NCBI GenBank assembly: GCA_019912315.1 | Contig: JAIOJA010000016.1 | Coordinates: 124,001-188,000 of the forward strand | DNA from: Planctomycetota bacterium | Lineage (GTDB): Bacteria > Planctomycetota > UBA8742 > UBA2392 | DNA length: 64,000 bases | Reading direction: 5' to 3' | Shown here: one piece after another, positions 1 through 64,000 of the stretch | How positions within the stretch are numbered: position 1 is the first letter of the stretch | Layout: each line of letters opens with the position of its first letter | Translations under genes and position numbers: made by a program | The notes under the pieces: model-generated | Told to the model about the DNA's origin: nothing | What the model saw: only the letters and a program-made list of their open reading frames with translations | The model's database searches: none

Positions 1-370
1 TTGGATTTGTTTTTGGTCTTGGGCATGTCTTCTCGAAGCTAGTAGCGGCTAATCGAACCGGACTTTGTATCAAAAACCGGTGCACGGCGCGACGATTCCA
101 TAAGGGCGGAGCGGTCTGCGCAAGTATCTGTTTACGGGAGGGTTAGTGGTGCTTTCAACAACGGGGAAAAGCCGTCAGGAATCCCGCCCGCGCGAGTGGC
201 GCAGCGTATGCAGTACCACGAGCCGTGCGGGTTGCGCTCGGGACGATCGTGCTGTTTCCCGGCGCGCCGGCCTGGGTTGGAATGGTGACCCTCGGCCGTT
301 TGTCTGCGCGCCCGCCCCCGACAGCTTCTCCACACTGCGCCGCTGTCGCGAGGGCTAGTACACTCCCGGC

Positions 371-3300
371 ATGGGGATTGAGCTGCTGCGAGTTCCGCTT
401 GAGGCTGACGTCTCGGGCTTCGTTGCCGCGCTGCTGCGCGACGCCGCAAGGGCAAGCGCGCCGTTTGCGCCGGCCCCCGTCATCTACATGGGTGCCAATG
501 AGCGCCGCGCGCGAGCCATCAGCCGCGCGGCCGGCGAGCAATACCCGGAGGGCACGCCGGACCGCGTCGCGCGCGAACTGCTGAGGCTGACGGCGCCGAC
601 GCTGGTCCTGCGCGGCGAGGTTGAGCGGGACTTCGATTTCTTCGGCGCGCTCGCCGCCACCCTGGATGAGTTGGGAGAAAAACGCCGCCCGGGGCGCGCA
701 CTCGTTGACGAGCTGCTGATCGCCTGGAAGCGCCTGGCGCAGGCTGTCCCACCCAACCAACGGGGCGATCTCGGCTGGCTGTCCCAGCTGGGGCGACGCG
801 GCGAATTGCTTGGCGGCGTCGTGCGCCGCTACCTCGAGCGCCTGAAACAGACCGGGCAGTATGACCCGGAAGACGCCCCTTGGCTGGCCGCGACGCACTG
901 CGATGCACGGCCGAAACTCGTGGTCGCCGACGACCTTGACCGCATCACCCCTGCCCGCGAGGCCTTCCTGCGCGCGCTTGCGGACAGGGCCGAGCGCACC
1001 CTGATTATCCTGCGCGGCAACCGCGAGGCGCTGCCCTTTCTCGCGGATGCTCACGAAGTTTCCCAGCAGCTGATGTTCGCCACGGAGGGCAGCGTCGTCA
1101 GCGAGCGGGAGTGGCCCGTGCGCCCGCTGGGCCATGCCTGCCGCGTGTGGCTTGGCGACGAGCCCCTCACCGCGCCGATCGCGCTGTTGCGCCCGCCGAC
1201 TCGGGGGGCCGAAGTACGCGAGGCCGCCCGGCTGATCAAGCGCGCGTACGCGGAAGGCATCGCCCCCGGGGATATCTGCGTGGCAATGCCGTCGCCGGGC
1301 GCCTACCGCGAACTGATTGAAGAGACCTTCACGGCATCCGGCATTCCGTACGACGCGCCGTTTGAGCTGCCCCTGGACGAAACGGCACCCGTGGCGGCGC
1401 TGCTGGATCTGCTGCGCACCGCCCGCAACGGACTGGAACGCAACGAGTTGCTGGACGCCCTGGCCTCGCCGTTTCTGCCGTTTGAAGCCTCCGACGAAGA
1501 CGCGCGCCTGCGGATACACGGGAGCCTCGATGCAGTCACGCGCGATGTGTATGTCGTGGGAGGGCGTGATGTCCGCCGGGACTGGCTGGACAAGCTTGAG
1601 GCCGCCGCGCACCCCGAGCGCGACGTGATTCTTGAGCCCGCACGGCACATCCTGCAATTGCTGGCGCCCTTCACAAAACGCCAGGCGCGCGCCGTGAGTT
1701 TTTTCGAGGCCCTGGAAACGCTGCTGGGGGCGTGCGGCGCCCCGCGCGTCGCGAAGGCGGACAGCCGCGCCGGCGCCGCCAACGCTTCTCTGCACGCCGG
1801 CGCACTTCACGCGTTCACCGGGCTGCTGCATGAAATGCGCGAGGAATTCCGGCGCATTGGAAACCCGGACATGCCGGTCGGCGAGTTGTCGCGTGCCCTG
1901 CTTGAGCAGGCGCGCGCGCGCAGTGTCCGCCCGCCGGAAGGGGACGCGCCCCGTGTGCGCGTGCTGGGTCTGCGCGAGCTGCGCGGCATGTCGATCCGGC
2001 ATCTGGTGGTGCTGGGGCTCACGGATCGTGACCTGCCGCTTGCGGCGCAGGAGACACTGTTTCTGCCTGCGGCGCATGAGGAAGCACTTGCGGGCGTGCT
2101 GGGCGCGCGCGTGGCGCGGGAACTCTGCGCGCCGATCGATGTAGCCGCACAGGGCGATTACCTGTTCGCCCACATGCTGCTGTGCGCGGGCGACGCCCTT
2201 ACCCTGATGCTTCCCGCCGCCGAAAGCGACACCCCGTTCGTGCCCGCAACGCCATTCGCGCGCCTGCTGCGCTGCATGGCGCAAAACAAGCTGGAGGGCA
2301 TTCCTGCGTCTGCGCACGGCGAGCTGCCGACCTCGCCCGGTGATCTGGCTGCCCGGGCGGGCGCCCTGTTGACCAAGGCGGAGCGCGACGGCAGCAAGCG
2401 CGAACAGGCACTGGCCCTGTCACCCGCGTTGCGTGTCGGGCTGCACGGGCGCTGCATGGAACTCGCGCGCACGGACATGGCGAGCCCCCCCCACCAGTAC
2501 GAGGGCATCGTGGGGCGGCACGCCGAGCTTGCGGCGAAGTTCGCCAGTGACGCCGCCGAGCCCTACCTGTTTTCGCCCAGTCAGATCGACAGCTACGCCG
2601 AATGCCCCATGCGCTTCTGGGGGCGCTACATCCTCGGCGTGAAGGCGCCGGAAGACCCCACCTTGGACACCAAACCCTCCGCCGTGGGCACTCTGCTGCA
2701 CGAAGTCTTCGAGCGCTGGGTGCTGTTGCTGCGTCAAGAGGCCGGACAGCCCGATGTTCTGGCCGACGCGACAGCACGCGGGGCCTTGAAGCTGTCCGAT
2801 GCAGGCGGGCGCGACGTCGGGCTGCGGCTGATCGCCCAGGCGTTCGAATACGCCTGTCAGAAGAACCCGAGCGAGGGCCCTTTCTGGGAAGGCGTGAAGC
2901 AGCTTGTGGCGGCCGGCCTGCCGGGGCGCCCCGACGACGGGCTGGGCGAGGGGCTGCTGGTGCGCTTTGTCGATCATGAACTGGCGCGCAACGCCGAGGG
3001 CTGGGGCATTCGCTTCGTGGAATTCGACTTCGGCAAGGGCAACGAGCCAAGGCCCGACCGCCCGGATACGGTGGCCGCCGCCATCGACCTGGAGACGCCG
3101 GAAGGCAGGTTGCGGCTGATGGGCAGTGTCGACCGCGTCGACGAAGGGCCCGACGGACTGGAAATCATCGACTACAAAACCGGGCGCGCCAAGACCACCG
3201 GCGACGTCCGTGACGGCAAGGCGTTTCAGCTTCCGACCTATCTGGCCGCAATCTCGCAGCTTGCAGGCACGCCGCCCCGCGGCATGAAGTACTTCCGTGT

Positions 3301-3598
3301 TCCGCCCGAAGGGGCGATTGAAGTTGTTGACGTGACTGTCGCGAACCGCAAGCCGGCCTACGACGTGGACGAGCTGGTTTCGACCCGGCTGCCCGAGCGC
3401 CTGCAGCGAATTGTCAACGCCCTGCGCCACGGCGTGTTCCTGCACACGCCATTCGCCCGCCTGACAGACGCCTGCAAATACTGCGACTACGCGGCCGCCT
3501 GCGCCCGGCGCGAAGACGTGATTTCCGAGCGCCAGACGCGCATGGCTGAAGCCGAAACTCCCGAAGTGCCGCACGTATACCTGCCGGAGGCAAAATGA
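371..3598 (+). CDS. AddB-like / PD-(D/E)XK exonuclease subunit with probable Fe-S nuclease domain
   Basis: 1075 aa ORF; C-terminal LSPSQIDSYAECPMRFWGRYILG, GTLLHEVFERWV, EIIDYKTGRAK, QLPTYLAAI and CKYCDYAAAC match RecB/AddB-type nuclease with Cys ligands; overlaps next helicase gene by ATGA. Confidence 0.85.
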   Translation: MGIELLRVPLEADVSGFVAALLRDAARASAPFAPAPVIYMGANERRARAISRAAGEQYPEGTPDRVARELLRLTAPTLVLRGEVERDFDFFGALAATLDELGEKRRPGRALVDELLIAWKRLAQAVPPNQRGDLGWLSQLGRRGELLGGVVRRYLERLKQTGQYDPEDAPWLAATHCDARPKLVVADDLDRITPAREAFLRALADRAERTLIILRGNREALPFLADAHEVSQQLMFATEGSVVSEREWPVRPLGHACRVWLGDEPLTAPIALLRPPTRGAEVREAARLIKRAYAEGIAPGDICVAMPSPGAYRELIEETFTASGIPYDAPFELPLDETAPVAALLDLLRTARNGLERNELLDALASPFLPFEASDEDARLRIHGSLDAVTRDVYVVGGRDVRRDWLDKLEAAAHPERDVILEPARHILQLLAPFTKRQARAVSFFEALETLLGACGAPRVAKADSRAGAANASLHAGALHAFTGLLHEMREEFRRIGNPDMPVGELSRALLEQARARSVRPPEGDAPRVRVLGLRELRGMSIRHLVVLGLTDRDLPLAAQETLFLPAAHEEALAGVLGARVARELCAPIDVAAQGDYLFAHMLLCAGDALTLMLPAAESDTPFVPATPFARLLRCMAQNKLEGIPASAHGELPTSPGDLAARAGALLTKAERDGSKREQALALSPALRVGLHGRCMELARTDMASPPHQYEGIVGRHAELAAKFASDAAEPYLFSPSQIDSYAECPMRFWGRYILGVKAPEDPTLDTKPSAVGTLLHEVFERWVLLLRQEAGQPDVLADATARGALKLSDAGGRDVGLRLIAQAFEYACQKNPSEGPFWEGVKQLVAAGLPGRPDDGLGEGLLVRFVDHELARNAEGWGIRFVEFDFGKGNEPRPDRPDTVAAAIDLETPEGRLRLMGSVDRVDEGPDGLEIIDYKTGRAKTTGDVRDGKAFQLPTYLAAISQLAGTPPRGMKYFRVPPEGAIEVVDVTVANRKPAYDVDELVSTRLPERLQRIVNALRHGVFLHTPFARLTDACKYCDYAAACARREDVISERQTRMAEAETPEVPHVYLPEAK

Positions 3599-6500
3599 AG
3601 CCGCCCCTGGCTACCGAAGGACTGAACGACGGGCAGCGCGCGGCGCTTAACCTGACGCGCGACATGCTGGTCAGCGCCGGCGCCGGCGCCGGCAAAACGC
3701 AGGTGCTGGGGCTGCGCTATCTCGCTATCGTTGAAGAAGGGCTGGCGAATGTGCCGGACATTGTGGCCTTCACCTTCACGGACAAGGCCGCCGCCGAAAT
3801 GCGCGAGCGCGTGCAGGGCCTGCTGCTGGCCCGCATCGAAGAGGCGCGGGGCGACAAGCCTCGCCTTGCGCGTCTGAAGCAGGCCCAGTCCGAGTTCGCC
3901 CGCAACCGCATCAGCACGGTGCACGGTTTCTGTCATCGCCTGCTGCGGGATTACTCCTGGGAGGCCGGGCTTGAGCCCCGCGCGCCGATACTGGACGAGC
4001 GCGCGCAATCACTGGCGAGAGAGCGCGCGATCCGCCGCGTGCTGCTGCAATCCAATGCCGCCGAACAGCCGGCGCTGTCAGCTGCTCTCGTGCGCCTTGG
4101 CACGGTGACGCGCCTGTTTACGCTGACGGAATCACTGACCCGCATGTTGCGCGAGCGCGCGTTCGCGAAACCGCCGCTGCACCGCGCAGCCGAGCTGTGG
4201 GCCAACCCCGACGCCGAAGTCGCCCGCCGCCGCGAGTTGTACGAGGCAATGCTGCACGAGCATCTGGCCGCGACGTACGCCGCTGTCAGCAGCATCGACC
4301 GCGGCAGCGCGGGGGGTGCCCGGGCCGGCGACAAGCTGCGGGAGCTGGTGGAATCGCTGCAGGCTGCGTCCACCGCAGGGGACGCGCGGGCGCTGCGCGA
4401 GCTGCTTCTGAAGAAGGACGGCGACCCGCGCGCTCCGGGCGGTGCAAAGGGGAACTGGAAGCACGACCTCGACGCGCTTGATCGCGTGCGCGCGCAGGTA
4501 CTTGCAGCGGCTGCCGCGCTGGCGCCGGCCGCCGAAGTGCTGGACTTTCCATTCGACGAGGCCTTTGAGCGCCGTGTAGGGCGCGTCGCCGGCGACCTTG
4601 CCATCGTGTTCGACGCGGTCTGCGAGGCCTATGAAGAGGAATGCGCGGGCGGACTGGATTTTCTGGACCTGGAGCTCAAGGCCCTGGACTTGCTGCGCGG
4701 AGACGAGGGCGTTCGCCGGGATACGATTCGGGCCGCGAAGTATCTGCTGGTGGACGAGTACCAGGACACCAACCCGACGCAGGGCGAATTGTTTTCACTG
4801 ATCACCGATGACAGCGACAACCCCGGGCGCTTCTTCGCCGTCGGCGACGCCAAGCAGTCAATTTACGCCTTTCGTGGCAGCGACGTGCGCGTGTTCAACC
4901 GCGCGCTGGACTGGATTCCGAGGCGCAACACAAAGTCGGGCGTGGCCGCGAAACCGCTGTCGCCCGCGTGGGGGTTGACCTGTCAAGATACACCGGAGCG
5001 CCGCGCGGGGATTATCAGACTCGAGCACAACTACCGCACCGTCAGCCCTGTGCTGGATCTCGGCAACCGGATCTTCCGGAACATCTTCCACCGCGCCGAC
5101 TATCGGGATTTCGACGCACGCCCCCAGGACATGATCGCCGGAAAACAGTCGCCGGGTGCAACCGGCCATTCACCCGTCGAGTTCCATGTTCTGCCAGACG
5201 TAAACGCCTACGAAGAGGCCGAGTACGTCGCCCGGCAGGCGCGGCGATTGCGTGACAAGCAGGTGCCCCTCTCGAACATCACGATTCTGGTGCGCCGGAG
5301 CACGCGCAACGCGTTGTACCGGAACGCCTTCGCGCGACATGATCTGCCGCTGCTCGTCGTGGGTGAGGGCGGGCTGTTCCACACCCAGGAGGCCCTGGAC
5401 TGCGTGAACCTGCTGCGCGCCCTCGCGAACCCGGGCGACAACGTCGCCGTGCTTGGCGTGCTGCGTTCGCCTTTGGCCGGGCTGTCAGACGTCTTCCTTA
5501 CCGAACTTGCCCTGGGCAGCAACCGCAACGAACCTTTGCTCAAGCGCCTTGAGGACTGGGCGGCCAGACCGGCGCACGCGGACACATTCCTGCAACGCTT
5601 TCAACAACTGCGCCGGCGTGCCGGACGGGACGCGCCTTCGTTACTGCTGGGCGACGCCCTGTCCGGATTCGGCTATCTGCTTGCGGTCGGCAGCAGCCCC
5701 GACGCCGAGCAACGCATGGCCAACGTCGCGCGAATGCTTGAACTGGTGCGAGCCATGCAGCATGAGCTGCCCTCACTCGCGCCGCTGGTGCGTGAGTTGC
5801 GCGACCGCATCGACCGCGAAGAGGATGAAACCCAGGGCGTGCCCGACAGCACCGTTGAGGGCGTGCGCCTGATGACGATTCACAAAGCCAAGGGCCTGGA
5901 GTTTCCGATCGTGATTCTGCCGGACCTTGGCGCCAGCATCTCCGGCGGTGGGCGCGGCCTGGTGCGCGAGTTGCCTGAGGAGCCGGGCGAGCCCCTGGGC
6001 TTCTACCTGCGCAGTCTCGACGACGACGACCGGGGCGATTTCCGAAGCGACTTCGTGGCCTGGCGCGCGAAGCTCGCGGCCAGGGAACGCGGGCTCACCG
6101 AGGAAAAGCGCGCCCTGTATGTGGCCTGGACTCGCGCCGCCGAGCGCATCCTGCTGGTCGGCAGCCTGAAGCCGGGCAAGCCCTTCGACAAAGACGTCTG
6201 GGGGCATCAACTGCTGCGCGCCATGGGCATCCGCGACTGGAACGCCGACTGCGAACACGAGTGCGTGCAGATGGTCTGGCCGGACGAAGTGGAGCCGAGC
6301 GAAGCCGCGCCACACACGATGCACATCGACTCCGCCCGCGCCGCGTTGTCCGCGGGATCATTGCCGCTGCCCGCGTCGATTGACGATTCACTTGTAGCGC
6401 CCCTGCCGGGTCCCGCCGGCCGCGCGACAGCCGCCGATCCGGAGGCGGTCGAGTTCGGCACGCTTGTGCATGCCGCCATGGAAGATCACCTGCGCGGGCT

Positions 6501-6882
6501 GGAAATCGGGCTTGCCAACGCGCGCGTTGCCGGCCATGTAAGCCGCGCCAGGGAGGCGCTTGCGACTCTTGGCCGGGCGAAGCACACGCATCCCGAGTTC
6601 GGCATCATGACGCCAGATGGCCCGCGCCGCCTGGACCTGCTGCGCGAGCTGGACGGCGACGCGTTCGAAATCATCGACTACAAAACCGACGCCGTAACAA
6701 CCGACCTCGCGCAACACGCGGAACTCGCGCACGGCGATCAACTGCGCGCCTACGCAAGCGCGTTGACCGGCTACCTCGCGCTGCGCGATCGCAAGCCTGC
6801 CCGTATTCGGCTTCTTGTGTGTTTCACCGCGCCGGATGACTTGCGCCCCGGCGAGCGACTGGTTGAAATCACGCCCAAATGA
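3595..6882 (+). CDS. UvrD/AddA-like ATP-dependent helicase-nuclease
   Basis: VSAGAGAGKTQVL Walker A, VDEYQDTNPTQ, GDAKQSIYAFRGSD, MTIHKAKGLEFPIV, YVAWTRA, C-terminal GTLVHAAMEDHL...FEIIDYKTDAV nuclease motif. Confidence 0.9.
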   Translation: MKPPLATEGLNDGQRAALNLTRDMLVSAGAGAGKTQVLGLRYLAIVEEGLANVPDIVAFTFTDKAAAEMRERVQGLLLARIEEARGDKPRLARLKQAQSEFARNRISTVHGFCHRLLRDYSWEAGLEPRAPILDERAQSLARERAIRRVLLQSNAAEQPALSAALVRLGTVTRLFTLTESLTRMLRERAFAKPPLHRAAELWANPDAEVARRRELYEAMLHEHLAATYAAVSSIDRGSAGGARAGDKLRELVESLQAASTAGDARALRELLLKKDGDPRAPGGAKGNWKHDLDALDRVRAQVLAAAAALAPAAEVLDFPFDEAFERRVGRVAGDLAIVFDAVCEAYEEECAGGLDFLDLELKALDLLRGDEGVRRDTIRAAKYLLVDEYQDTNPTQGELFSLITDDSDNPGRFFAVGDAKQSIYAFRGSDVRVFNRALDWIPRRNTKSGVAAKPLSPAWGLTCQDTPERRAGIIRLEHNYRTVSPVLDLGNRIFRNIFHRADYRDFDARPQDMIAGKQSPGATGHSPVEFHVLPDVNAYEEAEYVARQARRLRDKQVPLSNITILVRRSTRNALYRNAFARHDLPLLVVGEGGLFHTQEALDCVNLLRALANPGDNVAVLGVLRSPLAGLSDVFLTELALGSNRNEPLLKRLEDWAARPAHADTFLQRFQQLRRRAGRDAPSLLLGDALSGFGYLLAVGSSPDAEQRMANVARMLELVRAMQHELPSLAPLVRELRDRIDREEDETQGVPDSTVEGVRLMTIHKAKGLEFPIVILPDLGASISGGGRGLVRELPEEPGEPLGFYLRSLDDDDRGDFRSDFVAWRAKLAARERGLTEEKRALYVAWTRAAERILLVGSLKPGKPFDKDVWGHQLLRAMGIRDWNADCEHECVQMVWPDEVEPSEAAPHTMHIDSARAALSAGSLPLPASIDDSLVAPLPGPAGRATAADPEAVEFGTLVHAAMEDHLRGLEIGLANARVAGHVSRAREALATLGRAKHTHPEFGIMTPDGPRRLDLLRELDGDAFEIIDYKTDAVTTDLAQHAELAHGDQLRAYASALTGYLALRDRKPARIRLLVCFTAPDDLRPGERLVEITPK

Positions 6883-8354
6883 GCTGGCACTTAACAGACT
6901 CCCGCCTGGCGCGGAACGTGCTCTTCTTCGGGCTGCCGCTCGTGCTGGGGCTGGCCGCCCACGCCGTGTTCAACCTGGTGGACACGCTGCTGGTGGGCCA
7001 GCTTGGCGGCATGGACGGCGCGCGGGCAATCAGCGTGACCGGGCTCTGCGACCCGATTACCACTTTCCAGACCATCCTGTTCAACGGCCCCATCGCCGGT
7101 GCAGGCGTGCTGCTGGCTCGCCGGGCGGGGGCGCACGACGAAGAAGGATTGCGCCGGATAGCTCTCCGCGCCGCAGGTTTCGTGATCGCGCTGTCCGTCG
7201 GCATGGCGATTCCCGGGCTGATCTGGGCCGAGGAAATCGCCATTGCCATGGGGGCGCAGCGCGGCTGGCAGGTTGAGCTGTGCGAAGAATACCTGCGCAT
7301 CATGCTCGGCGGCGGCATCACGGCCGGCATGTTCCTGTACCTGACGACCGTTGAGCGGTCACTCGGGCGCACGGGAATTTTCCTGACCTTCTTCATGCTC
7401 AGCAACATTCTCAACGCGGTCTTCGGCGTGTTCCTGATTTACGGCGACGGGGCCTACCCGTCTTTCATCCCCACGTTCATGGAGCGCATGGGGCAGGGCA
7501 TGGGCATCCCGCGCATGGGCGTGATCGGCAGCGCCTGGTCAACCGTGGGGGCACGGGCCGTCGCAGGAATTCTCTGTCTCGGCTATGGCCTGTATCGGGG
7601 GCATCTACGCGGCAAGGTTCGCTGGCTGATCCCGCAGGGCAAGTCCGTCGTTGAATTGATGCGCATCGGCATGTGGAACAACGGGCAGGTGGCCGCTCGC
7701 GGAATTGCCGGCGGCATCATGATCCGCACGATTCAGGAAGCGGGCGGCGGCAACCCCAACGTGGTCGGCGGCGTGTTTGTTGGGCTGAAGGTCGAGCTGA
7801 TGCTGATCCTGATGGCCTTCGGCTGGGGCGCGGCGGCCCAGACGCTTGTCGCGACAAGTCTGGGCGGCGGCAAGCTGAAACGCGCGGCGCAGGAAGAACG
7901 CATGACGGTCCTGTTCTCCGTACTGCTGGGTCTGGCGCTGACGATCCCGCTGTTTGTATTTGTCGAGGAAGTCGCGGCCCTGTTCAACCCGGAGCCGCAG
8001 CTTGTGCAGTGGTCGAAGATTTACATGCAGATCATGGCAGTCGGATTTGTGGCCATGCCCGTCAACGTGGTGATCAGCCAGGTCATGATCGCGCGCGACA
8101 ACCTGAAAACGCCGGTGATCACCGATTCCATCGTGCTGCTCGGCATCATGTCACCCGCCATGATCATTGCCGCGCTCGCGGGCGCGGGCGTGAAGGTCAT
8201 CATCATCATCAACGTGGTGGTGAACGTCGGACTGTCGATAATCTACGTGGTGATCAGGCTACGCCGCGGCCATCATCATGACGCAACCGGCCATCATCAG
8301 AAACAGGAACGCGGCGATCCCGACAGCGACCCACAGCAGAGTGTTCGAGCCTGA
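6879..8354 (+). CDS. MATE family efflux transporter
   Basis: 12-TM-like hydrophobic protein, FFGLPLVLGLAAHAVFNLVDTLLVGQLGG typical of MATE; ATGA overlap with upstream gene. Confidence 0.88.
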   Translation: MSWHLTDSRLARNVLFFGLPLVLGLAAHAVFNLVDTLLVGQLGGMDGARAISVTGLCDPITTFQTILFNGPIAGAGVLLARRAGAHDEEGLRRIALRAAGFVIALSVGMAIPGLIWAEEIAIAMGAQRGWQVELCEEYLRIMLGGGITAGMFLYLTTVERSLGRTGIFLTFFMLSNILNAVFGVFLIYGDGAYPSFIPTFMERMGQGMGIPRMGVIGSAWSTVGARAVAGILCLGYGLYRGHLRGKVRWLIPQGKSVVELMRIGMWNNGQVAARGIAGGIMIRTIQEAGGGNPNVVGGVFVGLKVELMLILMAFGWGAAAQTLVATSLGGGKLKRAAQEERMTVLFSVLLGLALTIPLFVFVEEVAALFNPEPQLVQWSKIYMQIMAVGFVAMPVNVVISQVMIARDNLKTPVITDSIVLLGIMSPAMIIAALAGAGVKVIIIINVVVNVGLSIIYVVIRLRRGHHHDATGHHQKQERGDPDSDPQQSVRA

Positions 8355-9443
8355 ACTGCTGCCCTGAAACTGCCCCGCATGGGAAGGGTGCGGCGACTGG
8401 CTGTGCCCGGGCGCCTGCGTCCATTGCGGCGCCTGACTGGGAGGCGGTGGCGTCGGCGCGGCCGGCACGTATTGCGACATGCTGCCGTGGTCCAGCAGGT
8501 CTTCCAGTGAGCTGAGGCGCGAGCCGCCGGTAATCTGCGCAAGCTGGTCGCGCACGGCCTCGGCGGTCGGGCGCAGGCTCGGGTCACGCGCGGTCATGCT
8601 GATCAACAGGTAGACGGCGGCGTCGGGCACGTGTCCGAATTTCTCGCGGTCGTAGGGCACGTCCTTGTTCACGTGCTGCACGGCGATGCTGACCGGCGTC
8701 GTGCCGGAGTAAGGCGGCGCACCGGTGATCAGATTGTAGGCCGTCACGCCAAGGCTGTAGATGTCGCTGCGCTGGTCGAGCTCCGCTCCGTTGGACTGTT
8801 CGGGGCTCATGTAGTGGGCCGTGCCGATCGCAGCGCCGGGCATGGTCAGCTCGGTTGTCTGCTCTACCGCACGTGCAAGCCCGAAGTCGCCCAGCTTCAC
8901 GCGCCCGTCCTTGCTGATGAAAATGTTGTGCGGCTTGATGTCGCGATGGACGATTCCCTGCGCGTGCGCATGGGCGAGCCCGTCCGCGACCTGCGAAATC
9001 ACTTTGAGCGCCGACTGTCCCTTCAAGGGGCCGTGCTTTTTCAGCAACGCCGACAGGTCCGTGCCGTCGACGAATTCCATCACAATGTAGGGCGTGCCGT
9101 CCTGCTCATTGACGTCGAGCACGCGCACGATGTTCGGGTGGTCAAGTTTCGCGGCCGTGCGGGCCTCGCGCAGAAAGCGCTGGCGACCGCTGCCGTCGGC
9201 GGCCAGGGCGGCGCTCATGGTCTTGACGGCCACGGGCACGTCCAGCCCCAGGTGCTGGCCCTTGTAGACCTTGCCCATGCCGCCGCGGCCGAGTTCACGC
9301 GAGATGTGAACCTGGCCGAATTTGATGTCGAGCAGCGGCTCGTCAGGCTTGGCCTCGTGGGACGACTGCGAATCACTGCCAAGCTCAAGCAGGGTCTGCT
9401 CGTCCATTGGCTTGAAAGCGTCTTGATCGTCCTCTTGCGGCAT
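8259..9443 (-). CDS. Serine/threonine protein kinase with C-terminal TM segment
   Basis: GRGGMGKVYKG, VAVKTM, VHRDIKPHNI, DFGLA, HYMSPEQ; C-terminal LLWVAVGIAAFLFLMMAGCVM. Confidence 0.92.
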   Translation of the reverse strand: MPQEDDQDAFKPMDEQTLLELGSDSQSSHEAKPDEPLLDIKFGQVHISRELGRGGMGKVYKGQHLGLDVPVAVKTMSAALAADGSGRQRFLREARTAAKLDHPNIVRVLDVNEQDGTPYIVMEFVDGTDLSALLKKHGPLKGQSALKVISQVADGLAHAHAQGIVHRDIKPHNIFISKDGRVKLGDFGLARAVEQTTELTMPGAAIGTAHYMSPEQSNGAELDQRSDIYSLGVTAYNLITGAPPYSGTTPVSIAVQHVNKDVPYDREKFGHVPDAAVYLLISMTARDPSLRPTAEAVRDQLAQITGGSRLSSLEDLLDHGSMSQYVPAAPTPPPPSQAPQWTQAPGHSQSPHPSHAGQFQGSSSGSNTLLWVAVGIAAFLFLMMAGCVMMMAAA

Positions 9444-9470
9444 TGGCTGATTGTCCTCTTACTGGTGGTT

Positions 9471-10460
9471 ATGAGCAAGAAGGCGTTAGTTACAGGTGGG
9501 ACAGGTTTTGTCGGCAGCGCCATCGTGCGCGAGCTGCTGGCGAACGGCGAGCAGGTCAAGGTCTTTCGCCGCGAATCCAGCCCCCTGACCAATCTGGAAG
9601 GCCTGGACGTCGAGCACGCAATCGGCGACCTGCTTGATCGCGACAGTCTTGTATCTGCACTGCATAGCTGTGATCGCCTGTATCACTGCGCGGCCCTGTA
9701 CAAACTTTCCGGCGGCTACGAAAAATACCTGCAAGCGAACGTTGTCGGTACGCGCAACGCACTTGGCGCGGCTATGGAGAGGGGCATCGAGCGCGTCGTG
9801 CACACCAGCAGCATCGCCGCCATCGGCGGGCCTCGCGGGCGCGGGAAAGTTACCGAAGATCAAGTCTGGAACTGGGCGCCCCTGAACAACCCGTACATCA
9901 CCAGCAAATTTATCTCCGAGCACGAGGCGCTGAAATTCGGCGCGCAAGGCCTGCCGGTCGTGATCATCAACCCGGGCGCGCCCATCGGGCCCTGCGACGT
10001 GAAGCCGACACCCACGGGCGCTATGATCGTCAGCCTGATCCGTGGCACTTACCCCATGTGGATGCCGGTCGACATCGGACTGGTTGACGTAGACGACTGC
10101 GCCCGCCAGCACCGCCTCGCCATGGAAAAAGGCAAACCCGGCGAGCGCTATCTGTCGGTCGGCGAGACGCTGTCGCTGGGCCAGGCCGGGAAGCTCCTAG
10201 GCGAGCTGGTCGGCGCGCCATGGCGACCAACGCTGCCAAGCTGGATGCTCAAGCTCACCATCTACGGAACCTACCTGCTGCCCCAATGGGCCAACATGCT
10301 CGCAGCCGTGGCCCGCTACCCACTGCACAGCTTCGACTACGACACCAAGAAAGCCCAGCAAGACCTCGGCATGCAGTTCCGCCCGATCCGCGAAAGCCTC
10401 TTAAATGCAGGCAAGTGGTACGCCGAACACGGCTACTGCAAACTGCGCAACACAGATTGA
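9471..10460 (+). CDS. NAD-dependent epimerase/dehydratase (HpnA-like SDR)
   Basis: MSKKALVTGGTGFVGSAIVREL, VHTSSIAAIGG, YITSKFISE; ORF track start (8631) is antisense to the kinase, real ATG at 9471. Confidence 0.85.
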   Translation: MSKKALVTGGTGFVGSAIVRELLANGEQVKVFRRESSPLTNLEGLDVEHAIGDLLDRDSLVSALHSCDRLYHCAALYKLSGGYEKYLQANVVGTRNALGAAMERGIERVVHTSSIAAIGGPRGRGKVTEDQVWNWAPLNNPYITSKFISEHEALKFGAQGLPVVIINPGAPIGPCDVKPTPTGAMIVSLIRGTYPMWMPVDIGLVDVDDCARQHRLAMEKGKPGERYLSVGETLSLGQAGKLLGELVGAPWRPTLPSWMLKLTIYGTYLLPQWANMLAAVARYPLHSFDYDTKKAQQDLGMQFRPIRESLLNAGKWYAEHGYCKLRNTD

Positions 10461-10510
10461 CGCGAAGAACTACCTCAGCCGCGGAGTCAGAAACTCCGTG
10501 AAATCCGTGG

Positions 10511-11767
10511 CTAACTCCTGAAGCAGTAGTCGAGCGCTGCCGTGATTTCGTCGGCCTTGCGCAGCATCTCTTCGCGGCTGTTGGCGCCGAGGTTAATCAC
10601 TGCGTATCGAAAGCTGGCGCCGTCTTCGTGGGCGAAGTCTCTGAGCTCGGTGCCCGCTTCGACTTCGTTCCAGATCAGTGTACCCGGATACTTCGACTCG
10701 ACTTCCCTTATTCGCTCCGGGCTGGGAGCGGCCTTGCATGTGCACGGCTCGAAGATGCGCAGGGGCACGCTGGCAGCGATCTTGAAGCTGCCCTCTCCGC
10801 GCGACCAGGCGAGAGGCTGCCCGCACTTCAGTTCCGGCACGACGGCGTAGCAGTTGCGCCCGTCCACCTTTGCGTACAGGTCGCCGAACTGCCCGCAGAT
10901 GCGCGGGTTGACCTCGATGATGCTGACCCGCTCGGCCCCGTCCCAGATCATTTCAATGTTGAAAAAGCAGCGCCGCAGCCCCATGCCCTTGATGCAGCGC
11001 GCGGCCACGTCGTGCATGTCCGACTGTACCTGCGGCGGCAGGGCTGACGGATACACGAACCGCGAGAAGCTGCCCGTGCCGGCATGAAATTCGGAATCAA
11101 CAATGCCGATCACCACCGGCTCATCGTCGACGATGTAGCCCTCGACGGTTACCTGTTGACCCGTCAACATTTCCTCGGCGATGAAAAAGCTGCCGTCGAT
11201 GTTGCTGCCGGCGTAGTGGCTCCACAGGTGGTTGAAAATGTCGAGAAAATCAAAACGGAAGTCGCGCACCTCCGGCCTGTCCAGGTGCGCGCGCAACTCA
11301 TCCATCGAGTTCACGCGTTTCGCGAACATGCTGAAGGCACCCTTGATCGGCTTGACAAAACACGGAAAGCCGACGGTTGGCTCTACGATCTCATCCGGGT
11401 TCACCAGGCAGAAGCCGGGCGTCGCGTCCGGCACACAGGCCAGTTGCTTCTGCCGCGAGGCCAGCTTGTGGGAGCCTTCCAGGATCAGCTTCGGGTCGGG
11501 GCCCACGAGCGATTTCGCGTGCGCAATCGCCGCGGCGACCGTCGCGCCCGGGTAGTCGCTGGATGAAAACACGCCGGCGAAGTCGTCGCGCTCGGCAACC
11601 TGGCGAATGTAGTCCAGCGCGTCAAAGTCCGACGGGCAGTCCGCGTCGCTGGGCTCGGCGTATTCGATTTCGAAGCGCCCGGCCCAGTCACTGCGGCAGG
11701 CTTCGAACTGCTTGCGGTCCCAGTGGGTTGGCAGCACGACCAGCAGTTTCGGCGGGCTATCGGTCAT
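10511..11767 (-). CDS. ATP-grasp domain protein
   Basis: GFPCFVKPIKGAFSMFAKRV, VTVEGYIVDDEPVVIGIVDSEF, FFNIEMIWDG...IEVNPRICGQFGDLYAKVDG; start trimmed to MTDSPPKLLVVLPTHWDRK. Confidence 0.8.
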   Translation of the reverse strand: MTDSPPKLLVVLPTHWDRKQFEACRSDWAGRFEIEYAEPSDADCPSDFDALDYIRQVAERDDFAGVFSSSDYPGATVAAAIAHAKSLVGPDPKLILEGSHKLASRQKQLACVPDATPGFCLVNPDEIVEPTVGFPCFVKPIKGAFSMFAKRVNSMDELRAHLDRPEVRDFRFDFLDIFNHLWSHYAGSNIDGSFFIAEEMLTGQQVTVEGYIVDDEPVVIGIVDSEFHAGTGSFSRFVYPSALPPQVQSDMHDVAARCIKGMGLRRCFFNIEMIWDGAERVSIIEVNPRICGQFGDLYAKVDGRNCYAVVPELKCGQPLAWSRGEGSFKIAASVPLRIFEPCTCKAAPSPERIREVESKYPGTLIWNEVEAGTELRDFAHEDGASFRYAVINLGANSREEMLRKADEITAALDYCFRS

Positions 11768-11791
11768 CGCCCGGCAGCGTAGCATGTCGCC

Positions 11792-13762
11792 ATGAAAGTC
11801 GTGGACGACTTCCCGTTTCCGTTCCGCGAAATCGAGCACGTGTGGATTCCCATGCGCGATGGCAAGCGCCTGTCCGCGCGCCTCTGGCTGCCCGACACCG
11901 ACGCGCCCGTGCCGGCCATCGTCGAGTACATCCCGTACCGCAAACGCTGGGGCACGCGCCACCGCGATGAGCCCATGCACCGCTACTTCGCCGGGCACGG
12001 CTACGCCTGCATCCGCATCGACCTGCGCGGCAGCGGTGAATCAGAGGGCTTGCTCACGGATGAGTACACCGACCAGGAGCACGAAGACGGGCTGGATGCG
12101 CTCGCATGGATCGCAGACCAGACATGGTGCAGCGGCGCGGTCGGCATGATCGGTAAAAGCTGGGGTGGCTTTAATGCGCTGCAGATTGCGGCCCTTCGCC
12201 CACCGCAGCTCAAGGGCGTGATCGCCGTCTGCGCCAGCGATGATCGCTACGCCGACGACGCCCACTACATGGGCGGCTGCCTGCTTACCGAAAACCTGGT
12301 GTGGGGGTCGGTGCTGTTTACGCTCAGCGCCCTGCCGCCGGACCCGATGCTCGTGGGGGAGACATGGCGCAAGCAGTGGCGCGAGCGCCTCGACTACCTG
12401 CCCCTCTACGCCGAGCGCTGGCTGAAACACCCGACCCGCGATGATTACTGGAAGCGCGGCAGCATCGCCGAGCACTACGGCGACATCCAATGCCCGGTGT
12501 TTCTCGTCAGCGGCTGGGCGGACGGCTACAGCAACGCCGTGCCCCGCATGCTTGAGGGTTTAAACTGTCAACGGCGCGGGCTGATCGGCCCCTGGGCGCA
12601 CGTCTATCCGCACGAGGGCGTGCCCGGCCCGGCGATCGGGTTTCTGCAGGAGGCGCTCGCCTGGTTCGATCACACGCTGCGCGACGCAGAGTTGCCGCCC
12701 GCCCCAATGCTGCGCGCCTGGATGCAGGAGTACGTTGCGCCCGAGGCCGCCAACGAGTTCCGCCCCGGTCACTGGATCGCCGAAGAGAGTTGGCCGTCGC
12801 CAAGGATCCGGCGCAGGGTGCTGTCTCTGCCCGCGGCCCGGCAAAAGGTTTCGACGCCACTGTCCGTCGGGCGCATGGCCGGCGCTTGGTGCGGTTTCGG
12901 CATGGAGGGCGATCAGCCCGCCGACCAGCGCGCCGACGACGGGGACTCCGTCTGCTTCGACGTACCCGTCACGGAAGCATTCGAGATTCTCGGCGCCCCC
13001 ACGCTGCGCATCAAACTTGGCAGCGACAAGCCGTTTGGGCAGATCATCGCGCGCCTGTGCGACGTCGCGCCGGACGGCACCAGTTTGCGCGTCTCCTATG
13101 GCGTGCTGAACCTGCGCCACCGGGACGGGCACGAAGCGCCGGGTGATCTGCATCCCGGCCAGGCATACGATATCGCCCTGCGCCTCAACGACTGCGGGCA
13201 CAGATTCCAGGTCGGGCACACCCTGCGCGTCGCTTTCAGCACAAGCTACTGGCCCGTCGTCAGACCAGAGCGTGAGCCGTTCACATTAGCGCTGCACCGC
13301 GCCGAACTGGAATTGCCGGAGCGCCCACCCCGAAAGGAAGACGCGGATCTTCCATTGCTGCCGCCGCCCGAAGGTGCGCCGGGCGCCGGGTTTGACGACC
13401 TTGAGCAGGGCATCGTGCTGCGCGAGCAGACCATCGAAGGCGACACCCTCGTCGAGCGCCACCTGATCGACGTAACCGAAGACGGCGCACCGGCCATGGC
13501 GCGACTGGAAGAGATCGATCTCGAAATCGGGCACGGCATCATCGAGCAGTTCCGCATCCGCGAAGGCGAGCCGGACAGCGCCACGCTCGAAGTCACCCAG
13601 GAGGCCGTCACCCGCCGCAAGGGCTGGGAAACCCGCGTCCGCACGGAACACACCCTGCGCAGCGACGGCAATGAGTTGGTGCTCAAGGCCAGCGTCGAAA
13701 CCTGGGAGCACGACATCGCCGTCTTCAGTCGCCTGTGGGAAGTGCGCATTCCGCGGGCATGA
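11792..13762 (+). CDS. CocE/NonD family alpha/beta hydrolase
   Basis: VWIPMRDGKRLSARLWLP, GYACIRIDLRGSGESEG, GMIGKSWGGFNALQIAA, C-terminal XPP C-domain-like. Confidence 0.9.
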   Translation: MKVVDDFPFPFREIEHVWIPMRDGKRLSARLWLPDTDAPVPAIVEYIPYRKRWGTRHRDEPMHRYFAGHGYACIRIDLRGSGESEGLLTDEYTDQEHEDGLDALAWIADQTWCSGAVGMIGKSWGGFNALQIAALRPPQLKGVIAVCASDDRYADDAHYMGGCLLTENLVWGSVLFTLSALPPDPMLVGETWRKQWRERLDYLPLYAERWLKHPTRDDYWKRGSIAEHYGDIQCPVFLVSGWADGYSNAVPRMLEGLNCQRRGLIGPWAHVYPHEGVPGPAIGFLQEALAWFDHTLRDAELPPAPMLRAWMQEYVAPEAANEFRPGHWIAEESWPSPRIRRRVLSLPAARQKVSTPLSVGRMAGAWCGFGMEGDQPADQRADDGDSVCFDVPVTEAFEILGAPTLRIKLGSDKPFGQIIARLCDVAPDGTSLRVSYGVLNLRHRDGHEAPGDLHPGQAYDIALRLNDCGHRFQVGHTLRVAFSTSYWPVVRPEREPFTLALHRAELELPERPPRKEDADLPLLPPPEGAPGAGFDDLEQGIVLREQTIEGDTLVERHLIDVTEDGAPAMARLEEIDLEIGHGIIEQFRIREGEPDSATLEVTQEAVTRRKGWETRVRTEHTLRSDGNELVLKASVETWEHDIAVFSRLWEVRIPRA

Positions 13763-13773
13763 AACTGCCGGCT

Positions 13774-13841
13774 CACCACAGAGAGCACGGAGGCCACAGA
13801 GAAAATCGCAGTTCTCTGTGAACTCTGTGTCCTCTGTGGTG
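13774..13841. repeat. Inverted repeat built from CACAGAG/CTCTGTG units
   Basis: caccacagagagcacggaggccacagagaa...ttctctgtgaactctgtgtcctctgtggtg; about 30 bp arms with a few mismatches, 8 nt loop. Confidence 0.85.
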
Positions 13842-13975
13842 AATCTGCCTCCGCCTTGTTTCCTGAAACATTCGCCGTTAGCGTTGCGTTCCATACTTAG
13901 CCGCGATGGGCCGTATCCATCGGGGCATTTTTGTGAGGACGGTTTGTGTCCGTCCCGCGACTGGAAAGGACAACC

Positions 13976-15946
13976 ATGATTTCTGTGAAACTGCCTGATG
14001 GCAGCGCGAAGGAATTGTCTGACGGCGCCTCAGCCGCGGACCTCGCCAAAGCAATCTCTGATGGGCTCGCACGGGTCGCCGTGGCCGCCAAGGTCAACGG
14101 CGCGATCGTCGATTTGCAGCGCGCGCTGCCCGACGGCGCGGAAGTCGCCATCCTCACCAAGAAAGACGCCGAGTCCCTCGAAGTCCTGCGCCACTCGGCC
14201 GCGCATTTAATGGCCGACGCCATCCTGCGCGTTTTCCCGAAGGCGCAGCTCACCATCGGCCCGGTCGTCGAGGACGGCTTTTATTACGACATTTATTTGG
14301 GCGACGGAAAAATCACTCCCGAAGACTTCCCGAAGATCGAAGCGGAGATGAAAAAGATCGCCAAGGAAGGGCACCCCTTCGTGCGCTGCGTCAGCGGCTA
14401 CGACGACGCCAACGAACACTACGCGCGCTACAAGGCCATCGATGGGGGCAGCAACAAATTCAAGCAGGAGCTTGTGGCCGGCATCAAGGACCGTGGCGAG
14501 GAACTGAGCTTCTACAAGCACGGTGAGTTCATCGACCTGTGTCGCGGGCCGCACGTGCCGGATACCTCTTGGCTCAAACACGTGAAGCTGACCAAGGTCA
14601 GCGGCAGCTACTGGCGCGCCGACGCCGAGAAAGAACAGCTCGTCCGCGTCTACGGGACCGCGTTTTTCGGAAAGCAGGATCTCGAGGACTACCTGCACTT
14701 CCTGGAAGAAGCCAAGAAGCGCGACCACCGCGTGCTGGGCGAACAGCTCGAACTCTTCTTCATGGACGAGGACGCGCCCGGCTTCCCGTTCTTTTACCCA
14801 AAGGGCGCGCGCATCTGGCACCTGCTGGTTGACTACATGCTCAGCAACCTGCGCCGGCGCGGCTACCAGGAAGTGAAAACTCCCATCGTCTTGTCCGAAC
14901 ACATGTGGCACACCAGCGGGCACTACGACAACTACATGGAGAACATGTTCTTCACCAAGATGAAGCTCCGCGACGAAAAGAACCCGGAGAAGATCAACCA
15001 GAACGTCGAAGAAGACCGCCCCATGGCTGTTAAACCGATGAACTGCCCGGGGCACCTGATGCTGTATCGCACCAGGCTGCACTCGCACAACGAGTTCCCG
15101 CTGCGCTTCGCCGAGATGGGGCTTGTGCACCGGCGTGAGCTTTCGGGCGTGCGGCACGGGCTGTTCCGCGTGCAGGCCTTTACCCAGGACGACGCGCACC
15201 ACTTCTGCACCCCGGACCAGATCAAGGCGGAGATCGGCATGCTGATCGATTTCTTCCATGAGATATACGGGGCCTTCGGTCTGACCGACGTGCACATCGA
15301 ACTGAGTACCAGGCCGGAGAAAGCCATCGGCAGCGCCGAAGTGTGGGACAAAGCCGAGGCCGCGCTGAAGGAGACTCTCGAAGAGAAGAAGATCGCCTAT
15401 CAGTTGAACGAAGGCGACGGCGCGTTCTATGGGCCGAAGATCGACTTCCATATTCGGGACAGCCTGAAGCGTTCATGGCAGTGCGGGACCATCCAGCTCG
15501 ACTTCAGCATGCCGGAGCGGTTTAAACTGGCCTACATCGGGGCGGACGGCGCGCGCCACACCCCGGTAATGATCCACCGCGCCTGCTACGGCAGCGTGGA
15601 GCGGTTCATGGGAATTCTGATCGAGCATTTCGCCGGCGCGTTCCCGTTGTGGTTAGCGCCCGTGCAGGTGCAGGTTCTGCCCGTGAGTGAAAAGTTCGTC
15701 GACTACGCCAAGTCGGTGAACGAAAAGCTGCTCGAGTTCGGCCTGCGCTCCGAAGTGAACATGAAAGACGACCGTGTCGGCTATAAAATCCGCGAGTCCA
15801 GTCTGCAAAAAATCCCCTACGCCATTGTGGTAGGCGAGAAGGAACAGGAGGCCGGCAGCATCAACGTAAGAAGCCGAGACAAGGGCGAGCTCGGCGAAAT
15901 GCCAATCGACCAGTTCCTCGAAGGTCTTGAGGACTGGCGCAAGTAG
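13976..15946 (+). CDS. thrS: Threonyl-tRNA synthetase
   Basis: TGS domain MISVKLPDGSAKELSDG, HSAAHLMADAI, MNCPGHLMLY, RVQAFTQDDAHHFC, QCGTIQLDF, VMIHRA(C/I) class II motifs. Confidence 0.97.
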   Translation: MISVKLPDGSAKELSDGASAADLAKAISDGLARVAVAAKVNGAIVDLQRALPDGAEVAILTKKDAESLEVLRHSAAHLMADAILRVFPKAQLTIGPVVEDGFYYDIYLGDGKITPEDFPKIEAEMKKIAKEGHPFVRCVSGYDDANEHYARYKAIDGGSNKFKQELVAGIKDRGEELSFYKHGEFIDLCRGPHVPDTSWLKHVKLTKVSGSYWRADAEKEQLVRVYGTAFFGKQDLEDYLHFLEEAKKRDHRVLGEQLELFFMDEDAPGFPFFYPKGARIWHLLVDYMLSNLRRRGYQEVKTPIVLSEHMWHTSGHYDNYMENMFFTKMKLRDEKNPEKINQNVEEDRPMAVKPMNCPGHLMLYRTRLHSHNEFPLRFAEMGLVHRRELSGVRHGLFRVQAFTQDDAHHFCTPDQIKAEIGMLIDFFHEIYGAFGLTDVHIELSTRPEKAIGSAEVWDKAEAALKETLEEKKIAYQLNEGDGAFYGPKIDFHIRDSLKRSWQCGTIQLDFSMPERFKLAYIGADGARHTPVMIHRACYGSVERFMGILIEHFAGAFPLWLAPVQVQVLPVSEKFVDYAKSVNEKLLEFGLRSEVNMKDDRVGYKIRESSLQKIPYAIVVGEKEQEAGSINVRSRDKGELGEMPIDQFLEGLEDWRK

Positions 15947-15956
15947 ACTTTCCCGG

Positions 15957-15995
15957 CGCACCTGTCGGCGACACAACGCGTCGCCGACAGGTGCG
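15957..15995. terminator. Perfect hairpin between convergent thrS and FecR-like gene
   Basis: cgcacctgtcggcgac-acaacgc-gtcgccgacaggtgcg, 16 bp perfect stem, 7 nt loop. Confidence 0.65.
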
Positions 15996-16021
15996 TTCGC
16001 TTCGCGATGCCCCGTCCGCCG

Positions 16022-17437
16022 TCAGTCGCGCTGCGGGACGTACACGAGCAGGTCATCAATGGCCAGCTCGTGGCGTTGCAGCAGGTTGTCGGCGTCCACA
16101 CCGGGCGACAGCAGCAGCGCGTCGTAGCGGCGGCCCGGCAGCCAGCCGGGCTCATCGCGCATGCGCCCGGCGCGCAGAATTTCGAGCGGAACATCCACAA
16201 CACACCACTCACCGGCCCGGGGCACGGCAATATCCGCGTCAACGGCGCGATAGCCGTCTTCAAGGTGTACGCGCAACTCAAGGCGCACGCGCTTCGCATC
16301 CGTCCTGACGCGCAGGCGCAAGCGCGCGTCGGCACGTCCGTCAAACACCCGCACTGTCGGCGGCACCCCGATGCCGGGCTCGCCGGGCCTGCGCTCGATG
16401 GCGTGGCCGTCACCCCGCGCGCCGGGCTTGACCGCGCGCCCGTAGCGGGGCGATGTCTCCGCGCTTTCGCCGTCCCAGCTCAGCAGGGCCTGGTGCGGGC
16501 CCAGCAGCTCCAGCTCAAGTTCGCGCGCCTGCCCCGGCGTCAGCGGCGCCGTGCGCCCGGTGCCGTCCAGGTTGATGAACACCGGTGCCGCGCCCCATTC
16601 ACAGACCCCCTCCAGCAGAAACAGCTCACCGCCCAGAGTGCGCGGCTCGGCCACAAACGCGCCGTTGCTCAGGCTCCAGGTGCTCTTGTAGCACGTAAAG
16701 GAATGCGCCCCGCGAACGCGCACACGGTACCGCCCGGAGATCAACCGGATGGCGTCCCGCCCGTACTCAAACTGCCCCGCGCCGGCCAGCACGATCTCAA
16801 GATCCGGAGATTCGAAACGGGCGTCACCGTCCGTGGTCTTGCCCAGAGTCGCGCCGGGCGCGATCACGGTGTGAGGCTCAAGCTTGCGCCAGGCGTCATC
16901 GTTGCTGCCACGCACGGACACGAAGCCCCGCGCCACAGCCGCCAGGGCAAACCCCTGCACGGCGGGTATATGCTCAGGTTCGGGCTCGGGCTTGTGCCCC
17001 GGCTCGGGTGTGTGCTCGGGCTCGGGTTGCGTCTCGGTGTTGTCCAATGGGGGCGGCGCCGGTTTCTCGTCGGGCTCAGGCGGCGCGTTCAGGGGCGCCG
17101 GACGCGATGCAACGTTCCCGCCCGCCGCAATCGTGCTGCCGGTTTCCAGATACGACTGCATCACCATCCCGCCGGCCAGCAAGCCGACCCCTGCAAACAG
17201 CAGCGCCAGGCCAAAGAACATCCGCCGGCTGACTTTTGCCGCCGGCGCTCGCGCCTGTACGTCACGCACCGGGCCGTACTCGCCACTGAATCTGGCGTCG
17301 GCCTCGGCGATGCGAACCACAAAGGCCGCGCGTTCCGGGCTTTGCGCCGCGCCGGCCTTCCACCTCACGTAAGTCTCGGCATCCAGGCGACCGGCCACGG
17401 CGTCGGGCGCGAGCCGGCGAAAAGTCTGTTCGTCCAT
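16022..17437 (-). CDS. FecR-domain-like / anti-sigma-like membrane protein
   Basis: N-terminal cytosolic helical domain, single TM FFGLALLFAGVGLLAGGMVM, PEPE-rich linker, FecR-like VSVRGSNDDAWRKLEPHTVIAPGATLGKTTDGDARFESPDLEIVL. Confidence 0.6.
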   Translation of the reverse strand: MDEQTFRRLAPDAVAGRLDAETYVRWKAGAAQSPERAAFVVRIAEADARFSGEYGPVRDVQARAPAAKVSRRMFFGLALLFAGVGLLAGGMVMQSYLETGSTIAAGGNVASRPAPLNAPPEPDEKPAPPPLDNTETQPEPEHTPEPGHKPEPEPEHIPAVQGFALAAVARGFVSVRGSNDDAWRKLEPHTVIAPGATLGKTTDGDARFESPDLEIVLAGAGQFEYGRDAIRLISGRYRVRVRGAHSFTCYKSTWSLSNGAFVAEPRTLGGELFLLEGVCEWGAAPVFINLDGTGRTAPLTPGQARELELELLGPHQALLSWDGESAETSPRYGRAVKPGARGDGHAIERRPGEPGIGVPPTVRVFDGRADARLRLRVRTDAKRVRLELRVHLEDGYRAVDADIAVPRAGEWCVVDVPLEILRAGRMRDEPGWLPGRRYDALLLSPGVDADNLLQRHELAIDDLLVYVPQRD

Positions 17438-17463
17438 AAGAGTGATTGTAGCAACGGCTTGCC

Positions 17464-17491
17464 GGTTGACAGTTGAGCGTTGAGCGACAAT
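17464..17491. repeat. Short degenerate heptamer array (ggttgac agttgag cgttgag cgacaat)
   Basis: Four contiguous 7-mers related to the 42614-42676 array. Confidence 0.5.
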
Positions 17492-17545
17492 ACCCTGTGC
17501 CTTCTGATGGGCGACGGGCGCCCGTCAACGATTGACCGAAGTCCC

Positions 17546-18322
17546 ATGGCAAAGTCACTGCTGATTCTGATTGAAGGTACGGACGAGTTGCTGCCCGTGG
17601 CAAAGGGCATTGGCGCGCGCCGCATTGACGGCTCGATTTATCACTGGCGCGCCGACGCCCGTGGCGACATGCCCGAGACGTACATCAGTTGCACCGGCGT
17701 CGGCACGACGCGCAGCTACGAATGCACGAAGAAGCGCATCAGCGAGTGCGACCCCGGGCTGATCGTCAGCGCCGGCACCTTCGGCGCGATCGTTGACGGC
17801 ATCGGACAGCACGAATGGATGTGCAACGCCCGCACCAGAATGCTCGGCGATGTCGCGGACAAGCGCGCAATGAAAGACGACATCGACGCCGACGCCCGGC
17901 ACGCGAGCCACGTTGCCCGCCTGCGCGAGGGCTGCGAGGCCGTGGGCGTCAAATGGCTCGAAGGCCGCCTGATCTGCGTCGGGGACGTGCCCCTGTTCAC
18001 GGAAGAAGAAAAGGCCGCGCTTGCCAAACAGCATGACGCCGTGGGTGTGGACATGGAAACTTTCGGCATTGCCCAGGCCGCGAACGAAGCCGGCATACCG
18101 TGGGTGACAGCGCGCGTGTGCGTGGACACGCCGAGCATCCCGCTGCCGGATTTCGGGGCGCTGAATCACACGACCGGGCGCCCCTACTACGGACGCCTGT
18201 TCAAGTGGATCTTCCTGCACCCGATCAAGTGTGTGCCGACGCTGTACGGGCTGTGGAAGCTGGTGAACGTGTACGGCAAACAGCTCGCTGCGATAGTCCG
18301 CCAGGGTTATCTGAAGCCGTAG
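17546..18322 (+). CDS. Nucleoside phosphorylase / MTA-SAH nucleosidase-like protein
   Basis: VSAGTFGAIVD, AVGVDMETFGIAQAANEAGIPWVTARVCVDT. Confidence 0.72.
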   Translation: MAKSLLILIEGTDELLPVAKGIGARRIDGSIYHWRADARGDMPETYISCTGVGTTRSYECTKKRISECDPGLIVSAGTFGAIVDGIGQHEWMCNARTRMLGDVADKRAMKDDIDADARHASHVARLREGCEAVGVKWLEGRLICVGDVPLFTEEEKAALAKQHDAVGVDMETFGIAQAANEAGIPWVTARVCVDTPSIPLPDFGALNHTTGRPYYGRLFKWIFLHPIKCVPTLYGLWKLVNVYGKQLAAIVRQGYLKP

Positions 18323-18340
18323 TGTCCCGGCCCGGAATTT

Positions 18341-20527
18341 TCAGCCCTCGGTTTCGGCCGCCTTGGTTGTTCGTGGTGGCTGGGTTTTGCGACTGACCTT
18401 TTTGCCACTGAGGCGCTCGTACATTCCAAGGTCGCGCTTGGCCAGGTCGTCGCGCCCCATGCGCTTGTGCAGCTTTGCGCGATTGTAGTAAGCGTTGACG
18501 TTGCGGGGATTGTGCGTGAGGCACATGTCCAGGTCGCGCAGGGCGCCATCGAGATCATCCACACGACTGCGCACGATGGCCCGGTGATAGAACAGCTCAT
18601 GCTCGTCAGGGGCCATGAGTATCGCCTGGGTCAGAAAGGCCTGGGCGTACTCAAGCTTGCCCTCGGCCTTGAGCAGCAGCCCTTTGTAGAAGTGCCCCTC
18701 GTAGCGCCCGGGCTCAAGGTCTACCAGCAGGTTGAAGCGCTCCGTTGCGGTTTCGTGGTCGTCGGCCTCGAAACCCTGTTTGCCGTCCTCAAGCAGCGCC
18801 CCATACAGCCGATCCTTCACGTCCTTGAGCGCGTGCAACTGGTGCCGGTCAAGTCCCTCGGCGGTCAGGCGTTTCCAGGCGCGGGCGGCCTCGACGGGCT
18901 CGTTGCCTGTAAGCAGCTCGCGGATCTGGCCGACCAGCGCCCAGGCGCCGGGGGTGAGGTCGGGTTCGTCTTCACCTTTCACGTAGCCGGAGTCGTCTTC
19001 GGCGGGTGTGGGCAGCTCGGTTGGTTTCAGGCGCTCCAGGCTGATGCTGGCCGTGCGTTCGAGTTCAAGCTCGAGCTTGATGTGGCTGTCGATGCCGAGA
19101 TTGACGAAGGTGGTGTGATTATCCATGGAACCGACGATGAGGGTGAAGCTGCAACTGCGCTTGTCCAGCAGGTTGTAGGTGTCCACAACCCAGCGGATGT
19201 CACTGCCCATGGCGGTGTAGTCGGGCTCAAGGGCGATGGCCAGGTGGCGCAGGTCGGCAGGCAGGGCTTCCATCAGGTCGAACATGCGCTGCACGTCAAC
19301 AATGCCGAGAGTCTTCTGCCCCTTAACGCGTATGACAAGTCTTTCGGCGTGATTGAAAATCCGGAAGCGTTCGGCATATTCGAGGTCGCCCTTCAGGTCG
19401 CGCAGCTCAAAGCCCTTCATGGCGACGAATGCCAGCGGATAGCGCCTGTCGCCGCCCTTTACCTCCAGGAAGCCGGCGGGCACGAGGTCGGGCTCATTGC
19501 CCGGCTTGTAGACAACGCCCATTTTCGGCAGCAGCTCGCGCATGGGCGTGACGGGCAGGTTTTCCGTAAACGCCGCGCGCTGGGCCTTGAGCGCGCTCTT
19601 GTACAACTCGTTCGAATTCACGCCCGTGAGGTCAATCGGGTGCGGGTTCAGCGGGCGTTTGCTCCAGGGTTCGGGCGCTGCGGGCAACTGGTGGCGGCGC
19701 ATGAGCTTCAGGTCAAGCAACACGTCGTCGATGTTGGCGTAGCGGTCGGCCGGGTCTTTGCCCATCATGCGCAGCACGACGCGGCTCAGGGTCAGCGGGA
19801 TGTCGTGGCGGGCGATGCTCGGGGCGGGCGGCTCCTCGCAATGGTGCTTCATGATGAGTTCAAAGTTGTTTGCGCCGCGGAACGGCAGGGCGCCGGTCAG
19901 GCACTGAAAGGACGTGATGCCCAGCGAGTAAATGTCGGTACGTGAATCGACGGGCATGTATTCGGATTGTTCAGGGGCCATGTACGCGACGCTGCCCATG
20001 AACTGGCCCTGCGACTTGTCCTTGTCGCCTTCTTCAAGGCGCGCGAGCCCGAAGTCGAGAATCTTGATCATGCCGTCCTCGCCGATCACGAGGTTGCCGG
20101 GCTTGACGTCGCGGTGGACAATGCCGTTGTTGTGGGCGACGCTGAGCCCGCGGGCGACGCCTTCGATGTAGTTCAGGGCCTCGTCGATTTCGAGGGCGCC
20201 ACGGCGCAGACGGTCCTTCAAGTTTTCGCCCCGGGCGAGCTGCATGACGATGAAGTTGTAGTGCCTGTCCGTGCCGACGTCATAAATCTGGACGATGTGT
20301 TCGTCCTCAAGCTTCGCGGCCAGGCGCGCCTCGCGCAGGAAGCCTTCAACATGGCGTTCGTGGGACGCCCAGCGCTCATCCAGAATCTTCAGCGCGACCT
20401 CTTTGCCCAGGCTGGTCTGGTTGGCGAGGTAGACCGCCCCCATGCCGCCCGTGCCGAGCAACTTGCTGATCTTGCACCCGCCGATGGTCTGGCCTATGAG
20501 CTTGAAGGCAATATTGTCGGTTGCCAT
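18341..20527 (-). CDS. Serine/threonine protein kinase with STAS-like middle region and C-terminal TPRs
   Basis: LGTGGMGAVYLANQ, VHRDVKPGNLVI, DFGLARLE, AYMAPEQSEY; C-terminal AYYNRAKLHKRMGRDDLAKRDL TPR; middle LVIRVKGQKTLGIVDVQRMFDLME...SFTLIVGSMDNHTTFVNLGI STAS-like. Confidence 0.88.
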   Translation of the reverse strand: MATDNIAFKLIGQTIGGCKISKLLGTGGMGAVYLANQTSLGKEVALKILDERWASHERHVEGFLREARLAAKLEDEHIVQIYDVGTDRHYNFIVMQLARGENLKDRLRRGALEIDEALNYIEGVARGLSVAHNNGIVHRDVKPGNLVIGEDGMIKILDFGLARLEEGDKDKSQGQFMGSVAYMAPEQSEYMPVDSRTDIYSLGITSFQCLTGALPFRGANNFELIMKHHCEEPPAPSIARHDIPLTLSRVVLRMMGKDPADRYANIDDVLLDLKLMRRHQLPAAPEPWSKRPLNPHPIDLTGVNSNELYKSALKAQRAAFTENLPVTPMRELLPKMGVVYKPGNEPDLVPAGFLEVKGGDRRYPLAFVAMKGFELRDLKGDLEYAERFRIFNHAERLVIRVKGQKTLGIVDVQRMFDLMEALPADLRHLAIALEPDYTAMGSDIRWVVDTYNLLDKRSCSFTLIVGSMDNHTTFVNLGIDSHIKLELELERTASISLERLKPTELPTPAEDDSGYVKGEDEPDLTPGAWALVGQIRELLTGNEPVEAARAWKRLTAEGLDRHQLHALKDVKDRLYGALLEDGKQGFEADDHETATERFNLLVDLEPGRYEGHFYKGLLLKAEGKLEYAQAFLTQAILMAPDEHELFYHRAIVRSRVDDLDGALRDLDMCLTHNPRNVNAYYNRAKLHKRMGRDDLAKRDLGMYERLSGKKVSRKTQPPRTTKAAETEG

Positions 20528-20633
20528 GAGAAACCTGAGCGGGGGCGGGGAAGGGCTGCGACCAGTCTACCCCGGTGCGGGCAGGTTGCCAACGTATGCG
20601 AGGGTCAGGCGTTACACGGATCGGGGAAACGGT

Positions 20634-21203
20634 ATGACGAGATTGTGCATCATCATAGGTCTGTGCCTGCTGCTCACGGGTTGCGTGACACAGGAGGTTG
20701 ACGAGCAGGGCAACCCGATCAAGCCACCGGCCCTGGACAAGGACCTCGTGCTTGACGAAGACGGGCGCATCATTGCCCGCCCCACCCGCCTGATCCCGCC
20801 GGATCGCATGATTGTCAACGGCGACACGCCGACCGAGCGCGAGATCCGCCTCAGCGCCGTCGAAGGGCTGCCCGAAAGCGAAGCGCCTGTCACCTACAAA
20901 AAGACCCAGGAGTGGATGGCCGAGTACCTGGCCAAACAGGACGAAATCTATATTCGCCCGGCCTTCGACTCGAACCTCCAGAACGACGTGATTTACGGAA
21001 TGGTCTACCTGCGCGCGGTGGATGAAGACGGGCGCGACATCCCCGGGGGCTACGTGTGCGTGAACCAGGCCATGCTGAGCCAGGGCCTGGTGCGGATTCG
21101 TGACCTGCGCGAGATTCGTGACGAGCGCCTGCGCGAAGGGTTGCAGAAGGCGGAAGACCTGGCCAGGCGCGAAAAGCGCGGCCTGTGGTCGTCCCAGCCG
21201 TAG
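20634..21203 (+). CDS. Lipoprotein with SNase-like (thermonuclease-like) fold
   Basis: Lipobox LLLTGC; YGMVYLRAVDEDGRDIPGGYVCVNQAMLSQGLVRI...AEDLARREKRGLW resembles SNase C-terminal half. Confidence 0.6.
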   Translation: MTRLCIIIGLCLLLTGCVTQEVDEQGNPIKPPALDKDLVLDEDGRIIARPTRLIPPDRMIVNGDTPTEREIRLSAVEGLPESEAPVTYKKTQEWMAEYLAKQDEIYIRPAFDSNLQNDVIYGMVYLRAVDEDGRDIPGGYVCVNQAMLSQGLVRIRDLREIRDERLREGLQKAEDLARREKRGLWSSQP

Positions 21204-21249
21204 CCCGAAGGGGATGCGGCCGCGCGCATCCGCGCTGAAAGCAATCCGC

Positions 21250-22344
21250 CTAGCGGTACTTGCGGTCGTACAGGAACTCGTCGTCCATGTGGGCCGGGTG
21301 GCGCTCGTCGGCGTAGACGCCCTGCATGACCGTGGCCGGGTCGGGCTTGGGCTGGGCCATCACCCATTCCTCGGCCTCTTCGATTTCGGCTTTGACCTTC
21401 TCGGTCATGTCGTTGATGCCGTCGTCGTCAATGTACCCGAGCTCTTTCAGGTAAGCACCGTAGCGGATCAGCGGGTCACGCGTTTCCCAGTACTTGATGA
21501 TGTCGTCCGGCACGTACTTGGCCGGGTCGTGCTCTGCGTGGCCTTTGCGCCGGAAGGTCAGCACCTCGAACATCTGGGCGCCCTCGCCGGCGCGGGCGCG
21601 GTCCACGGCCGTCTTGCTGGTCTCATACACCGCGTTGGCATCGTTCCCGTCAATCGTGACCGCGTGCTTGATGCCGTAGCCGATAGCCTTGTCGCTGAAC
21701 TTCTCCGCCAGGCACTGGGTTTCGCTGGGCGTGCTGTAAGCGTACTGGTTGTTCTCGATGATCACGACCAGGGGCGCTTTCATGACGGCCGCGAAGTTGA
21801 CGTCCTCGTGAAACTCGCCGGTGCTGGTGCTGCCTTCGCCGATCCAGGTCAGGGCAACCCGCTTCTGCTTCTTCATACGCGCCGCCAGCACGTAGCCGCT
21901 GCACAGAGCGATGCTGGCGCCCAGCATGCTGATCGGCGCAATGATGCCGTAGCGCAGGTCGCCCATGTGGGTGTTGCCGTCGCGCCCGCCGGTGGGGCTG
22001 TTGGTGCGGTACATGTAGTTGGCAAGAAAGTCGCGCGCGGGAAGTCCCTTCACCAGTGTACTGCCCGCATTACGAATCATGGGCGCGATGATGTCGTCTT
22101 TCTCAACGGCGTAAGCGCTGGCGCAGCTGGAGGCTTCCTGGCCGAGGCTGCTGAAGGCCGCGCCGATCACCAGGCCGCGGCGGTACAGCAGGCTGATCTT
22201 GTTGTCGAACTCGCGGTTCACAATCATCCAGCGGAACAGCTCAAGCTGCTGCTGCTTCGACAGCCGCGTCTCAAGCAGAATGTCCCCAGCCTTGGAGTGG
22301 GTCTGCTTCTTCGTGACCTTCGCCGGTGTTTTGGATTTGGCCAT
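21250..22344 (-). CDS. Thiamine-dependent dehydrogenase E1 alpha subunit (pyruvate / branched-chain type)
   Basis: GQEASSCASAYAVEKDDIIAPMIRN, GGRDGNTHMGD, LTWIGEGSTSTGEFHEDVNFAAV, NNQYAYSTP; start at MAKSKTPAK. Confidence 0.85.
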   Translation of the reverse strand: MAKSKTPAKVTKKQTHSKAGDILLETRLSKQQQLELFRWMIVNREFDNKISLLYRRGLVIGAAFSSLGQEASSCASAYAVEKDDIIAPMIRNAGSTLVKGLPARDFLANYMYRTNSPTGGRDGNTHMGDLRYGIIAPISMLGASIALCSGYVLAARMKKQKRVALTWIGEGSTSTGEFHEDVNFAAVMKAPLVVIIENNQYAYSTPSETQCLAEKFSDKAIGYGIKHAVTIDGNDANAVYETSKTAVDRARAGEGAQMFEVLTFRRKGHAEHDPAKYVPDDIIKYWETRDPLIRYGAYLKELGYIDDDGINDMTEKVKAEIEEAEEWVMAQPKPDPATVMQGVYADERHPAHMDDEFLYDRKYR

Positions 22345-22631
22345 GGCGCCGAATATGGTCAACGGGAGCCCGGAGCGCAAGGTTGCGGAGCATCGGTCTC
22401 TTACTCGCCGCTTCGAGTTGCTCAAACTATCGACGCGTAAAATTCCGCTTGAGTGACCTGGGTCATGCAGAGTTTGCCCTCTCAATGGCCCCGTTTCCGA
22501 GTTCCGGGTGGGTCATTGACGGGTCAACACCTGTCCGGGCGCGGTCACTGACCCTTAAACCGCCCGAATTTGAGGGTTTCGGGGTGCGTGCTTAACGACC
22601 GAATCCCCGGGCGGGCCGGGTTTGCTTTCTT

Positions 22632-22663
22632 GGGGACTGTCCCGGAGGTTCGGGACTGTCCCC
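22632..22663. repeat. Twin GGGACTGTCCC palindromes
   Basis: ggggactgtcccggaggttcgggactgtcccc: two copies of an 11-bp palindrome. Confidence 0.75.
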
Positions 22664-22668
22664 TGCTG

Positions 22669-23055
22669 CTAGGCCGCGGCGGTCTGGGACGCGCGCTTGC
22701 GCTCGTCCTTGAGGTGCTGCTTCGCTTTCAGTTCGGCCAGTTTGCGCTCGAACGCGACCTTCGGGTTGGTCATCGCGAGGATGCGTTCCAGCGATTTGCT
22801 GAGCCTCGCGATCATCGACCACAGCGGATACAGCGGGTGCGCGCTGCGCAGTTTCGGCTCATCGATGCCGTTGCTGCGGCGCGCCTCGCGCATCTCCGTG
22901 TCGAGGCGGTGCAGGAACGTCTTGTCGGCCGTCTCGCGATCCGCCTTGGCAAGGGCTTGGCGGGCCATCTCAAGCGTATCCATCACGGCCTCGGCCGCGC
23001 GCGTGAGCATTGCCACCGCTTCGTTGTCAGACAGTTGTTCCGTTTTCGTGTCCAT
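22669..23055 (-). CDS. Hypothetical helical protein
   Basis: 128 aa ORF, charged helical composition, plausible length; no recognised family. Confidence 0.5.
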   Translation of the reverse strand: MDTKTEQLSDNEAVAMLTRAAEAVMDTLEMARQALAKADRETADKTFLHRLDTEMREARRSNGIDEPKLRSAHPLYPLWSMIARLSKSLERILAMTNPKVAFERKLAELKAKQHLKDERKRASQTAAA

Positions 23056-23165
23056 ACTTCTTCTCCGTTAAAGGACACCCGGATTGTACAGGCACGTGCG
23101 ACATCCCCTGGACGAGCTGAACAAAGCCCGTTGCAGCACGGATCGGTCGTGTGCAAGGACGAAGG

Positions 23166-23921
23166 CTAGCGCCCCGGGCTCGTCTTCCCGGGCATGAGCA
23201 CCTGCCCAAACGTCTCGATTACGCGTCCTCGCACGTCAGCCATGTCAGGTGGATCGCCCAGCAAAGATTGCAGGCTGGTCACCGGCCTGTCGCCGATGCC
23301 GCATGGGATGATGTGCTTGAACCAGGGCAGGCATTCGTCCGTCACGTTCAGCGCGAAGCCGTGCATGGTGCACCACTTGCGAACGCGCACGCCGAGGGCG
23401 GCAACTTTCGCCGCGGGCGTAGGGCTTAGGGCTTGGGGCTTGGGGTCATTTGCCGTTCCTGCCGCCTGCCGCCTGCCGCCTGCCGCCTGCTCCACCCACA
23501 CCCCCGTCAAACCCTCAACACGTCCGCCTTCGAGCCCGTAGCTTGCCAGCACCCGAATAACCATCTCTTCCAGCCCGCGCATGTACTTGTGTAAATCGCG
23601 CCCGCAGGACAGGTTTGCCAGGTTGCAGATCGGGTAGCCCGTCAGCTGTCCCGGGCCGTGATATGTCACTTCGCCGCCGCGCTCTACCTGGAAAGTGTCC
23701 GCCCCGAGCACGCGCAGGGCCTCCTGGCCCGCCCCTAGATGCTGCGGCTTCGTACGCTTGCCCCAAGTGAAGACCGGCTCGTGCTCGACCAACAGCAGTG
23801 TGTCGCCGATCTCGTTGTTAATGCGCTGCTCAAGCAGCCGCTTCTGCAACTCCCAGATTTCGGCGTAGGGGCGCCGCCCGAGCCACTGCACATCAAGCTG
23901 GATTTCGCGCTGGCGTTCCAT
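23166..23921 (-). CDS. lipB: Lipoyl(octanoyl) transferase
   Basis: VEHEPVFTWGKR, RGGEVTYHGPGQLTGYPI, KVAALGVRVRKWCTMHGFALNV, IPCGIGDRPVTSL; contains a 28-aa low-complexity insert. Confidence 0.92.
   Translation of the reverse strand: MERQREIQLDVQWLGRRPYAEIWELQKRLLEQRINNEIGDTLLLVEHEPVFTWGKRTKPQHLGAGQEALRVLGADTFQVERGGEVTYHGPGQLTGYPICNLANLSCGRDLHKYMRGLEEMVIRVLASYGLEGGRVEGLTGVWVEQAAGGRRQAAGTANDPKPQALSPTPAAKVAALGVRVRKWCTMHGFALNVTDECLPWFKHIIPCGIGDRPVTSLQSLLGDPPDMADVRGRVIETFGQVLMPGKTSPGR
23409..23492. repeat. In-frame 84 bp segment made of two heptamer arrays inside lipB
   Basis: TAGGGCT TAGGGCT TGGGGCT TGGGGTC at 23420-23447 and GCCGCCT x4 at 23461-23488. Confidence 0.85.
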
Positions 23922-23923
23922 GG

Positions 23924-24328
23924 GTGTTCAACCATAACCTTGCGCCTCGCATTCCGGGAGAAAGCGCCTTGCGGAAACTTGCCCTGCCCCTGTTGCTGCT
24001 AGTCGTTCTGGGCGCGTGCTCGTCGCCGACCGACGAGCCCGCGCGCGAATGGATCCGATTCCTGAAGGCCCAGCAGCAGCGCGTTGAAACCGGGACTTTC
24101 GACAAAGACGCCTTCATGCGCGAAGGCATGGAGATTGCCGACCGCCTCAACGCCCACCGCAACGCCACCGAGGGGCGCCCACTGGCGACAAAGAAGGTGC
24201 TGAAACAATGGCAGGAGGCGAACACGAACTTCGAGAACGCCTGCCGACAGGCCCGCCATGCCGAGGCGCTGGTCGCCTACCGCGAAGTCGGCGACTACAT
24301 GATGGAGGGCTGGACGCCGCCCCCATAA
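23924..24328 (+). CDS. Small lipoprotein, paralog of the next gene
   Basis: Signal + lipobox LLLLVVLGAC; sequence similarity to downstream lipoprotein. Confidence 0.65.
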   Translation: MFNHNLAPRIPGESALRKLALPLLLLVVLGACSSPTDEPAREWIRFLKAQQQRVETGTFDKDAFMREGMEIADRLNAHRNATEGRPLATKKVLKQWQEANTNFENACRQARHAEALVAYREVGDYMMEGWTPPP

Positions 24329-24404
24329 CAGGCGTTTGCGCGCGCGCCCCAAGCCCGCTATCCTGCCCGCGCTCACACCACAGAAATACCCGAAAGGACC
24401 AGTC

Positions 24405-24767
24405 ATGCGGAAAGTATCCGGGCTGCTTGCGTTTGCGCTATTTGCACTAATGATCGCCGGTTGTGGCGCCAAGGCCGACGCGCCCGCCAAAAAGTGGATC
24501 GACTTCCTCGACAAACACAAGGCCGCTCTGCAAGGCGGCAGCTTCGACGTCGCGGCCTTCAAATCCGAAGGCAAGCCGATTGTCGAGGAACTGAAGCAGG
24601 TCAAGGACACCAAGCAGAACAAGATTCTGATGACCGAAAGCGTGCTGAAAGAATGGAACCGCGCAAACGATGAGTTCGGCGCGGCTGCCGGCAAAAACGC
24701 CGAAGCCGCGGGGGCCTACCTCGACATGGTCCTCGACATAGCAGGCGAAGACAAGACCGCCGAGTAA
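24405..24767 (+). CDS. Small lipoprotein, paralog of the preceding gene
   Basis: Lipobox ALMIAGC; shared AxxWIxFL, GxFDxxAFxxEG, KxWNxAN pattern. Confidence 0.7.
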   Translation: MRKVSGLLAFALFALMIAGCGAKADAPAKKWIDFLDKHKAALQGGSFDVAAFKSEGKPIVEELKQVKDTKQNKILMTESVLKEWNRANDEFGAAAGKNAEAAGAYLDMVLDIAGEDKTAE

Positions 24768-24772
24768 ACAAA

Positions 24773-24844
24773 AGCCCCGACCGAAAGGTCGGGGCTCTGC
24801 TCATGCAATCAAGAGAGCCGGCGGCGACTGCTGCCGGCTCTTTT
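24773..24844. terminator. Double hairpin between convergent genes
   Basis: agccccgaccgaaaggtcggggct and agagccggcggcgactgctgccggctctttt. Confidence 0.8.
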
Positions 24845-24845
24845 C

Positions 24846-26285
24846 CTACAGATGCACGCACTCGCCTTCGGCCACGGCGGCAGCTTCCATGATGGCTTCT
24901 GACAGCGTGGGATGCGGGTGGACGCCGCGAATCAGCGTGTGGCTGGTGACTTCGACGTCCATGCCGATGACCAGCTCGCTGATCAGCTCCGTGGCCTCGC
25001 CGTGAATGATATGCGCGCCGAGCAGCTGCCCGTACTTCTTGTCGAACAGCAGCTTCACGAAACCGTCGTTGTCCGCGATCGCGAGCGCCTTGCCCAGCGG
25101 CTTATACGGGAATTTGCCGACCTTGTATTCGACACCTGCTTCTTTAAGGGCGCGCTCGGTCTTGCCGACACTGGCGATCTGCGGCTGGCAGTAGGTGCAG
25201 CCCGGGATCACGTCCTTGCTGAACGGCTGCACGTCATGCCCGGCGATTTTTTCGACGCAGGTTAGACCCTCGTGGCTGGCCTTGTGAGCCAGGGCCGGGG
25301 CGCCGGCCACGTCGCCGATGGCGTAAATGCCTTCCACATTCGTGCGAGCAAACCCGTCAACCGGGATGAACCCGCGCTCGACTTTCACGCCGACTTTTTC
25401 AAGACCCACGTCTTCGACGTTGCCGGTGATGCCCACCGCGACCAGGCAGTAGTCGGCTTTAACAGTCTCCTTCTTGCCTTTGCGCTCGTAGGTGACTTCG
25501 ACGTACTTGCCCTTGTTCTCGACCTTCTCGACCTTCGTGCCGGTCAGCGACGTGATGCCCTGCTTCTTGAATGACTTCTCGAGTTCCTTGCTGACGTCGT
25601 CGTCTTCAACCGGCACCAGGCGGTCCATCAGCTCGATGATGGTCACCTCGGCGCCAAACGCCCGGAAGTAGTAGCCGAACTCAACACCGATCGCCCCGGC
25701 GCCGATCACCACGACGCTCTTCGGCCGCTCTGCCAGGACCATCGCTTCGTGGTGCCCGATCACGCGCTTGCCGTCCCAGGGCATGTTGTCGAAGCGCCGA
25801 GGGCGCGCGCCCGTGGCGACGATGATGTGCTTGGCGTTGATGGTCTCGATGACTTTGCCCGGCTTGTTCGGGCGGTCGGCCTTGTCGCTCGGGTTGTTGG
25901 CTTCCGTGACCTCGACGACGCCCTTCTTCGCGATTCTTCCGCGCCCCTCAAACGGCGTGACCTTGTGCTTCTTGAACAGGAACTGAATCCCCTTGTTCAC
26001 CTGCGCCGAGATGTCGCGCGAGCGTTTGACCACGGCCGCCATGTCGGGATCGATCTTGCCGACCGAGATGCCCAGCAGTTTCGCCTTGTGCTCGATGGTG
26101 TGCATGACTTCGGCCGACTTGAGCAGCGCCTTGGTCGGGATGCAGCCCCAGTTCAGGCAGATGCCGCCGAAGTGCTTGTCTTCGACACAGCAAACTTTCA
26201 GCCCCAGCTGCGCGGCACGAATCGCGGCAACGTAGCCCCCAGGCCCCGAGCCAATCACACAAACATCAAAGTCATGAGTCGCCAT
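24846..26285 (-). CDS. lpdA: Dihydrolipoyl dehydrogenase
   Basis: GSGPGGYVAAIRAAQLG, GGICLNWGCIPTKALL redox disulfide, GDVAGAPALAHKASHEG, HAHPTLSE-like C-terminus (HPHPTLSEA). Confidence 0.95.
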   Translation of the reverse strand: MATHDFDVCVIGSGPGGYVAAIRAAQLGLKVCCVEDKHFGGICLNWGCIPTKALLKSAEVMHTIEHKAKLLGISVGKIDPDMAAVVKRSRDISAQVNKGIQFLFKKHKVTPFEGRGRIAKKGVVEVTEANNPSDKADRPNKPGKVIETINAKHIIVATGARPRRFDNMPWDGKRVIGHHEAMVLAERPKSVVVIGAGAIGVEFGYYFRAFGAEVTIIELMDRLVPVEDDDVSKELEKSFKKQGITSLTGTKVEKVENKGKYVEVTYERKGKKETVKADYCLVAVGITGNVEDVGLEKVGVKVERGFIPVDGFARTNVEGIYAIGDVAGAPALAHKASHEGLTCVEKIAGHDVQPFSKDVIPGCTYCQPQIASVGKTERALKEAGVEYKVGKFPYKPLGKALAIADNDGFVKLLFDKKYGQLLGAHIIHGEATELISELVIGMDVEVTSHTLIRGVHPHPTLSEAIMEAAAVAEGECVHL

Positions 26286-26384
26286 GGTTGTCTCCTATCG
26301 GCGCGCGTTTCTACAGGGTGAGGCCCGCCGCGTAAACCGGAGGGCCTCTGGCAATGGTGGGAACGGAGCAGGTACAGTGCGTGA

Positions 26385-26714
26385 ATGGCCTACAACGAAG
26401 ACCTGGCGGAACGCGTCCGCAAGTCGTTCGGAAAGCGGAAGGGGCTCGCCGAGAGAAAAATGTTCGGCGGGCTCTGCTTCACCGTCAACGGGCACATGGC
26501 CGCCGGTGTGGTGGACGACAAACTGATGCTGCGAGTCGGGCCGGAGCAGTACGAGGGCGTGCTGAAGCTCAAGCACGCTCAACCCATGGACTTCACAGGC
26601 AAGCCGATGAAGGGAATGGTGTACGTAGCCTGCGAAGGCTGCAAGACCGCTACGCAGATCAAACCGTGGCTGAAACGCGCGCTCAGTTTTGTCGAGTCAC
26701 TCCCGCCGAAATAG
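26385..26714 (+). CDS. TfoX N-terminal domain protein
   Basis: RKMFGGLCFTVNGHMAAGVVDDKLMLRVGPE...MKGMVYV typical TfoX_N. Confidence 0.85.
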   Translation: MAYNEDLAERVRKSFGKRKGLAERKMFGGLCFTVNGHMAAGVVDDKLMLRVGPEQYEGVLKLKHAQPMDFTGKPMKGMVYVACEGCKTATQIKPWLKRALSFVESLPPK

Positions 26715-26754
26715 GCGAACCCGCCAGCGCCGCCCTGCTTCACGAGTCCAGGAG

Positions 26755-28080
26755 CTACTTGGTGAACAACGCGCCGTGCAGGGCCGGGATGGCTTTGTCC
26801 ACGTCGGTGTCGTCGATCAGGAAGCTCAGGTTGATCTTGTTCGCGCCCTGGCTGATCATCTCCACGTTTACTTCCGCGTCGCGCAGGGCCAGAAACACCG
26901 TCGCGCCCAGACCGCGCTGCTTCTTCACGTTCTGGCCTACCACGCAGACGATCGCCTTTTCACTGACAACGCTCACGCGGCCCAGGTGTTCCAGGGCCTT
27001 CACAACCTCGTTCAGGTTGCTCGCGCCGGGGCAGGTCATGCTGACGCTGATTTCGCTGGTGCTGATCATGTCAATGTCGATCTTCTCGCGCCCCAACACG
27101 TCAAACACTTTCGCCAGGAAGCCGGGCTGTCCCAGCATCTGCGGGCTCTCGATCGTGATGACCGCCTGCCCTTCCTTATAGGCAATGCTGGTCACCACGT
27201 TCGGGTTGTCGCCGCCCTCTTCCGTGATCACCGTACCCGGGTGCTCCGGGCGGTTCGTGTTCAGCACGCGCACCGGAATCTTGCGCTTGATGGCAGGCAG
27301 CAGCGTGCTCGGGTGCAGCACGCGCCCCCCGTAGTACGCCAGCTCGCTTGCTTCCGCGAAACTCATGAACGGAATGCTGCGCGCGTCTTTCACCAGGCTC
27401 GGGTCGGCCGTCATGACGCCGTCCGTGTCGGTCCAGATTTCGCATTCCTCGGCGCCGAGCCCCGCCGCGAAGCAGGTGGCGGTAAAGTCGCTGCCGTTGC
27501 GCCCGACGGTAGTGATCTCGCCGCTGCTGGTTTTGCCGACGAAGCCGGTCACGACGGGCAGCACGTCGGCGCCCACACGGCGCTTGAACTCCGTGGTCAT
27601 GCGCGCTTCGTAGCCATGCAGGGGGCGCGCGCTGCCGAAGTTCTCATCCGTGATGAAGCCCAGGTCCCAGGCGTCGAAGGCTTCAGCCTTGACGCCGTTG
27701 CGCGTGAAGTAGTCGGCGATTACCCGCACGCTCATGCGCTCGCCGAAGCCGGCCAGGTAGTCCAGGCTGCGTTTGCTGGCCTCGCGCACAAGGCTGATGC
27801 CGCGCAACAGGTCCTCGATTTCGCGGAAGTAAGGGTCGAGCAGGTCGTGGTCGCAGCCGCAGCCCTTAAGCACGCGGCGCTGTTTGTCGACGACGGGCGC
27901 GGCGTCAGGCTCGCCCTTGGCGGCGGCACGCCCGGCGTTCAGCAGCGCGTCGGTCACGCCCTTGTGGGCGCTGGAAACAATGACCGGGCGGCGTGACTCG
28001 CGACCACGGGCGATTTCGAGGACCTTGTGAATCTGGTTTTCATCGGCGACGCTTGAGCCGCCGAATTTCATCACGAGCAT
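26755..28080 (-). CDS. lysC: Aspartate kinase
   Basis: [53 protein letters not shown]-terminal ACT repeats. Confidence 0.93.
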
Positions 28081-28213
28081 GGCTGGCTTTCATCAGGGCG
28101 CCCTTGGACAGGCTCCGGGCAGGCGAAACACTAGCAAGACAATCATCGGTCGCAACGCCCCGTTGGGCTCAAGAAAGTACCACAAGAATGCCGAATCTGA
28201 CCGTGGAGGGACC

Positions 28214-28519
28214 ATGTCCGCCCGTGAGTCGATGCGTATGGAAGGTCGCGACTACAGTCTGATCGCCGTGGCGGTCATGTTCGTGATTTTCGGGCTGGGC
28301 GTCAGCAACAGCGTGATCCCCAACTATCACGAGCAGCAGGCCCTTGAGACCCGCCAGGTCGAGTTGCAAAGCCTCGTCGACCACCAGGCAGACGAAAACG
28401 CGCGCATTGAAGACGAAATCCAGGCCCTCGACGACCCCTACTACATGGCCCAGGTGCTGGTCGAAAAGTTCGGATACACCCACGCCGAGCCCGTGGTCGA
28501 AAACTCCGACGACAAATAA
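28214..28519 (+). CDS. FtsB/DivIC-like septum formation protein
   Basis: Short N-terminal TM followed by coiled coil and DDPYYMAQVLVEKFGYT (DivIC-like ending). Confidence 0.65.
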   Translation: MSARESMRMEGRDYSLIAVAVMFVIFGLGVSNSVIPNYHEQQALETRQVELQSLVDHQADENARIEDEIQALDDPYYMAQVLVEKFGYTHAEPVVENSDDK

Positions 28520-28521
28520 CC

Positions 28522-29070
28522 CTACGGCTTCTTCTTTGCGTGCTTCGGCCGGAAAGCCTTGCAGTACGCCTCGTCCGTTTCCAGGTACGGGCCTTCCAGC
28601 AGATCGACGCAGTAGGGCACGGCCGGGAACACGGCCATCAGGCAGTCGTGAATCGCCGGCGGGTTGCCCGGCAGGTTGATCAACAGTGTTTTGCCGCGAA
28701 TGCCGGCCGTCTGGCGCGACAGGATCGCGGTCGGCACGAATTTCAGACTCTCCGTGCGCATTAACTCGCCGAAGCCGGGCATGAGTTTTTCGCACACGGC
28801 TTCCGTGGCGTCTGGCGTGACGTCACGCGGGGCGGGGCCGGTACCGCCGGTGGTGACGACGAGGCAGCAGCGCTCCGCGTCGCACAGGTCGACCAGTGTT
28901 TCCTCTATGATGCTGCGCTCATCAGGGATCACGACCTCGACGGCCTCCCAGTCGCTGATCAGTATTTTGGTCAGCTCAGCCACGATGGCCGGGCCGCCCT
29001 TGTCTTCGTATTCGCCGCGCGCGGCGCGGTCGGAGACGGTCACAATGCCGATGCGTGCAGGTTCAGTCAT
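28522..29070 (-). CDS. mogA: Molybdopterin adenylyltransferase
   Basis: IGIVTVSDRAARGEYEDKGGPAI, LVVTTGGTGPAPRDVTPDAT, RGKTLLINLPGNPPAI. Confidence 0.9.
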   Translation of the reverse strand: MTEPARIGIVTVSDRAARGEYEDKGGPAIVAELTKILISDWEAVEVVIPDERSIIEETLVDLCDAERCCLVVTTGGTGPAPRDVTPDATEAVCEKLMPGFGELMRTESLKFVPTAILSRQTAGIRGKTLLINLPGNPPAIHDCLMAVFPAVPYCVDLLEGPYLETDEAYCKAFRPKHAKKKP

Positions 29071-29124
29071 GTGTGGGGTTTTAGGAAACTGTGCGGGAAT
29101 CGGGAATCGACTTTCCCCATTCCC

Positions 29125-29174
29125 GCCAACCAAAACAAGCGCCCGGCAATTGCCGGGCGCTTGTTTTGGTTGGC
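29125..29174. terminator. 50 bp perfect palindrome, terminator-like, downstream of the tRNA 3' remnant
   Basis: gccaaccaaaacaagcgcccggcaa|ttgccgggcgcttgttttggttggc, 25 bp arms, no spacer. Confidence 0.8.
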
Positions 29175-29270
29175 CCACAGGGACTCGAACCTTGAGGCAG
29201 TCCTGCGGACTGCCTCAAAAGCGCAGCTTCGCGGAGCGGCGCGCGCGTAGCGCGCAATTTGGGGTTCGAG
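29167..29270. repeat. tRNA-Gln 3' remnant fused to a nested palindrome element
   Basis: 29167-29191 is a 25-bp exact direct repeat of the tRNA-Gln 3' end (29327-29351); 29184-29191 ctcgaacc is inverted at 29263-29270 ggttcgag, enclosing ttgaggcagtcc-tgc-ggactgcctcaa and gcgcgc hairpins. Confidence 0.75.
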
Positions 29271-29279
29271 GAATGCATA

Positions 29280-29318
29280 CAAAAGAAAACCGCCCGCGTC
29301 TGATTTCGCGGGCGGTCC
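29280..29318 (-). terminator. Rho-independent terminator of tRNA-Gln
   Basis: Minus strand GGACCGCCCGCGAAATCAGACGCGGGCGGTTTTCTTTT. Confidence 0.85.
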
Positions 29319-29326
29319 TGCAATAA

Positions 29327-29401
29327 TGGTTGGCCCACAGGGACTCGAACCCCAAATGCCTGAATCAGAATCAGGTGTGTTACCAATTACACCATGGGCC
29401 A
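29327..29401 (-). tRNA. tRNA-Gln(CTG), CCA encoded
   Basis: Folds as cloverleaf: acceptor TGGCCCA/TGGGCCA, anticodon arm CCTGA-TTCTGAT-TCAGG (CTG), T-loop TTCGAGT, 3' ACCA. Confidence 0.95.
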
Positions 29402-29579
29402 GTCGGGCGGAAAAGGTAACTAAGCGCCCAAGTGCGTCAAGCCCCAGGCGCGGTCTGTACCGCCCGGAAAGTACGTAATCCACGCGTGACACCCGCCTTT
29501 TCCGGTGGCAACATCCCGGTCTTCCCGTAATACCAACGAGCGGACGTTTCCGCCGGGTGGGGCCTTGGAGCAATCGACC

Positions 29580-30644
29580 ATGCAGCAATGGAACTCGCGT
29601 ATCTGGACCAGACTTTCAATGGTGGCGCTATTCGTGGCCGTGCTTGCCGGCGCGTTTACCAGCGGCGTCCTGCTGAACGCCAACGCGGACGCACAGCCAA
29701 GCGCCACGCCGGAGCCCCGCCGCACGGCCTACGTGGACTTTCTATACCTGCTGAAGAAAGACCCGCCTCTGAAGCGCTACCAGCAGGACACCGCACTGAA
29801 AGTCGAAAAGAGCATCGATGAGATCGACCGACGCTGGAAGGTGCGAATCGACGCGGAGCAGGAAATCAAAACCAAGAACAAGGTCGATTCCAAGGCTTAC
29901 CGCGACGCCATGCGCAACCAGCTCGAGGCTGAGCGCAAGCGCTACCAGGAGAAACTCGAAGTCGAGCAGATCGCCCAGGCGGACCTGCGCGACTACGGCA
30001 TCGAGCGTTTTAAAGCTCTGAAAAACCTCGCCCGCGATATCGCCAAAAAGAAGGGCTACAATGAGGTGCTGAACATCGTGCGTGACATCGAGGATGTCGC
30101 CGCCAGCCAGGATGACTTCCAGGCCTTGCAGCAACAGTTGCTGGTAAGCCCCGTCCTCTACTATGAGGAAGACCACGACATCACCAAGGAAGTGGATACC
30201 CAGGCCCAGGAGCTGTGGGGCGAAACCCTGAGCATGGTTGCCTACGACAAGACCGCCGAGCGCGGCGGTGTAGCCTTCACACCGACCGGCGCCGACACCC
30301 CGTTCAAGCGCAACGAAGCGGGCGAGATCGAAATTCGCCTTGGCCAAAAGGGCAGGTTCACGGTTGAAGTTCTGGACAAGGGCCAGCCGGCCGAGGGGGA
30401 ACGGGCCACGGTCCGGGCCACCAAGCGCGGGCTGAACATCGGGACACTCGATGAGGAAACAGGCGACTATGAAGCGCCGGAGGCCTTCCCGCTCAAGGGT
30501 GATCTGTTCCTGGTGACCCTGCGCAGCGCGGTGGACCCGACGGTCATGGAGGCCGTGATGATCCGCCTGCTCGACAAGGACGGCAAGCGCAGACCGGCTG
30601 AAAAAGAGTCCGAAGAACAGCCCGAAGAGCCGGGCGAAGAGTAG
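29580..30644 (+). CDS. OmpH/Skp-like periplasmic protein with C-terminal extension
   Basis: Signal/TM, AYVDFLYLLKKDP, long coiled coil, immediately upstream of lpxD. Confidence 0.55.
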   Translation: MQQWNSRIWTRLSMVALFVAVLAGAFTSGVLLNANADAQPSATPEPRRTAYVDFLYLLKKDPPLKRYQQDTALKVEKSIDEIDRRWKVRIDAEQEIKTKNKVDSKAYRDAMRNQLEAERKRYQEKLEVEQIAQADLRDYGIERFKALKNLARDIAKKKGYNEVLNIVRDIEDVAASQDDFQALQQQLLVSPVLYYEEDHDITKEVDTQAQELWGETLSMVAYDKTAERGGVAFTPTGADTPFKRNEAGEIEIRLGQKGRFTVEVLDKGQPAEGERATVRATKRGLNIGTLDEETGDYEAPEAFPLKGDLFLVTLRSAVDPTVMEAVMIRLLDKDGKRRPAEKESEEQPEEPGEE

Positions 30645-30712
30645 AGGGTCGGCGCCGGGGGCAGGCCCTTAGAACCTGTCCCCTGATCCCTGACCCCTTA
30701 TGAGGGGGCGTC

Positions 30713-31843
30713 ATGAAGCTGAAGGATCTCGCGCAGGTCTGCGAGGCGAATCTGGAAGGCGACGGCGAAATCGACATCGTCGACGTCGGCCGCGTGGATG
30801 CATCCCAGCGCAACCAGGTCTGCTTCATTGCCCACAAGAAGTACTTGCCATTGCTCGAGAAATCCAAACCGGGCGCGATCATCGCCGCCCCGGGCGTCGC
30901 GTTGCCCCAGGGCGCGAACGTGCTGCGCGTGGCTGACGCCGACCTCGCCTTCAGCAAAGCTGTGAAAGCCCTGCGCGGGGAGCCGTTGCGCCCCACGCCC
31001 GGCATTGCGGACAACGTGGTGGTCGGCCCGAACTTCGACATGGGGGACAACTCCAGCGTCGGGCCGTTTACCGTAATCGGCGTTGACGTGAAGCTGGGCA
31101 AGAACGTGATCATCTACCCGCACTGCTACATCGGCGACGGGGTGACCATCGGCGACGACACCATCGTCTTCCCGCGCGTGACCATCATGGAGCGATGCAT
31201 CATCGGCAAGCGTTGCACCATCCAGCCCGGCGCAGTCATCGGCGCGGACGGTTTTGGCTATCACTTTGTCGCAGGCAAATTCGTGCACGCGCCGCAGCGC
31301 GGCCACGTGCATATTCACGATGACGTCGACATCGGCGCCAACACCACGATTGACCGCGCGCGCTTCGACGTCACCGAAATCAAGGCCGGCAGCAAGATCG
31401 ACAACCTGGTGCAGGTAGCCCACAACGTGAACATCGGGCAGAACTGTGTGATCGCGGGGCAGGCCGGTCTCAGCGGCAGCGTCGTGCTGAAAGACTACGT
31501 GCGCCTGGGCGGCAACGTCGGCGTCGGCGATCACATCACGATCGGCATGGGCGCGCAGGTCGCCGCCAAGACCGGCGTGATGCAGGACGTGGCTCCCGGC
31601 ATGAAGATGGCCGGCCTGCCCGCGGACGAAGGTCGCAAGTTCATGAAGCGCGAAGCGGCGGTGCGGCGCCTGCCGGACCTGATGGTCGAGTTCCGCGAGC
31701 TGAAGGCCAAAGTTGAGCGGCTTGCCGCCGGCAGGAATTTCGAGCCCGTCGACGACGAAGAAGAAGATATGCCCGAAGCCGAGCCCGGCACCGTCACCCG
31801 TTTCATCCGCAACCGCCCCGCACCAATGGATGACGACAAGTAG
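30713..31843 (+). CDS. lpxD: UDP-3-O-acylglucosamine N-acyltransferase
   Basis: Hexapeptide repeats, GADGFGYHFVAGKFVHAPQRGHVHIHDDVDIGANTTIDRARFDVTEI. Confidence 0.93.
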   Translation: MKLKDLAQVCEANLEGDGEIDIVDVGRVDASQRNQVCFIAHKKYLPLLEKSKPGAIIAAPGVALPQGANVLRVADADLAFSKAVKALRGEPLRPTPGIADNVVVGPNFDMGDNSSVGPFTVIGVDVKLGKNVIIYPHCYIGDGVTIGDDTIVFPRVTIMERCIIGKRCTIQPGAVIGADGFGYHFVAGKFVHAPQRGHVHIHDDVDIGANTTIDRARFDVTEIKAGSKIDNLVQVAHNVNIGQNCVIAGQAGLSGSVVLKDYVRLGGNVGVGDHITIGMGAQVAAKTGVMQDVAPGMKMAGLPADEGRKFMKREAAVRRLPDLMVEFRELKAKVERLAAGRNFEPVDDEEEDMPEAEPGTVTRFIRNRPAPMDDDK

Positions 31844-31925
31844 CAGAGCCTCGTCCGAAAGGGCGGAGGCAACGTACCGCCCCGGGGCGCGTGCAAACTG
31901 CGACGTTTGCCGCTAGATTGCCCGC

Positions 31926-32762
31926 ATGACCGACCCGGACGCAACTCCCGTCAACGCCGGCTGGCGCGAACGCGCCCATGAAGTCATCTTCGAGGCCGAC
32001 ACACCCGCCGGCAAGGCGTTCGACGTCGTGCTGCTGCTGCTGATCCTTGGCAGCATCCTGGCGGTGATGCTCGAAAGCGTCCCCGAAATCGGCGCCAACG
32101 CCACCTGGCGCCTCTGGTTGCGCGTCGCCGAATGGACGTTTACGGGGCTGTTCGCGTTCGAGTACGTACTGCGCCTCGCCTGTGTGCGCAGACCCTGGCG
32201 CTACGTGCTCAGTTTCTACGGCGTGGTCGACCTGCTGGCCATTCTGCCGGCCCCCATCTCGCTGCTGTTCCCGGGCAGCCAGTCCTTCGCCGTGATCCGC
32301 GCGATCCGCCTGCTGCGCACCTTCCGCGTGTTCAAGCTGGCGCACTTCCTGAGCGAGGCCACCCAACTGCGCCGCGCCCTGGTCGCGGGCTGGCCAAAGA
32401 TCGCCGTGTTCCTGATGACCGTGCTGGTCATGATCGTGATTGTGGGTTCCGCCATGTACGTGATCGAGGGCGAGGAGGCCGGCTTTACGTCGATACCGAC
32501 CAGCGTGTACTGGGCCGTCGTCACGATCACCACCGTGGGTTACGGCGACATCGCGCCGCAGACGCCGCTCGGCAAGGCCATCGCCTCCCTGATGATGATT
32601 GCGGGTTACGCCCTGATTGTCGTCCCGACGGGCGTACTAAGCGCGGAACTCGCCCGCGGGGTTCGCAAAACGCCGGTCAACACGCAGGCCTGTCCGAGTT
32701 GCGGCGCCGAGGGTCACGCTTCTGACGCGAAGTTCTGCCACGCCTGCGGCGACAAGCTATAG
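31926..32762 (+). CDS. Voltage-gated-like K+ channel with C-terminal zinc ribbon
   Basis: S4-like RAIRLLRTFRVFK, selectivity filter TVGYGD, C-terminal CPSCGAEGHASDAKFCHACG. Confidence 0.88.
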   Translation: MTDPDATPVNAGWRERAHEVIFEADTPAGKAFDVVLLLLILGSILAVMLESVPEIGANATWRLWLRVAEWTFTGLFAFEYVLRLACVRRPWRYVLSFYGVVDLLAILPAPISLLFPGSQSFAVIRAIRLLRTFRVFKLAHFLSEATQLRRALVAGWPKIAVFLMTVLVMIVIVGSAMYVIEGEEAGFTSIPTSVYWAVVTITTVGYGDIAPQTPLGKAIASLMMIAGYALIVVPTGVLSAELARGVRKTPVNTQACPSCGAEGHASDAKFCHACGDKL

Positions 32763-33638
32763 CCCGCGGGACCATTCCGGGCGCAGGGGCATGCGTCCGC
32801 TAAGGGCATCATCCAGCACGGCCACGATCTTTTCGCGGTCGCGGGGCAGGCGGCCCGCCAGCGGCAGGTAGTTGCTGGCGTGGTTGGTGCGGAAGATCGC
32901 GTCGTCGGGTCGCGTCATGTCCACGAACGTGCGCAGCTCACCCAGCAACCCAAGTATGCCGGGCAACTCAAAGCGCCCGGATTCTTCCAGCGTCGCGATC
33001 GGCGTGCCCGGCACCACCGCAAGGGTCAGGCACGACACAAAGCGCGGGTTCATGGCCGTCGCCAGCCGCGCCGAGCCCGCCGCGTGCTCGGCGCTGCGCG
33101 CAACACCGCCGGCGCCCAGCAGAAAAATGGCCGACAGCTTCATGTCGCCGGCGTGGGCCCTGGCCGCGGCGTTTACGTGATCGTCAAAACTCCCGCCCTT
33201 GGCGATGCGCTTGAGGGTTTCGTCGTCACCGGATTCGGGGCCTATGTAAAGCAGCGAAAGCCCCCACTCGCGCAACCGGCCAAGCTCCTGCTCGGTTTTC
33301 GCCAGCAGGTTGCGCGCGGTCGCATAGGCGCTGACACGGCGCAGACGCGGGAATGTCTCCCGGCAGGCGCGCAGGATCGGCTCCCACTGGTCAAGCGACA
33401 TGGCCAGCGCGTCGCCGTCGGCCACGAAAATTTTGTCCACCTGATCACCGTACGCCTGCCCGGCCAGTGCGATGTCCGCCAGCGTTTCCTTCGCGTCGCG
33501 CACGCGAAACCGCTTGTCGCGGTACATGTCGCAATAGGTGCAGTGGTTCCAGCTGCAGCCGATGGTCGCCTGCAGGATGTAGCTGTTGGCCTCGCTGGGC
33601 GGGCGGTAAATGCGCCCTTCGTATCGCATGGGCGTCAT
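32757..33638 (-). CDS. Radical SAM protein
   Basis: GCSWNHCTYCDMYRDKRFRVR; FVADGDALAMS; LLYIGPESGDD; ORF start trimmed to MTPMRYEG. Confidence 0.88.
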   Translation of the reverse strand: MTPMRYEGRIYRPPSEANSYILQATIGCSWNHCTYCDMYRDKRFRVRDAKETLADIALAGQAYGDQVDKIFVADGDALAMSLDQWEPILRACRETFPRLRRVSAYATARNLLAKTEQELGRLREWGLSLLYIGPESGDDETLKRIAKGGSFDDHVNAAARAHAGDMKLSAIFLLGAGGVARSAEHAAGSARLATAMNPRFVSCLTLAVVPGTPIATLEESGRFELPGILGLLGELRTFVDMTRPDDAIFRTNHASNYLPLAGRLPRDREKIVAVLDDALSGRMPLRPEWSRGL

Positions 33639-33680
33639 CATCCACATGCGCCTGTTTGCGGCAAGCGGTCGCCTGCTAGG

Positions 33681-36600
33681 ATGGCCCGCCCCTGCAACCG
33701 AAAGCCGTTGACACTCGTGACCGAGCGCCGCTTTCAACTGTACACGCTGCTGCGAGCCTTCGAGAACGAAACCGTTCTCGGCGAGGCGCTGCACTTTCCC
33801 GAAGTTTCGCGCCTGGGGGCTAGCCCTGCCAAAGTCACCCGCGCCGTCGCCGCCAATGCCCGCGCCATTGCGGAGCGGCAGCCCCCGATCGAGCTGTTCC
33901 ATCGCACCGCGCCCTCTGAGCCCCACACCCGCGAATTCACCGTCAACCTGGACGCGCCACGCGGCGCGCCCCTGTGGAAGGGACAACTCCCGATTTGCTT
34001 CCGCGCCGCCGTCTGGGAGGTGCCGGGCGCCGGCTGGTCGTGCCGTGTCCCCGCGCTGGGGATCGAGCTGTTCACGGAAAGGCACGAAGATCTGGAGCCG
34101 CGCGCAAGTCAGGAAATCCTGCTGGCTCTGCACCGTGAGAACGCCTCCGCGGACCTGTGGATGCTGTCCCGCGTGCGCCGCGAGACCGGCCTTGTCATTC
34201 AGCCCGGCCGCCTCAGCGCGGATATCCGCACGCCGCGCGAGGAAGGCATGCAGGATTCCCGCAAGCCGGCGGAAGCGTCCGTGCTGGCGCAAGTCGCGCA
34301 GGACCTGACGGCCCAGCCCCCGCCCCGCGCCTTCGGATATGCGGAGCTCACCCGCCGTCTGGCAGAGGCCCTTTCCGAGCCCCGCCCCGAAAGCGTGCTG
34401 CTGGTCGGGCCCGGCGGCGTCGGCAAGACCGCCCTGTTTCTTGAGCTTGTGCGCCGGCGCGACGAGTTGAACTTCGCCAGCACGCCGTTCTGGGGCACCA
34501 GCGGCTCAAGGCTGGTGGCGGGCATGTCGGGCTTCGGCATGTGGCAGCAGCGCTGCGACAAACTGCGCCTCGAGGCCGCGCGCACCCGCGCGATTCTGCA
34601 CCTGGGCAACCTCGTTGAGCTGATGGAAGTGGGCAAGGGCATGATGATCCAGCAGGGCATCGCCGGGTTTCTGCGCCCGTTCATCGCGCGCGGAGAGCTG
34701 TTGTGCGTCGTCGAGTGCACGCCCGAGCAACTGCCGCTGATCGAGCGGCAGGACCCGCACCTGATGGGCGTGTTCCATGCGCTTCGAGTCCCGGAGCCCG
34801 AGCCCGAAGCCGCCCGCGTGATTCTGCGATCAGCGGCGGACGAGCTGTCCGAGGCGGCGGGACAGGAATGGATCACCCCGGGCGCGCTGGCGACACTGGA
34901 TCGCCTGCACAGGCGCTACGCCACGTACTCGGCCTATCCGGGTCGCCCGCTGCGGTTCCTGCGCAACCTGCCGGAAGCGGTGACCGACACCGGCGTCTAC
35001 GCGGCGTTCTCGCGCGAGACCGGCCTGCCGACCCTGATGCTTGACCCGTCCGTGCCGATGGTCGGGCCCGAGGTCCGCGCGTTCTTCACCGAACGTGTGA
35101 TCGGCCAGCCCGCCGCCGTGGAGCGCGTCAGCGACCTGCTGGCCACCATCAAGTCCGGGCTGGCGCGCCCGCGCAAGCCTCTGGCGAGCTTCCTGTTCGT
35201 CGGGCCCACGGGAGTAGGCAAGACGGAAACCGCCAAGGCCCTGGCGGAGTTTCTGTTCCATGACCGACGGCGCATCACGCGCTTTGACATGAGCGAACAC
35301 GCCGACCCGGCGGGGGTGCAGCGCCTGATTGGCGGGGCGTTCGGCGAAGACGGGCTGTTGACCGCGCGCGTGCGTGAGCAGCCCTTCGCCGTGCTGCTGT
35401 TCGACGAGTTCGAGAAGGCCCATCCGCTGTTCTTTGACCTGCTGTTGCAGATCCTCGGCGAAGCGCGCCTGACCGACGCGGGCGGGCGACTTGCCGATTT
35501 CAGCAACACCGTGATCATCATGACCAGCAACCTCGGGGCCGAAGGCTACATGCAGGGCGGCATCGGCTTTGGCGACAGGGACCCGGACGCCGAGCAGCAC
35601 TTTGGCAAGGCGCTGCGGGATTTCGCCCGCCCGGAGCTGCTGAACCGCATTGACCGAGTGGTGCCGTTTCTGCCGCTGAACGAACACTCCGTGCTGCAGA
35701 TCGTGAACCGGGAGATCGAACTGGTGGAGCGGCGCCCCGGCCTGCGCGACACGGGCACCCGCCTCGAAGTCACCGAGGCAGCCCGCAAGCGCATTGCCGA
35801 AAGGGCATATCAGCCGGCATTGGGCGCCCGCCCCCTGAAGCGCGAGATCGAGCGCGAGCTGCTGGTGCCGCTGGCGGAAGCGCTGAACACGCTGCCGACC
35901 GTGTACGCGCTGCACGCGGTCGCGGATGTCGTCGGCGGGGAACTGCGCGTTGAGGTCAACCCCCTGGCGGGCGAGGACGCGCGCCCCAGGGCGCGTGCGG
36001 GCGCCGACGCCTGGCTGTCGAAACTGGGTGAGGAAGCCACGAACCTGCGGCGCAAACTGCAGGTCGCCCTGGCGTCGGAGGCGCTGCTGCGCCTGCGCAG
36101 CGAGGGCTATCGCCTTGGGCGCTCGCTCGATATGGAACGCCGCAAGCGCCGCAAGCACCCCGACCGTGCGCCTTCATCACGCGCCGCCGAAGCCGGGCAC
36201 CGGCTGACCCTGACTCGCAGCGTGCTGCGCGCGTTCGAGTCGGCAAATGAGCGCGTCTGCGAGCTTGAGGATCGCCTCAGGCTCGGGGCGCTGGTGCGCT
36301 CGCGCCTGACCGAGCCGCCCGCCCGGCAGGAACTGGAGGACCGCCGCGGCGACTGGGCCGACGCCCTGCGCGACCTGATGCGCGTGAACGGCGGAGGCGG
36401 CGGCACCAACGACGCCACGCTTTACATTTACTCGCATCACAGCGAGCTGATGTTCCAGCTGGCCAGGGGCTACCGCGAATGGGCGCGCAAGCACGCGAAG
36501 TCCACCACCCTGTGCTGGGCAACCCGCGAGCTCGCGCCGGACGACCGCAGAGAGCTGCAGCGCCGGGCCGAGTTTGACTCCGCCTGCGTGGCGGCCCTGC

Positions 36601-37046
36601 GCCGCCTGCGAGATCTCGATGCGCGCGCCCCGGAATCCGCGACGGACGATCCGGAGCTGTTCCCGCCCATGGACGCCGGGCACTTTCTGGACGCCCCGCG
36701 CGAGGAACCGGGCGCGGTGGTCATGCGCGTTGAGGGCGCGGACATCGCGCTGATGCTGCGCCTTGAGGCGGGCAACCACCGGTTTCGTGTCAGCGGCGAT
36801 GCGGACCCCGTGGACGTGGACGTGCAGGTGCTTGCCGGCGACCTCTGGAACCTGGACCTGCCCGTACCGCGCGGAATGGCCGGTGGGCTGCCCCCGCGCC
36901 GCCACTACGACCTCGCGCAGCACCAGGCGAAGGACGAGCTGCTGGGGCAGGTCGTGGCCTGGACCGCAAACCACCTGGAGGGCGTGCTGACACGCTGCAT
37001 CGGCGCCGGATTCGAGCGGCATCTGGAAGGGCAGGTGGGGCTGTGA
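33681..37046 (+). CDS. ClpA/B-like double-AAA+ ATPase paralog 1 with release-factor/PCRF-like C-terminus
   Basis: D1 GPGGVGKT; D2 GPTGVGKTETAKALAE, LLFDEFEKAHP, IIMTSNLG, ARPELLNRID, GARPLKREIE; start 33681 (ATG) or 33717 (GTG). Confidence 0.88.
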   Translation: MARPCNRKPLTLVTERRFQLYTLLRAFENETVLGEALHFPEVSRLGASPAKVTRAVAANARAIAERQPPIELFHRTAPSEPHTREFTVNLDAPRGAPLWKGQLPICFRAAVWEVPGAGWSCRVPALGIELFTERHEDLEPRASQEILLALHRENASADLWMLSRVRRETGLVIQPGRLSADIRTPREEGMQDSRKPAEASVLAQVAQDLTAQPPPRAFGYAELTRRLAEALSEPRPESVLLVGPGGVGKTALFLELVRRRDELNFASTPFWGTSGSRLVAGMSGFGMWQQRCDKLRLEAARTRAILHLGNLVELMEVGKGMMIQQGIAGFLRPFIARGELLCVVECTPEQLPLIERQDPHLMGVFHALRVPEPEPEAARVILRSAADELSEAAGQEWITPGALATLDRLHRRYATYSAYPGRPLRFLRNLPEAVTDTGVYAAFSRETGLPTLMLDPSVPMVGPEVRAFFTERVIGQPAAVERVSDLLATIKSGLARPRKPLASFLFVGPTGVGKTETAKALAEFLFHDRRRITRFDMSEHADPAGVQRLIGGAFGEDGLLTARVREQPFAVLLFDEFEKAHPLFFDLLLQILGEARLTDAGGRLADFSNTVIIMTSNLGAEGYMQGGIGFGDRDPDAEQHFGKALRDFARPELLNRIDRVVPFLPLNEHSVLQIVNREIELVERRPGLRDTGTRLEVTEAARKRIAERAYQPALGARPLKREIERELLVPLAEALNTLPTVYALHAVADVVGGELRVEVNPLAGEDARPRARAGADAWLSKLGEEATNLRRKLQVALASEALLRLRSEGYRLGRSLDMERRKRRKHPDRAPSSRAAEAGHRLTLTRSVLRAFESANERVCELEDRLRLGALVRSRLTEPPARQELEDRRGDWADALRDLMRVNGGGGGTNDATLYIYSHHSELMFQLARGYREWARKHAKSTTLCWATRELAPDDRRELQRRAEFDSACVAALRRLRDLDARAPESATDDPELFPPMDAGHFLDAPREEPGAVVMRVEGADIALMLRLEAGNHRFRVSGDADPVDVDVQVLAGDLWNLDLPVPRGMAGGLPPRRHYDLAQHQAKDELLGQVVAWTANHLEGVLTRCIGAGFERHLEGQVGL

Positions 37047-40000
37047 AGCTGACCATCCCCCTGTACCAGGAGAAGTTCCGGCACGAAGGCGCCGACCAGT
37101 ACTTCGTTCGTCCCCTGTTTGTGGAAGGGGTGGAGGCCGTTCGCGACGAGCTGAAGCGCGCGACCGATTCCGTCCGCAACAGCCTTCGCGCGATGCTGCT
37201 GGCGCAATCCCGGCAGCCCCGTCACGATTTGCTGGGGCTGACGACGCAGTGCCCCGACATGCGCGAAGAGCACGTGAAGCTGCGCATCCGGCTGAAGCGC
37301 CGCAGCATCGAAGCGACGTATCTGTTCGCGGTCTTTGAGCAGGCGGGAAGCCGCGTGGCGTTCACGCCGCGCCTGCCCCACCTGATGTTCGAGCTTGCCC
37401 GCGGCGAAGAACTTGCCGCCCGCGCCGAGGAAGTGCTGACGGCGCATTACCGCAAGCTGGAAAAAGAGCTCGACACCGTGGAGCCGGCGCAGGACGCCGT
37501 GCGCGGCAGCGCCTGGATCAGCCAGCTTGATCTGAGCATCGAGTTTGAGGCGCTTCATGTGCAGCCGCGCGGACAGGACCGCGCGGAGATCGGCGGGTTT
37601 GCGCAGATGGATGGCGCCGATGAACTGCACAAGGTCGGGCGCCTGGTGGACGCCCTGTACCCGGACGACCTGGATCGCGCCGTGCGCCGCGAGGCGCTGG
37701 TAAGTGAGCTCTCGGCACTGTTGAGCGACGCCGACAGGCGGCCGGTGCTGCTGCTGGGACGATCCGGCGTCGGCAAGACGGCGCTGGTGCATGAAGTTGT
37801 GCGGCGGGGCCTTGAGGCGAAAGCCAGCGGCGGCAGGCGGCGCGGACAGGTGTGGCTGATTTCGCCGCAGCGGCTGATTTCGGGGATGAGCTTCGTCGGG
37901 CAATGGGAAAACCGCGTCCACGCCATCCTGGGCGAATGTCGCCGGCGCGACCACGTGCTGTACTTCGACGACATTCTGGGGCTGTTTCGCGCCGGCATCT
38001 CGGCAAGCAGCCGCGTCAGCGCCGCGCAGGTGCTGAAGCCGCACATCGAAAAGCACGAAACCCGCCTGCTGGTGGAAATGTCGCCGGAGCAGTTGCAGGT
38101 ACTTAAAGAGCTCGACCGCGGGTTCGCGGACATGTTCCACGTCGTGCCGGTCGATGAGCCCGACGAGCAGGAAACCCTGCGCATCCTGATTCACAGCCAG
38201 CGCGAACTGGAAGCACGCTTTCACTGCCGGTTCGGGCACGACGTGCTGCCGACGGCACTGGACCTGACGCGGCGCTACCAGCGGGAGATCGCCATGCCGG
38301 GCAAGGTGGCGGGCTTCCTGGCGCAGCTTGCGAACAAGCATCGTGACGCCGGCATCACGCGCCTGCATGTGCTGTACGAGTTCGAGGCCCGCAGCGGGCT
38401 GCGCGTCAGCTTCCTCGATGAAAACGCACGCATGTTCCGCGAGCAGGTTGATCGCGACCTTCGAGCCACCATCGTCGGGCAGGATGCCGCTGTCCGGGCC
38501 ATGGTTGACGTCGTCACGGTCGCGAAGTCGCGCCTGAACGACCCCGGGCGCCCGCTGGGCTCGCTGCTGTTTCTCGGGCCGACCGGCGTGGGAAAAACCG
38601 AAAGCGCCAAGGCCCTGGCCGGGCTTCTGTTCGGCGACCCCGCGGCACTGCTGCGCTTCGACATGAACGAGTTTGTTGACGCGTCAAGTGTGGCGCGCCT
38701 GGCAGGCACCATGAGCGAGCCCGAAGGCCTGCTGACCGGCGCCGTGCGGCGCCGCCCCTTTGCCGTCATTCTGCTGGACGAAATCGAGAAGGCGCACCCG
38801 GGCGCGTTCGACGTGCTGCTTCAGGTGCTGGGCGAGGCACGCCTGACCGATGCCCTCGGACGCACCACCGACTTCAGCAACTGCGTGATCATCATGACCA
38901 GCAACCTCGGCGTGCGCGAAGCCGACGGCGGCCTCGGCGTCGCGGGGCACGAATCGCGCGGGGATGACGCGTACTCGCAGGCCGCGCGCCGGTTTTTTCG
39001 CCCGGAGTTCTTCAACCGCATCGACCGCATCGTGCCGTTCCAGCGCCTGACGCGCGACGAAGTGGAAACCATCGCGCAGCACCAGCTTCAGGAGGTGTTC
39101 GCGCGCGAGGGGCTGTCGCGGCGGCGCTGCGTGCTGCAGGTGGACGCGCCGGCCATGGAGCGCGTGGTGGACAAGGGCTATCACCCGCGCCTTGGCGCCC
39201 GCGCCATCAAGCGCGAAATCGAACGCCAACTCACGCGCCCCCTGTCGGCCCGTCTGGCGGAACTCAACCCGGAGGTGCCGACGATTGTTCGCCTGATGGC
39301 GCGCGGCGATGATGTCACGGTCGGGCTGACACCCCTGGAAGCCGAGTCGCCCTCACCCCGCGCGGGCGTGCGCGTGCCGCTGGACAACGTGGACGCCGTG
39401 GTTTCGCGCATGGACAACGTGCTGAACCAGGCCGAAAGTCTGCTGGCCGGCCTGGCGCCCGAGGGCGCGATTCCCGGCAGCTCCGTAACCCCCGCCTTGC
39501 GCCGCTACTTCGCCCTGCGCGAGCAGGTGGGCTATCTCGACAACGCCGTCGAGCGATTCCTGGACTGGCGCGAAGCCCAGGCCGACCGCCCCGCCCCACC
39601 CGAAGCCGGCGCCAGCACAATCAGCGAGAATCGGCCGCGACGCAGCCCCCTGGCGGAGGCGCTTCCCGCCCCGCCCGACGCGTGGCTTGCATTGCGCACT
39701 CCCAACGAGTTGCGAGGGTTTCTGAGCGCTCGCGCTGAAGACACGGGCGAAAGTCAGCTTACCGGTCGCCTGCGCCGCCTGCTCGCCGCCACGGCGCTGC
39801 TGAACCTCATGCTTGAGCGCCCGGCGCGCGAGGACGAGCGCGTACTGCTGGTTCTGCGCACGGTGAACGGACGCCACTCCCCGGCCCCCGGCTGGCTGGC
39901 CGGATCCTTCAGCGCGCTGTTGCGCCATCGGGTTGACCTCGGGGTCGACCGCCTTGAAAGCAGCCGGCCCGGCGAAGTGGCGCTGGTCGTGTCGGGCTAT

Positions 40001-40348
40001 CTGGGTGAGGCACTGTGCGGCGCTATGGCCGGGCTGTACCTGTGGTGCTGGGAAGGCGGCTTTCAGCCCGTGCAGGTGATCGCCAGGACCATCGAGCCCG
40101 GCGACGACCCGGGCGCCCGCCTTGCGGACTTGAACACACGGCAGCGCGAATGGGCCGAGGGTGTGGCCCGCGGCGACGCGTCACCGGACGACGACCCCCT
40201 TCCGTGCGGACGCGTCATCCAGGTTCACTACAACTCGGCACAGGCCCTTGACCTGCGCTGCGGACAGGTGTCCCGGGAACACCCATCCCTGAGCCTGCTG
40301 TGGACATGGCTGATGCTCTCCTTCGACGTTCCGGAGGGCGAAGCATGA
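37043..40348 (+). CDS. ClpA/B-like double-AAA+ ATPase paralog 2 with long C-terminal extension
   Basis: GTG start overlapping preceding stop (GTGA); D1 GRSGVGKT; D2 GPTGVGKTESAKALAG, ILLDEIEKAHP, IIMTSNLG, FRPEFFNRID, GARAIKREIE. Confidence 0.88.
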   Translation: MKLTIPLYQEKFRHEGADQYFVRPLFVEGVEAVRDELKRATDSVRNSLRAMLLAQSRQPRHDLLGLTTQCPDMREEHVKLRIRLKRRSIEATYLFAVFEQAGSRVAFTPRLPHLMFELARGEELAARAEEVLTAHYRKLEKELDTVEPAQDAVRGSAWISQLDLSIEFEALHVQPRGQDRAEIGGFAQMDGADELHKVGRLVDALYPDDLDRAVRREALVSELSALLSDADRRPVLLLGRSGVGKTALVHEVVRRGLEAKASGGRRRGQVWLISPQRLISGMSFVGQWENRVHAILGECRRRDHVLYFDDILGLFRAGISASSRVSAAQVLKPHIEKHETRLLVEMSPEQLQVLKELDRGFADMFHVVPVDEPDEQETLRILIHSQRELEARFHCRFGHDVLPTALDLTRRYQREIAMPGKVAGFLAQLANKHRDAGITRLHVLYEFEARSGLRVSFLDENARMFREQVDRDLRATIVGQDAAVRAMVDVVTVAKSRLNDPGRPLGSLLFLGPTGVGKTESAKALAGLLFGDPAALLRFDMNEFVDASSVARLAGTMSEPEGLLTGAVRRRPFAVILLDEIEKAHPGAFDVLLQVLGEARLTDALGRTTDFSNCVIIMTSNLGVREADGGLGVAGHESRGDDAYSQAARRFFRPEFFNRIDRIVPFQRLTRDEVETIAQHQLQEVFAREGLSRRRCVLQVDAPAMERVVDKGYHPRLGARAIKREIERQLTRPLSARLAELNPEVPTIVRLMARGDDVTVGLTPLEAESPSPRAGVRVPLDNVDAVVSRMDNVLNQAESLLAGLAPEGAIPGSSVTPALRRYFALREQVGYLDNAVERFLDWREAQADRPAPPEAGASTISENRPRRSPLAEALPAPPDAWLALRTPNELRGFLSARAEDTGESQLTGRLRRLLAATALLNLMLERPAREDERVLLVLRTVNGRHSPAPGWLAGSFSALLRHRVDLGVDRLESSRPGEVALVVSGYLGEALCGAMAGLYLWCWEGGFQPVQVIARTIEPGDDPGARLADLNTRQREWAEGVARGDASPDDDPLPCGRVIQVHYNSAQALDLRCGQVSREHPSLSLLWTWLMLSFDVPEGEA

Positions 40349-42573
40349 GCGTAACTCGCGTACCGGTATTGATCTGGCGCGACCACGCGGGCCTGTTCAC
40401 GGGCGCGCTCGTGGAACAGCCGGAGGCGGCCGCGGTCGGCACGTCGCCGCGGGAGGTGCTGTCGCAACTGAAACAGTACCTGACCTGGCTTCAGCGCAAC
40501 CAGCCCTGGATGCTGCCCGAGGGCGAAATGGAAAAACCGGCCCTGACGCGAGTGCAGGTCGAGGTACGCCCCGAGTACGTGGTCGGGCGGCGCCACCCGT
40601 CAAGCCCGCTCAAGCTGACCGTTCCGTGCGTTCACGGCGAGATGTCATCTGCCCTGCGCGTTTGTTCCATCCCGCCCATGGGGCTTTGGTTCTCGTTTCA
40701 TGAAGCCGCAGAACTTCTGGAACTCGCGGCGCACTACGTGCGCGACGCCGTCCGGGGCGCGTCGCCGGCCCGCGTAGCGCGCTATCTGAACGCGGCGGAA
40801 TACACCCTCGACGAGCTGGTGGTCACGACGCCGCGCGAGCGCAAGCCCCGCACAGAGCGCACGTATGAGGCACTGGAAGGCATCGCCGAGCCGCTGGGCG
40901 AGCGCGCCGTGCGCCGACAGTTTTCGCGCGCATGGGAGCGCGACAGGGAAGTCGCCGAGTTGATCGAGCGCGTGAAGCGTGACCGCGCCAACGTACTGCT
41001 GGTGGGCGCGCCGGGCGTCGGCAAGACGTCCGTTCTCGTCAGTGCGGCCCGCGAAGTGGAACGGCAGATCGCGGGCGACGAGGAACGCCGGCGGTTCTGG
41101 CTGACAAACGGCTCGCGCCTGATCGCCGGCACGCCATACCTGGGCCAGTGGGAAGAGCGCCTCGAAAACGTGATCGTCGAATTGCAGGGCTTTCACGGCG
41201 TGCTGTGCGTCGAGAACCTGCTTGAGCTTGTGCGCCTCGGCGGGCACGACGCCGCCGACAGCGTAGGCGCCTTCGTCGCGCCGTACATGAGCCACCGCGA
41301 GCTGCAGGTCATCGCCGAAGCCACGCCCGAGGAACTGGATGCCTGCCGCCGCCTGCTTCCCGGGCTGGTGGACGCGTTTCAGGTCATGCACGTCAAGCCC
41401 TTCGACGCGACGGGCGCCACGCGTGTGCTTGACCGCATCGCCCAGGCCGGCGCGCGCGACCTTCGCGTCGAGACCGGCAACGACCTCGTGCACGGCGTGT
41501 ATCGCCTGTTCCGCCGCTTCCGCCCCTACGACGCGTTTCCGGGCAAGGCCGCCGGCTTCCTGACCGAGTTGATCCAGCGCGCCGCGGCAACGGAGACTGC
41601 CCTTGACACGTCCACGGCCACCGCGCGATTCGTCGAGCAGACGGGGCTTCCACAGCACCTCGTGCGCGACGACGTGCCCCTGGGCGAAAGCGAGGTGCTT
41701 GCCTACCTGTCCTCGCGCGTCATCGGTCAGCACGCCGCCTGCCGCACCGCCGCCGGAGTGGTCACCACGTTCAAGGCCGGGCTGAACGACCCCGCCCGCC
41801 CGGTGGGCGTGCTGCTTTTCAGCGGCCCGACCGGCGTCGGCAAAACCGAGCTTGCCCGGGCCCTGGCGGACTACCTGTTCGGGCACGGACAAAGCGGAGA
41901 CCGTCTGGTGCGCCTGGACATGAGCGAGTACGCGGGCTACGGCGCCAGCGAACGCCTGGTATCGGACGCCAGGGGTGATGCTGCCGAATTCGTGAAACGC
42001 GTGCGCGCCCAGCCCTTTTGCGTGGTGCTGCTGGATGAGATTGAGAAGGCCTCGCCGGACGTGTTCGACATGCTGCTTGGCGTGTTCGACGAGGGGCGCC
42101 TTACGGACCGCTTCGGGCGGGTGACGACGTTCCAGAGCAGCGTCATTGTCATGACCAGCAACCTCGGCGCCGGGCGTAACGGCGGGATGGGCTTCGGCGC
42201 CCAGCCCGGTGCGGACTACGACGCCGAAGTCATGCGCTTCTTCCGCCCGGAGTTCTACAACCGCCTCGACGGCGTCGTGGCATTCGAGCCCCTGAGCGAA
42301 GAAATCATTCACAGGATCGCCGCCAGAGAACTGGGCGAGCTGGCAAAGCGCGAAGGCCTGGCAAGGTCCGGCATCACACTGGCCTGGGACGACAGCGTCG
42401 TCGCCCTTGTTGCCCAGGCCGGCTTTGACCGTCGCTACGGGGCGCGCCCGTTGCAGCGGGCCATCGAGGAGCGCGTGGTAACGCCGATTGCGCGGCATCT
42501 GGCGGCAAACCCGGACCTGCGCGATATCACGTTGCACTTGCACGTGGACGACGCGGGCAAGATTGCGTTTTGA
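40345..42573 (+). CDS. ClpA/B-like double-AAA+ ATPase paralog 3 (no C-terminal extension)
   Basis: ATGA overlap with preceding gene; D1 GAPGVGKT; D2 GPTGVGKTELARALAD, VLLDEIEKASP, IVMTSNLG, FRPEFYNRLD, GARPLQRAIE. Confidence 0.88.
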   Translation: MSVTRVPVLIWRDHAGLFTGALVEQPEAAAVGTSPREVLSQLKQYLTWLQRNQPWMLPEGEMEKPALTRVQVEVRPEYVVGRRHPSSPLKLTVPCVHGEMSSALRVCSIPPMGLWFSFHEAAELLELAAHYVRDAVRGASPARVARYLNAAEYTLDELVVTTPRERKPRTERTYEALEGIAEPLGERAVRRQFSRAWERDREVAELIERVKRDRANVLLVGAPGVGKTSVLVSAAREVERQIAGDEERRRFWLTNGSRLIAGTPYLGQWEERLENVIVELQGFHGVLCVENLLELVRLGGHDAADSVGAFVAPYMSHRELQVIAEATPEELDACRRLLPGLVDAFQVMHVKPFDATGATRVLDRIAQAGARDLRVETGNDLVHGVYRLFRRFRPYDAFPGKAAGFLTELIQRAAATETALDTSTATARFVEQTGLPQHLVRDDVPLGESEVLAYLSSRVIGQHAACRTAAGVVTTFKAGLNDPARPVGVLLFSGPTGVGKTELARALADYLFGHGQSGDRLVRLDMSEYAGYGASERLVSDARGDAAEFVKRVRAQPFCVVLLDEIEKASPDVFDMLLGVFDEGRLTDRFGRVTTFQSSVIVMTSNLGAGRNGGMGFGAQPGADYDAEVMRFFRPEFYNRLDGVVAFEPLSEEIIHRIAARELGELAKREGLARSGITLAWDDSVVALVAQAGFDRRYGARPLQRAIEERVVTPIARHLAANPDLRDITLHLHVDDAGKIAF

Positions 42574-42613
42574 GCGCGACGCGTAAGCTAGCGGCCTGTT
42601 GCTGGTGATCGGT

Positions 42614-42676
42614 GTTTGACGGTCAATGGTCGATCGTTGATGGTCGACGGTTGATTGTCAAAGGTCAAAGGCCGAT
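42614..42676. repeat. Degenerate heptanucleotide tandem array (consensus about GGTYGAT)
   Basis: gtttgac ggtcaat ggtcgat cgttgat ggtcgac ggttgat tgtcaaa ggtcaaa ggccgat, nine contiguous 7-mers. Confidence 0.8.
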
Positions 42677-42685
42677 GATCGCATA

Positions 42686-42792
42686 TTGACGTGTCAACAC
42701 ACGCCAAGCCCGCAGCGCGGGCGCAATAACGCAGCCCGGTGCGTAAGCGCCGGGACTGACGCGCCAACAACACATGGAGCCCCGGCAGGGGC
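42686..42792. repeat. Multi-hairpin intergenic element
   Basis: ttgac-gt-gtcaa; gcccgc-agc-gcgggc; cccggtgc-gtaa-gcgccggg; gcccc-ggca-ggggc in succession. Confidence 0.75.
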
Positions 42793-42956
42793 GACATAGG
42801 CCGCTCGCGATTTGCCTCTCGCAATGGTCGCCAAGTTCGCAAAAGTCCGGCAAGGCCGATGATCGTCGAAGGTCGGTTTGGAGTGAAAGGCCTGCAGTTA
42901 CTCCCGCCTCCCGACTTCTGTCGCTCCGTCTCCCCCAACTCGAGTCCCGGGCCGCT

Positions 42957-43787
42957 TTAGCCCAGGCGCATCAGATTCACGTGATAGGCGCGCTTCAGGG
43001 GCGGATAGACCGCGCCAAGCAATGGTCCAAGATATCGGTAGTAGGCCGGCAGGCGCCTCGGGTGGGCATACAACATGCTGTAGAAGCTGCGTGCATCCAG
43101 TATCTGGTAGCGGTCGTCCCAGAATTCCACTTCCCGCGCGTTGCTCACGGACCACGTGAACTCCGCCTCGAAGTAACGCATGGCGTCGTGGCGGCGCTGG
43201 TGGCGCAACACCAGCGGCGTCATGGAATCGTACGCGAACAACCCGCCGGGCAGTGCGTCGGCCATGCGGGCAAACAGGGCGCGGACCTCTTCCGGATGAA
43301 AGTACACCAGCACGCCTTCGCTGGCGATGAACCAGGGCCCCCGGGATTCCGCGCGCACCTGCGCAAGCCAGTCGTCGTCCAGGGCCGAACCGCTGATCAG
43401 CGTGCGCCTGTCTGTGTCTTCAAAGAACTGGCGCCGCAGGTCCATGGCGTCGGGGAGGTCGAGCTCAAACCAGCGCGCGCGCCCGTTGTCAACGCGCTCA
43501 AAGCGGCTGTTCAGCCCGACGCCCAATTCAATGACCGTGCCTTCGGGAAAGTCGTTCAGAAAGGCCCGCACCCAGCGATCAACCTGCGCGCCGCGCACGC
43601 AGCAGCCTAGCTGGCTGGCCCGGGCGCCATCCAGGGGCGAGAAGTCGTAGTCCAGGCTGGCAAGAATTTCGCGTGATTTGGGGTCGTGCAGAACCGGCTG
43701 CGCTTCTTCGGACTCGCGGGCCCTTGCCCACAGGGGCACCAGCAGCGTTTCCTGGATTGTGCCCAGCTTTACGGCGGTTTTTGGCAT
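42957..43787 (-). CDS. Leucine carboxyl methyltransferase (LCM/PPM)-family methyltransferase
   Basis: VIELGVGLNSRFERVDNGRARWFELDLPDAMDLRRQFF, FIASEGVLVYF; start at MPKTAVKLG. Confidence 0.88.
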   Translation of the reverse strand: MPKTAVKLGTIQETLLVPLWARARESEEAQPVLHDPKSREILASLDYDFSPLDGARASQLGCCVRGAQVDRWVRAFLNDFPEGTVIELGVGLNSRFERVDNGRARWFELDLPDAMDLRRQFFEDTDRRTLISGSALDDDWLAQVRAESRGPWFIASEGVLVYFHPEEVRALFARMADALPGGLFAYDSMTPLVLRHQRRHDAMRYFEAEFTWSVSNAREVEFWDDRYQILDARSFYSMLYAHPRRLPAYYRYLGPLLGAVYPPLKRAYHVNLMRLG

Positions 43788-44066
43788 GTGCGCGTCCCGT
43801 CTGGTGTTCCGTCGCGAGTCTGCGGGCAGCCTTCCCGTCTGTCCACACGGGGTTTTCCGCAATTTGCAGCGCCCGCGCGTGCCTGAATTGCAGGGCAACG
43901 CCGAATAATCACGGAATATTCGGAACCGTGTCCCCGAATTGGCCGTTTCAAGGCAGTACACGACACCGAGGCTTCCGGTTTTACACCACGGTTACACGGA
44001 GTGCATTTTCCGGGGCGTATACTTCAACAGTGGCCACGGGGGCCACACACCAAAAGGAGCAGTGCT

Positions 44067-44609
44067 ATGAAATACCTTGGCAGAAACACCCTGAGCATCC
44101 TGGGCATCGCCGCTGTTACGATGCTCGCCACGCTGGCCTTCATGGGCCCCAACGGCGTACAGGCCGAAGACGGCGAAGACGCCAAGAACGCGGCTACCCT
44201 GGCAAAAGTAAGCCCCGAAATTTCTACCCCGAAGCTGGAAGAGGACAACTGCACGATCACCCTGACCGCGGACAAGGAAACGTACACGGTAGGCGACAAG
44301 CCGGTGCTGACGTTCACGGTCAAGAACGACAGTGACAAGGAAGTCGTCAAAAGCGTCAAGGTTTCCATGTTTGCCCGTGACCTTGAGTCACGCGGGCGTA
44401 TGCCTGCGATGGCCATTGAGGTGTGGACGAAGACCACGGAAGTAACCCTCGCGGCCGGCGAAACCAAGACAGTAACCCTTGAGACGGGCACCGCCATCGC
44501 GGAACACAACGCGACATCGTTCCGTATGTCTGGCGCGACTGACGTGCTGTCCAAGGAAGCCAAGCTGCGCAAGGCCGTTGAAGAAGTGGCACGCCGCAAC
44601 ACGAACTAG
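44067..44609 (+). CDS. Secreted beta-sandwich-like hypothetical protein
   Basis: Signal peptide; CTITLTADKETYTVGDKPVLTFTVKNDSDKEV Ig/transglutaminase-C-like strand pattern. Confidence 0.6.
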   Translation: MKYLGRNTLSILGIAAVTMLATLAFMGPNGVQAEDGEDAKNAATLAKVSPEISTPKLEEDNCTITLTADKETYTVGDKPVLTFTVKNDSDKEVVKSVKVSMFARDLESRGRMPAMAIEVWTKTTEVTLAAGETKTVTLETGTAIAEHNATSFRMSGATDVLSKEAKLRKAVEEVARRNTN

Positions 44610-44617
44610 GACCAGTC

Positions 44618-45760
44618 ATGCGCGTGCCGGGCAAACTGTCGTGGTACTACTGGCCGCTGGGGGTAACCCTGGGGCTGCTCGCGGCCTTCCTTGTCATGCC
44701 TCTGCTTGACAAGGACGAGGCCCGGGCGGAGTCCACTGTCGGCCCGATACTGAGCGACTGCGATGGCGCGCTGCGTGAGCTGGTGATTCAGTACACCCCG
44801 GACTCGGCGGAAATCGTGGCTGCTCCTTACCGCGACTTTCTGACCCAGTTGCCTGAAGCGGTCACGGTGCACGTTGTGTGCCGTGACCGCGCCGCATTTG
44901 ACGAGCTGGCAGGCCATGTGGGTGAGGTGCGTTGCCGTCTGCACCCCGTATTTGCCGACCACCCCATGACATCATGGTCGCGCGACCGCTGGATCGCGCT
45001 TGAGCCCGCGGGCGATGCAACGGCGTTCACGTTGCTTTCGCCGCGCGGCGAAATGGGCGCCGACGCCTGGCCCGAACGCAAGGGAGACGAAGGCATCGGC
45101 GACGATCTGGCCGGCGCGCTCGCGAACCTGGACAGCGCCCGCAGCGAACTGTACTTCGACGGCGGCGACTTCGTGTGCGACCACGAAACCGCGTTCGTCA
45201 CCCCGAACGTGCGCCTGCGCAACCTGCAAGTGACAGTAAAGACGGAAATTGAGCTGCTGCGCCGCCTGCGTGAAATCACCGGGCGCACGGTCGTGCTGCT
45301 GGAGGACGCACCGGACCACCACGCCGGAATGTACATGATGACCCTGGGAGAACGCCGGGTGATGGTCGGCGATCCGTCCATGGCGAAGGCGCTGCTGACG
45401 GACGCAGAGATCGCCGCGCTGCCGCTGCCATACGCCGCTGACTTCAGTGCCGAAACACAGGCGCTGTTTGATTCCGTGGCCGAGCAGTGCCGCAACGCGG
45501 GATATGAAGTCATCCGCGTTCCTGTGGGGCCGTGCAAGGACGGTCGCACTTTTCTGACCACGCTGAACAGCGTGCTGGACGAGCGCGACGGGCAGCGCAC
45601 GGTGTACATGCCTGTGATCGACGGCGCGCGCAAGCTGAACGAAGCCGCGGAGAAAGTCTGGCGCGAGGCCGGTTTTGAGGTCCGGCGCGTCAACTGCACG
45701 ACATGCTACCGATGGTTCGGAAGTCTGCGCTGCCTGGTCAACGTAAGCAACAGGGGCTGA
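44618..45760 (+). CDS. Agmatine deiminase / peptidylarginine deiminase-like protein, membrane anchored
   Basis: N-terminal TM; MTSWSRDRWIALE, ELYFDGGDFVCDHETAFVTPNV, DHHAGMYMMTLGERRVMVGDPSMA, C-terminal FGSLRCLVNV catalytic Cys region. Confidence 0.7.
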   Translation: MRVPGKLSWYYWPLGVTLGLLAAFLVMPLLDKDEARAESTVGPILSDCDGALRELVIQYTPDSAEIVAAPYRDFLTQLPEAVTVHVVCRDRAAFDELAGHVGEVRCRLHPVFADHPMTSWSRDRWIALEPAGDATAFTLLSPRGEMGADAWPERKGDEGIGDDLAGALANLDSARSELYFDGGDFVCDHETAFVTPNVRLRNLQVTVKTEIELLRRLREITGRTVVLLEDAPDHHAGMYMMTLGERRVMVGDPSMAKALLTDAEIAALPLPYAADFSAETQALFDSVAEQCRNAGYEVIRVPVGPCKDGRTFLTTLNSVLDERDGQRTVYMPVIDGARKLNEAAEKVWREAGFEVRRVNCTTCYRWFGSLRCLVNVSNRG

Positions 45761-45770
45761 GCGGCGCGGA

Positions 45771-47642
45771 TCACAGCGTCCCGAAGGTCCCTGCCTCAAG
45801 CGTTGACACCAGCGCGCGCATTGCGGCTTCCCCGCGAACGCTGGTGCCCTTTGAGTCGACCCGTGGCGAATACGCCGCTATCGCCAGCCGCCCGGGGACG
45901 ACGGCAACGAGCCCGCCCGATATGCCGCTCTTGGCCGGAATGCCGACGTCGAACGCGAACTGACCTGAACCGTCGTGAAGCCCGCAGGTGTACATCAGCG
46001 CCAATACGTGTTTCACGTAAGCCGGGTCGAGCGCGTCGGCCTTCGTGACTGGATTCCTGCCGCCTGCGGCCAGTGTGGCCCCCATCCTCGCAAGTTGTTT
46101 GGTGGTTGTGACCACGGAGCATTGCTGGAGATACAGGTCGAGCGCCGCTTCTTCATCAGCAACGACCTCAAAGTTCCGCAGCAGGCAGGCGATTGCATGA
46201 TTGCGCTCGCCGGCCTCGCGCTCGGCCACGAGCACACGCAGATCCACCTTCATGCGCGGCTCGCCTGCGAACCTGCCCAGCCCCGCAAGCACATGGTTCA
46301 GGCGCGCGGTCGCATCCTTGCCGGGGATCAGCCCGCAGGTCGCGATGGCGCCGGCATTGGAGAGCGGGTTGAACGGGCGATTCGTGTCAGGGTCCAACAC
46401 GATCGCGTTGAACGGATTGCCGCTCGGCTCGAATCCAACGCGCTGGTGCAGTGCCTCTACGCCATGCACCTGCAGCGCCAAAGCATACGTGAACGGGTTG
46501 GCCGCCGCCTGAAGGGTGAAGGGCGTGTCGGCATCTCCGGCATGGAATTCTTCGCCGTCGACAGTGCAGATCGCCAGCCCGAACAGTTCCGGGTCTGCTT
46601 CCGCGAGCTCGGGAATGTAGGTCGCAACCGCGCCGCCGCGATCATTGAGCGCGTCGGCATGAGCCTTGGCGAGCAGCTGCCGCAGGTCATTCATCGGGCA
46701 AGCGTTGGCGCTCTTGCCAAACGAGTGCAACTCCAGTGCGCTCGACAGATGGCGCATGGCGCGCATACCGCGCACGGAGTTGCCCCGTTCATCAAGCGGC
46801 GGCGCAAACGCGGCCAGGCCTGCGACTCCAGGCGACACACCAATCAACCCGCCGCTTACGCCGCTTTTGGCGGGAACGCCTGCATGAAACGCAAACTCGC
46901 CCGCGGAGTCGTACAGCCCGCAGGTCAGCATGACTGTCAGAGCGCTGGGTACGACCGCCGCCGGGATGACACGCTTTCCGGTAACCGGATTCACTCCGTG
47001 GTTGGCCAGCGTCGCGGCCATGACGGCCAGATCCCGGCAACTGACCAGGATCGAGCACTGCCGGAAATACAGGTCCAGTGTCTGCTCTACGTCGGCGTCT
47101 AACATGCGGAAGTGTTTCATCAGGTGCGCGATAGCGCGGTTGCGATGTCCGGAGTCTTCCTCTGACAGGTTTACCGGCAGGTCCACCTGAACACGATCCC
47201 GCCCGGCGGCAAGGGCGACCAACTCAAGCACACGATCAAGCGCAGACTGGCCGCCCATGGGCTGGATCATGCTGGCTACTGCAATCGCGCCGGCGTTGAT
47301 CATCGGGTTGTGCGGGCGGTTAGTACCCTGCTCAAGTCGAATGATGGAATTGAATGCGTCGCCGGTTGGCTCAACGCCGACTCGTCGATGCACGGCCTCA
47401 GCACCGTAATCGGCCAAGGCGAGCGCGTACACGAAAGGTTTGGATATAGACTGAATCGTGAACTCGTGGTCGGCGTCTCCCAGCGCGTGGACAGTCCCGT
47501 CAACAGTGCAGGCGGCAACGGCCAGCAGTGCAGGGTCAGCGGTAGCAAGTTCAGGGATATAATCGGCGACGCGCCCGCCGGTTGCCTGCCGGGCTTGCTC
47601 ATACGCTTCGGTAAGCGCCAGTTTCATCGTGTCGGAGAGCAC
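45771..47642 (-). CDS. Tandem fusion of two glutaminase (GlsA) domains, second catalytically degenerate
   Basis: Domain 1 FTIQSISKPFVYALAL and CGLYDSAGEFAFHAGVPAKSGVSGG; domain 2 FTLQAAANPFTYALAL and CGLHDGSGQFAFDVGIPAKSGISGG. Confidence 0.92.
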   Translation of the reverse strand: MLSDTMKLALTEAYEQARQATGGRVADYIPELATADPALLAVAACTVDGTVHALGDADHEFTIQSISKPFVYALALADYGAEAVHRRVGVEPTGDAFNSIIRLEQGTNRPHNPMINAGAIAVASMIQPMGGQSALDRVLELVALAAGRDRVQVDLPVNLSEEDSGHRNRAIAHLMKHFRMLDADVEQTLDLYFRQCSILVSCRDLAVMAATLANHGVNPVTGKRVIPAAVVPSALTVMLTCGLYDSAGEFAFHAGVPAKSGVSGGLIGVSPGVAGLAAFAPPLDERGNSVRGMRAMRHLSSALELHSFGKSANACPMNDLRQLLAKAHADALNDRGGAVATYIPELAEADPELFGLAICTVDGEEFHAGDADTPFTLQAAANPFTYALALQVHGVEALHQRVGFEPSGNPFNAIVLDPDTNRPFNPLSNAGAIATCGLIPGKDATARLNHVLAGLGRFAGEPRMKVDLRVLVAEREAGERNHAIACLLRNFEVVADEEAALDLYLQQCSVVTTTKQLARMGATLAAGGRNPVTKADALDPAYVKHVLALMYTCGLHDGSGQFAFDVGIPAKSGISGGLVAVVPGRLAIAAYSPRVDSKGTSVRGEAAMRALVSTLEAGTFGTL

Positions 47643-47645
47643 GGC

Positions 47646-49496
<1,851 letters not shown>

Positions 49497-49539
49497 CGCG
49501 GCTCCGCTTTCCAAGGCCGCCCGCAGACAGTCGAACGTG

Positions 49540-50553
49540 TCAGCTCTGGCCCTGGGTCATGCTGCCCATCTTCATCATTTTTGCCATCTGCGGCAGTGGC
49601 GGGTCGAAGAAATCCAGACGCATGGCCTCGCAGATCCTGGCGGTTTCTTCGACGATCCGGGTGCACTCTTTGTGAATCCCGGCTTTTGCGCTAGTGATAT
49701 CCTCGATCTTCGTATCCGCCAGTCGTGCGTGAAGCGCGCCCAGCAACTCCGCTGACTGTTCTCCGATTGGCCCGGAATCGGCTCCGCGCACCCGCTGGAT
49801 GAAGTTTACGGCACGCCCGATGCAGTGCAGGATGCTGCGCGGAAAGTCGGGCTCAAGAATCAGAAAGCCTGCAATCGAGGGTCCGCCGAACTGCACGCCG
49901 GACTTCTTGAAAAAACTCTCGTAGCCCGAGCACGACCGCAACAGCGCGATCCACTCGATGCCTTCTTCGAGCGACTCTTTGTCCGGGCGCGACGGCCCCA
50001 TGGCATGGTACTTCACGTCGAGCACACGGGCGGTCTGGCTGGCGCGCTCCAGCAACATGCCAAGCCGCATGAAGTTGAACGGGTCGTTGTGCATCACGGT
50101 GTTGTGTGTCAGCCCGTGAAACAGCGCGCACTGCTCTTTGACCTCGGAGTAAAACTGGTGCGGGTCCCTGGCGAAGCTCTTCTGCCCGCTTTCACCGAGC
50201 CACAGCCAAAAGGCGTTCAGCGCTTCCCACATTTCGAGGCTGATGGTGTCGCGAATGCTGCGGGCATTTTCCCGCGCCCAGCGAAGCGAACTCATGATCG
50301 ACACCGGGTTCTCTTCGTCGAACACCATGTAGTTCTGAACCGCCTGGGCGTCATCGGCCGAGTCCGCGCCGAACCTCTCTATGAAGCGGGGCTCTTCGCC
50401 GGCCACGATCAGTACGGGGCGCCAGCGTTCCTGGTCGTTCGTCTGCGTGTCGAGTACAACCAATAGATTGACATCGAGCAGGCGTGCGACGTTCTCCACG
50501 CGCTCCATGTAGCGGTAAAGCCAGAAGCAACTGTCTGCCACGCGTGAGATCAT
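49540..50553 (-). CDS. Alpha-E domain protein (COG2307/DUF403)
   Basis: [30 protein letters not shown]; start overlaps upstream stop as ATGA. Confidence 0.9.
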
Positions 50554-52055
50554 CCCATCACCCATGTGTCTTTGCTGCCGCCACCCTGGCTCGAATTCAC
50601 CACGTAGCTGCCTTCAACCAATGCAACCCGAGTCAGCCCACCGGGCAGCACCCAGGAATCTTTGCCTGTCACGATATACGGGCGCAAGTCAACGCGGCGC
50701 GGCCGCATATCGGACCCCGACCACGTCGGGCACGTGCTGAATTCGACACGAGGTTGTGCGATGTAGCCGCGCGGGTTGGCGCGAATCTGTTCCGCGAATG
50801 CGTCCCGTTCCTTCTTGGTTGCCTGCGGCCCCATCAACATGCCGTAGCCGCCGCTTTCGTCGACGGATTTGACGACCATCCTGGACAGATTCGCCAGTAC
50901 ATGTTCACGGTCTTTGTCGCGGGCACAGATGAACGTCTCGACCTGATCAAGGATCGGCTCTTCACTAAGGTAGAAGCGGATCATGTCCGGCACGTAGGGA
51001 TACACGGCCTTGTCGTCGGCCACGCCGTTGCCGATTGCGTTGGCCAATGCAACGTTACCCTTCGCGTAGGCGCCCATGATTCCGGGCACGCCCAGCAATG
51101 AGTCGGGGCGGAATACCTTCGGGTCCATGAACTGGTCATCGACGCGGCGGTAGATGACGCCGACGCGCTGCGGGCCCTTGGTTGTCTTGACGAATACTTT
51201 GTCTTGCCAGACGAACAGGTCCTGTCCCTGTACCAGCTCACACCCCATGCTGCGGGCGAGGAAGCTGTGCTCAAAGTAGGCCGAGTTGAACGGCCCCGGC
51301 GTCAGGATCAGCAGACGCGGCGCCACACCTTCGGGGGCGACGCCGGTCAGGGCTTCGCGCAGTCGCAACGGGTACTCGTCTACGTTGCGGACCTTGGCCT
51401 GTGTGAAAACCTTCGGGAACACGCGCTTCATGATGCGGCGGTTTTCCAGCACGTAGCTGACACCGGAGGGGGTGCGGATGTTGTCTTCAAGCACGCAGAA
51501 GCTGCCGTCCGGACGCCGGATCAGGTCGATGCCGGCTACGTGCACATACACGCCGTTCAGCGGCTTGATGCCTTTGACCTGTTTGAGAAATCCCTTGCTG
51601 CCTTCAACAAGCTCGCGCGGGATGACGTTCTCTTTCAGCAGGCGTTGTTCGCCGTAGACGTCCGCAAGGAACATGTTCAGTGCACGGATGCGCTGCGTGA
51701 GACCGCGCTCAAGACGAGGCCAGTCGCTGCCGGATACAGGGCGCGGAATCAGATCGAAGGGAAAGATCTTCTCTTCGCCCCGTTTGTCCGAGTAAACCTT
51801 GAAGGTGATGCCGCCCTTCAGAAACGCCGCGTTGGCGAGTTTCTGCCGCGCTTTGAACTCACCGGCACCAATCGAATCAATCGAGTTTACAAGCGCACCC
51901 AGCGCACCGTGGGGCGCACCGTCGACGCCGAACAGCTCGTCGAAGCAGTTGCCCAGTGGTTTGTAGCCTGAAAATACGTTGTTCGCGGCTGCCTGTTTGC
52001 CGCGCCCCTTGGGCGCCTTTTTGCTCTCAGCCACGAACGCTCCAGTCCATGCCAT
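50550..52055 (-). CDS. Circularly permuted type 2 ATP-grasp protein (COG2308)
   Basis: [99 protein letters not shown]. Confidence 0.93.
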
Positions 52056-52143
52056 TGGTAGATAGTCGCGGGCATTGTACTGTTATTCCCCCGCTTTTGG
52101 GACTCTGTGCCCGCGGGGCTCTCTCAGCAAGGCAGTAAATCCA

Positions 52144-55100
52144 ATGCGCGTTCGAATCAAACATGTCACCCGCTACCTCTATGGAGCGGAAGTTGTTCTC
52201 GGCCCGCAGCTGGTGCGCCTGCGTCCGGCGGAACACGCCCGGGCGAAGTTGCTGTCGTACAATCTCGACATCTCGCCAGAGTGCGAAGTTCGATGGCAGT
52301 ACGACCCGTGGGGCAACCAGATTGCGCGCCTCACCTTCGGCAAGGGCGTCAAACCACACGAGTTCTGCGTTACCGTCGATGCATCGTTCGACATTCGCCC
52401 GGTCAATCCGTTCAACTTCTTCATTGATGACCGCTGCACCGAAGTACCGTTCGACTACCCCGACGGGATGCAGGCCGAGCTGACACCATTCCTGAAACAT
52501 GCCAAGCCGTCTGCGCGACTGGCCGCCTTCGTCAATCAAGTTCCGTTTGAAGGCAAGCCGACGGATTACCTCGTCGCGCTGAACACGCACGTTGCAAAAT
52601 CAATTCGCTACATCATCCGCAATGAGCCGGGAATCCAGACCAGCGAAGAGACGCTGGAGAAGGCCTCCGGTTCATGCCGCGACAGCGCGATTCTGCTGGT
52701 GGACTGCCTGCGTACTCACGGCATCGCGGCGCGATTCTGCAGCGGCTATCTCGTGCAGCTTGCCGACGAAGGCAACATTCCGGACATCGCCAAGGGCGTG
52801 TCCAGCGACGTGCTGGACCTGCACGCCTGGGCCGAGGCGTACATCCCGGGCGGTGGCTGGGTCGGGCTGGATGGAACTTCCGGGCTGCTCTGTGGTGAAG
52901 GGCACATCCCGCTTGCCAGTACCGTGAACCCCGAACTGGCAGCGCCGATTGCCGGTACATCAAGTATCGCCGCGAAAAACTTTGAGTTTGAAATGAGCGT
53001 CACGCGGCTGGGTCACGAGCCAAGCCCGCGCAAGCCATACACCGACGAGCAGTGGGAAGCACTTTGCGCTGCAGGCGAACGCGCCGACAAGGCAATCATC
53101 GACCAGGGCCTTCGCCTCACGATGGGCGGCGAGCCGACGTGGACATCACGTGAGCACCCGGGGTTGCCGGAATGGAACACCGAGGCGCTGGGTGACAGTA
53201 AGTGGCGGCAGGGCCTGCGGCTGGCACGCCAGCTCCAGACGCGCCTCGGTGACCAGCCACTGGTCATGCAGCACATGGGCAAGCTGTACCCGGGCGAAAG
53301 TCTGCCGCGCTGGGTACTCCGCCTGTTGTGGCGGGCCGATGGCTTACCCTGCTGGCAGGCTTCAGAGTTGCTTGACCTTTCGGACCGCCAACCCGGCTCC
53401 GAACCCGTACTGTGCACCGAGCCGGAGATCGCACAGGCGCGCAAGTTTGCGCAGCATCTGGCCAATGAGCTCGGCGTTAAGAGCGACCTGATCGCTGGCT
53501 TCGAAGACCCTTGGGTCTTTCTGGCGCGCGAAGAAAATCTACCCACCGACGTGGACCCACTCACGGCCGACCTCAGCGATTCCGAAGAGCGCAGGCAACT
53601 CGCGCGCGCACTCTCAAGGGGCCTTAATAAGGAAGTCGGCTACGCCATTCCGCTGCGCCGCGAAGAGGGCGGCTGGAAAACAAGCAAGTGGAGCTTCCGC
53701 CGCAAGCACTGCTTCCTGATACCCGGCGACAGCCCGATGGGCCTGCGCCTGCCGCTTGACCGTATCCACGGTGTCGCGCCCGAGGATCACCTTCGCGACC
53801 GAACCATGCCGCAGCCGGGTTTGCCCGACTTCGGCCAGCAAAGAGTTCAGCGCGCGACCGACGTCGTCAGTCCCGGCGCTCAACCGTCAGACGACTCAGG
53901 TGAAGTCATCCGAACCTGCCTGTGTGTTGAACCTCGTGACGGTGCACTGAACATCTTCATGCCGCCGGTTACGTCAGGCGATGACTTCCTGGAATTACTG
54001 AGCGCCGTCGAAGCGACGGCCGTCAGCATGAGCCAGAAGATCCGCGTGGAAGGCTACCCGCCGCCGCGCGATCCCCGGATTCAGGAGTGCCTGGTTACGC
54101 CCGACCCGGGTGTCATTGAGGTAAACCTGCCGGTCACCGAAAAGCTGGCTGACTACACGCACTTGCTGGAAGTCATCAACGACGCGGCCAATCACGCCGG
54201 GCTGAGTACTGAAAAGTACCAGTTGGACGGGCGAGAAGTCGGAAGCGGCGGCGGCAATCACTTGACCCTCGGGGGCCCGACTGCGGTCGAGAGCCCGTTC
54301 CTGAAGCGTCCTGACCTGATTGCGAGCCTGCTGCGATTTGCGCAGAACCACCCCAGTCTCAGTTACTTGTTCACGGGGCTGTTCGTCGGGCCAACGTCAC
54401 AGGCACCGCGCCTTGATGAAGCGCGGATGGATACGCTGTACGAACTCGAGATCGCACTCAACCGGCTGACGGAAAAGTCCGGGCATGGTGCGCCGTGGTT
54501 CACAGACCGCCTGCTGCGCAACCTGTTGACGGACCTTTCGGGCAACACGCACCGCACGGAATTCTGCATCGACAAACTGTACAGTCCGGATGGACCGGCT
54601 GGCCGTCAGGGGCTGCTTGAATTCCGCGCGTTTGAAATGCCGCCCCATGAGCGCATGGCGACGGCGCAGATGCTGCTGGTGCGCTCGCTGGCCGCAAGGT
54701 TCATGAAGCAGCCGTATACCGAGCCGCTGGTTCGCTGGGGCAGCCGCCTGCATGACCAGTTCATGCTGCCGCATTACCTGTGGTCAGACTTCAAAGACAT
54801 CGCGCACGACCTGGCGCTGCATGACCTGCCCATTGACCTTGAGTGGTATCGCCCGTTCCTTGACTACCGCTGCCCGCGCGCGGGTGAGCACCAGATTGAA
54901 GACCTCGGCATCGAAGTCCGCATCGCGCTTGAGCCGTGGATCGTGCTGGGCGAGCAGGCCACCACGGGCACTGTTTCCCGCTACGTTGATTCCAGCGTTG
55001 AGCGTCTTCAGGTCAAGCTCACCGGGCTGACTGAAGGTCGACACGTGGTCACCGCGAACGGCTGGCAGGTTCCGTTGCGCGCGACGGGCGTGGCCGGAGA

Positions 55101-55452
55101 GAGCGTCGCCGGGATCCGATTCCGCGCGTGGCAGCCGCCGCATTGCCTTCAGCCTCACATCGGCGTTCATCATCCGCTGCGCATTGACATCATTGATACC
55201 TGGGGCAAGCGTGCGCTCGGTGCGGCGACGTACCATGTAGTTCACCCCGAAGGCCGAGGCGTTGACGAGCCGCCCCTGACCGCATTCGAGGCCGCGGCCC
55301 GCCGTGCGGAGCGGTTCACCGTGCTGGGGCACTCACCCTGGCCGGCCGAGATCAAACCGACCGTCCCGCATGGGGATCAGCCGGTGTCATTCGATTTGCG
55401 CCGCTACGACCTCGGACGCACGATTCAGGATGACCAGCCCAAGTCCTCGTGA
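52144..55452 (+). CDS. Transglutaminase-like domain fused to DUF2126 (COG4196)
   Basis: [83 protein letters not shown]2126 [38 protein letters not shown]. Confidence 0.92.
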
Positions 55453-55456
55453 CGGC

Positions 55457-57550
55457 ATGCCTACGGAACTCGACAAAGCCATCGCCAATCACGACGCGCG
55501 GCTGATTGCCGCCGGGCTCGATATCTGGATCGGAGGCGAGCCAACGTTCACCGATCGTGAATCGTTCGAGCCTGCCTGGAATCACGCTGCACTCGGCGCG
55601 AACAAAGAAGCCCGCGCGCGACAAATGCTGGCCCTGCGGGCAAAGCGGCACCCCGGTGCACTGATCGTCAGGACCATTGGTCGCCAATACCCCGGCGAAG
55701 ACAGCCCGCGCTGGAGCTACGGTCTCTACCGTGACCGCAGCGGCCAGCCCCTGTGGAATGGGCCGCGTGACCCGCTGTCTTTACCGGCGCCTGTCGTCGA
55801 GTGCGCTTCGGATGCGCATCTGCGGGCAAGGGATGCGCTTGTGGGCCAGCTTGCTCGTGGCGGATATGCGGTGTGCACTTTCATGGGCACGGACCAGACT
55901 GCGCGACTGGTCTTCGCTGCGGGCAGAGACAAACCAATACCCGAGCAGGATTCCCGATTGCACCGCGCATCGCTTCACGGGCGCAAGCTCAGCGAAGGTG
56001 GCGCAATCGACGATCTGGCCACTGACGGATTCTACCTCTGCGCCTTCTCCGTGAATGAAAGCTGCCTTCGCCTTGAGATGCCCTCGTTCCCTGACGTAGC
56101 GACGTTTCGGGCATTCATTGGAATCGTCGAAACAGCTCTCTCTGACCTGCCCGCGCTTGTGCTGGCAGGGTTCGCGCCACCGGTTGATGCAGGTGTCACC
56201 TTCGACACTTACACACCCGACCCAGCGGTCGTGGAAGTGAATATGGCGCCAGCGCCAAGCCTGCGGTCGTTCACAGACTGCAACGCGGAACTGTATCAGG
56301 ATGCACACGGCGCACAGCTCAGCAGCCAGCGCCTGCTGTACAACGGTGTCGTGGCGGATTCAGGCGGAGGCGGCCACATCACGCTGGGCGGACGCACACC
56401 CGCCGACAGCCCGTTCCTTCAATACCCGCATCTGTTGCCAGGGTTGATCTGCTACTTCAACGCGCACCCCAGCTTGAGCTATCTCTTCGCCGTGGACGCC
56501 GTCGGCTCATCCAGCCAGTCGCCACGCGGCGATGAAGGTGTTCGCGAGAGCTTCGAAGAATTGCAGGTGGCGCTACAGGCCGTAGAGGCCATGAACAAGC
56601 CTTCTCCGGAAGTTCTCTGGCATTCACTCGCGCCCTTCATGGCCGACCGCACAGGCAACACGCACCGAAGTGAGATCAACGTCGAAAAGCTGTGGAACCC
56701 GTGGCTGCCCGGGCGTGGGCGTCTCGGCGTGGTCGAATTCCGGGCGTTTCGAATGGCACGCACGCCTGCAGAAGCGGCGGCGCTGGGCGCACTGTTGCGC
56801 TCAATTGTTGCGATGCTGGCACAACCGCAGGCCCAGCGCGGCTGGCGACTGAAGGATTGGGGCAGCGAGTTGCACGATCGCTTTGCACTGCCGTTCTTTC
56901 TGCTTGAAGATTTGCGCACAGTGCTGGCTGACCTCGCAGCGTCTTCCTTTGAACTGGCCGAGGCGTTGCAACAGCTTCTGCTGGACCACAGCCATCGAGA
57001 AATCGGGATCCACGCGTGCGGACCGGTCAAGCTCATTGTTCGGCGCGCGATTGAGTTCTGGCCGCTGGTCGGGGATGCGGCCTCGCAAGAAAGCCACGGC
57101 GCGCGCCTGATTGACGGCAGCACGCAGCGGATCGAGCTTGTGTTGCGACATGGCACGGGCGACGCAAGCGACCTCGATGGCTGGGAACTCCAGTACGGAA
57201 ATTTCAGCACCAGTCTCCCGGTTTCTGACGACGCTCAGGGCTCGGCCGCGATACTGGGAGTCCGATACCGGGCGTTCCTTCCTAGGATCGGGCTTCACCC
57301 GACCATCCGGGTGCAATCGCCGTTGCGATTCGTACTCGTCAACCGAACGCGCCGGCAGGCATTTGCCATCGTCCTTCATGAGTGGCAGCCTGAAGCCCTG
57401 CCCTATGACGGCCTACCTGCTGATGAACATGCCGCGAGCGCGCGGCGCCGCGAACGGCTGGCAGTCTCGACTCTCGCGGAAATCCCGAACACAGCGTCGC
57501 CTCCGACTGGCGCGCGCTCGCCCTGGTGCCTGGACGTCAGGCGCTGCTGA
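55457..57550 (+). CDS. Stand-alone DUF2126 paralog
   Basis: [70 protein letters not shown]; start 55457 (alternative 55430). Confidence 0.82.
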   Translation: MPTELDKAIANHDARLIAAGLDIWIGGEPTFTDRESFEPAWNHAALGANKEARARQMLALRAKRHPGALIVRTIGRQYPGEDSPRWSYGLYRDRSGQPLWNGPRDPLSLPAPVVECASDAHLRARDALVGQLARGGYAVCTFMGTDQTARLVFAAGRDKPIPEQDSRLHRASLHGRKLSEGGAIDDLATDGFYLCAFSVNESCLRLEMPSFPDVATFRAFIGIVETALSDLPALVLAGFAPPVDAGVTFDTYTPDPAVVEVNMAPAPSLRSFTDCNAELYQDAHGAQLSSQRLLYNGVVADSGGGGHITLGGRTPADSPFLQYPHLLPGLICYFNAHPSLSYLFAVDAVGSSSQSPRGDEGVRESFEELQVALQAVEAMNKPSPEVLWHSLAPFMADRTGNTHRSEINVEKLWNPWLPGRGRLGVVEFRAFRMARTPAEAAALGALLRSIVAMLAQPQAQRGWRLKDWGSELHDRFALPFFLLEDLRTVLADLAASSFELAEALQQLLLDHSHREIGIHACGPVKLIVRRAIEFWPLVGDAASQESHGARLIDGSTQRIELVLRHGTGDASDLDGWELQYGNFSTSLPVSDDAQGSAAILGVRYRAFLPRIGLHPTIRVQSPLRFVLVNRTRRQAFAIVLHEWQPEALPYDGLPADEHAASARRRERLAVSTLAEIPNTASPPTGARSPWCLDVRRC

Positions 57551-57648
57551 CCCGCATCACGAACTATCCAGCGCCGGCACTGGATCACCATCCCCGGTAT
57601 CGCCATCATGGCAACGCTCACTTGGAACAACGCTGCGCGGAGGTGTCT

Positions 57649-58095
57649 GTGGAACATACCTGGCAGGTGCGGGTCAGCGGTCGGCCCGGCGCTGACGCCG
57701 ATGTGTTCGTGCGCAAGCAGAAGTTCAAGGTCGGTGTACCGATTCAGTTCGATGCCGAGTACAGCAGCGTAACAGCCATTGAGCAGCTTCTGGGTGCCTT
57801 CGGCGCCGACCTGTGCCAGGGCCTGCTGCTGCGGGTCAGAAAGCGCCGACTCGAAGTTGACGGTGTGGAGGCCGTGGTGGAGGGGCGCCTCAACAATCCG
57901 CTGGTCTATCTCGACGTGGTGGGCGAATCCGGACATCCTGGTCTTGAATACTTGACAGCGCGCGTCTACGTCAGCACCCTGCACAGCGACGCCGAGCTGC
58001 AGCCGGCCTGGGAGGAGACATTGAAACTCTCCCCCCTGGTCAACACTCTGCGCAACTGCGTAACGATGGACCTTTCATTCAAACCGGCGCTCTGA
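57649..58095 (+). CDS. OsmC-like protein
   Basis: TAIEQLLGAFGADLCQGLLLRVRKRRLEVDGVEAVVEGRL...LSPLVNTLRNCVTMDLSF; GTG start preceded by GGAGG. Confidence 0.65.
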   Translation: MEHTWQVRVSGRPGADADVFVRKQKFKVGVPIQFDAEYSSVTAIEQLLGAFGADLCQGLLLRVRKRRLEVDGVEAVVEGRLNNPLVYLDVVGESGHPGLEYLTARVYVSTLHSDAELQPAWEETLKLSPLVNTLRNCVTMDLSFKPAL

Positions 58096-58398
58096 TATGC
58101 ATAGGCCGGTGCTAAGTTACGGCCGGGGGCGCCCGGGCACAGAACGCCCTCGAACCGTTTTGCTGCGGCGGCTCTTTCCGGTGAGCCCGCCTGGCGGTCT
58201 TGCCGCGGAGAGTTGGCCATGCCAATGCGCTGATGAATCCAGCTCGCGACGCGCGGAGTTTCCGCGCCGCTGACTCGTCCCGCGCCGACCTTCGCCGTGC
58301 CCGCGTTGGTCTGATTTGCATTTTTCTATCCGCTTCCCACATACGGCGTCCCGCAAGGGGCGCCGGTTTCATTTGTCGTAACCCGCAAGGAGCAACCC

Positions 58399-59223
58399 AT
58401 GAACAAGCCGATCCTGGTCGGTGCCGTCCTGTATGAGCCCAAGGTCTCCGTGATCTGGGACATCATCCGTGACTTCTTTGAATCCAACGGCTGCCCGATG
58501 GATGTGGTGTTCTACACCAACTACGAACTCCAGGTGGAGGCGCTGCTCAAGGGACACATCGAGATTGCCTGGAATTCGCCGCTGGCCTGGGTCGATGCCC
58601 AGCGCCAGTCCGGCGGCAAGTGCCGCGCCATTGCCATGCGCGACACCGACCGTGACCGCGTATCGCACCTCGTCGTGGCCAGCAACTCCGGCATCAACGA
58701 CATCGCCGACCTGAAGGGCAAAACCGTAGCAGTCGGCGCCAAGGACTCACCCCAGGCCAGGCTGATCCCGCTGGGGCTGCTCCAGCGCCACGGGTTGACA
58801 CCCGGCAAAGACGTCACAGTCAGACGCTTCGACGTGCTGGTCGGCAAACACGGCGACCACATCGGCGGCGAACTCGACGCCTTCAAGTGCCTTCAGGCAG
58901 GCGAGGCCCAGGCCTGCGCCATGCTTGATATGAACTGGGACCGCTGGAGCAGCGACGGCACCATCGACCCTTCACGTTTCAAAATCCTTGCCACCACCGA
59001 CCGCTTCGACCACTGCGTGTTCACCGTGCGCGAGAATTTCGACGACGACCGCGAAGCCCAATGGCTCAAGGTCCTGTACAGCATGTCCTACGACAACCCC
59101 AAGCATCGCGAAATGATGGACATGGAAGGCCTCAAGAAATGGGAGCCCGGCCGCACCAGCGGCTTCGGCCCGCTGACTGAAGCTGTCCAGAAGCTCCAGT
59201 ATTTTGAAGGGAGCGAAGCATGA
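58399..59223 (+). CDS. PhnD-like substrate-binding protein without an obvious signal peptide
   Basis: GHIEIAWNSPLAWVDAQR, DLKGKTVAVGAKDSPQARLIPLGLL; N-terminus MNKPILVGAVLYEPKVSVIW is not signal-like. Confidence 0.8.
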   Translation: MNKPILVGAVLYEPKVSVIWDIIRDFFESNGCPMDVVFYTNYELQVEALLKGHIEIAWNSPLAWVDAQRQSGGKCRAIAMRDTDRDRVSHLVVASNSGINDIADLKGKTVAVGAKDSPQARLIPLGLLQRHGLTPGKDVTVRRFDVLVGKHGDHIGGELDAFKCLQAGEAQACAMLDMNWDRWSSDGTIDPSRFKILATTDRFDHCVFTVRENFDDDREAQWLKVLYSMSYDNPKHREMMDMEGLKKWEPGRTSGFGPLTEAVQKLQYFEGSEA

Positions 59224-60383
59224 GCAGCCTGCCACTTTTCCCTGTAACCATGGTGGGCTCCTGGCCGCGACCGCAGACACTGCTGCGCTCCCAGAAACTC
59301 AAGCGCGCCGGCAAGCTCGATCCCGACGAGTTCGAGAAGCAGGCCGACGAAGCCGTGCTCGATGTGCTGGCCGCCCAGCAGCGCGCGGGAGTGGACGTCG
59401 TAACCGACGGCGAGCAGCGCCGCGACAACTTCTACTCGTTCGTGGCCGAGAAGCTTTCCGGCATCAAGATCATGACCATGGCCGAGCTGATCGACGTAAT
59501 CGAAGACAAAGAAGCGTTCGAGAAGATTCTGCAGACGCTGGACGTGCCGGCCTACTCGCTCAGTAACCCGACCTGCGTGGGTCGTATTGAGCGCCGCACG
59601 CCCCTGGCCCTGGACGAGCTGCGCTTCCTGAAACAGCTAACGGACAAGCCCGTAAAAATCCCGCTGCCCGGCCCCTACCTGCTGACGCGGGCCATGTTCG
59701 TCCGCGAGGTAACAGGCAGCGTGTACCCCAACAAAGAAGCGCTGGCCGTTGACGTCGTGCGCATCCTTCGCGAAGAACTCGAAGACCTGCTGCGCGAGGG
59801 TGCCGACTTCATCCAGTTCGATGAGCCGGTACTTACCGAAGTCGCCTTCTCCTCGGGCCAGACTCGAACCTTCATGTGCGCGTCTCTGGCTGCAGGCGGC
59901 GACCCGGCCGAAGAACTGGAGTTCGCGGTCAAACTGATGAACCAGGTGCTGGAGGGCTTTGAGGAAGCCGACACCGGGCTGCACATCTGCCGCGGCAACT
60001 GGAGCCAGGACGAGACCACGCTGCTGCGGGGCAACTACTCGCCTTTGAAGCCGTGGCTCGAACGCCTGAAGGTAAAACAGCTGGTGCTTGAGTACGCCAC
60101 GGAGCGCGCGGGCGACGTCATGCGCTTTGAGGGCAAGTCACTCGGGCTGGGTGTTGTCAACCCGCGCACCGAACACACCGAGACGCCGGAAGAAGTCATC
60201 GCCCAGGTCGAAAAGGCGCTGGAGTTCTACCGCCCCGATCAGCTCTGGCTCAACCCCGACTGCGGCTTCGGGACGTTCAGCAACAGCCCCGTAAACACGG
60301 CGCCGCTCGCCGAGGCCAAAATGAAGGCCATCGGCGACGCGGCCGCAATCCTTCGCAAACGATTCCCAACCAAACAGGAGTAA
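59220..60383 (+). CDS. Cobalamin-independent methionine synthase II-like (MetE C-terminal family) protein
   Basis: VTMVGSWPRPQTL, IQFDEPVLTEVAF, GLHICRGN, LVLEYATERAGD, LWLNPDCGFGTF (Zn ligands conserved); ATGA overlap upstream. Confidence 0.9.
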   Translation: MSSLPLFPVTMVGSWPRPQTLLRSQKLKRAGKLDPDEFEKQADEAVLDVLAAQQRAGVDVVTDGEQRRDNFYSFVAEKLSGIKIMTMAELIDVIEDKEAFEKILQTLDVPAYSLSNPTCVGRIERRTPLALDELRFLKQLTDKPVKIPLPGPYLLTRAMFVREVTGSVYPNKEALAVDVVRILREELEDLLREGADFIQFDEPVLTEVAFSSGQTRTFMCASLAAGGDPAEELEFAVKLMNQVLEGFEEADTGLHICRGNWSQDETTLLRGNYSPLKPWLERLKVKQLVLEYATERAGDVMRFEGKSLGLGVVNPRTEHTETPEEVIAQVEKALEFYRPDQLWLNPDCGFGTFSNSPVNTAPLAEAKMKAIGDAAAILRKRFPTKQE

Positions 60384-60387
60384 CACA

Positions 60388-61539
60388 ATGGCAAACCCAT
60401 GGAAGCTGGACGCGGCCGGACAGGCCCTGCTGGAAAAGGCCGACGCTGTCGCACGCGAAGTAATCGCACCGGCAGCCAAAGAGCTTGACGAAAAGGCGCA
60501 GTTCCCCAAAGCGGCCATCAAAGCTATGCGCGACGCCGGCCTGCTGAAGCTGGTCAGCGCCAAAGACGTCGGTGGCCACGGCCAGGGCCTGCGCGCCGGG
60601 GTTGCAGTCTGTGAGCGCTTCGCCCGCGACTGTGCCTCGACAGCAATGATCACCAAGATGCACTTCTGCGGTACAGCCGTGATCGAGGCCCACGGTATCC
60701 CCGAGTTACGCAAAGCGATCAGTGAGCAAGGCAAGGTAACTACGCTTGCCTTCAGCGAATACGGCTCACGCAGCCACTTCTGGATTCCAACCAGCACCGC
60801 CACGCGCGATGGCGACAACGTAAAGCTGACGGCGGCGAAGCAGTTGATCACCTCAGCGGGCGAGTGCGACATCTACGTCTGGTCAAGCAAGCCCACTGCG
60901 GGGGAAGGCCTCAGCAGCATCTGGGCGGTGCCGGTAGATGCGCCCGGTATCAAGATTCAGCAGACGTACGCTGGGCTCGGTCTGCGCGGCAACGCGTCGT
61001 CACCCATCAATGCGACCAACGTGGAGATCCCCGCCAACTGGGCACTGGGCGAAGACGGCAAGGGCTTCGACCTGATGATGGGCGTCGTCATACCATGGTT
61101 CAGCCTGCAAAACTGTGCCGTGTCAGTGGGCATGATGGAAGGCTGTCTGGAACGCACCATCAAGCACGTCACGAACGGCAAGTTCGCCTACAACCAAACG
61201 GTAATCGCCGACATTCCTCAGGTTCGCGGCTGGCTGGCACGCGCCCGCAACAAGATCGACATGGTGCGCTGTCACTTGCTCGATTCGATTGACGCCATCG
61301 AGCAGGGCCGCGAAGACGCCACCCTGCGCGTGCTGCAGTCGAAGGTGATCGGTGCGGAAACTTCGCTTGAGGTGCACGATCTGTGCATGCGCGTCAACGG
61401 CGGCGCGGGTTACCGTAAGGACAACGAGGTCGAGCGTTTCTTCCGCGACAGCCGTGCAGCCTCTGTGATGGCACCGGTTTCAGACGCCCTCTACGATTTC
61501 ATCGGCAAAGCCGTGTGCGGGATGCCGGTGTTCGGTTAG
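60388..61539 (+). CDS. Acyl-CoA dehydrogenase family protein
   Basis: FPKAAIKAMRDAGLLKL, AFSEYGSRSHF, GLGLRGNASSPI, VNGGAGYRKDNEVERFFRDSRAASVM. Confidence 0.9.
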   Translation: MANPWKLDAAGQALLEKADAVAREVIAPAAKELDEKAQFPKAAIKAMRDAGLLKLVSAKDVGGHGQGLRAGVAVCERFARDCASTAMITKMHFCGTAVIEAHGIPELRKAISEQGKVTTLAFSEYGSRSHFWIPTSTATRDGDNVKLTAAKQLITSAGECDIYVWSSKPTAGEGLSSIWAVPVDAPGIKIQQTYAGLGLRGNASSPINATNVEIPANWALGEDGKGFDLMMGVVIPWFSLQNCAVSVGMMEGCLERTIKHVTNGKFAYNQTVIADIPQVRGWLARARNKIDMVRCHLLDSIDAIEQGREDATLRVLQSKVIGAETSLEVHDLCMRVNGGAGYRKDNEVERFFRDSRAASVMAPVSDALYDFIGKAVCGMPVFG

Positions 61540-61545
61540 AGGCAA

Positions 61546-61576
61546 GGAAGGGGGCCGGATCACCGGCCCCCCTTCC
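61546..61576. terminator. GC-rich hairpin after acyl-CoA dehydrogenase gene
   Basis: ggaagggggccgg-atca-ccggccccccttcc. Confidence 0.6.
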
Positions 61577-61728
61577 CGATTACAGAAGCCGGGCGCACCC
61601 ACGAAAATCCGGGCTTTCCGAGCGAGTATTCCGGGCAAACTGCGCGGAAACGCCGAACTGGTATACTCAGGGCAAGTGCTCGCTACTCGCGATGCTTCGC
61701 AAGTAGCGACCTGCCCAGGGGAACAGCC

Positions 61729-62838
61729 GTGCAAGCCCGAGTTCTGGAAGCCTATCAACTCCACACGCTCATCGGGTTACTGCGTGAACGGGGGTACTGC
61801 TGCGTCGGGCCCACCGTGCGCGATGGCGCCATCGTATACGACCGGATCGCCGGGCCAACTGACCTGCCAGTCGGCTGGACCGATGAACAGGCGCCGGGGT
61901 CGTACCGACTCAAGCGTCGAGATGATGGCGCGTACTTTGGCTATGTCGTCGGTCCGCACTCGTGGAAGAAGTACGTGTTTCCGCCGGAGCGCCGACTTTG
62001 GCAACTCAAGCGAGCCGGGCAGCAGTTCGAACGCGTCGACGAACCGAGCCAGACACCAAAGTACGCCTTCATCGGCGTACGTGCCTGCGAGATTGCGGCA
62101 CTCAGGATTCAGGATCGCGTCTTCACCGGCGGCGAGTTCACGGAGCCCGAGTATGAGGCTCGCCGCGAGCTGGCGTTCGTCGTGGCGGTCAACTGCACGC
62201 AATCAGCCGATACGTGCTTTTGTGTCTCGATGAAGACCGGTCCTGAAGTGAAGTCGGGCTACGATCTGGCACTGACTGAAGTTGTCGGGGAGAGTCACTA
62301 CTTTACGATTCGGGCTGGTACTGACCGCGGGCGCGAAGTGCTGGCAAGCCTGAAGACTTCTGCAGTTAATGAGGCACAACGATCCGCAGCGAACACGCGC
62401 GTGCGGCAGGCAGCGGAGTCACAGACCCGCACGGTTGACACTGAGGGCATAAAGGAATTGCTGCAACGCAACTACGAGAGTGAGCAGTGGAAGGAAGTTG
62501 CCGAGCGCTGCCTCAGTTGCGCCAACTGCACGATGGCCTGCCCTACTTGTTTTTGCAGCAGCGTGGAAGACGTGGCGGACCTGACGGGCGAACACGCGGA
62601 ACGCTGGCGCCGTTGGGACTCGTGTTTCAACCCGGAGTTCAGCTACATTCACGGCGGCGAAGTCCGCAAGACAACTGCGTCGCGCTACCGCCAGTGGATG
62701 ACTCACAAGCTCAGCACCTGGTTCGACCAGTTCGGGTCATCAGGCTGTGTAGGCTGCGGACGCTGCATCACCTGGTGCCCGGTCGGCATCGACCTGACTG
62801 AAGAAGTGCGCAAGATGCGCGCGGGAGAAACGTCATGA
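61729..62838 (+). CDS. Sulfhydrogenase/hydrogenase beta-subunit-like Fe-S protein
   Basis: [32 protein letters not shown] ferredoxin motifs, [25 protein letters not shown] start. Confidence 0.85.
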
Positions 62839-63299
62839 AAGGGCTGAAGGAGGTTATCTCCGAGCACGCGTTCTTCGCCGACCTGCCGGATGGCGACCGC
62901 GCCATCATCGCCGGATGCGCTCAGATGGCCTCGTACAAGGCGGGCGAGTTTCTCTTCCAGAGCGGCCGGGAAGCCGAGCATTTCTTTCTGCTGCGACATG
63001 GCAAGATTGCGCTGGAGTTGCAGGCGCCAGGGCAGGAGCCGTACCGCTTCGAGACGGTAGGCGAAGGCGAAGTGATTGGCTGGTCATGGCTGTTTGAGCC
63101 GCACAAGTGGCAATTCGACGCCCGCGCCATCGATGACACCAGCGTTGTAAAGTTCGACGGGAAGTGCCTGCGCGGGAAATGCGACAACGACCCGCGCCTC
63201 GGCTACGACATCATGAAGCGTTTCGCGCGCGTGCTGGTGCAGCGCTACGCGGATACGCGACTGCAGTTGATTGACGTGTATGGAAAGCAGGGCGGCTGA
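62835..63299 (+). CDS. Cyclic nucleotide-binding domain protein without HTH
   Basis: [43 protein letters not shown] overlap with upstream gene. Confidence 0.88.
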
Positions 63300-64000
63300 G
63301 TTGCAACACCCGGAACCAATGCTGCCCGAAGCATGGATCGTTCGCGAGAACCTGCGCGAGACGGAGGATGTCGTTACGCTCGTGCTTGAGCCGGGTGGCA
63401 GCGCCGCGCCAACTGCATTCGCACCCGGCCAGTTCAACATGCTGTATGCCTTCGGCGCCGGCGAAGTCCCGATCTCCATGAGCGGCGACCCGGGCGATCC
63501 GACAAAACTGGTTCATACCATTCGCGACGTAGGCCCGGTAACCGCGGCGCTGTGCCGGTTGCAGCCAGGTGAGCTTGTCGGCGTTCGAGGACCGTTCGGC
63601 AGTCACTGGCCCGTCGCCGATCAGCAGGGACGGGACATCGTCATCGCGGCCGGCGGGATCGGCCTGGCACCGTTGCGCCCGGTGGTTCACCACGTGCTTC
63701 GCCATCGCGGCGACTACGACGACGTTGTTCTTCTATATGGCGCACGACGCCCCAGCGAGCTGTTGTTCACCGGCGAGTTTGAATCGTGGCGACAGAGCGA
63801 CATTCAGGTGGTAGTCACGGTCGACCACGCGCCGGCGGACTGGACGGAACATGTCGGCGTTGTCACCACGCTCATCCGGCACGGCAAGTTTGAAACTGAG
63901 CAAGCCAGTGCATTCCTTTGCGGCCCCGAAGTGATGATGCGCTTCACCGCCGCCGAACTTGAAAGCAAAGGCGTCTCGCCGGACAAGACCTGGATCTCAA
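63280..64000 (+). CDS. FAD/NAD-binding oxidoreductase, sulfhydrogenase gamma-subunit-like (truncated at window end)
   Basis: Open frame from ATG 63280 (or 63319) to the end, absent from the ORF track; PGQFNMLYAFGAGEVPISMSGDP, GPVTAALCRLQPGELVGVRGPFGSHWP, VIAAGGIGLAPLRPVV. Confidence 0.85.
   Translation, partial: MESRAAELQHPEPMLPEAWIVRENLRETEDVVTLVLEPGGSAAPTAFAPGQFNMLYAFGAGEVPISMSGDPGDPTKLVHTIRDVGPVTAALCRLQPGELVGVRGPFGSHWPVADQQGRDIVIAAGGIGLAPLRPVVHHVLRHRGDYDDVVLLYGARRPSELLFTGEFESWRQSDIQVVVTVDHAPADWTEHVGVVTTLIRHGKFETEQASAFLCGPEVMMRFTAAELESKGVSPDKTWIS

Follow-up and report, generated by a model that had tools for sequence, protein, structure and literature searches.

Three consecutive genes, here called A, B and C, encode related ring-type motors of which two carry a broken release factor (RF), and together they therefore look like an undescribed machine that acts on the ribosome. 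We judge it somewhat probable (roughly 0.58) that the three proteins are obligate subunits of a Clp/Hsp100-type AAA+ machine acting on translating or stalled ribosomes or on A-site factors. The genes lie in the window, the whole stretch of 64,000 nucleotides of planctomycetotal DNA that was analysed, and an ORF check agrees with the initial annotation, which described three consecutive double-AAA+ paralogs joined by two start/stop overlaps. Both overlaps can be read in the sequence:

33681..37046, + strand: gene A, 1121 aa; N-domain, pseudo-D1, D2 and RF2-like module without the GGQ domain
37043..37046, + strand: A/B start-stop overlap GTGA; a 4-bp A/B overlap occurs in 27/50 linked orthologous pairs
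37043..40348, + strand: gene B, 1101 aa; N-domain, pseudo-D1, D2 and RF2-like module
40345..40348, + strand: B/C start-stop overlap ATGA; a 4-bp B/C overlap occurs in 10/42 linked pairs
40345..42573, + strand: gene C, 742 aa; N-domain, pseudo-D1 and D2; C-terminal extension absent

Gene A probably starts at GTG 33717 rather than at ATG 33681, since residue 13 of the longer reading aligns with a methionine in more than 90% of orthologs. Judged from gene arrangement, A, B and C appear to be co-transcribed in many lineages.

A diverged double-AAA+ architecture

Each protein contains the two P-loop modules initially described, preceded by an N-terminal domain. The second module, D2, is matched by Pfam AAA_2 (E 3e-34 to 2e-43) and is followed by ClpB_D2-small, an arrangement that fits the broad Hsp100-like AAA+ superfamily; the first module, D1, is weakly recognised by Pfam. 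The domains preceding the C-terminal extensions are as follows:

33681..34295, + strand: A N-terminal domain, residues 1-205; hhalign probability 94.8% to B and 96.4% to C
34314..35000, + strand: A D1; Walker A Lys in 55/55, G(N/S/P) in place of the Walker B DE, loss of the Arg finger
35043..35885, + strand: A D2; intact in Walker A/B, Arg finger and sensor 2, with a deletion of the GYVG pore loop
37043..37642, + strand: B N-terminal domain, residues 1-200; apparently homologous to the A and C N-domains by profile comparison
37676..38332, + strand: B D1; Walker A Lys in 70/70, Walker B DD, with Glu replaced by Asp in 69/70
38417..39262, + strand: B D2; intact catalytic residues, no GYVG pore loop
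40345..40899, + strand: C N-terminal domain; a beta-beta-beta-alpha unit repeated twice, a probable HicB-like domain
40918..41598, + strand: C D1; Walker A Lys in 46/46, EN/DS in place of the Walker B DE
41677..42510, + strand: C D2; intact catalytic residues, no GYVG pore loop

The division of labour between the modules is uniform across the family. In D1 of all members the Walker A motif is kept and the Arg finger is gone, the Walker B catalytic glutamate being missing from all 171 proteins (A, B and C); the pore-loop aromatic of D1 is conserved. The D2 Walker A lysine, Walker B Asp-Glu pair and Arg finger are present in every one of the same 171. Classic Clp motors thread their substrate with the GYVG pore loop of D2. 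This loop is present in the host genome's own ClpB, ClpC and ClpV and in none of the 135 scored loops of A, B and C, so that substrate unfolding by these proteins is uncertain. The degeneracy of D1, the missing D2 pore loop and the RF-like C-termini of A and B had all been overlooked in the initial annotation.

With ClpB, ClpA, ClpC and TssH the three proteins share the order of the two AAA+ modules, ClpB_D2-small and the D2 Walker A/B, Arg finger and GAR sensor 2. They differ from these families in lacking Clp_N, the M-domain, the D1 catalytic glutamate and Arg finger and the D2 GYVG pore loop, and in having three obligate paralogs and, in A and B, RF-like C-termini. The absence of Clp_N repeats and of an M-domain, claimed earlier, is borne out by Pfam. 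None of the three falls inside a characterised Clp/TssH family: NCBIfam Clp/TssH models score them at 193-338 bits against cut-offs of 885-1900, the best scores being 337.6 bits for ClpB (cut-off 1232), 336 for ClpA (993) and 243 for TssH (885). In the tree they form a separate clade outside ClpB/C/V, on a 100/100 branch of length 0.89. Membership in TssH/ClpV was considered and is ruled out by score, motifs and tree; a TssH-like gene is present in the genome in addition to the triplet. ClpP, DnaK and type VI secretion genes are absent from the window, as first noted, but elsewhere the genome has canonical ClpB, ClpC and ClpV/TssH-like genes.

The N-terminal region that the initial annotation regarded as common to the three proteins is recovered by hhalign profile comparison at 87-96% probability, which indicates that the N-domains are homologous to each other. 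They are probably HicB-like; profile matches to HicB are weak (E 0.09-1.1), and Foldseek gives a probability of 0.98 over ~50 residues but an E value of 0.24.

Release-factor modules without a catalytic domain

Sequence profiles and structure prediction together show that A and B each end in an RF2-derived module of 350-380 residues, from which the catalytic GGQ domain of ~80 residues is missing:

35898..37043, + strand: A C-terminal RF-like module; domains 1 and 2/4, without GGQ domain 3
39275..40345, + strand: B C-terminal RF-like module; more diverged, RF2 E 3.3e-4, hhalign probability 96.1% to the A module

When a profile of the A C-terminus is searched against all PDB sequences, RF1 and RF2 account for 24 of the 28 matches (best E 4.7e-4), and an independent search with the B profile, to which the E value listed above belongs, places RF2 at ranks first to third. 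The AlphaFold model of the A C-terminus has a pLDDT of 92.4 and a pTM of 0.85, and every one of its top 36 Foldseek matches in the PDB is a release factor (best E 8.6e-9). In A, 40 residues separate the E.G.H and R.Y motifs, against 122 in true release factors, a spacing that marks the GGQ domain as excised. No conserved GGQ is found in the A or B sequences; the 'GGQ' strings that occur in six A and five B sequences are at unrelated positions and are not the RF motif. C has no RF module. The relationship is visible only with profiles built from many orthologs. A Pfam scan of the single window C-termini of A and B gives no matches, and a first hhalign comparison of both C-termini with a crude RF alignment was not significant; wrong ORFs were included in that alignment, which was also shallow (Neff 2.8).

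Further evidence comes from relatives that occur as single genes. Homologs do stand alone in other genomes, an occurrence that would weigh against a fixed triplet, but only in a weak sense, since these genes form a separate outgroup clade and are not orphan copies of A, B or C. They have a full-length RF2-like module in which the GGQ motif is lost or degenerate. Of eight that were scanned, seven have the Pfam PCRF domain above cut-off (E as low as 3.8e-18), with no PF00472 among the matches listed; one matches RF2 end to end in a single-sequence phmmer search (E 1.2e-22), and their C-termini reach 97.9% in hhalign against the same crude RF alignment of Neff 2.8. The RF2-type helical domain 1 and a C-terminal KDxRTG-like element are kept in their RF fold.

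Compared with the class I factor RF2 (prfB), the fold of domains 1 and 2/4 is alike, as is the sequence from end to end in the single-gene relatives. The GGQ domain has been removed (A, B) or its motif lost (single-gene relatives), the SPF loop is not conserved, and the module is fused to AAA+ modules. By eye, the PxT/SPF stop-codon reading motif is absent at the aligned position in A, B and the single-gene relatives; with this codon-reading region lost, A-site binding need not persist and another partner could be bound. The host genome keeps its own RF1 and RF2. The proteins may instead be the three subunits of a Clp-like chaperone or disaggregase, with the RF fold re-used only as a protein-binding or oligomerisation scaffold that does not contact the ribosome. 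We consider this unlikely. In its favour, the GGQ domain and codon loop are gone, the module is highly diverged in A and B, the homology to ClpB is strongest in D2 and the D2 ATPase site is intact. Against it, the RF fold is predicted with high confidence and is full length in the single-gene relatives, and a protein that lacks both M-domain and GYVG pore loop is not a standard disaggregase.

PrfH-RtcB and other specialised bacterial release factors are alike in being diverged RF paralogs adapted to non-standard ribosomes, but PrfH keeps GGQ and is missing domain 1 (PMC6514570), whereas the A and B modules keep domain 1, have lost GGQ and carry an attached ATPase. The same broad release-factor survey never mentions Clp (PMC6514570). 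No description of a Clp-release factor fusion was found in the searchable literature, most subscription papers and all preprints lying outside its scope, and neither an obligate three-paralog Clp machine nor a Clp/Hsp100-RF fusion is represented in the family libraries or papers that could be searched.

Distribution of the triplet and its proposed action

A, B and C form three ancient orthologous clades, each with 99-100% bootstrap, and the triplet is not a recently mobile one. The hosts are Planctomycetota, Acidobacteriota, Verrucomicrobiota and a few others, the usual order being A-B-C, and they include the cultured isolates Zavarzinella formosa, Sulfidibacter corallicola and Verrucomicrobium sp. 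BvORR106. The triplet is found in 14 of 15 genomes from the window's own family. All three genes are present in 15/16 surveyed B-bearing genomes, several of which have them on different contigs or far apart, and in 4/4 B-bearing acidobacterial genomes from an even sample of 119; genomes in which the genes are split up nearly always retain all three. The initial proposal of one machine built from three different subunits gains support from the ancient separate clades, the co-transcription and this joint retention. The subunits could instead form separate homo-oligomers. That the three proteins act as independent Clp-like unfoldases, each homomeric, and are co-transcribed by chance is very improbable, even though each has a complete D2 site and the genes are unlinked in some genomes, because genomes with unlinked copies still retain the full set, the gene order is conserved and translational coupling is common.

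The role in defence that the initial proposal considered possible is not supported, and the RF module in A and B indicates translation instead. A system for defence or conflict would be an AAA+ ring that senses attack on the ribosome, for example by nucleases or toxins, and stops or repairs translation by a logic like that of PrfH-RtcB. The patchy distribution across phyla, the weakly HicB-like N-domains and the example of PrfH, a release factor linked to conflict (PMC6514570), speak for it, but we regard it as improbable since the triplet is near-universal in the window's family and ancient rather than recently mobile. PADLOC gives only generic, partial AAA matches to DolB and candidate M37B models, with the partner genes absent, and the neighbourhood survey found no conserved defence or effector neighbour of A, B or C. 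Plasmid and phage relatives are all below 60% identity, and those listed are annotated, where annotated, as ordinary Clp or AAA+ proteins. The same survey found no conserved translation-gene neighbour; serine/threonine kinases and sigma-54 regulators adjoin only a handful of loci and were set aside as chance neighbours.

For the machine acting on ribosomes, a more specific action can be tentatively proposed, possible rather than probable: a heteromeric A-B-C ring of the Hsp100 type may be a ribosome-remodelling motor steered to the A site by dead release factors, where it would remove stuck factors or dismantle stalled ribosomes. In the favoured reading given at the outset, the three proteins would assemble as a mixed hexamer, in which D1 would be a nucleotide-bound structural ring that may also grip the substrate through its conserved pore-loop aromatic, and D2 would drive the power stroke. 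The dead RF modules would hang from the D2 face and aim the motor by binding either the A-site region of the ribosome or a complex engaged in termination or rescue. There the motor would detach or unfold a ribosomal protein or a factor that has become stuck, with no hydrolysis of peptidyl-tRNA. The eukaryotic Vms1/ANKZF1 and Cdc48, an RF homolog that cooperates with a double-AAA+ motor in the quality control of ribosomes (PMC6514570), are alike in logic only, for their RF fold is of the unrelated aeRF1 type, they are separate proteins joined through a VIM motif and the motor is of another AAA+ family.

If the ribosome-remodelling reading of the A-B-C motor is true, bacteria would possess in this triplet an independently evolved counterpart of release-factor-plus-Cdc48 ribosome quality control. 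Should the RF modules still bind ribosomes, they would tie a bacterial Hsp100-type motor physically and directly to the ribosome, and with this link would come a route of rescue or quality control that is not represented by tmRNA, ArfA/ArfB, PrfH or RqcH.

Domain architecture of A, B and C

The window occupies positions 124001-188000 of a 239-kb contig in a draft genome of 4.0 Mb, whose close relatives are Planctomycetota MAGs. It carries three neighbouring genes for Clp-like paralogs, each with an N-terminal region (N-domain) preceding two AAA+ modules (D1 and D2):

33681/33717-37046, gene A, with a C-terminal module resembling release factor RF2
37043-40348, gene B, with a C-terminal module of the same kind
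40345-42573, gene C, without this module

At the C-terminus, A and B share homology with each other (96.1% in profile comparison) and, with a probability of about 0.95, with release factors. An HMM of the A region matched almost exclusively release factors among PDB sequences (best E 4.7e-4), and the B HMM, run independently, ranked RF2 first (E 3.3e-4). The AlphaFold model of the C-terminal 382 residues of A has a pLDDT of 92.4, and the 36 top-ranking PDB matches to it by Foldseek are without exception chains of RF1, RF2 or PrfH (best E 8.6e-9). The E.G.H and R.Y motifs of A are 40 residues apart instead of 122, so the GGQ domain, an insert that hydrolyses peptidyl-tRNA in true release factors, has been cleanly excised. 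The B module is assigned to the same type from its homology with that of A and from the profile matches of B itself. True RF1 and RF2 genes are present elsewhere in the source genome.

The origin of the module is plain from related Clp-like ATPases encoded by a single gene, since all eight of those scanned match Pfam PCRF (seven above the cut-off), their C-termini match RF1/RF2 at 97.9% in profile comparison and one protein matches RF2 along its entire length by plain phmmer (E 1.2e-22). The GGQ region is retained in these proteins but without GGQ. In a tree of the module, in which branches are long, they form one clade attached on the RF2 side. Their architecture, a pseudo-D1, D2 and a full-length RF2-like domain, was seen at L071 (7501-11031), L072, L075, L085, L087 and other loci, and five of the eight scanned have HEAT repeats N-terminal to the AAA+ modules.

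AAA+ motifs were scored across sequences of A (55), B (70) and C (46). Throughout this set the D1 Walker A lysine is invariant and the D1 Walker B catalytic glutamate is absent, the residues there being G(N/S/P) in A, DD in B and EN or DS in C; the single-gene form has P(D/N). The D1 arginine finger is lost, and the D1 pore-loop aromatic is retained in most. In D2, the Walker A, the Walker B DE and the arginine finger are invariant in all sequences scored, sensor 2 is present in all except one and the GYVG pore loop is missing from every scored loop. This pattern suggests that D1 binds ATP without hydrolysis while D2 is probably the motor, and that substrate gripping may have moved to D1.

The N-terminal region said in the initial annotation to be common to A, B and C was confirmed as homologous (87-96% in profile comparison). 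The model of the C N-domain (pLDDT 87) has two beta-beta-beta-alpha units. Its best-supported likeness is to HicB-like proteins, and is weak both in sequence (E 0.09-1.1) and in structure (E 0.24, probability 0.98 across about 50 residues).

Gene linkage and co-retention

The start/stop overlaps reported between A and B (GTGA) and between B and C (ATGA) are present as described. GTG 33717 is more likely than ATG 33681 to be the start of A, as the alignment places a near-invariant methionine at residue 13. Linkage of the three genes is common but not universal. Among B loci with sufficient flank, A lies directly upstream in 49 of 62 and C directly downstream in 41 of 56; an exact 4-bp overlap was found at 27 of 50 A/B and 10 of 42 B/C junctions. 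Unlinked A, B and C genes were found elsewhere in the same genome. By a reading of the scores, A, B and C are each present once in 15 of 16 genomes searched whole; these include genomes with the three on separate contigs (G398 and G399) or with A on a different scaffold (G393). In an acidobacterial sample, B is present in 4 of 119 genomes, all four of which also have A and C. Essentially all of 39 further genomes have an A-type match and most have A, B and C, the exceptions being drafts, several with contigs ending within the operon. Since the genes are retained together even when unlinked, they probably constitute an obligate three-part system, for which co-retention is a stronger argument than the gene overlaps. 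Gene B of one genome (G001; L055/L090) is broken into two overlapping frames, a sequencing or assembly frameshift being the probable cause.

A radical-SAM gene lies divergent to A, and an LCM-type methyltransferase gene lies downstream on the opposite strand; both are outside the system, because no widely conserved neighbour gene was found across 80 loci from many phyla. In a few genomes serine/threonine kinase genes lie between A and B or directly after B, and may be chance neighbours, given how common kinases of this kind are in the bacteria concerned:

L151, 4315-6171, serine/threonine kinase gene
L152, 6823-8679, serine/threonine kinase gene
L148, 12764-14677, serine/threonine kinase gene
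L101, 15037-16689, serine/threonine kinase gene

Elsewhere in the window, overlapping and adjoining PD-(D/E)XK nuclease-type and UvrD-type helicase genes (371-6882) resemble an AddB-AddA pair. Two DUF2126 proteins (putative amidoligases) are encoded in succession (52075-57550), of which the first has a transglutaminase-like domain as well; a GATase_4/transglutaminase protein is encoded on the strand opposite to them (47646-49514).

Distribution and phylogeny

The A-B-C set is present in 14 of 15 genomes of the window's own family, where the order is A-B-C wherever the genes are contiguous. An even sample of the phylum gave a relative in 52 of 392 genomes at a threshold of E 1e-75; several other families have strong B orthologs, and most remaining matches are the distinct single-gene form. 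With D1 of B as the query, GTDB species genomes returned 157 loci; most of the best 80 belong to Planctomycetota, Acidobacteriota and Verrucomicrobiota, and one record each is titled Armatimonadetes, Actinomycetota, Sericytochromatia and Hydrococcus. Named carriers include Zavarzinella formosa DSM 19928, Sulfidibacter corallicola M133 (complete), Verrucomicrobium sp. BvORR106 and a Prosthecobacter MAG.

In the AAA+ core tree, A, B and C form three clades (support 100/97, 100/99 and 99/98) with the single-gene form as their sister group, and together these are far from ClpB, ClpC and ClpV of the same genome (branch 0.89, 100/100). Each of the three clades is sampled across families, so the triplication predates those families. 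A 7.2-kb contig (L084) encodes two adjoining members that split off close to the base of the A/B/C group, both truncated by the contig ends and possibly an intermediate form. The source genome also encodes a canonical ClpV/TssH-like ATPase (L006, C83:66774-70628), which suggests a type VI-like system elsewhere in it.

Novelty and candidate mechanism

The A/B/C architecture has no entry in NCBIfam, PADLOC or Pfam, and no published report of it was found in the literature searched; a survey of release factors (PMC6514570) names RF1/2, ArfB and PrfH for bacteria, with no mention of Clp. The core of A, B and C belongs to the known Hsp100 type of ATPase, and no close match was found for A-B-C as a system.

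It is likely that the three proteins form a mixed ring. In Clp rings the C-terminus exits from the D2 face, which would put the dead release-factor modules on the exit side of the ring. Domains 2/4 of bacterial release factors occupy the decoding centre, with domain 1 near the stalk base, and targeting of the ribosome by the modules is plausible. A ring so tethered would be located on the ribosome's factor-binding side, so that its motor could remove or unfold a target at the A site or stalk, such as a stuck factor or a damaged ribosomal protein, or alternatively split stalled ribosomes; it would act without peptidyl-tRNA hydrolysis. The single-gene form, which is probably the older form of the family, would be simpler to study than A-B-C.
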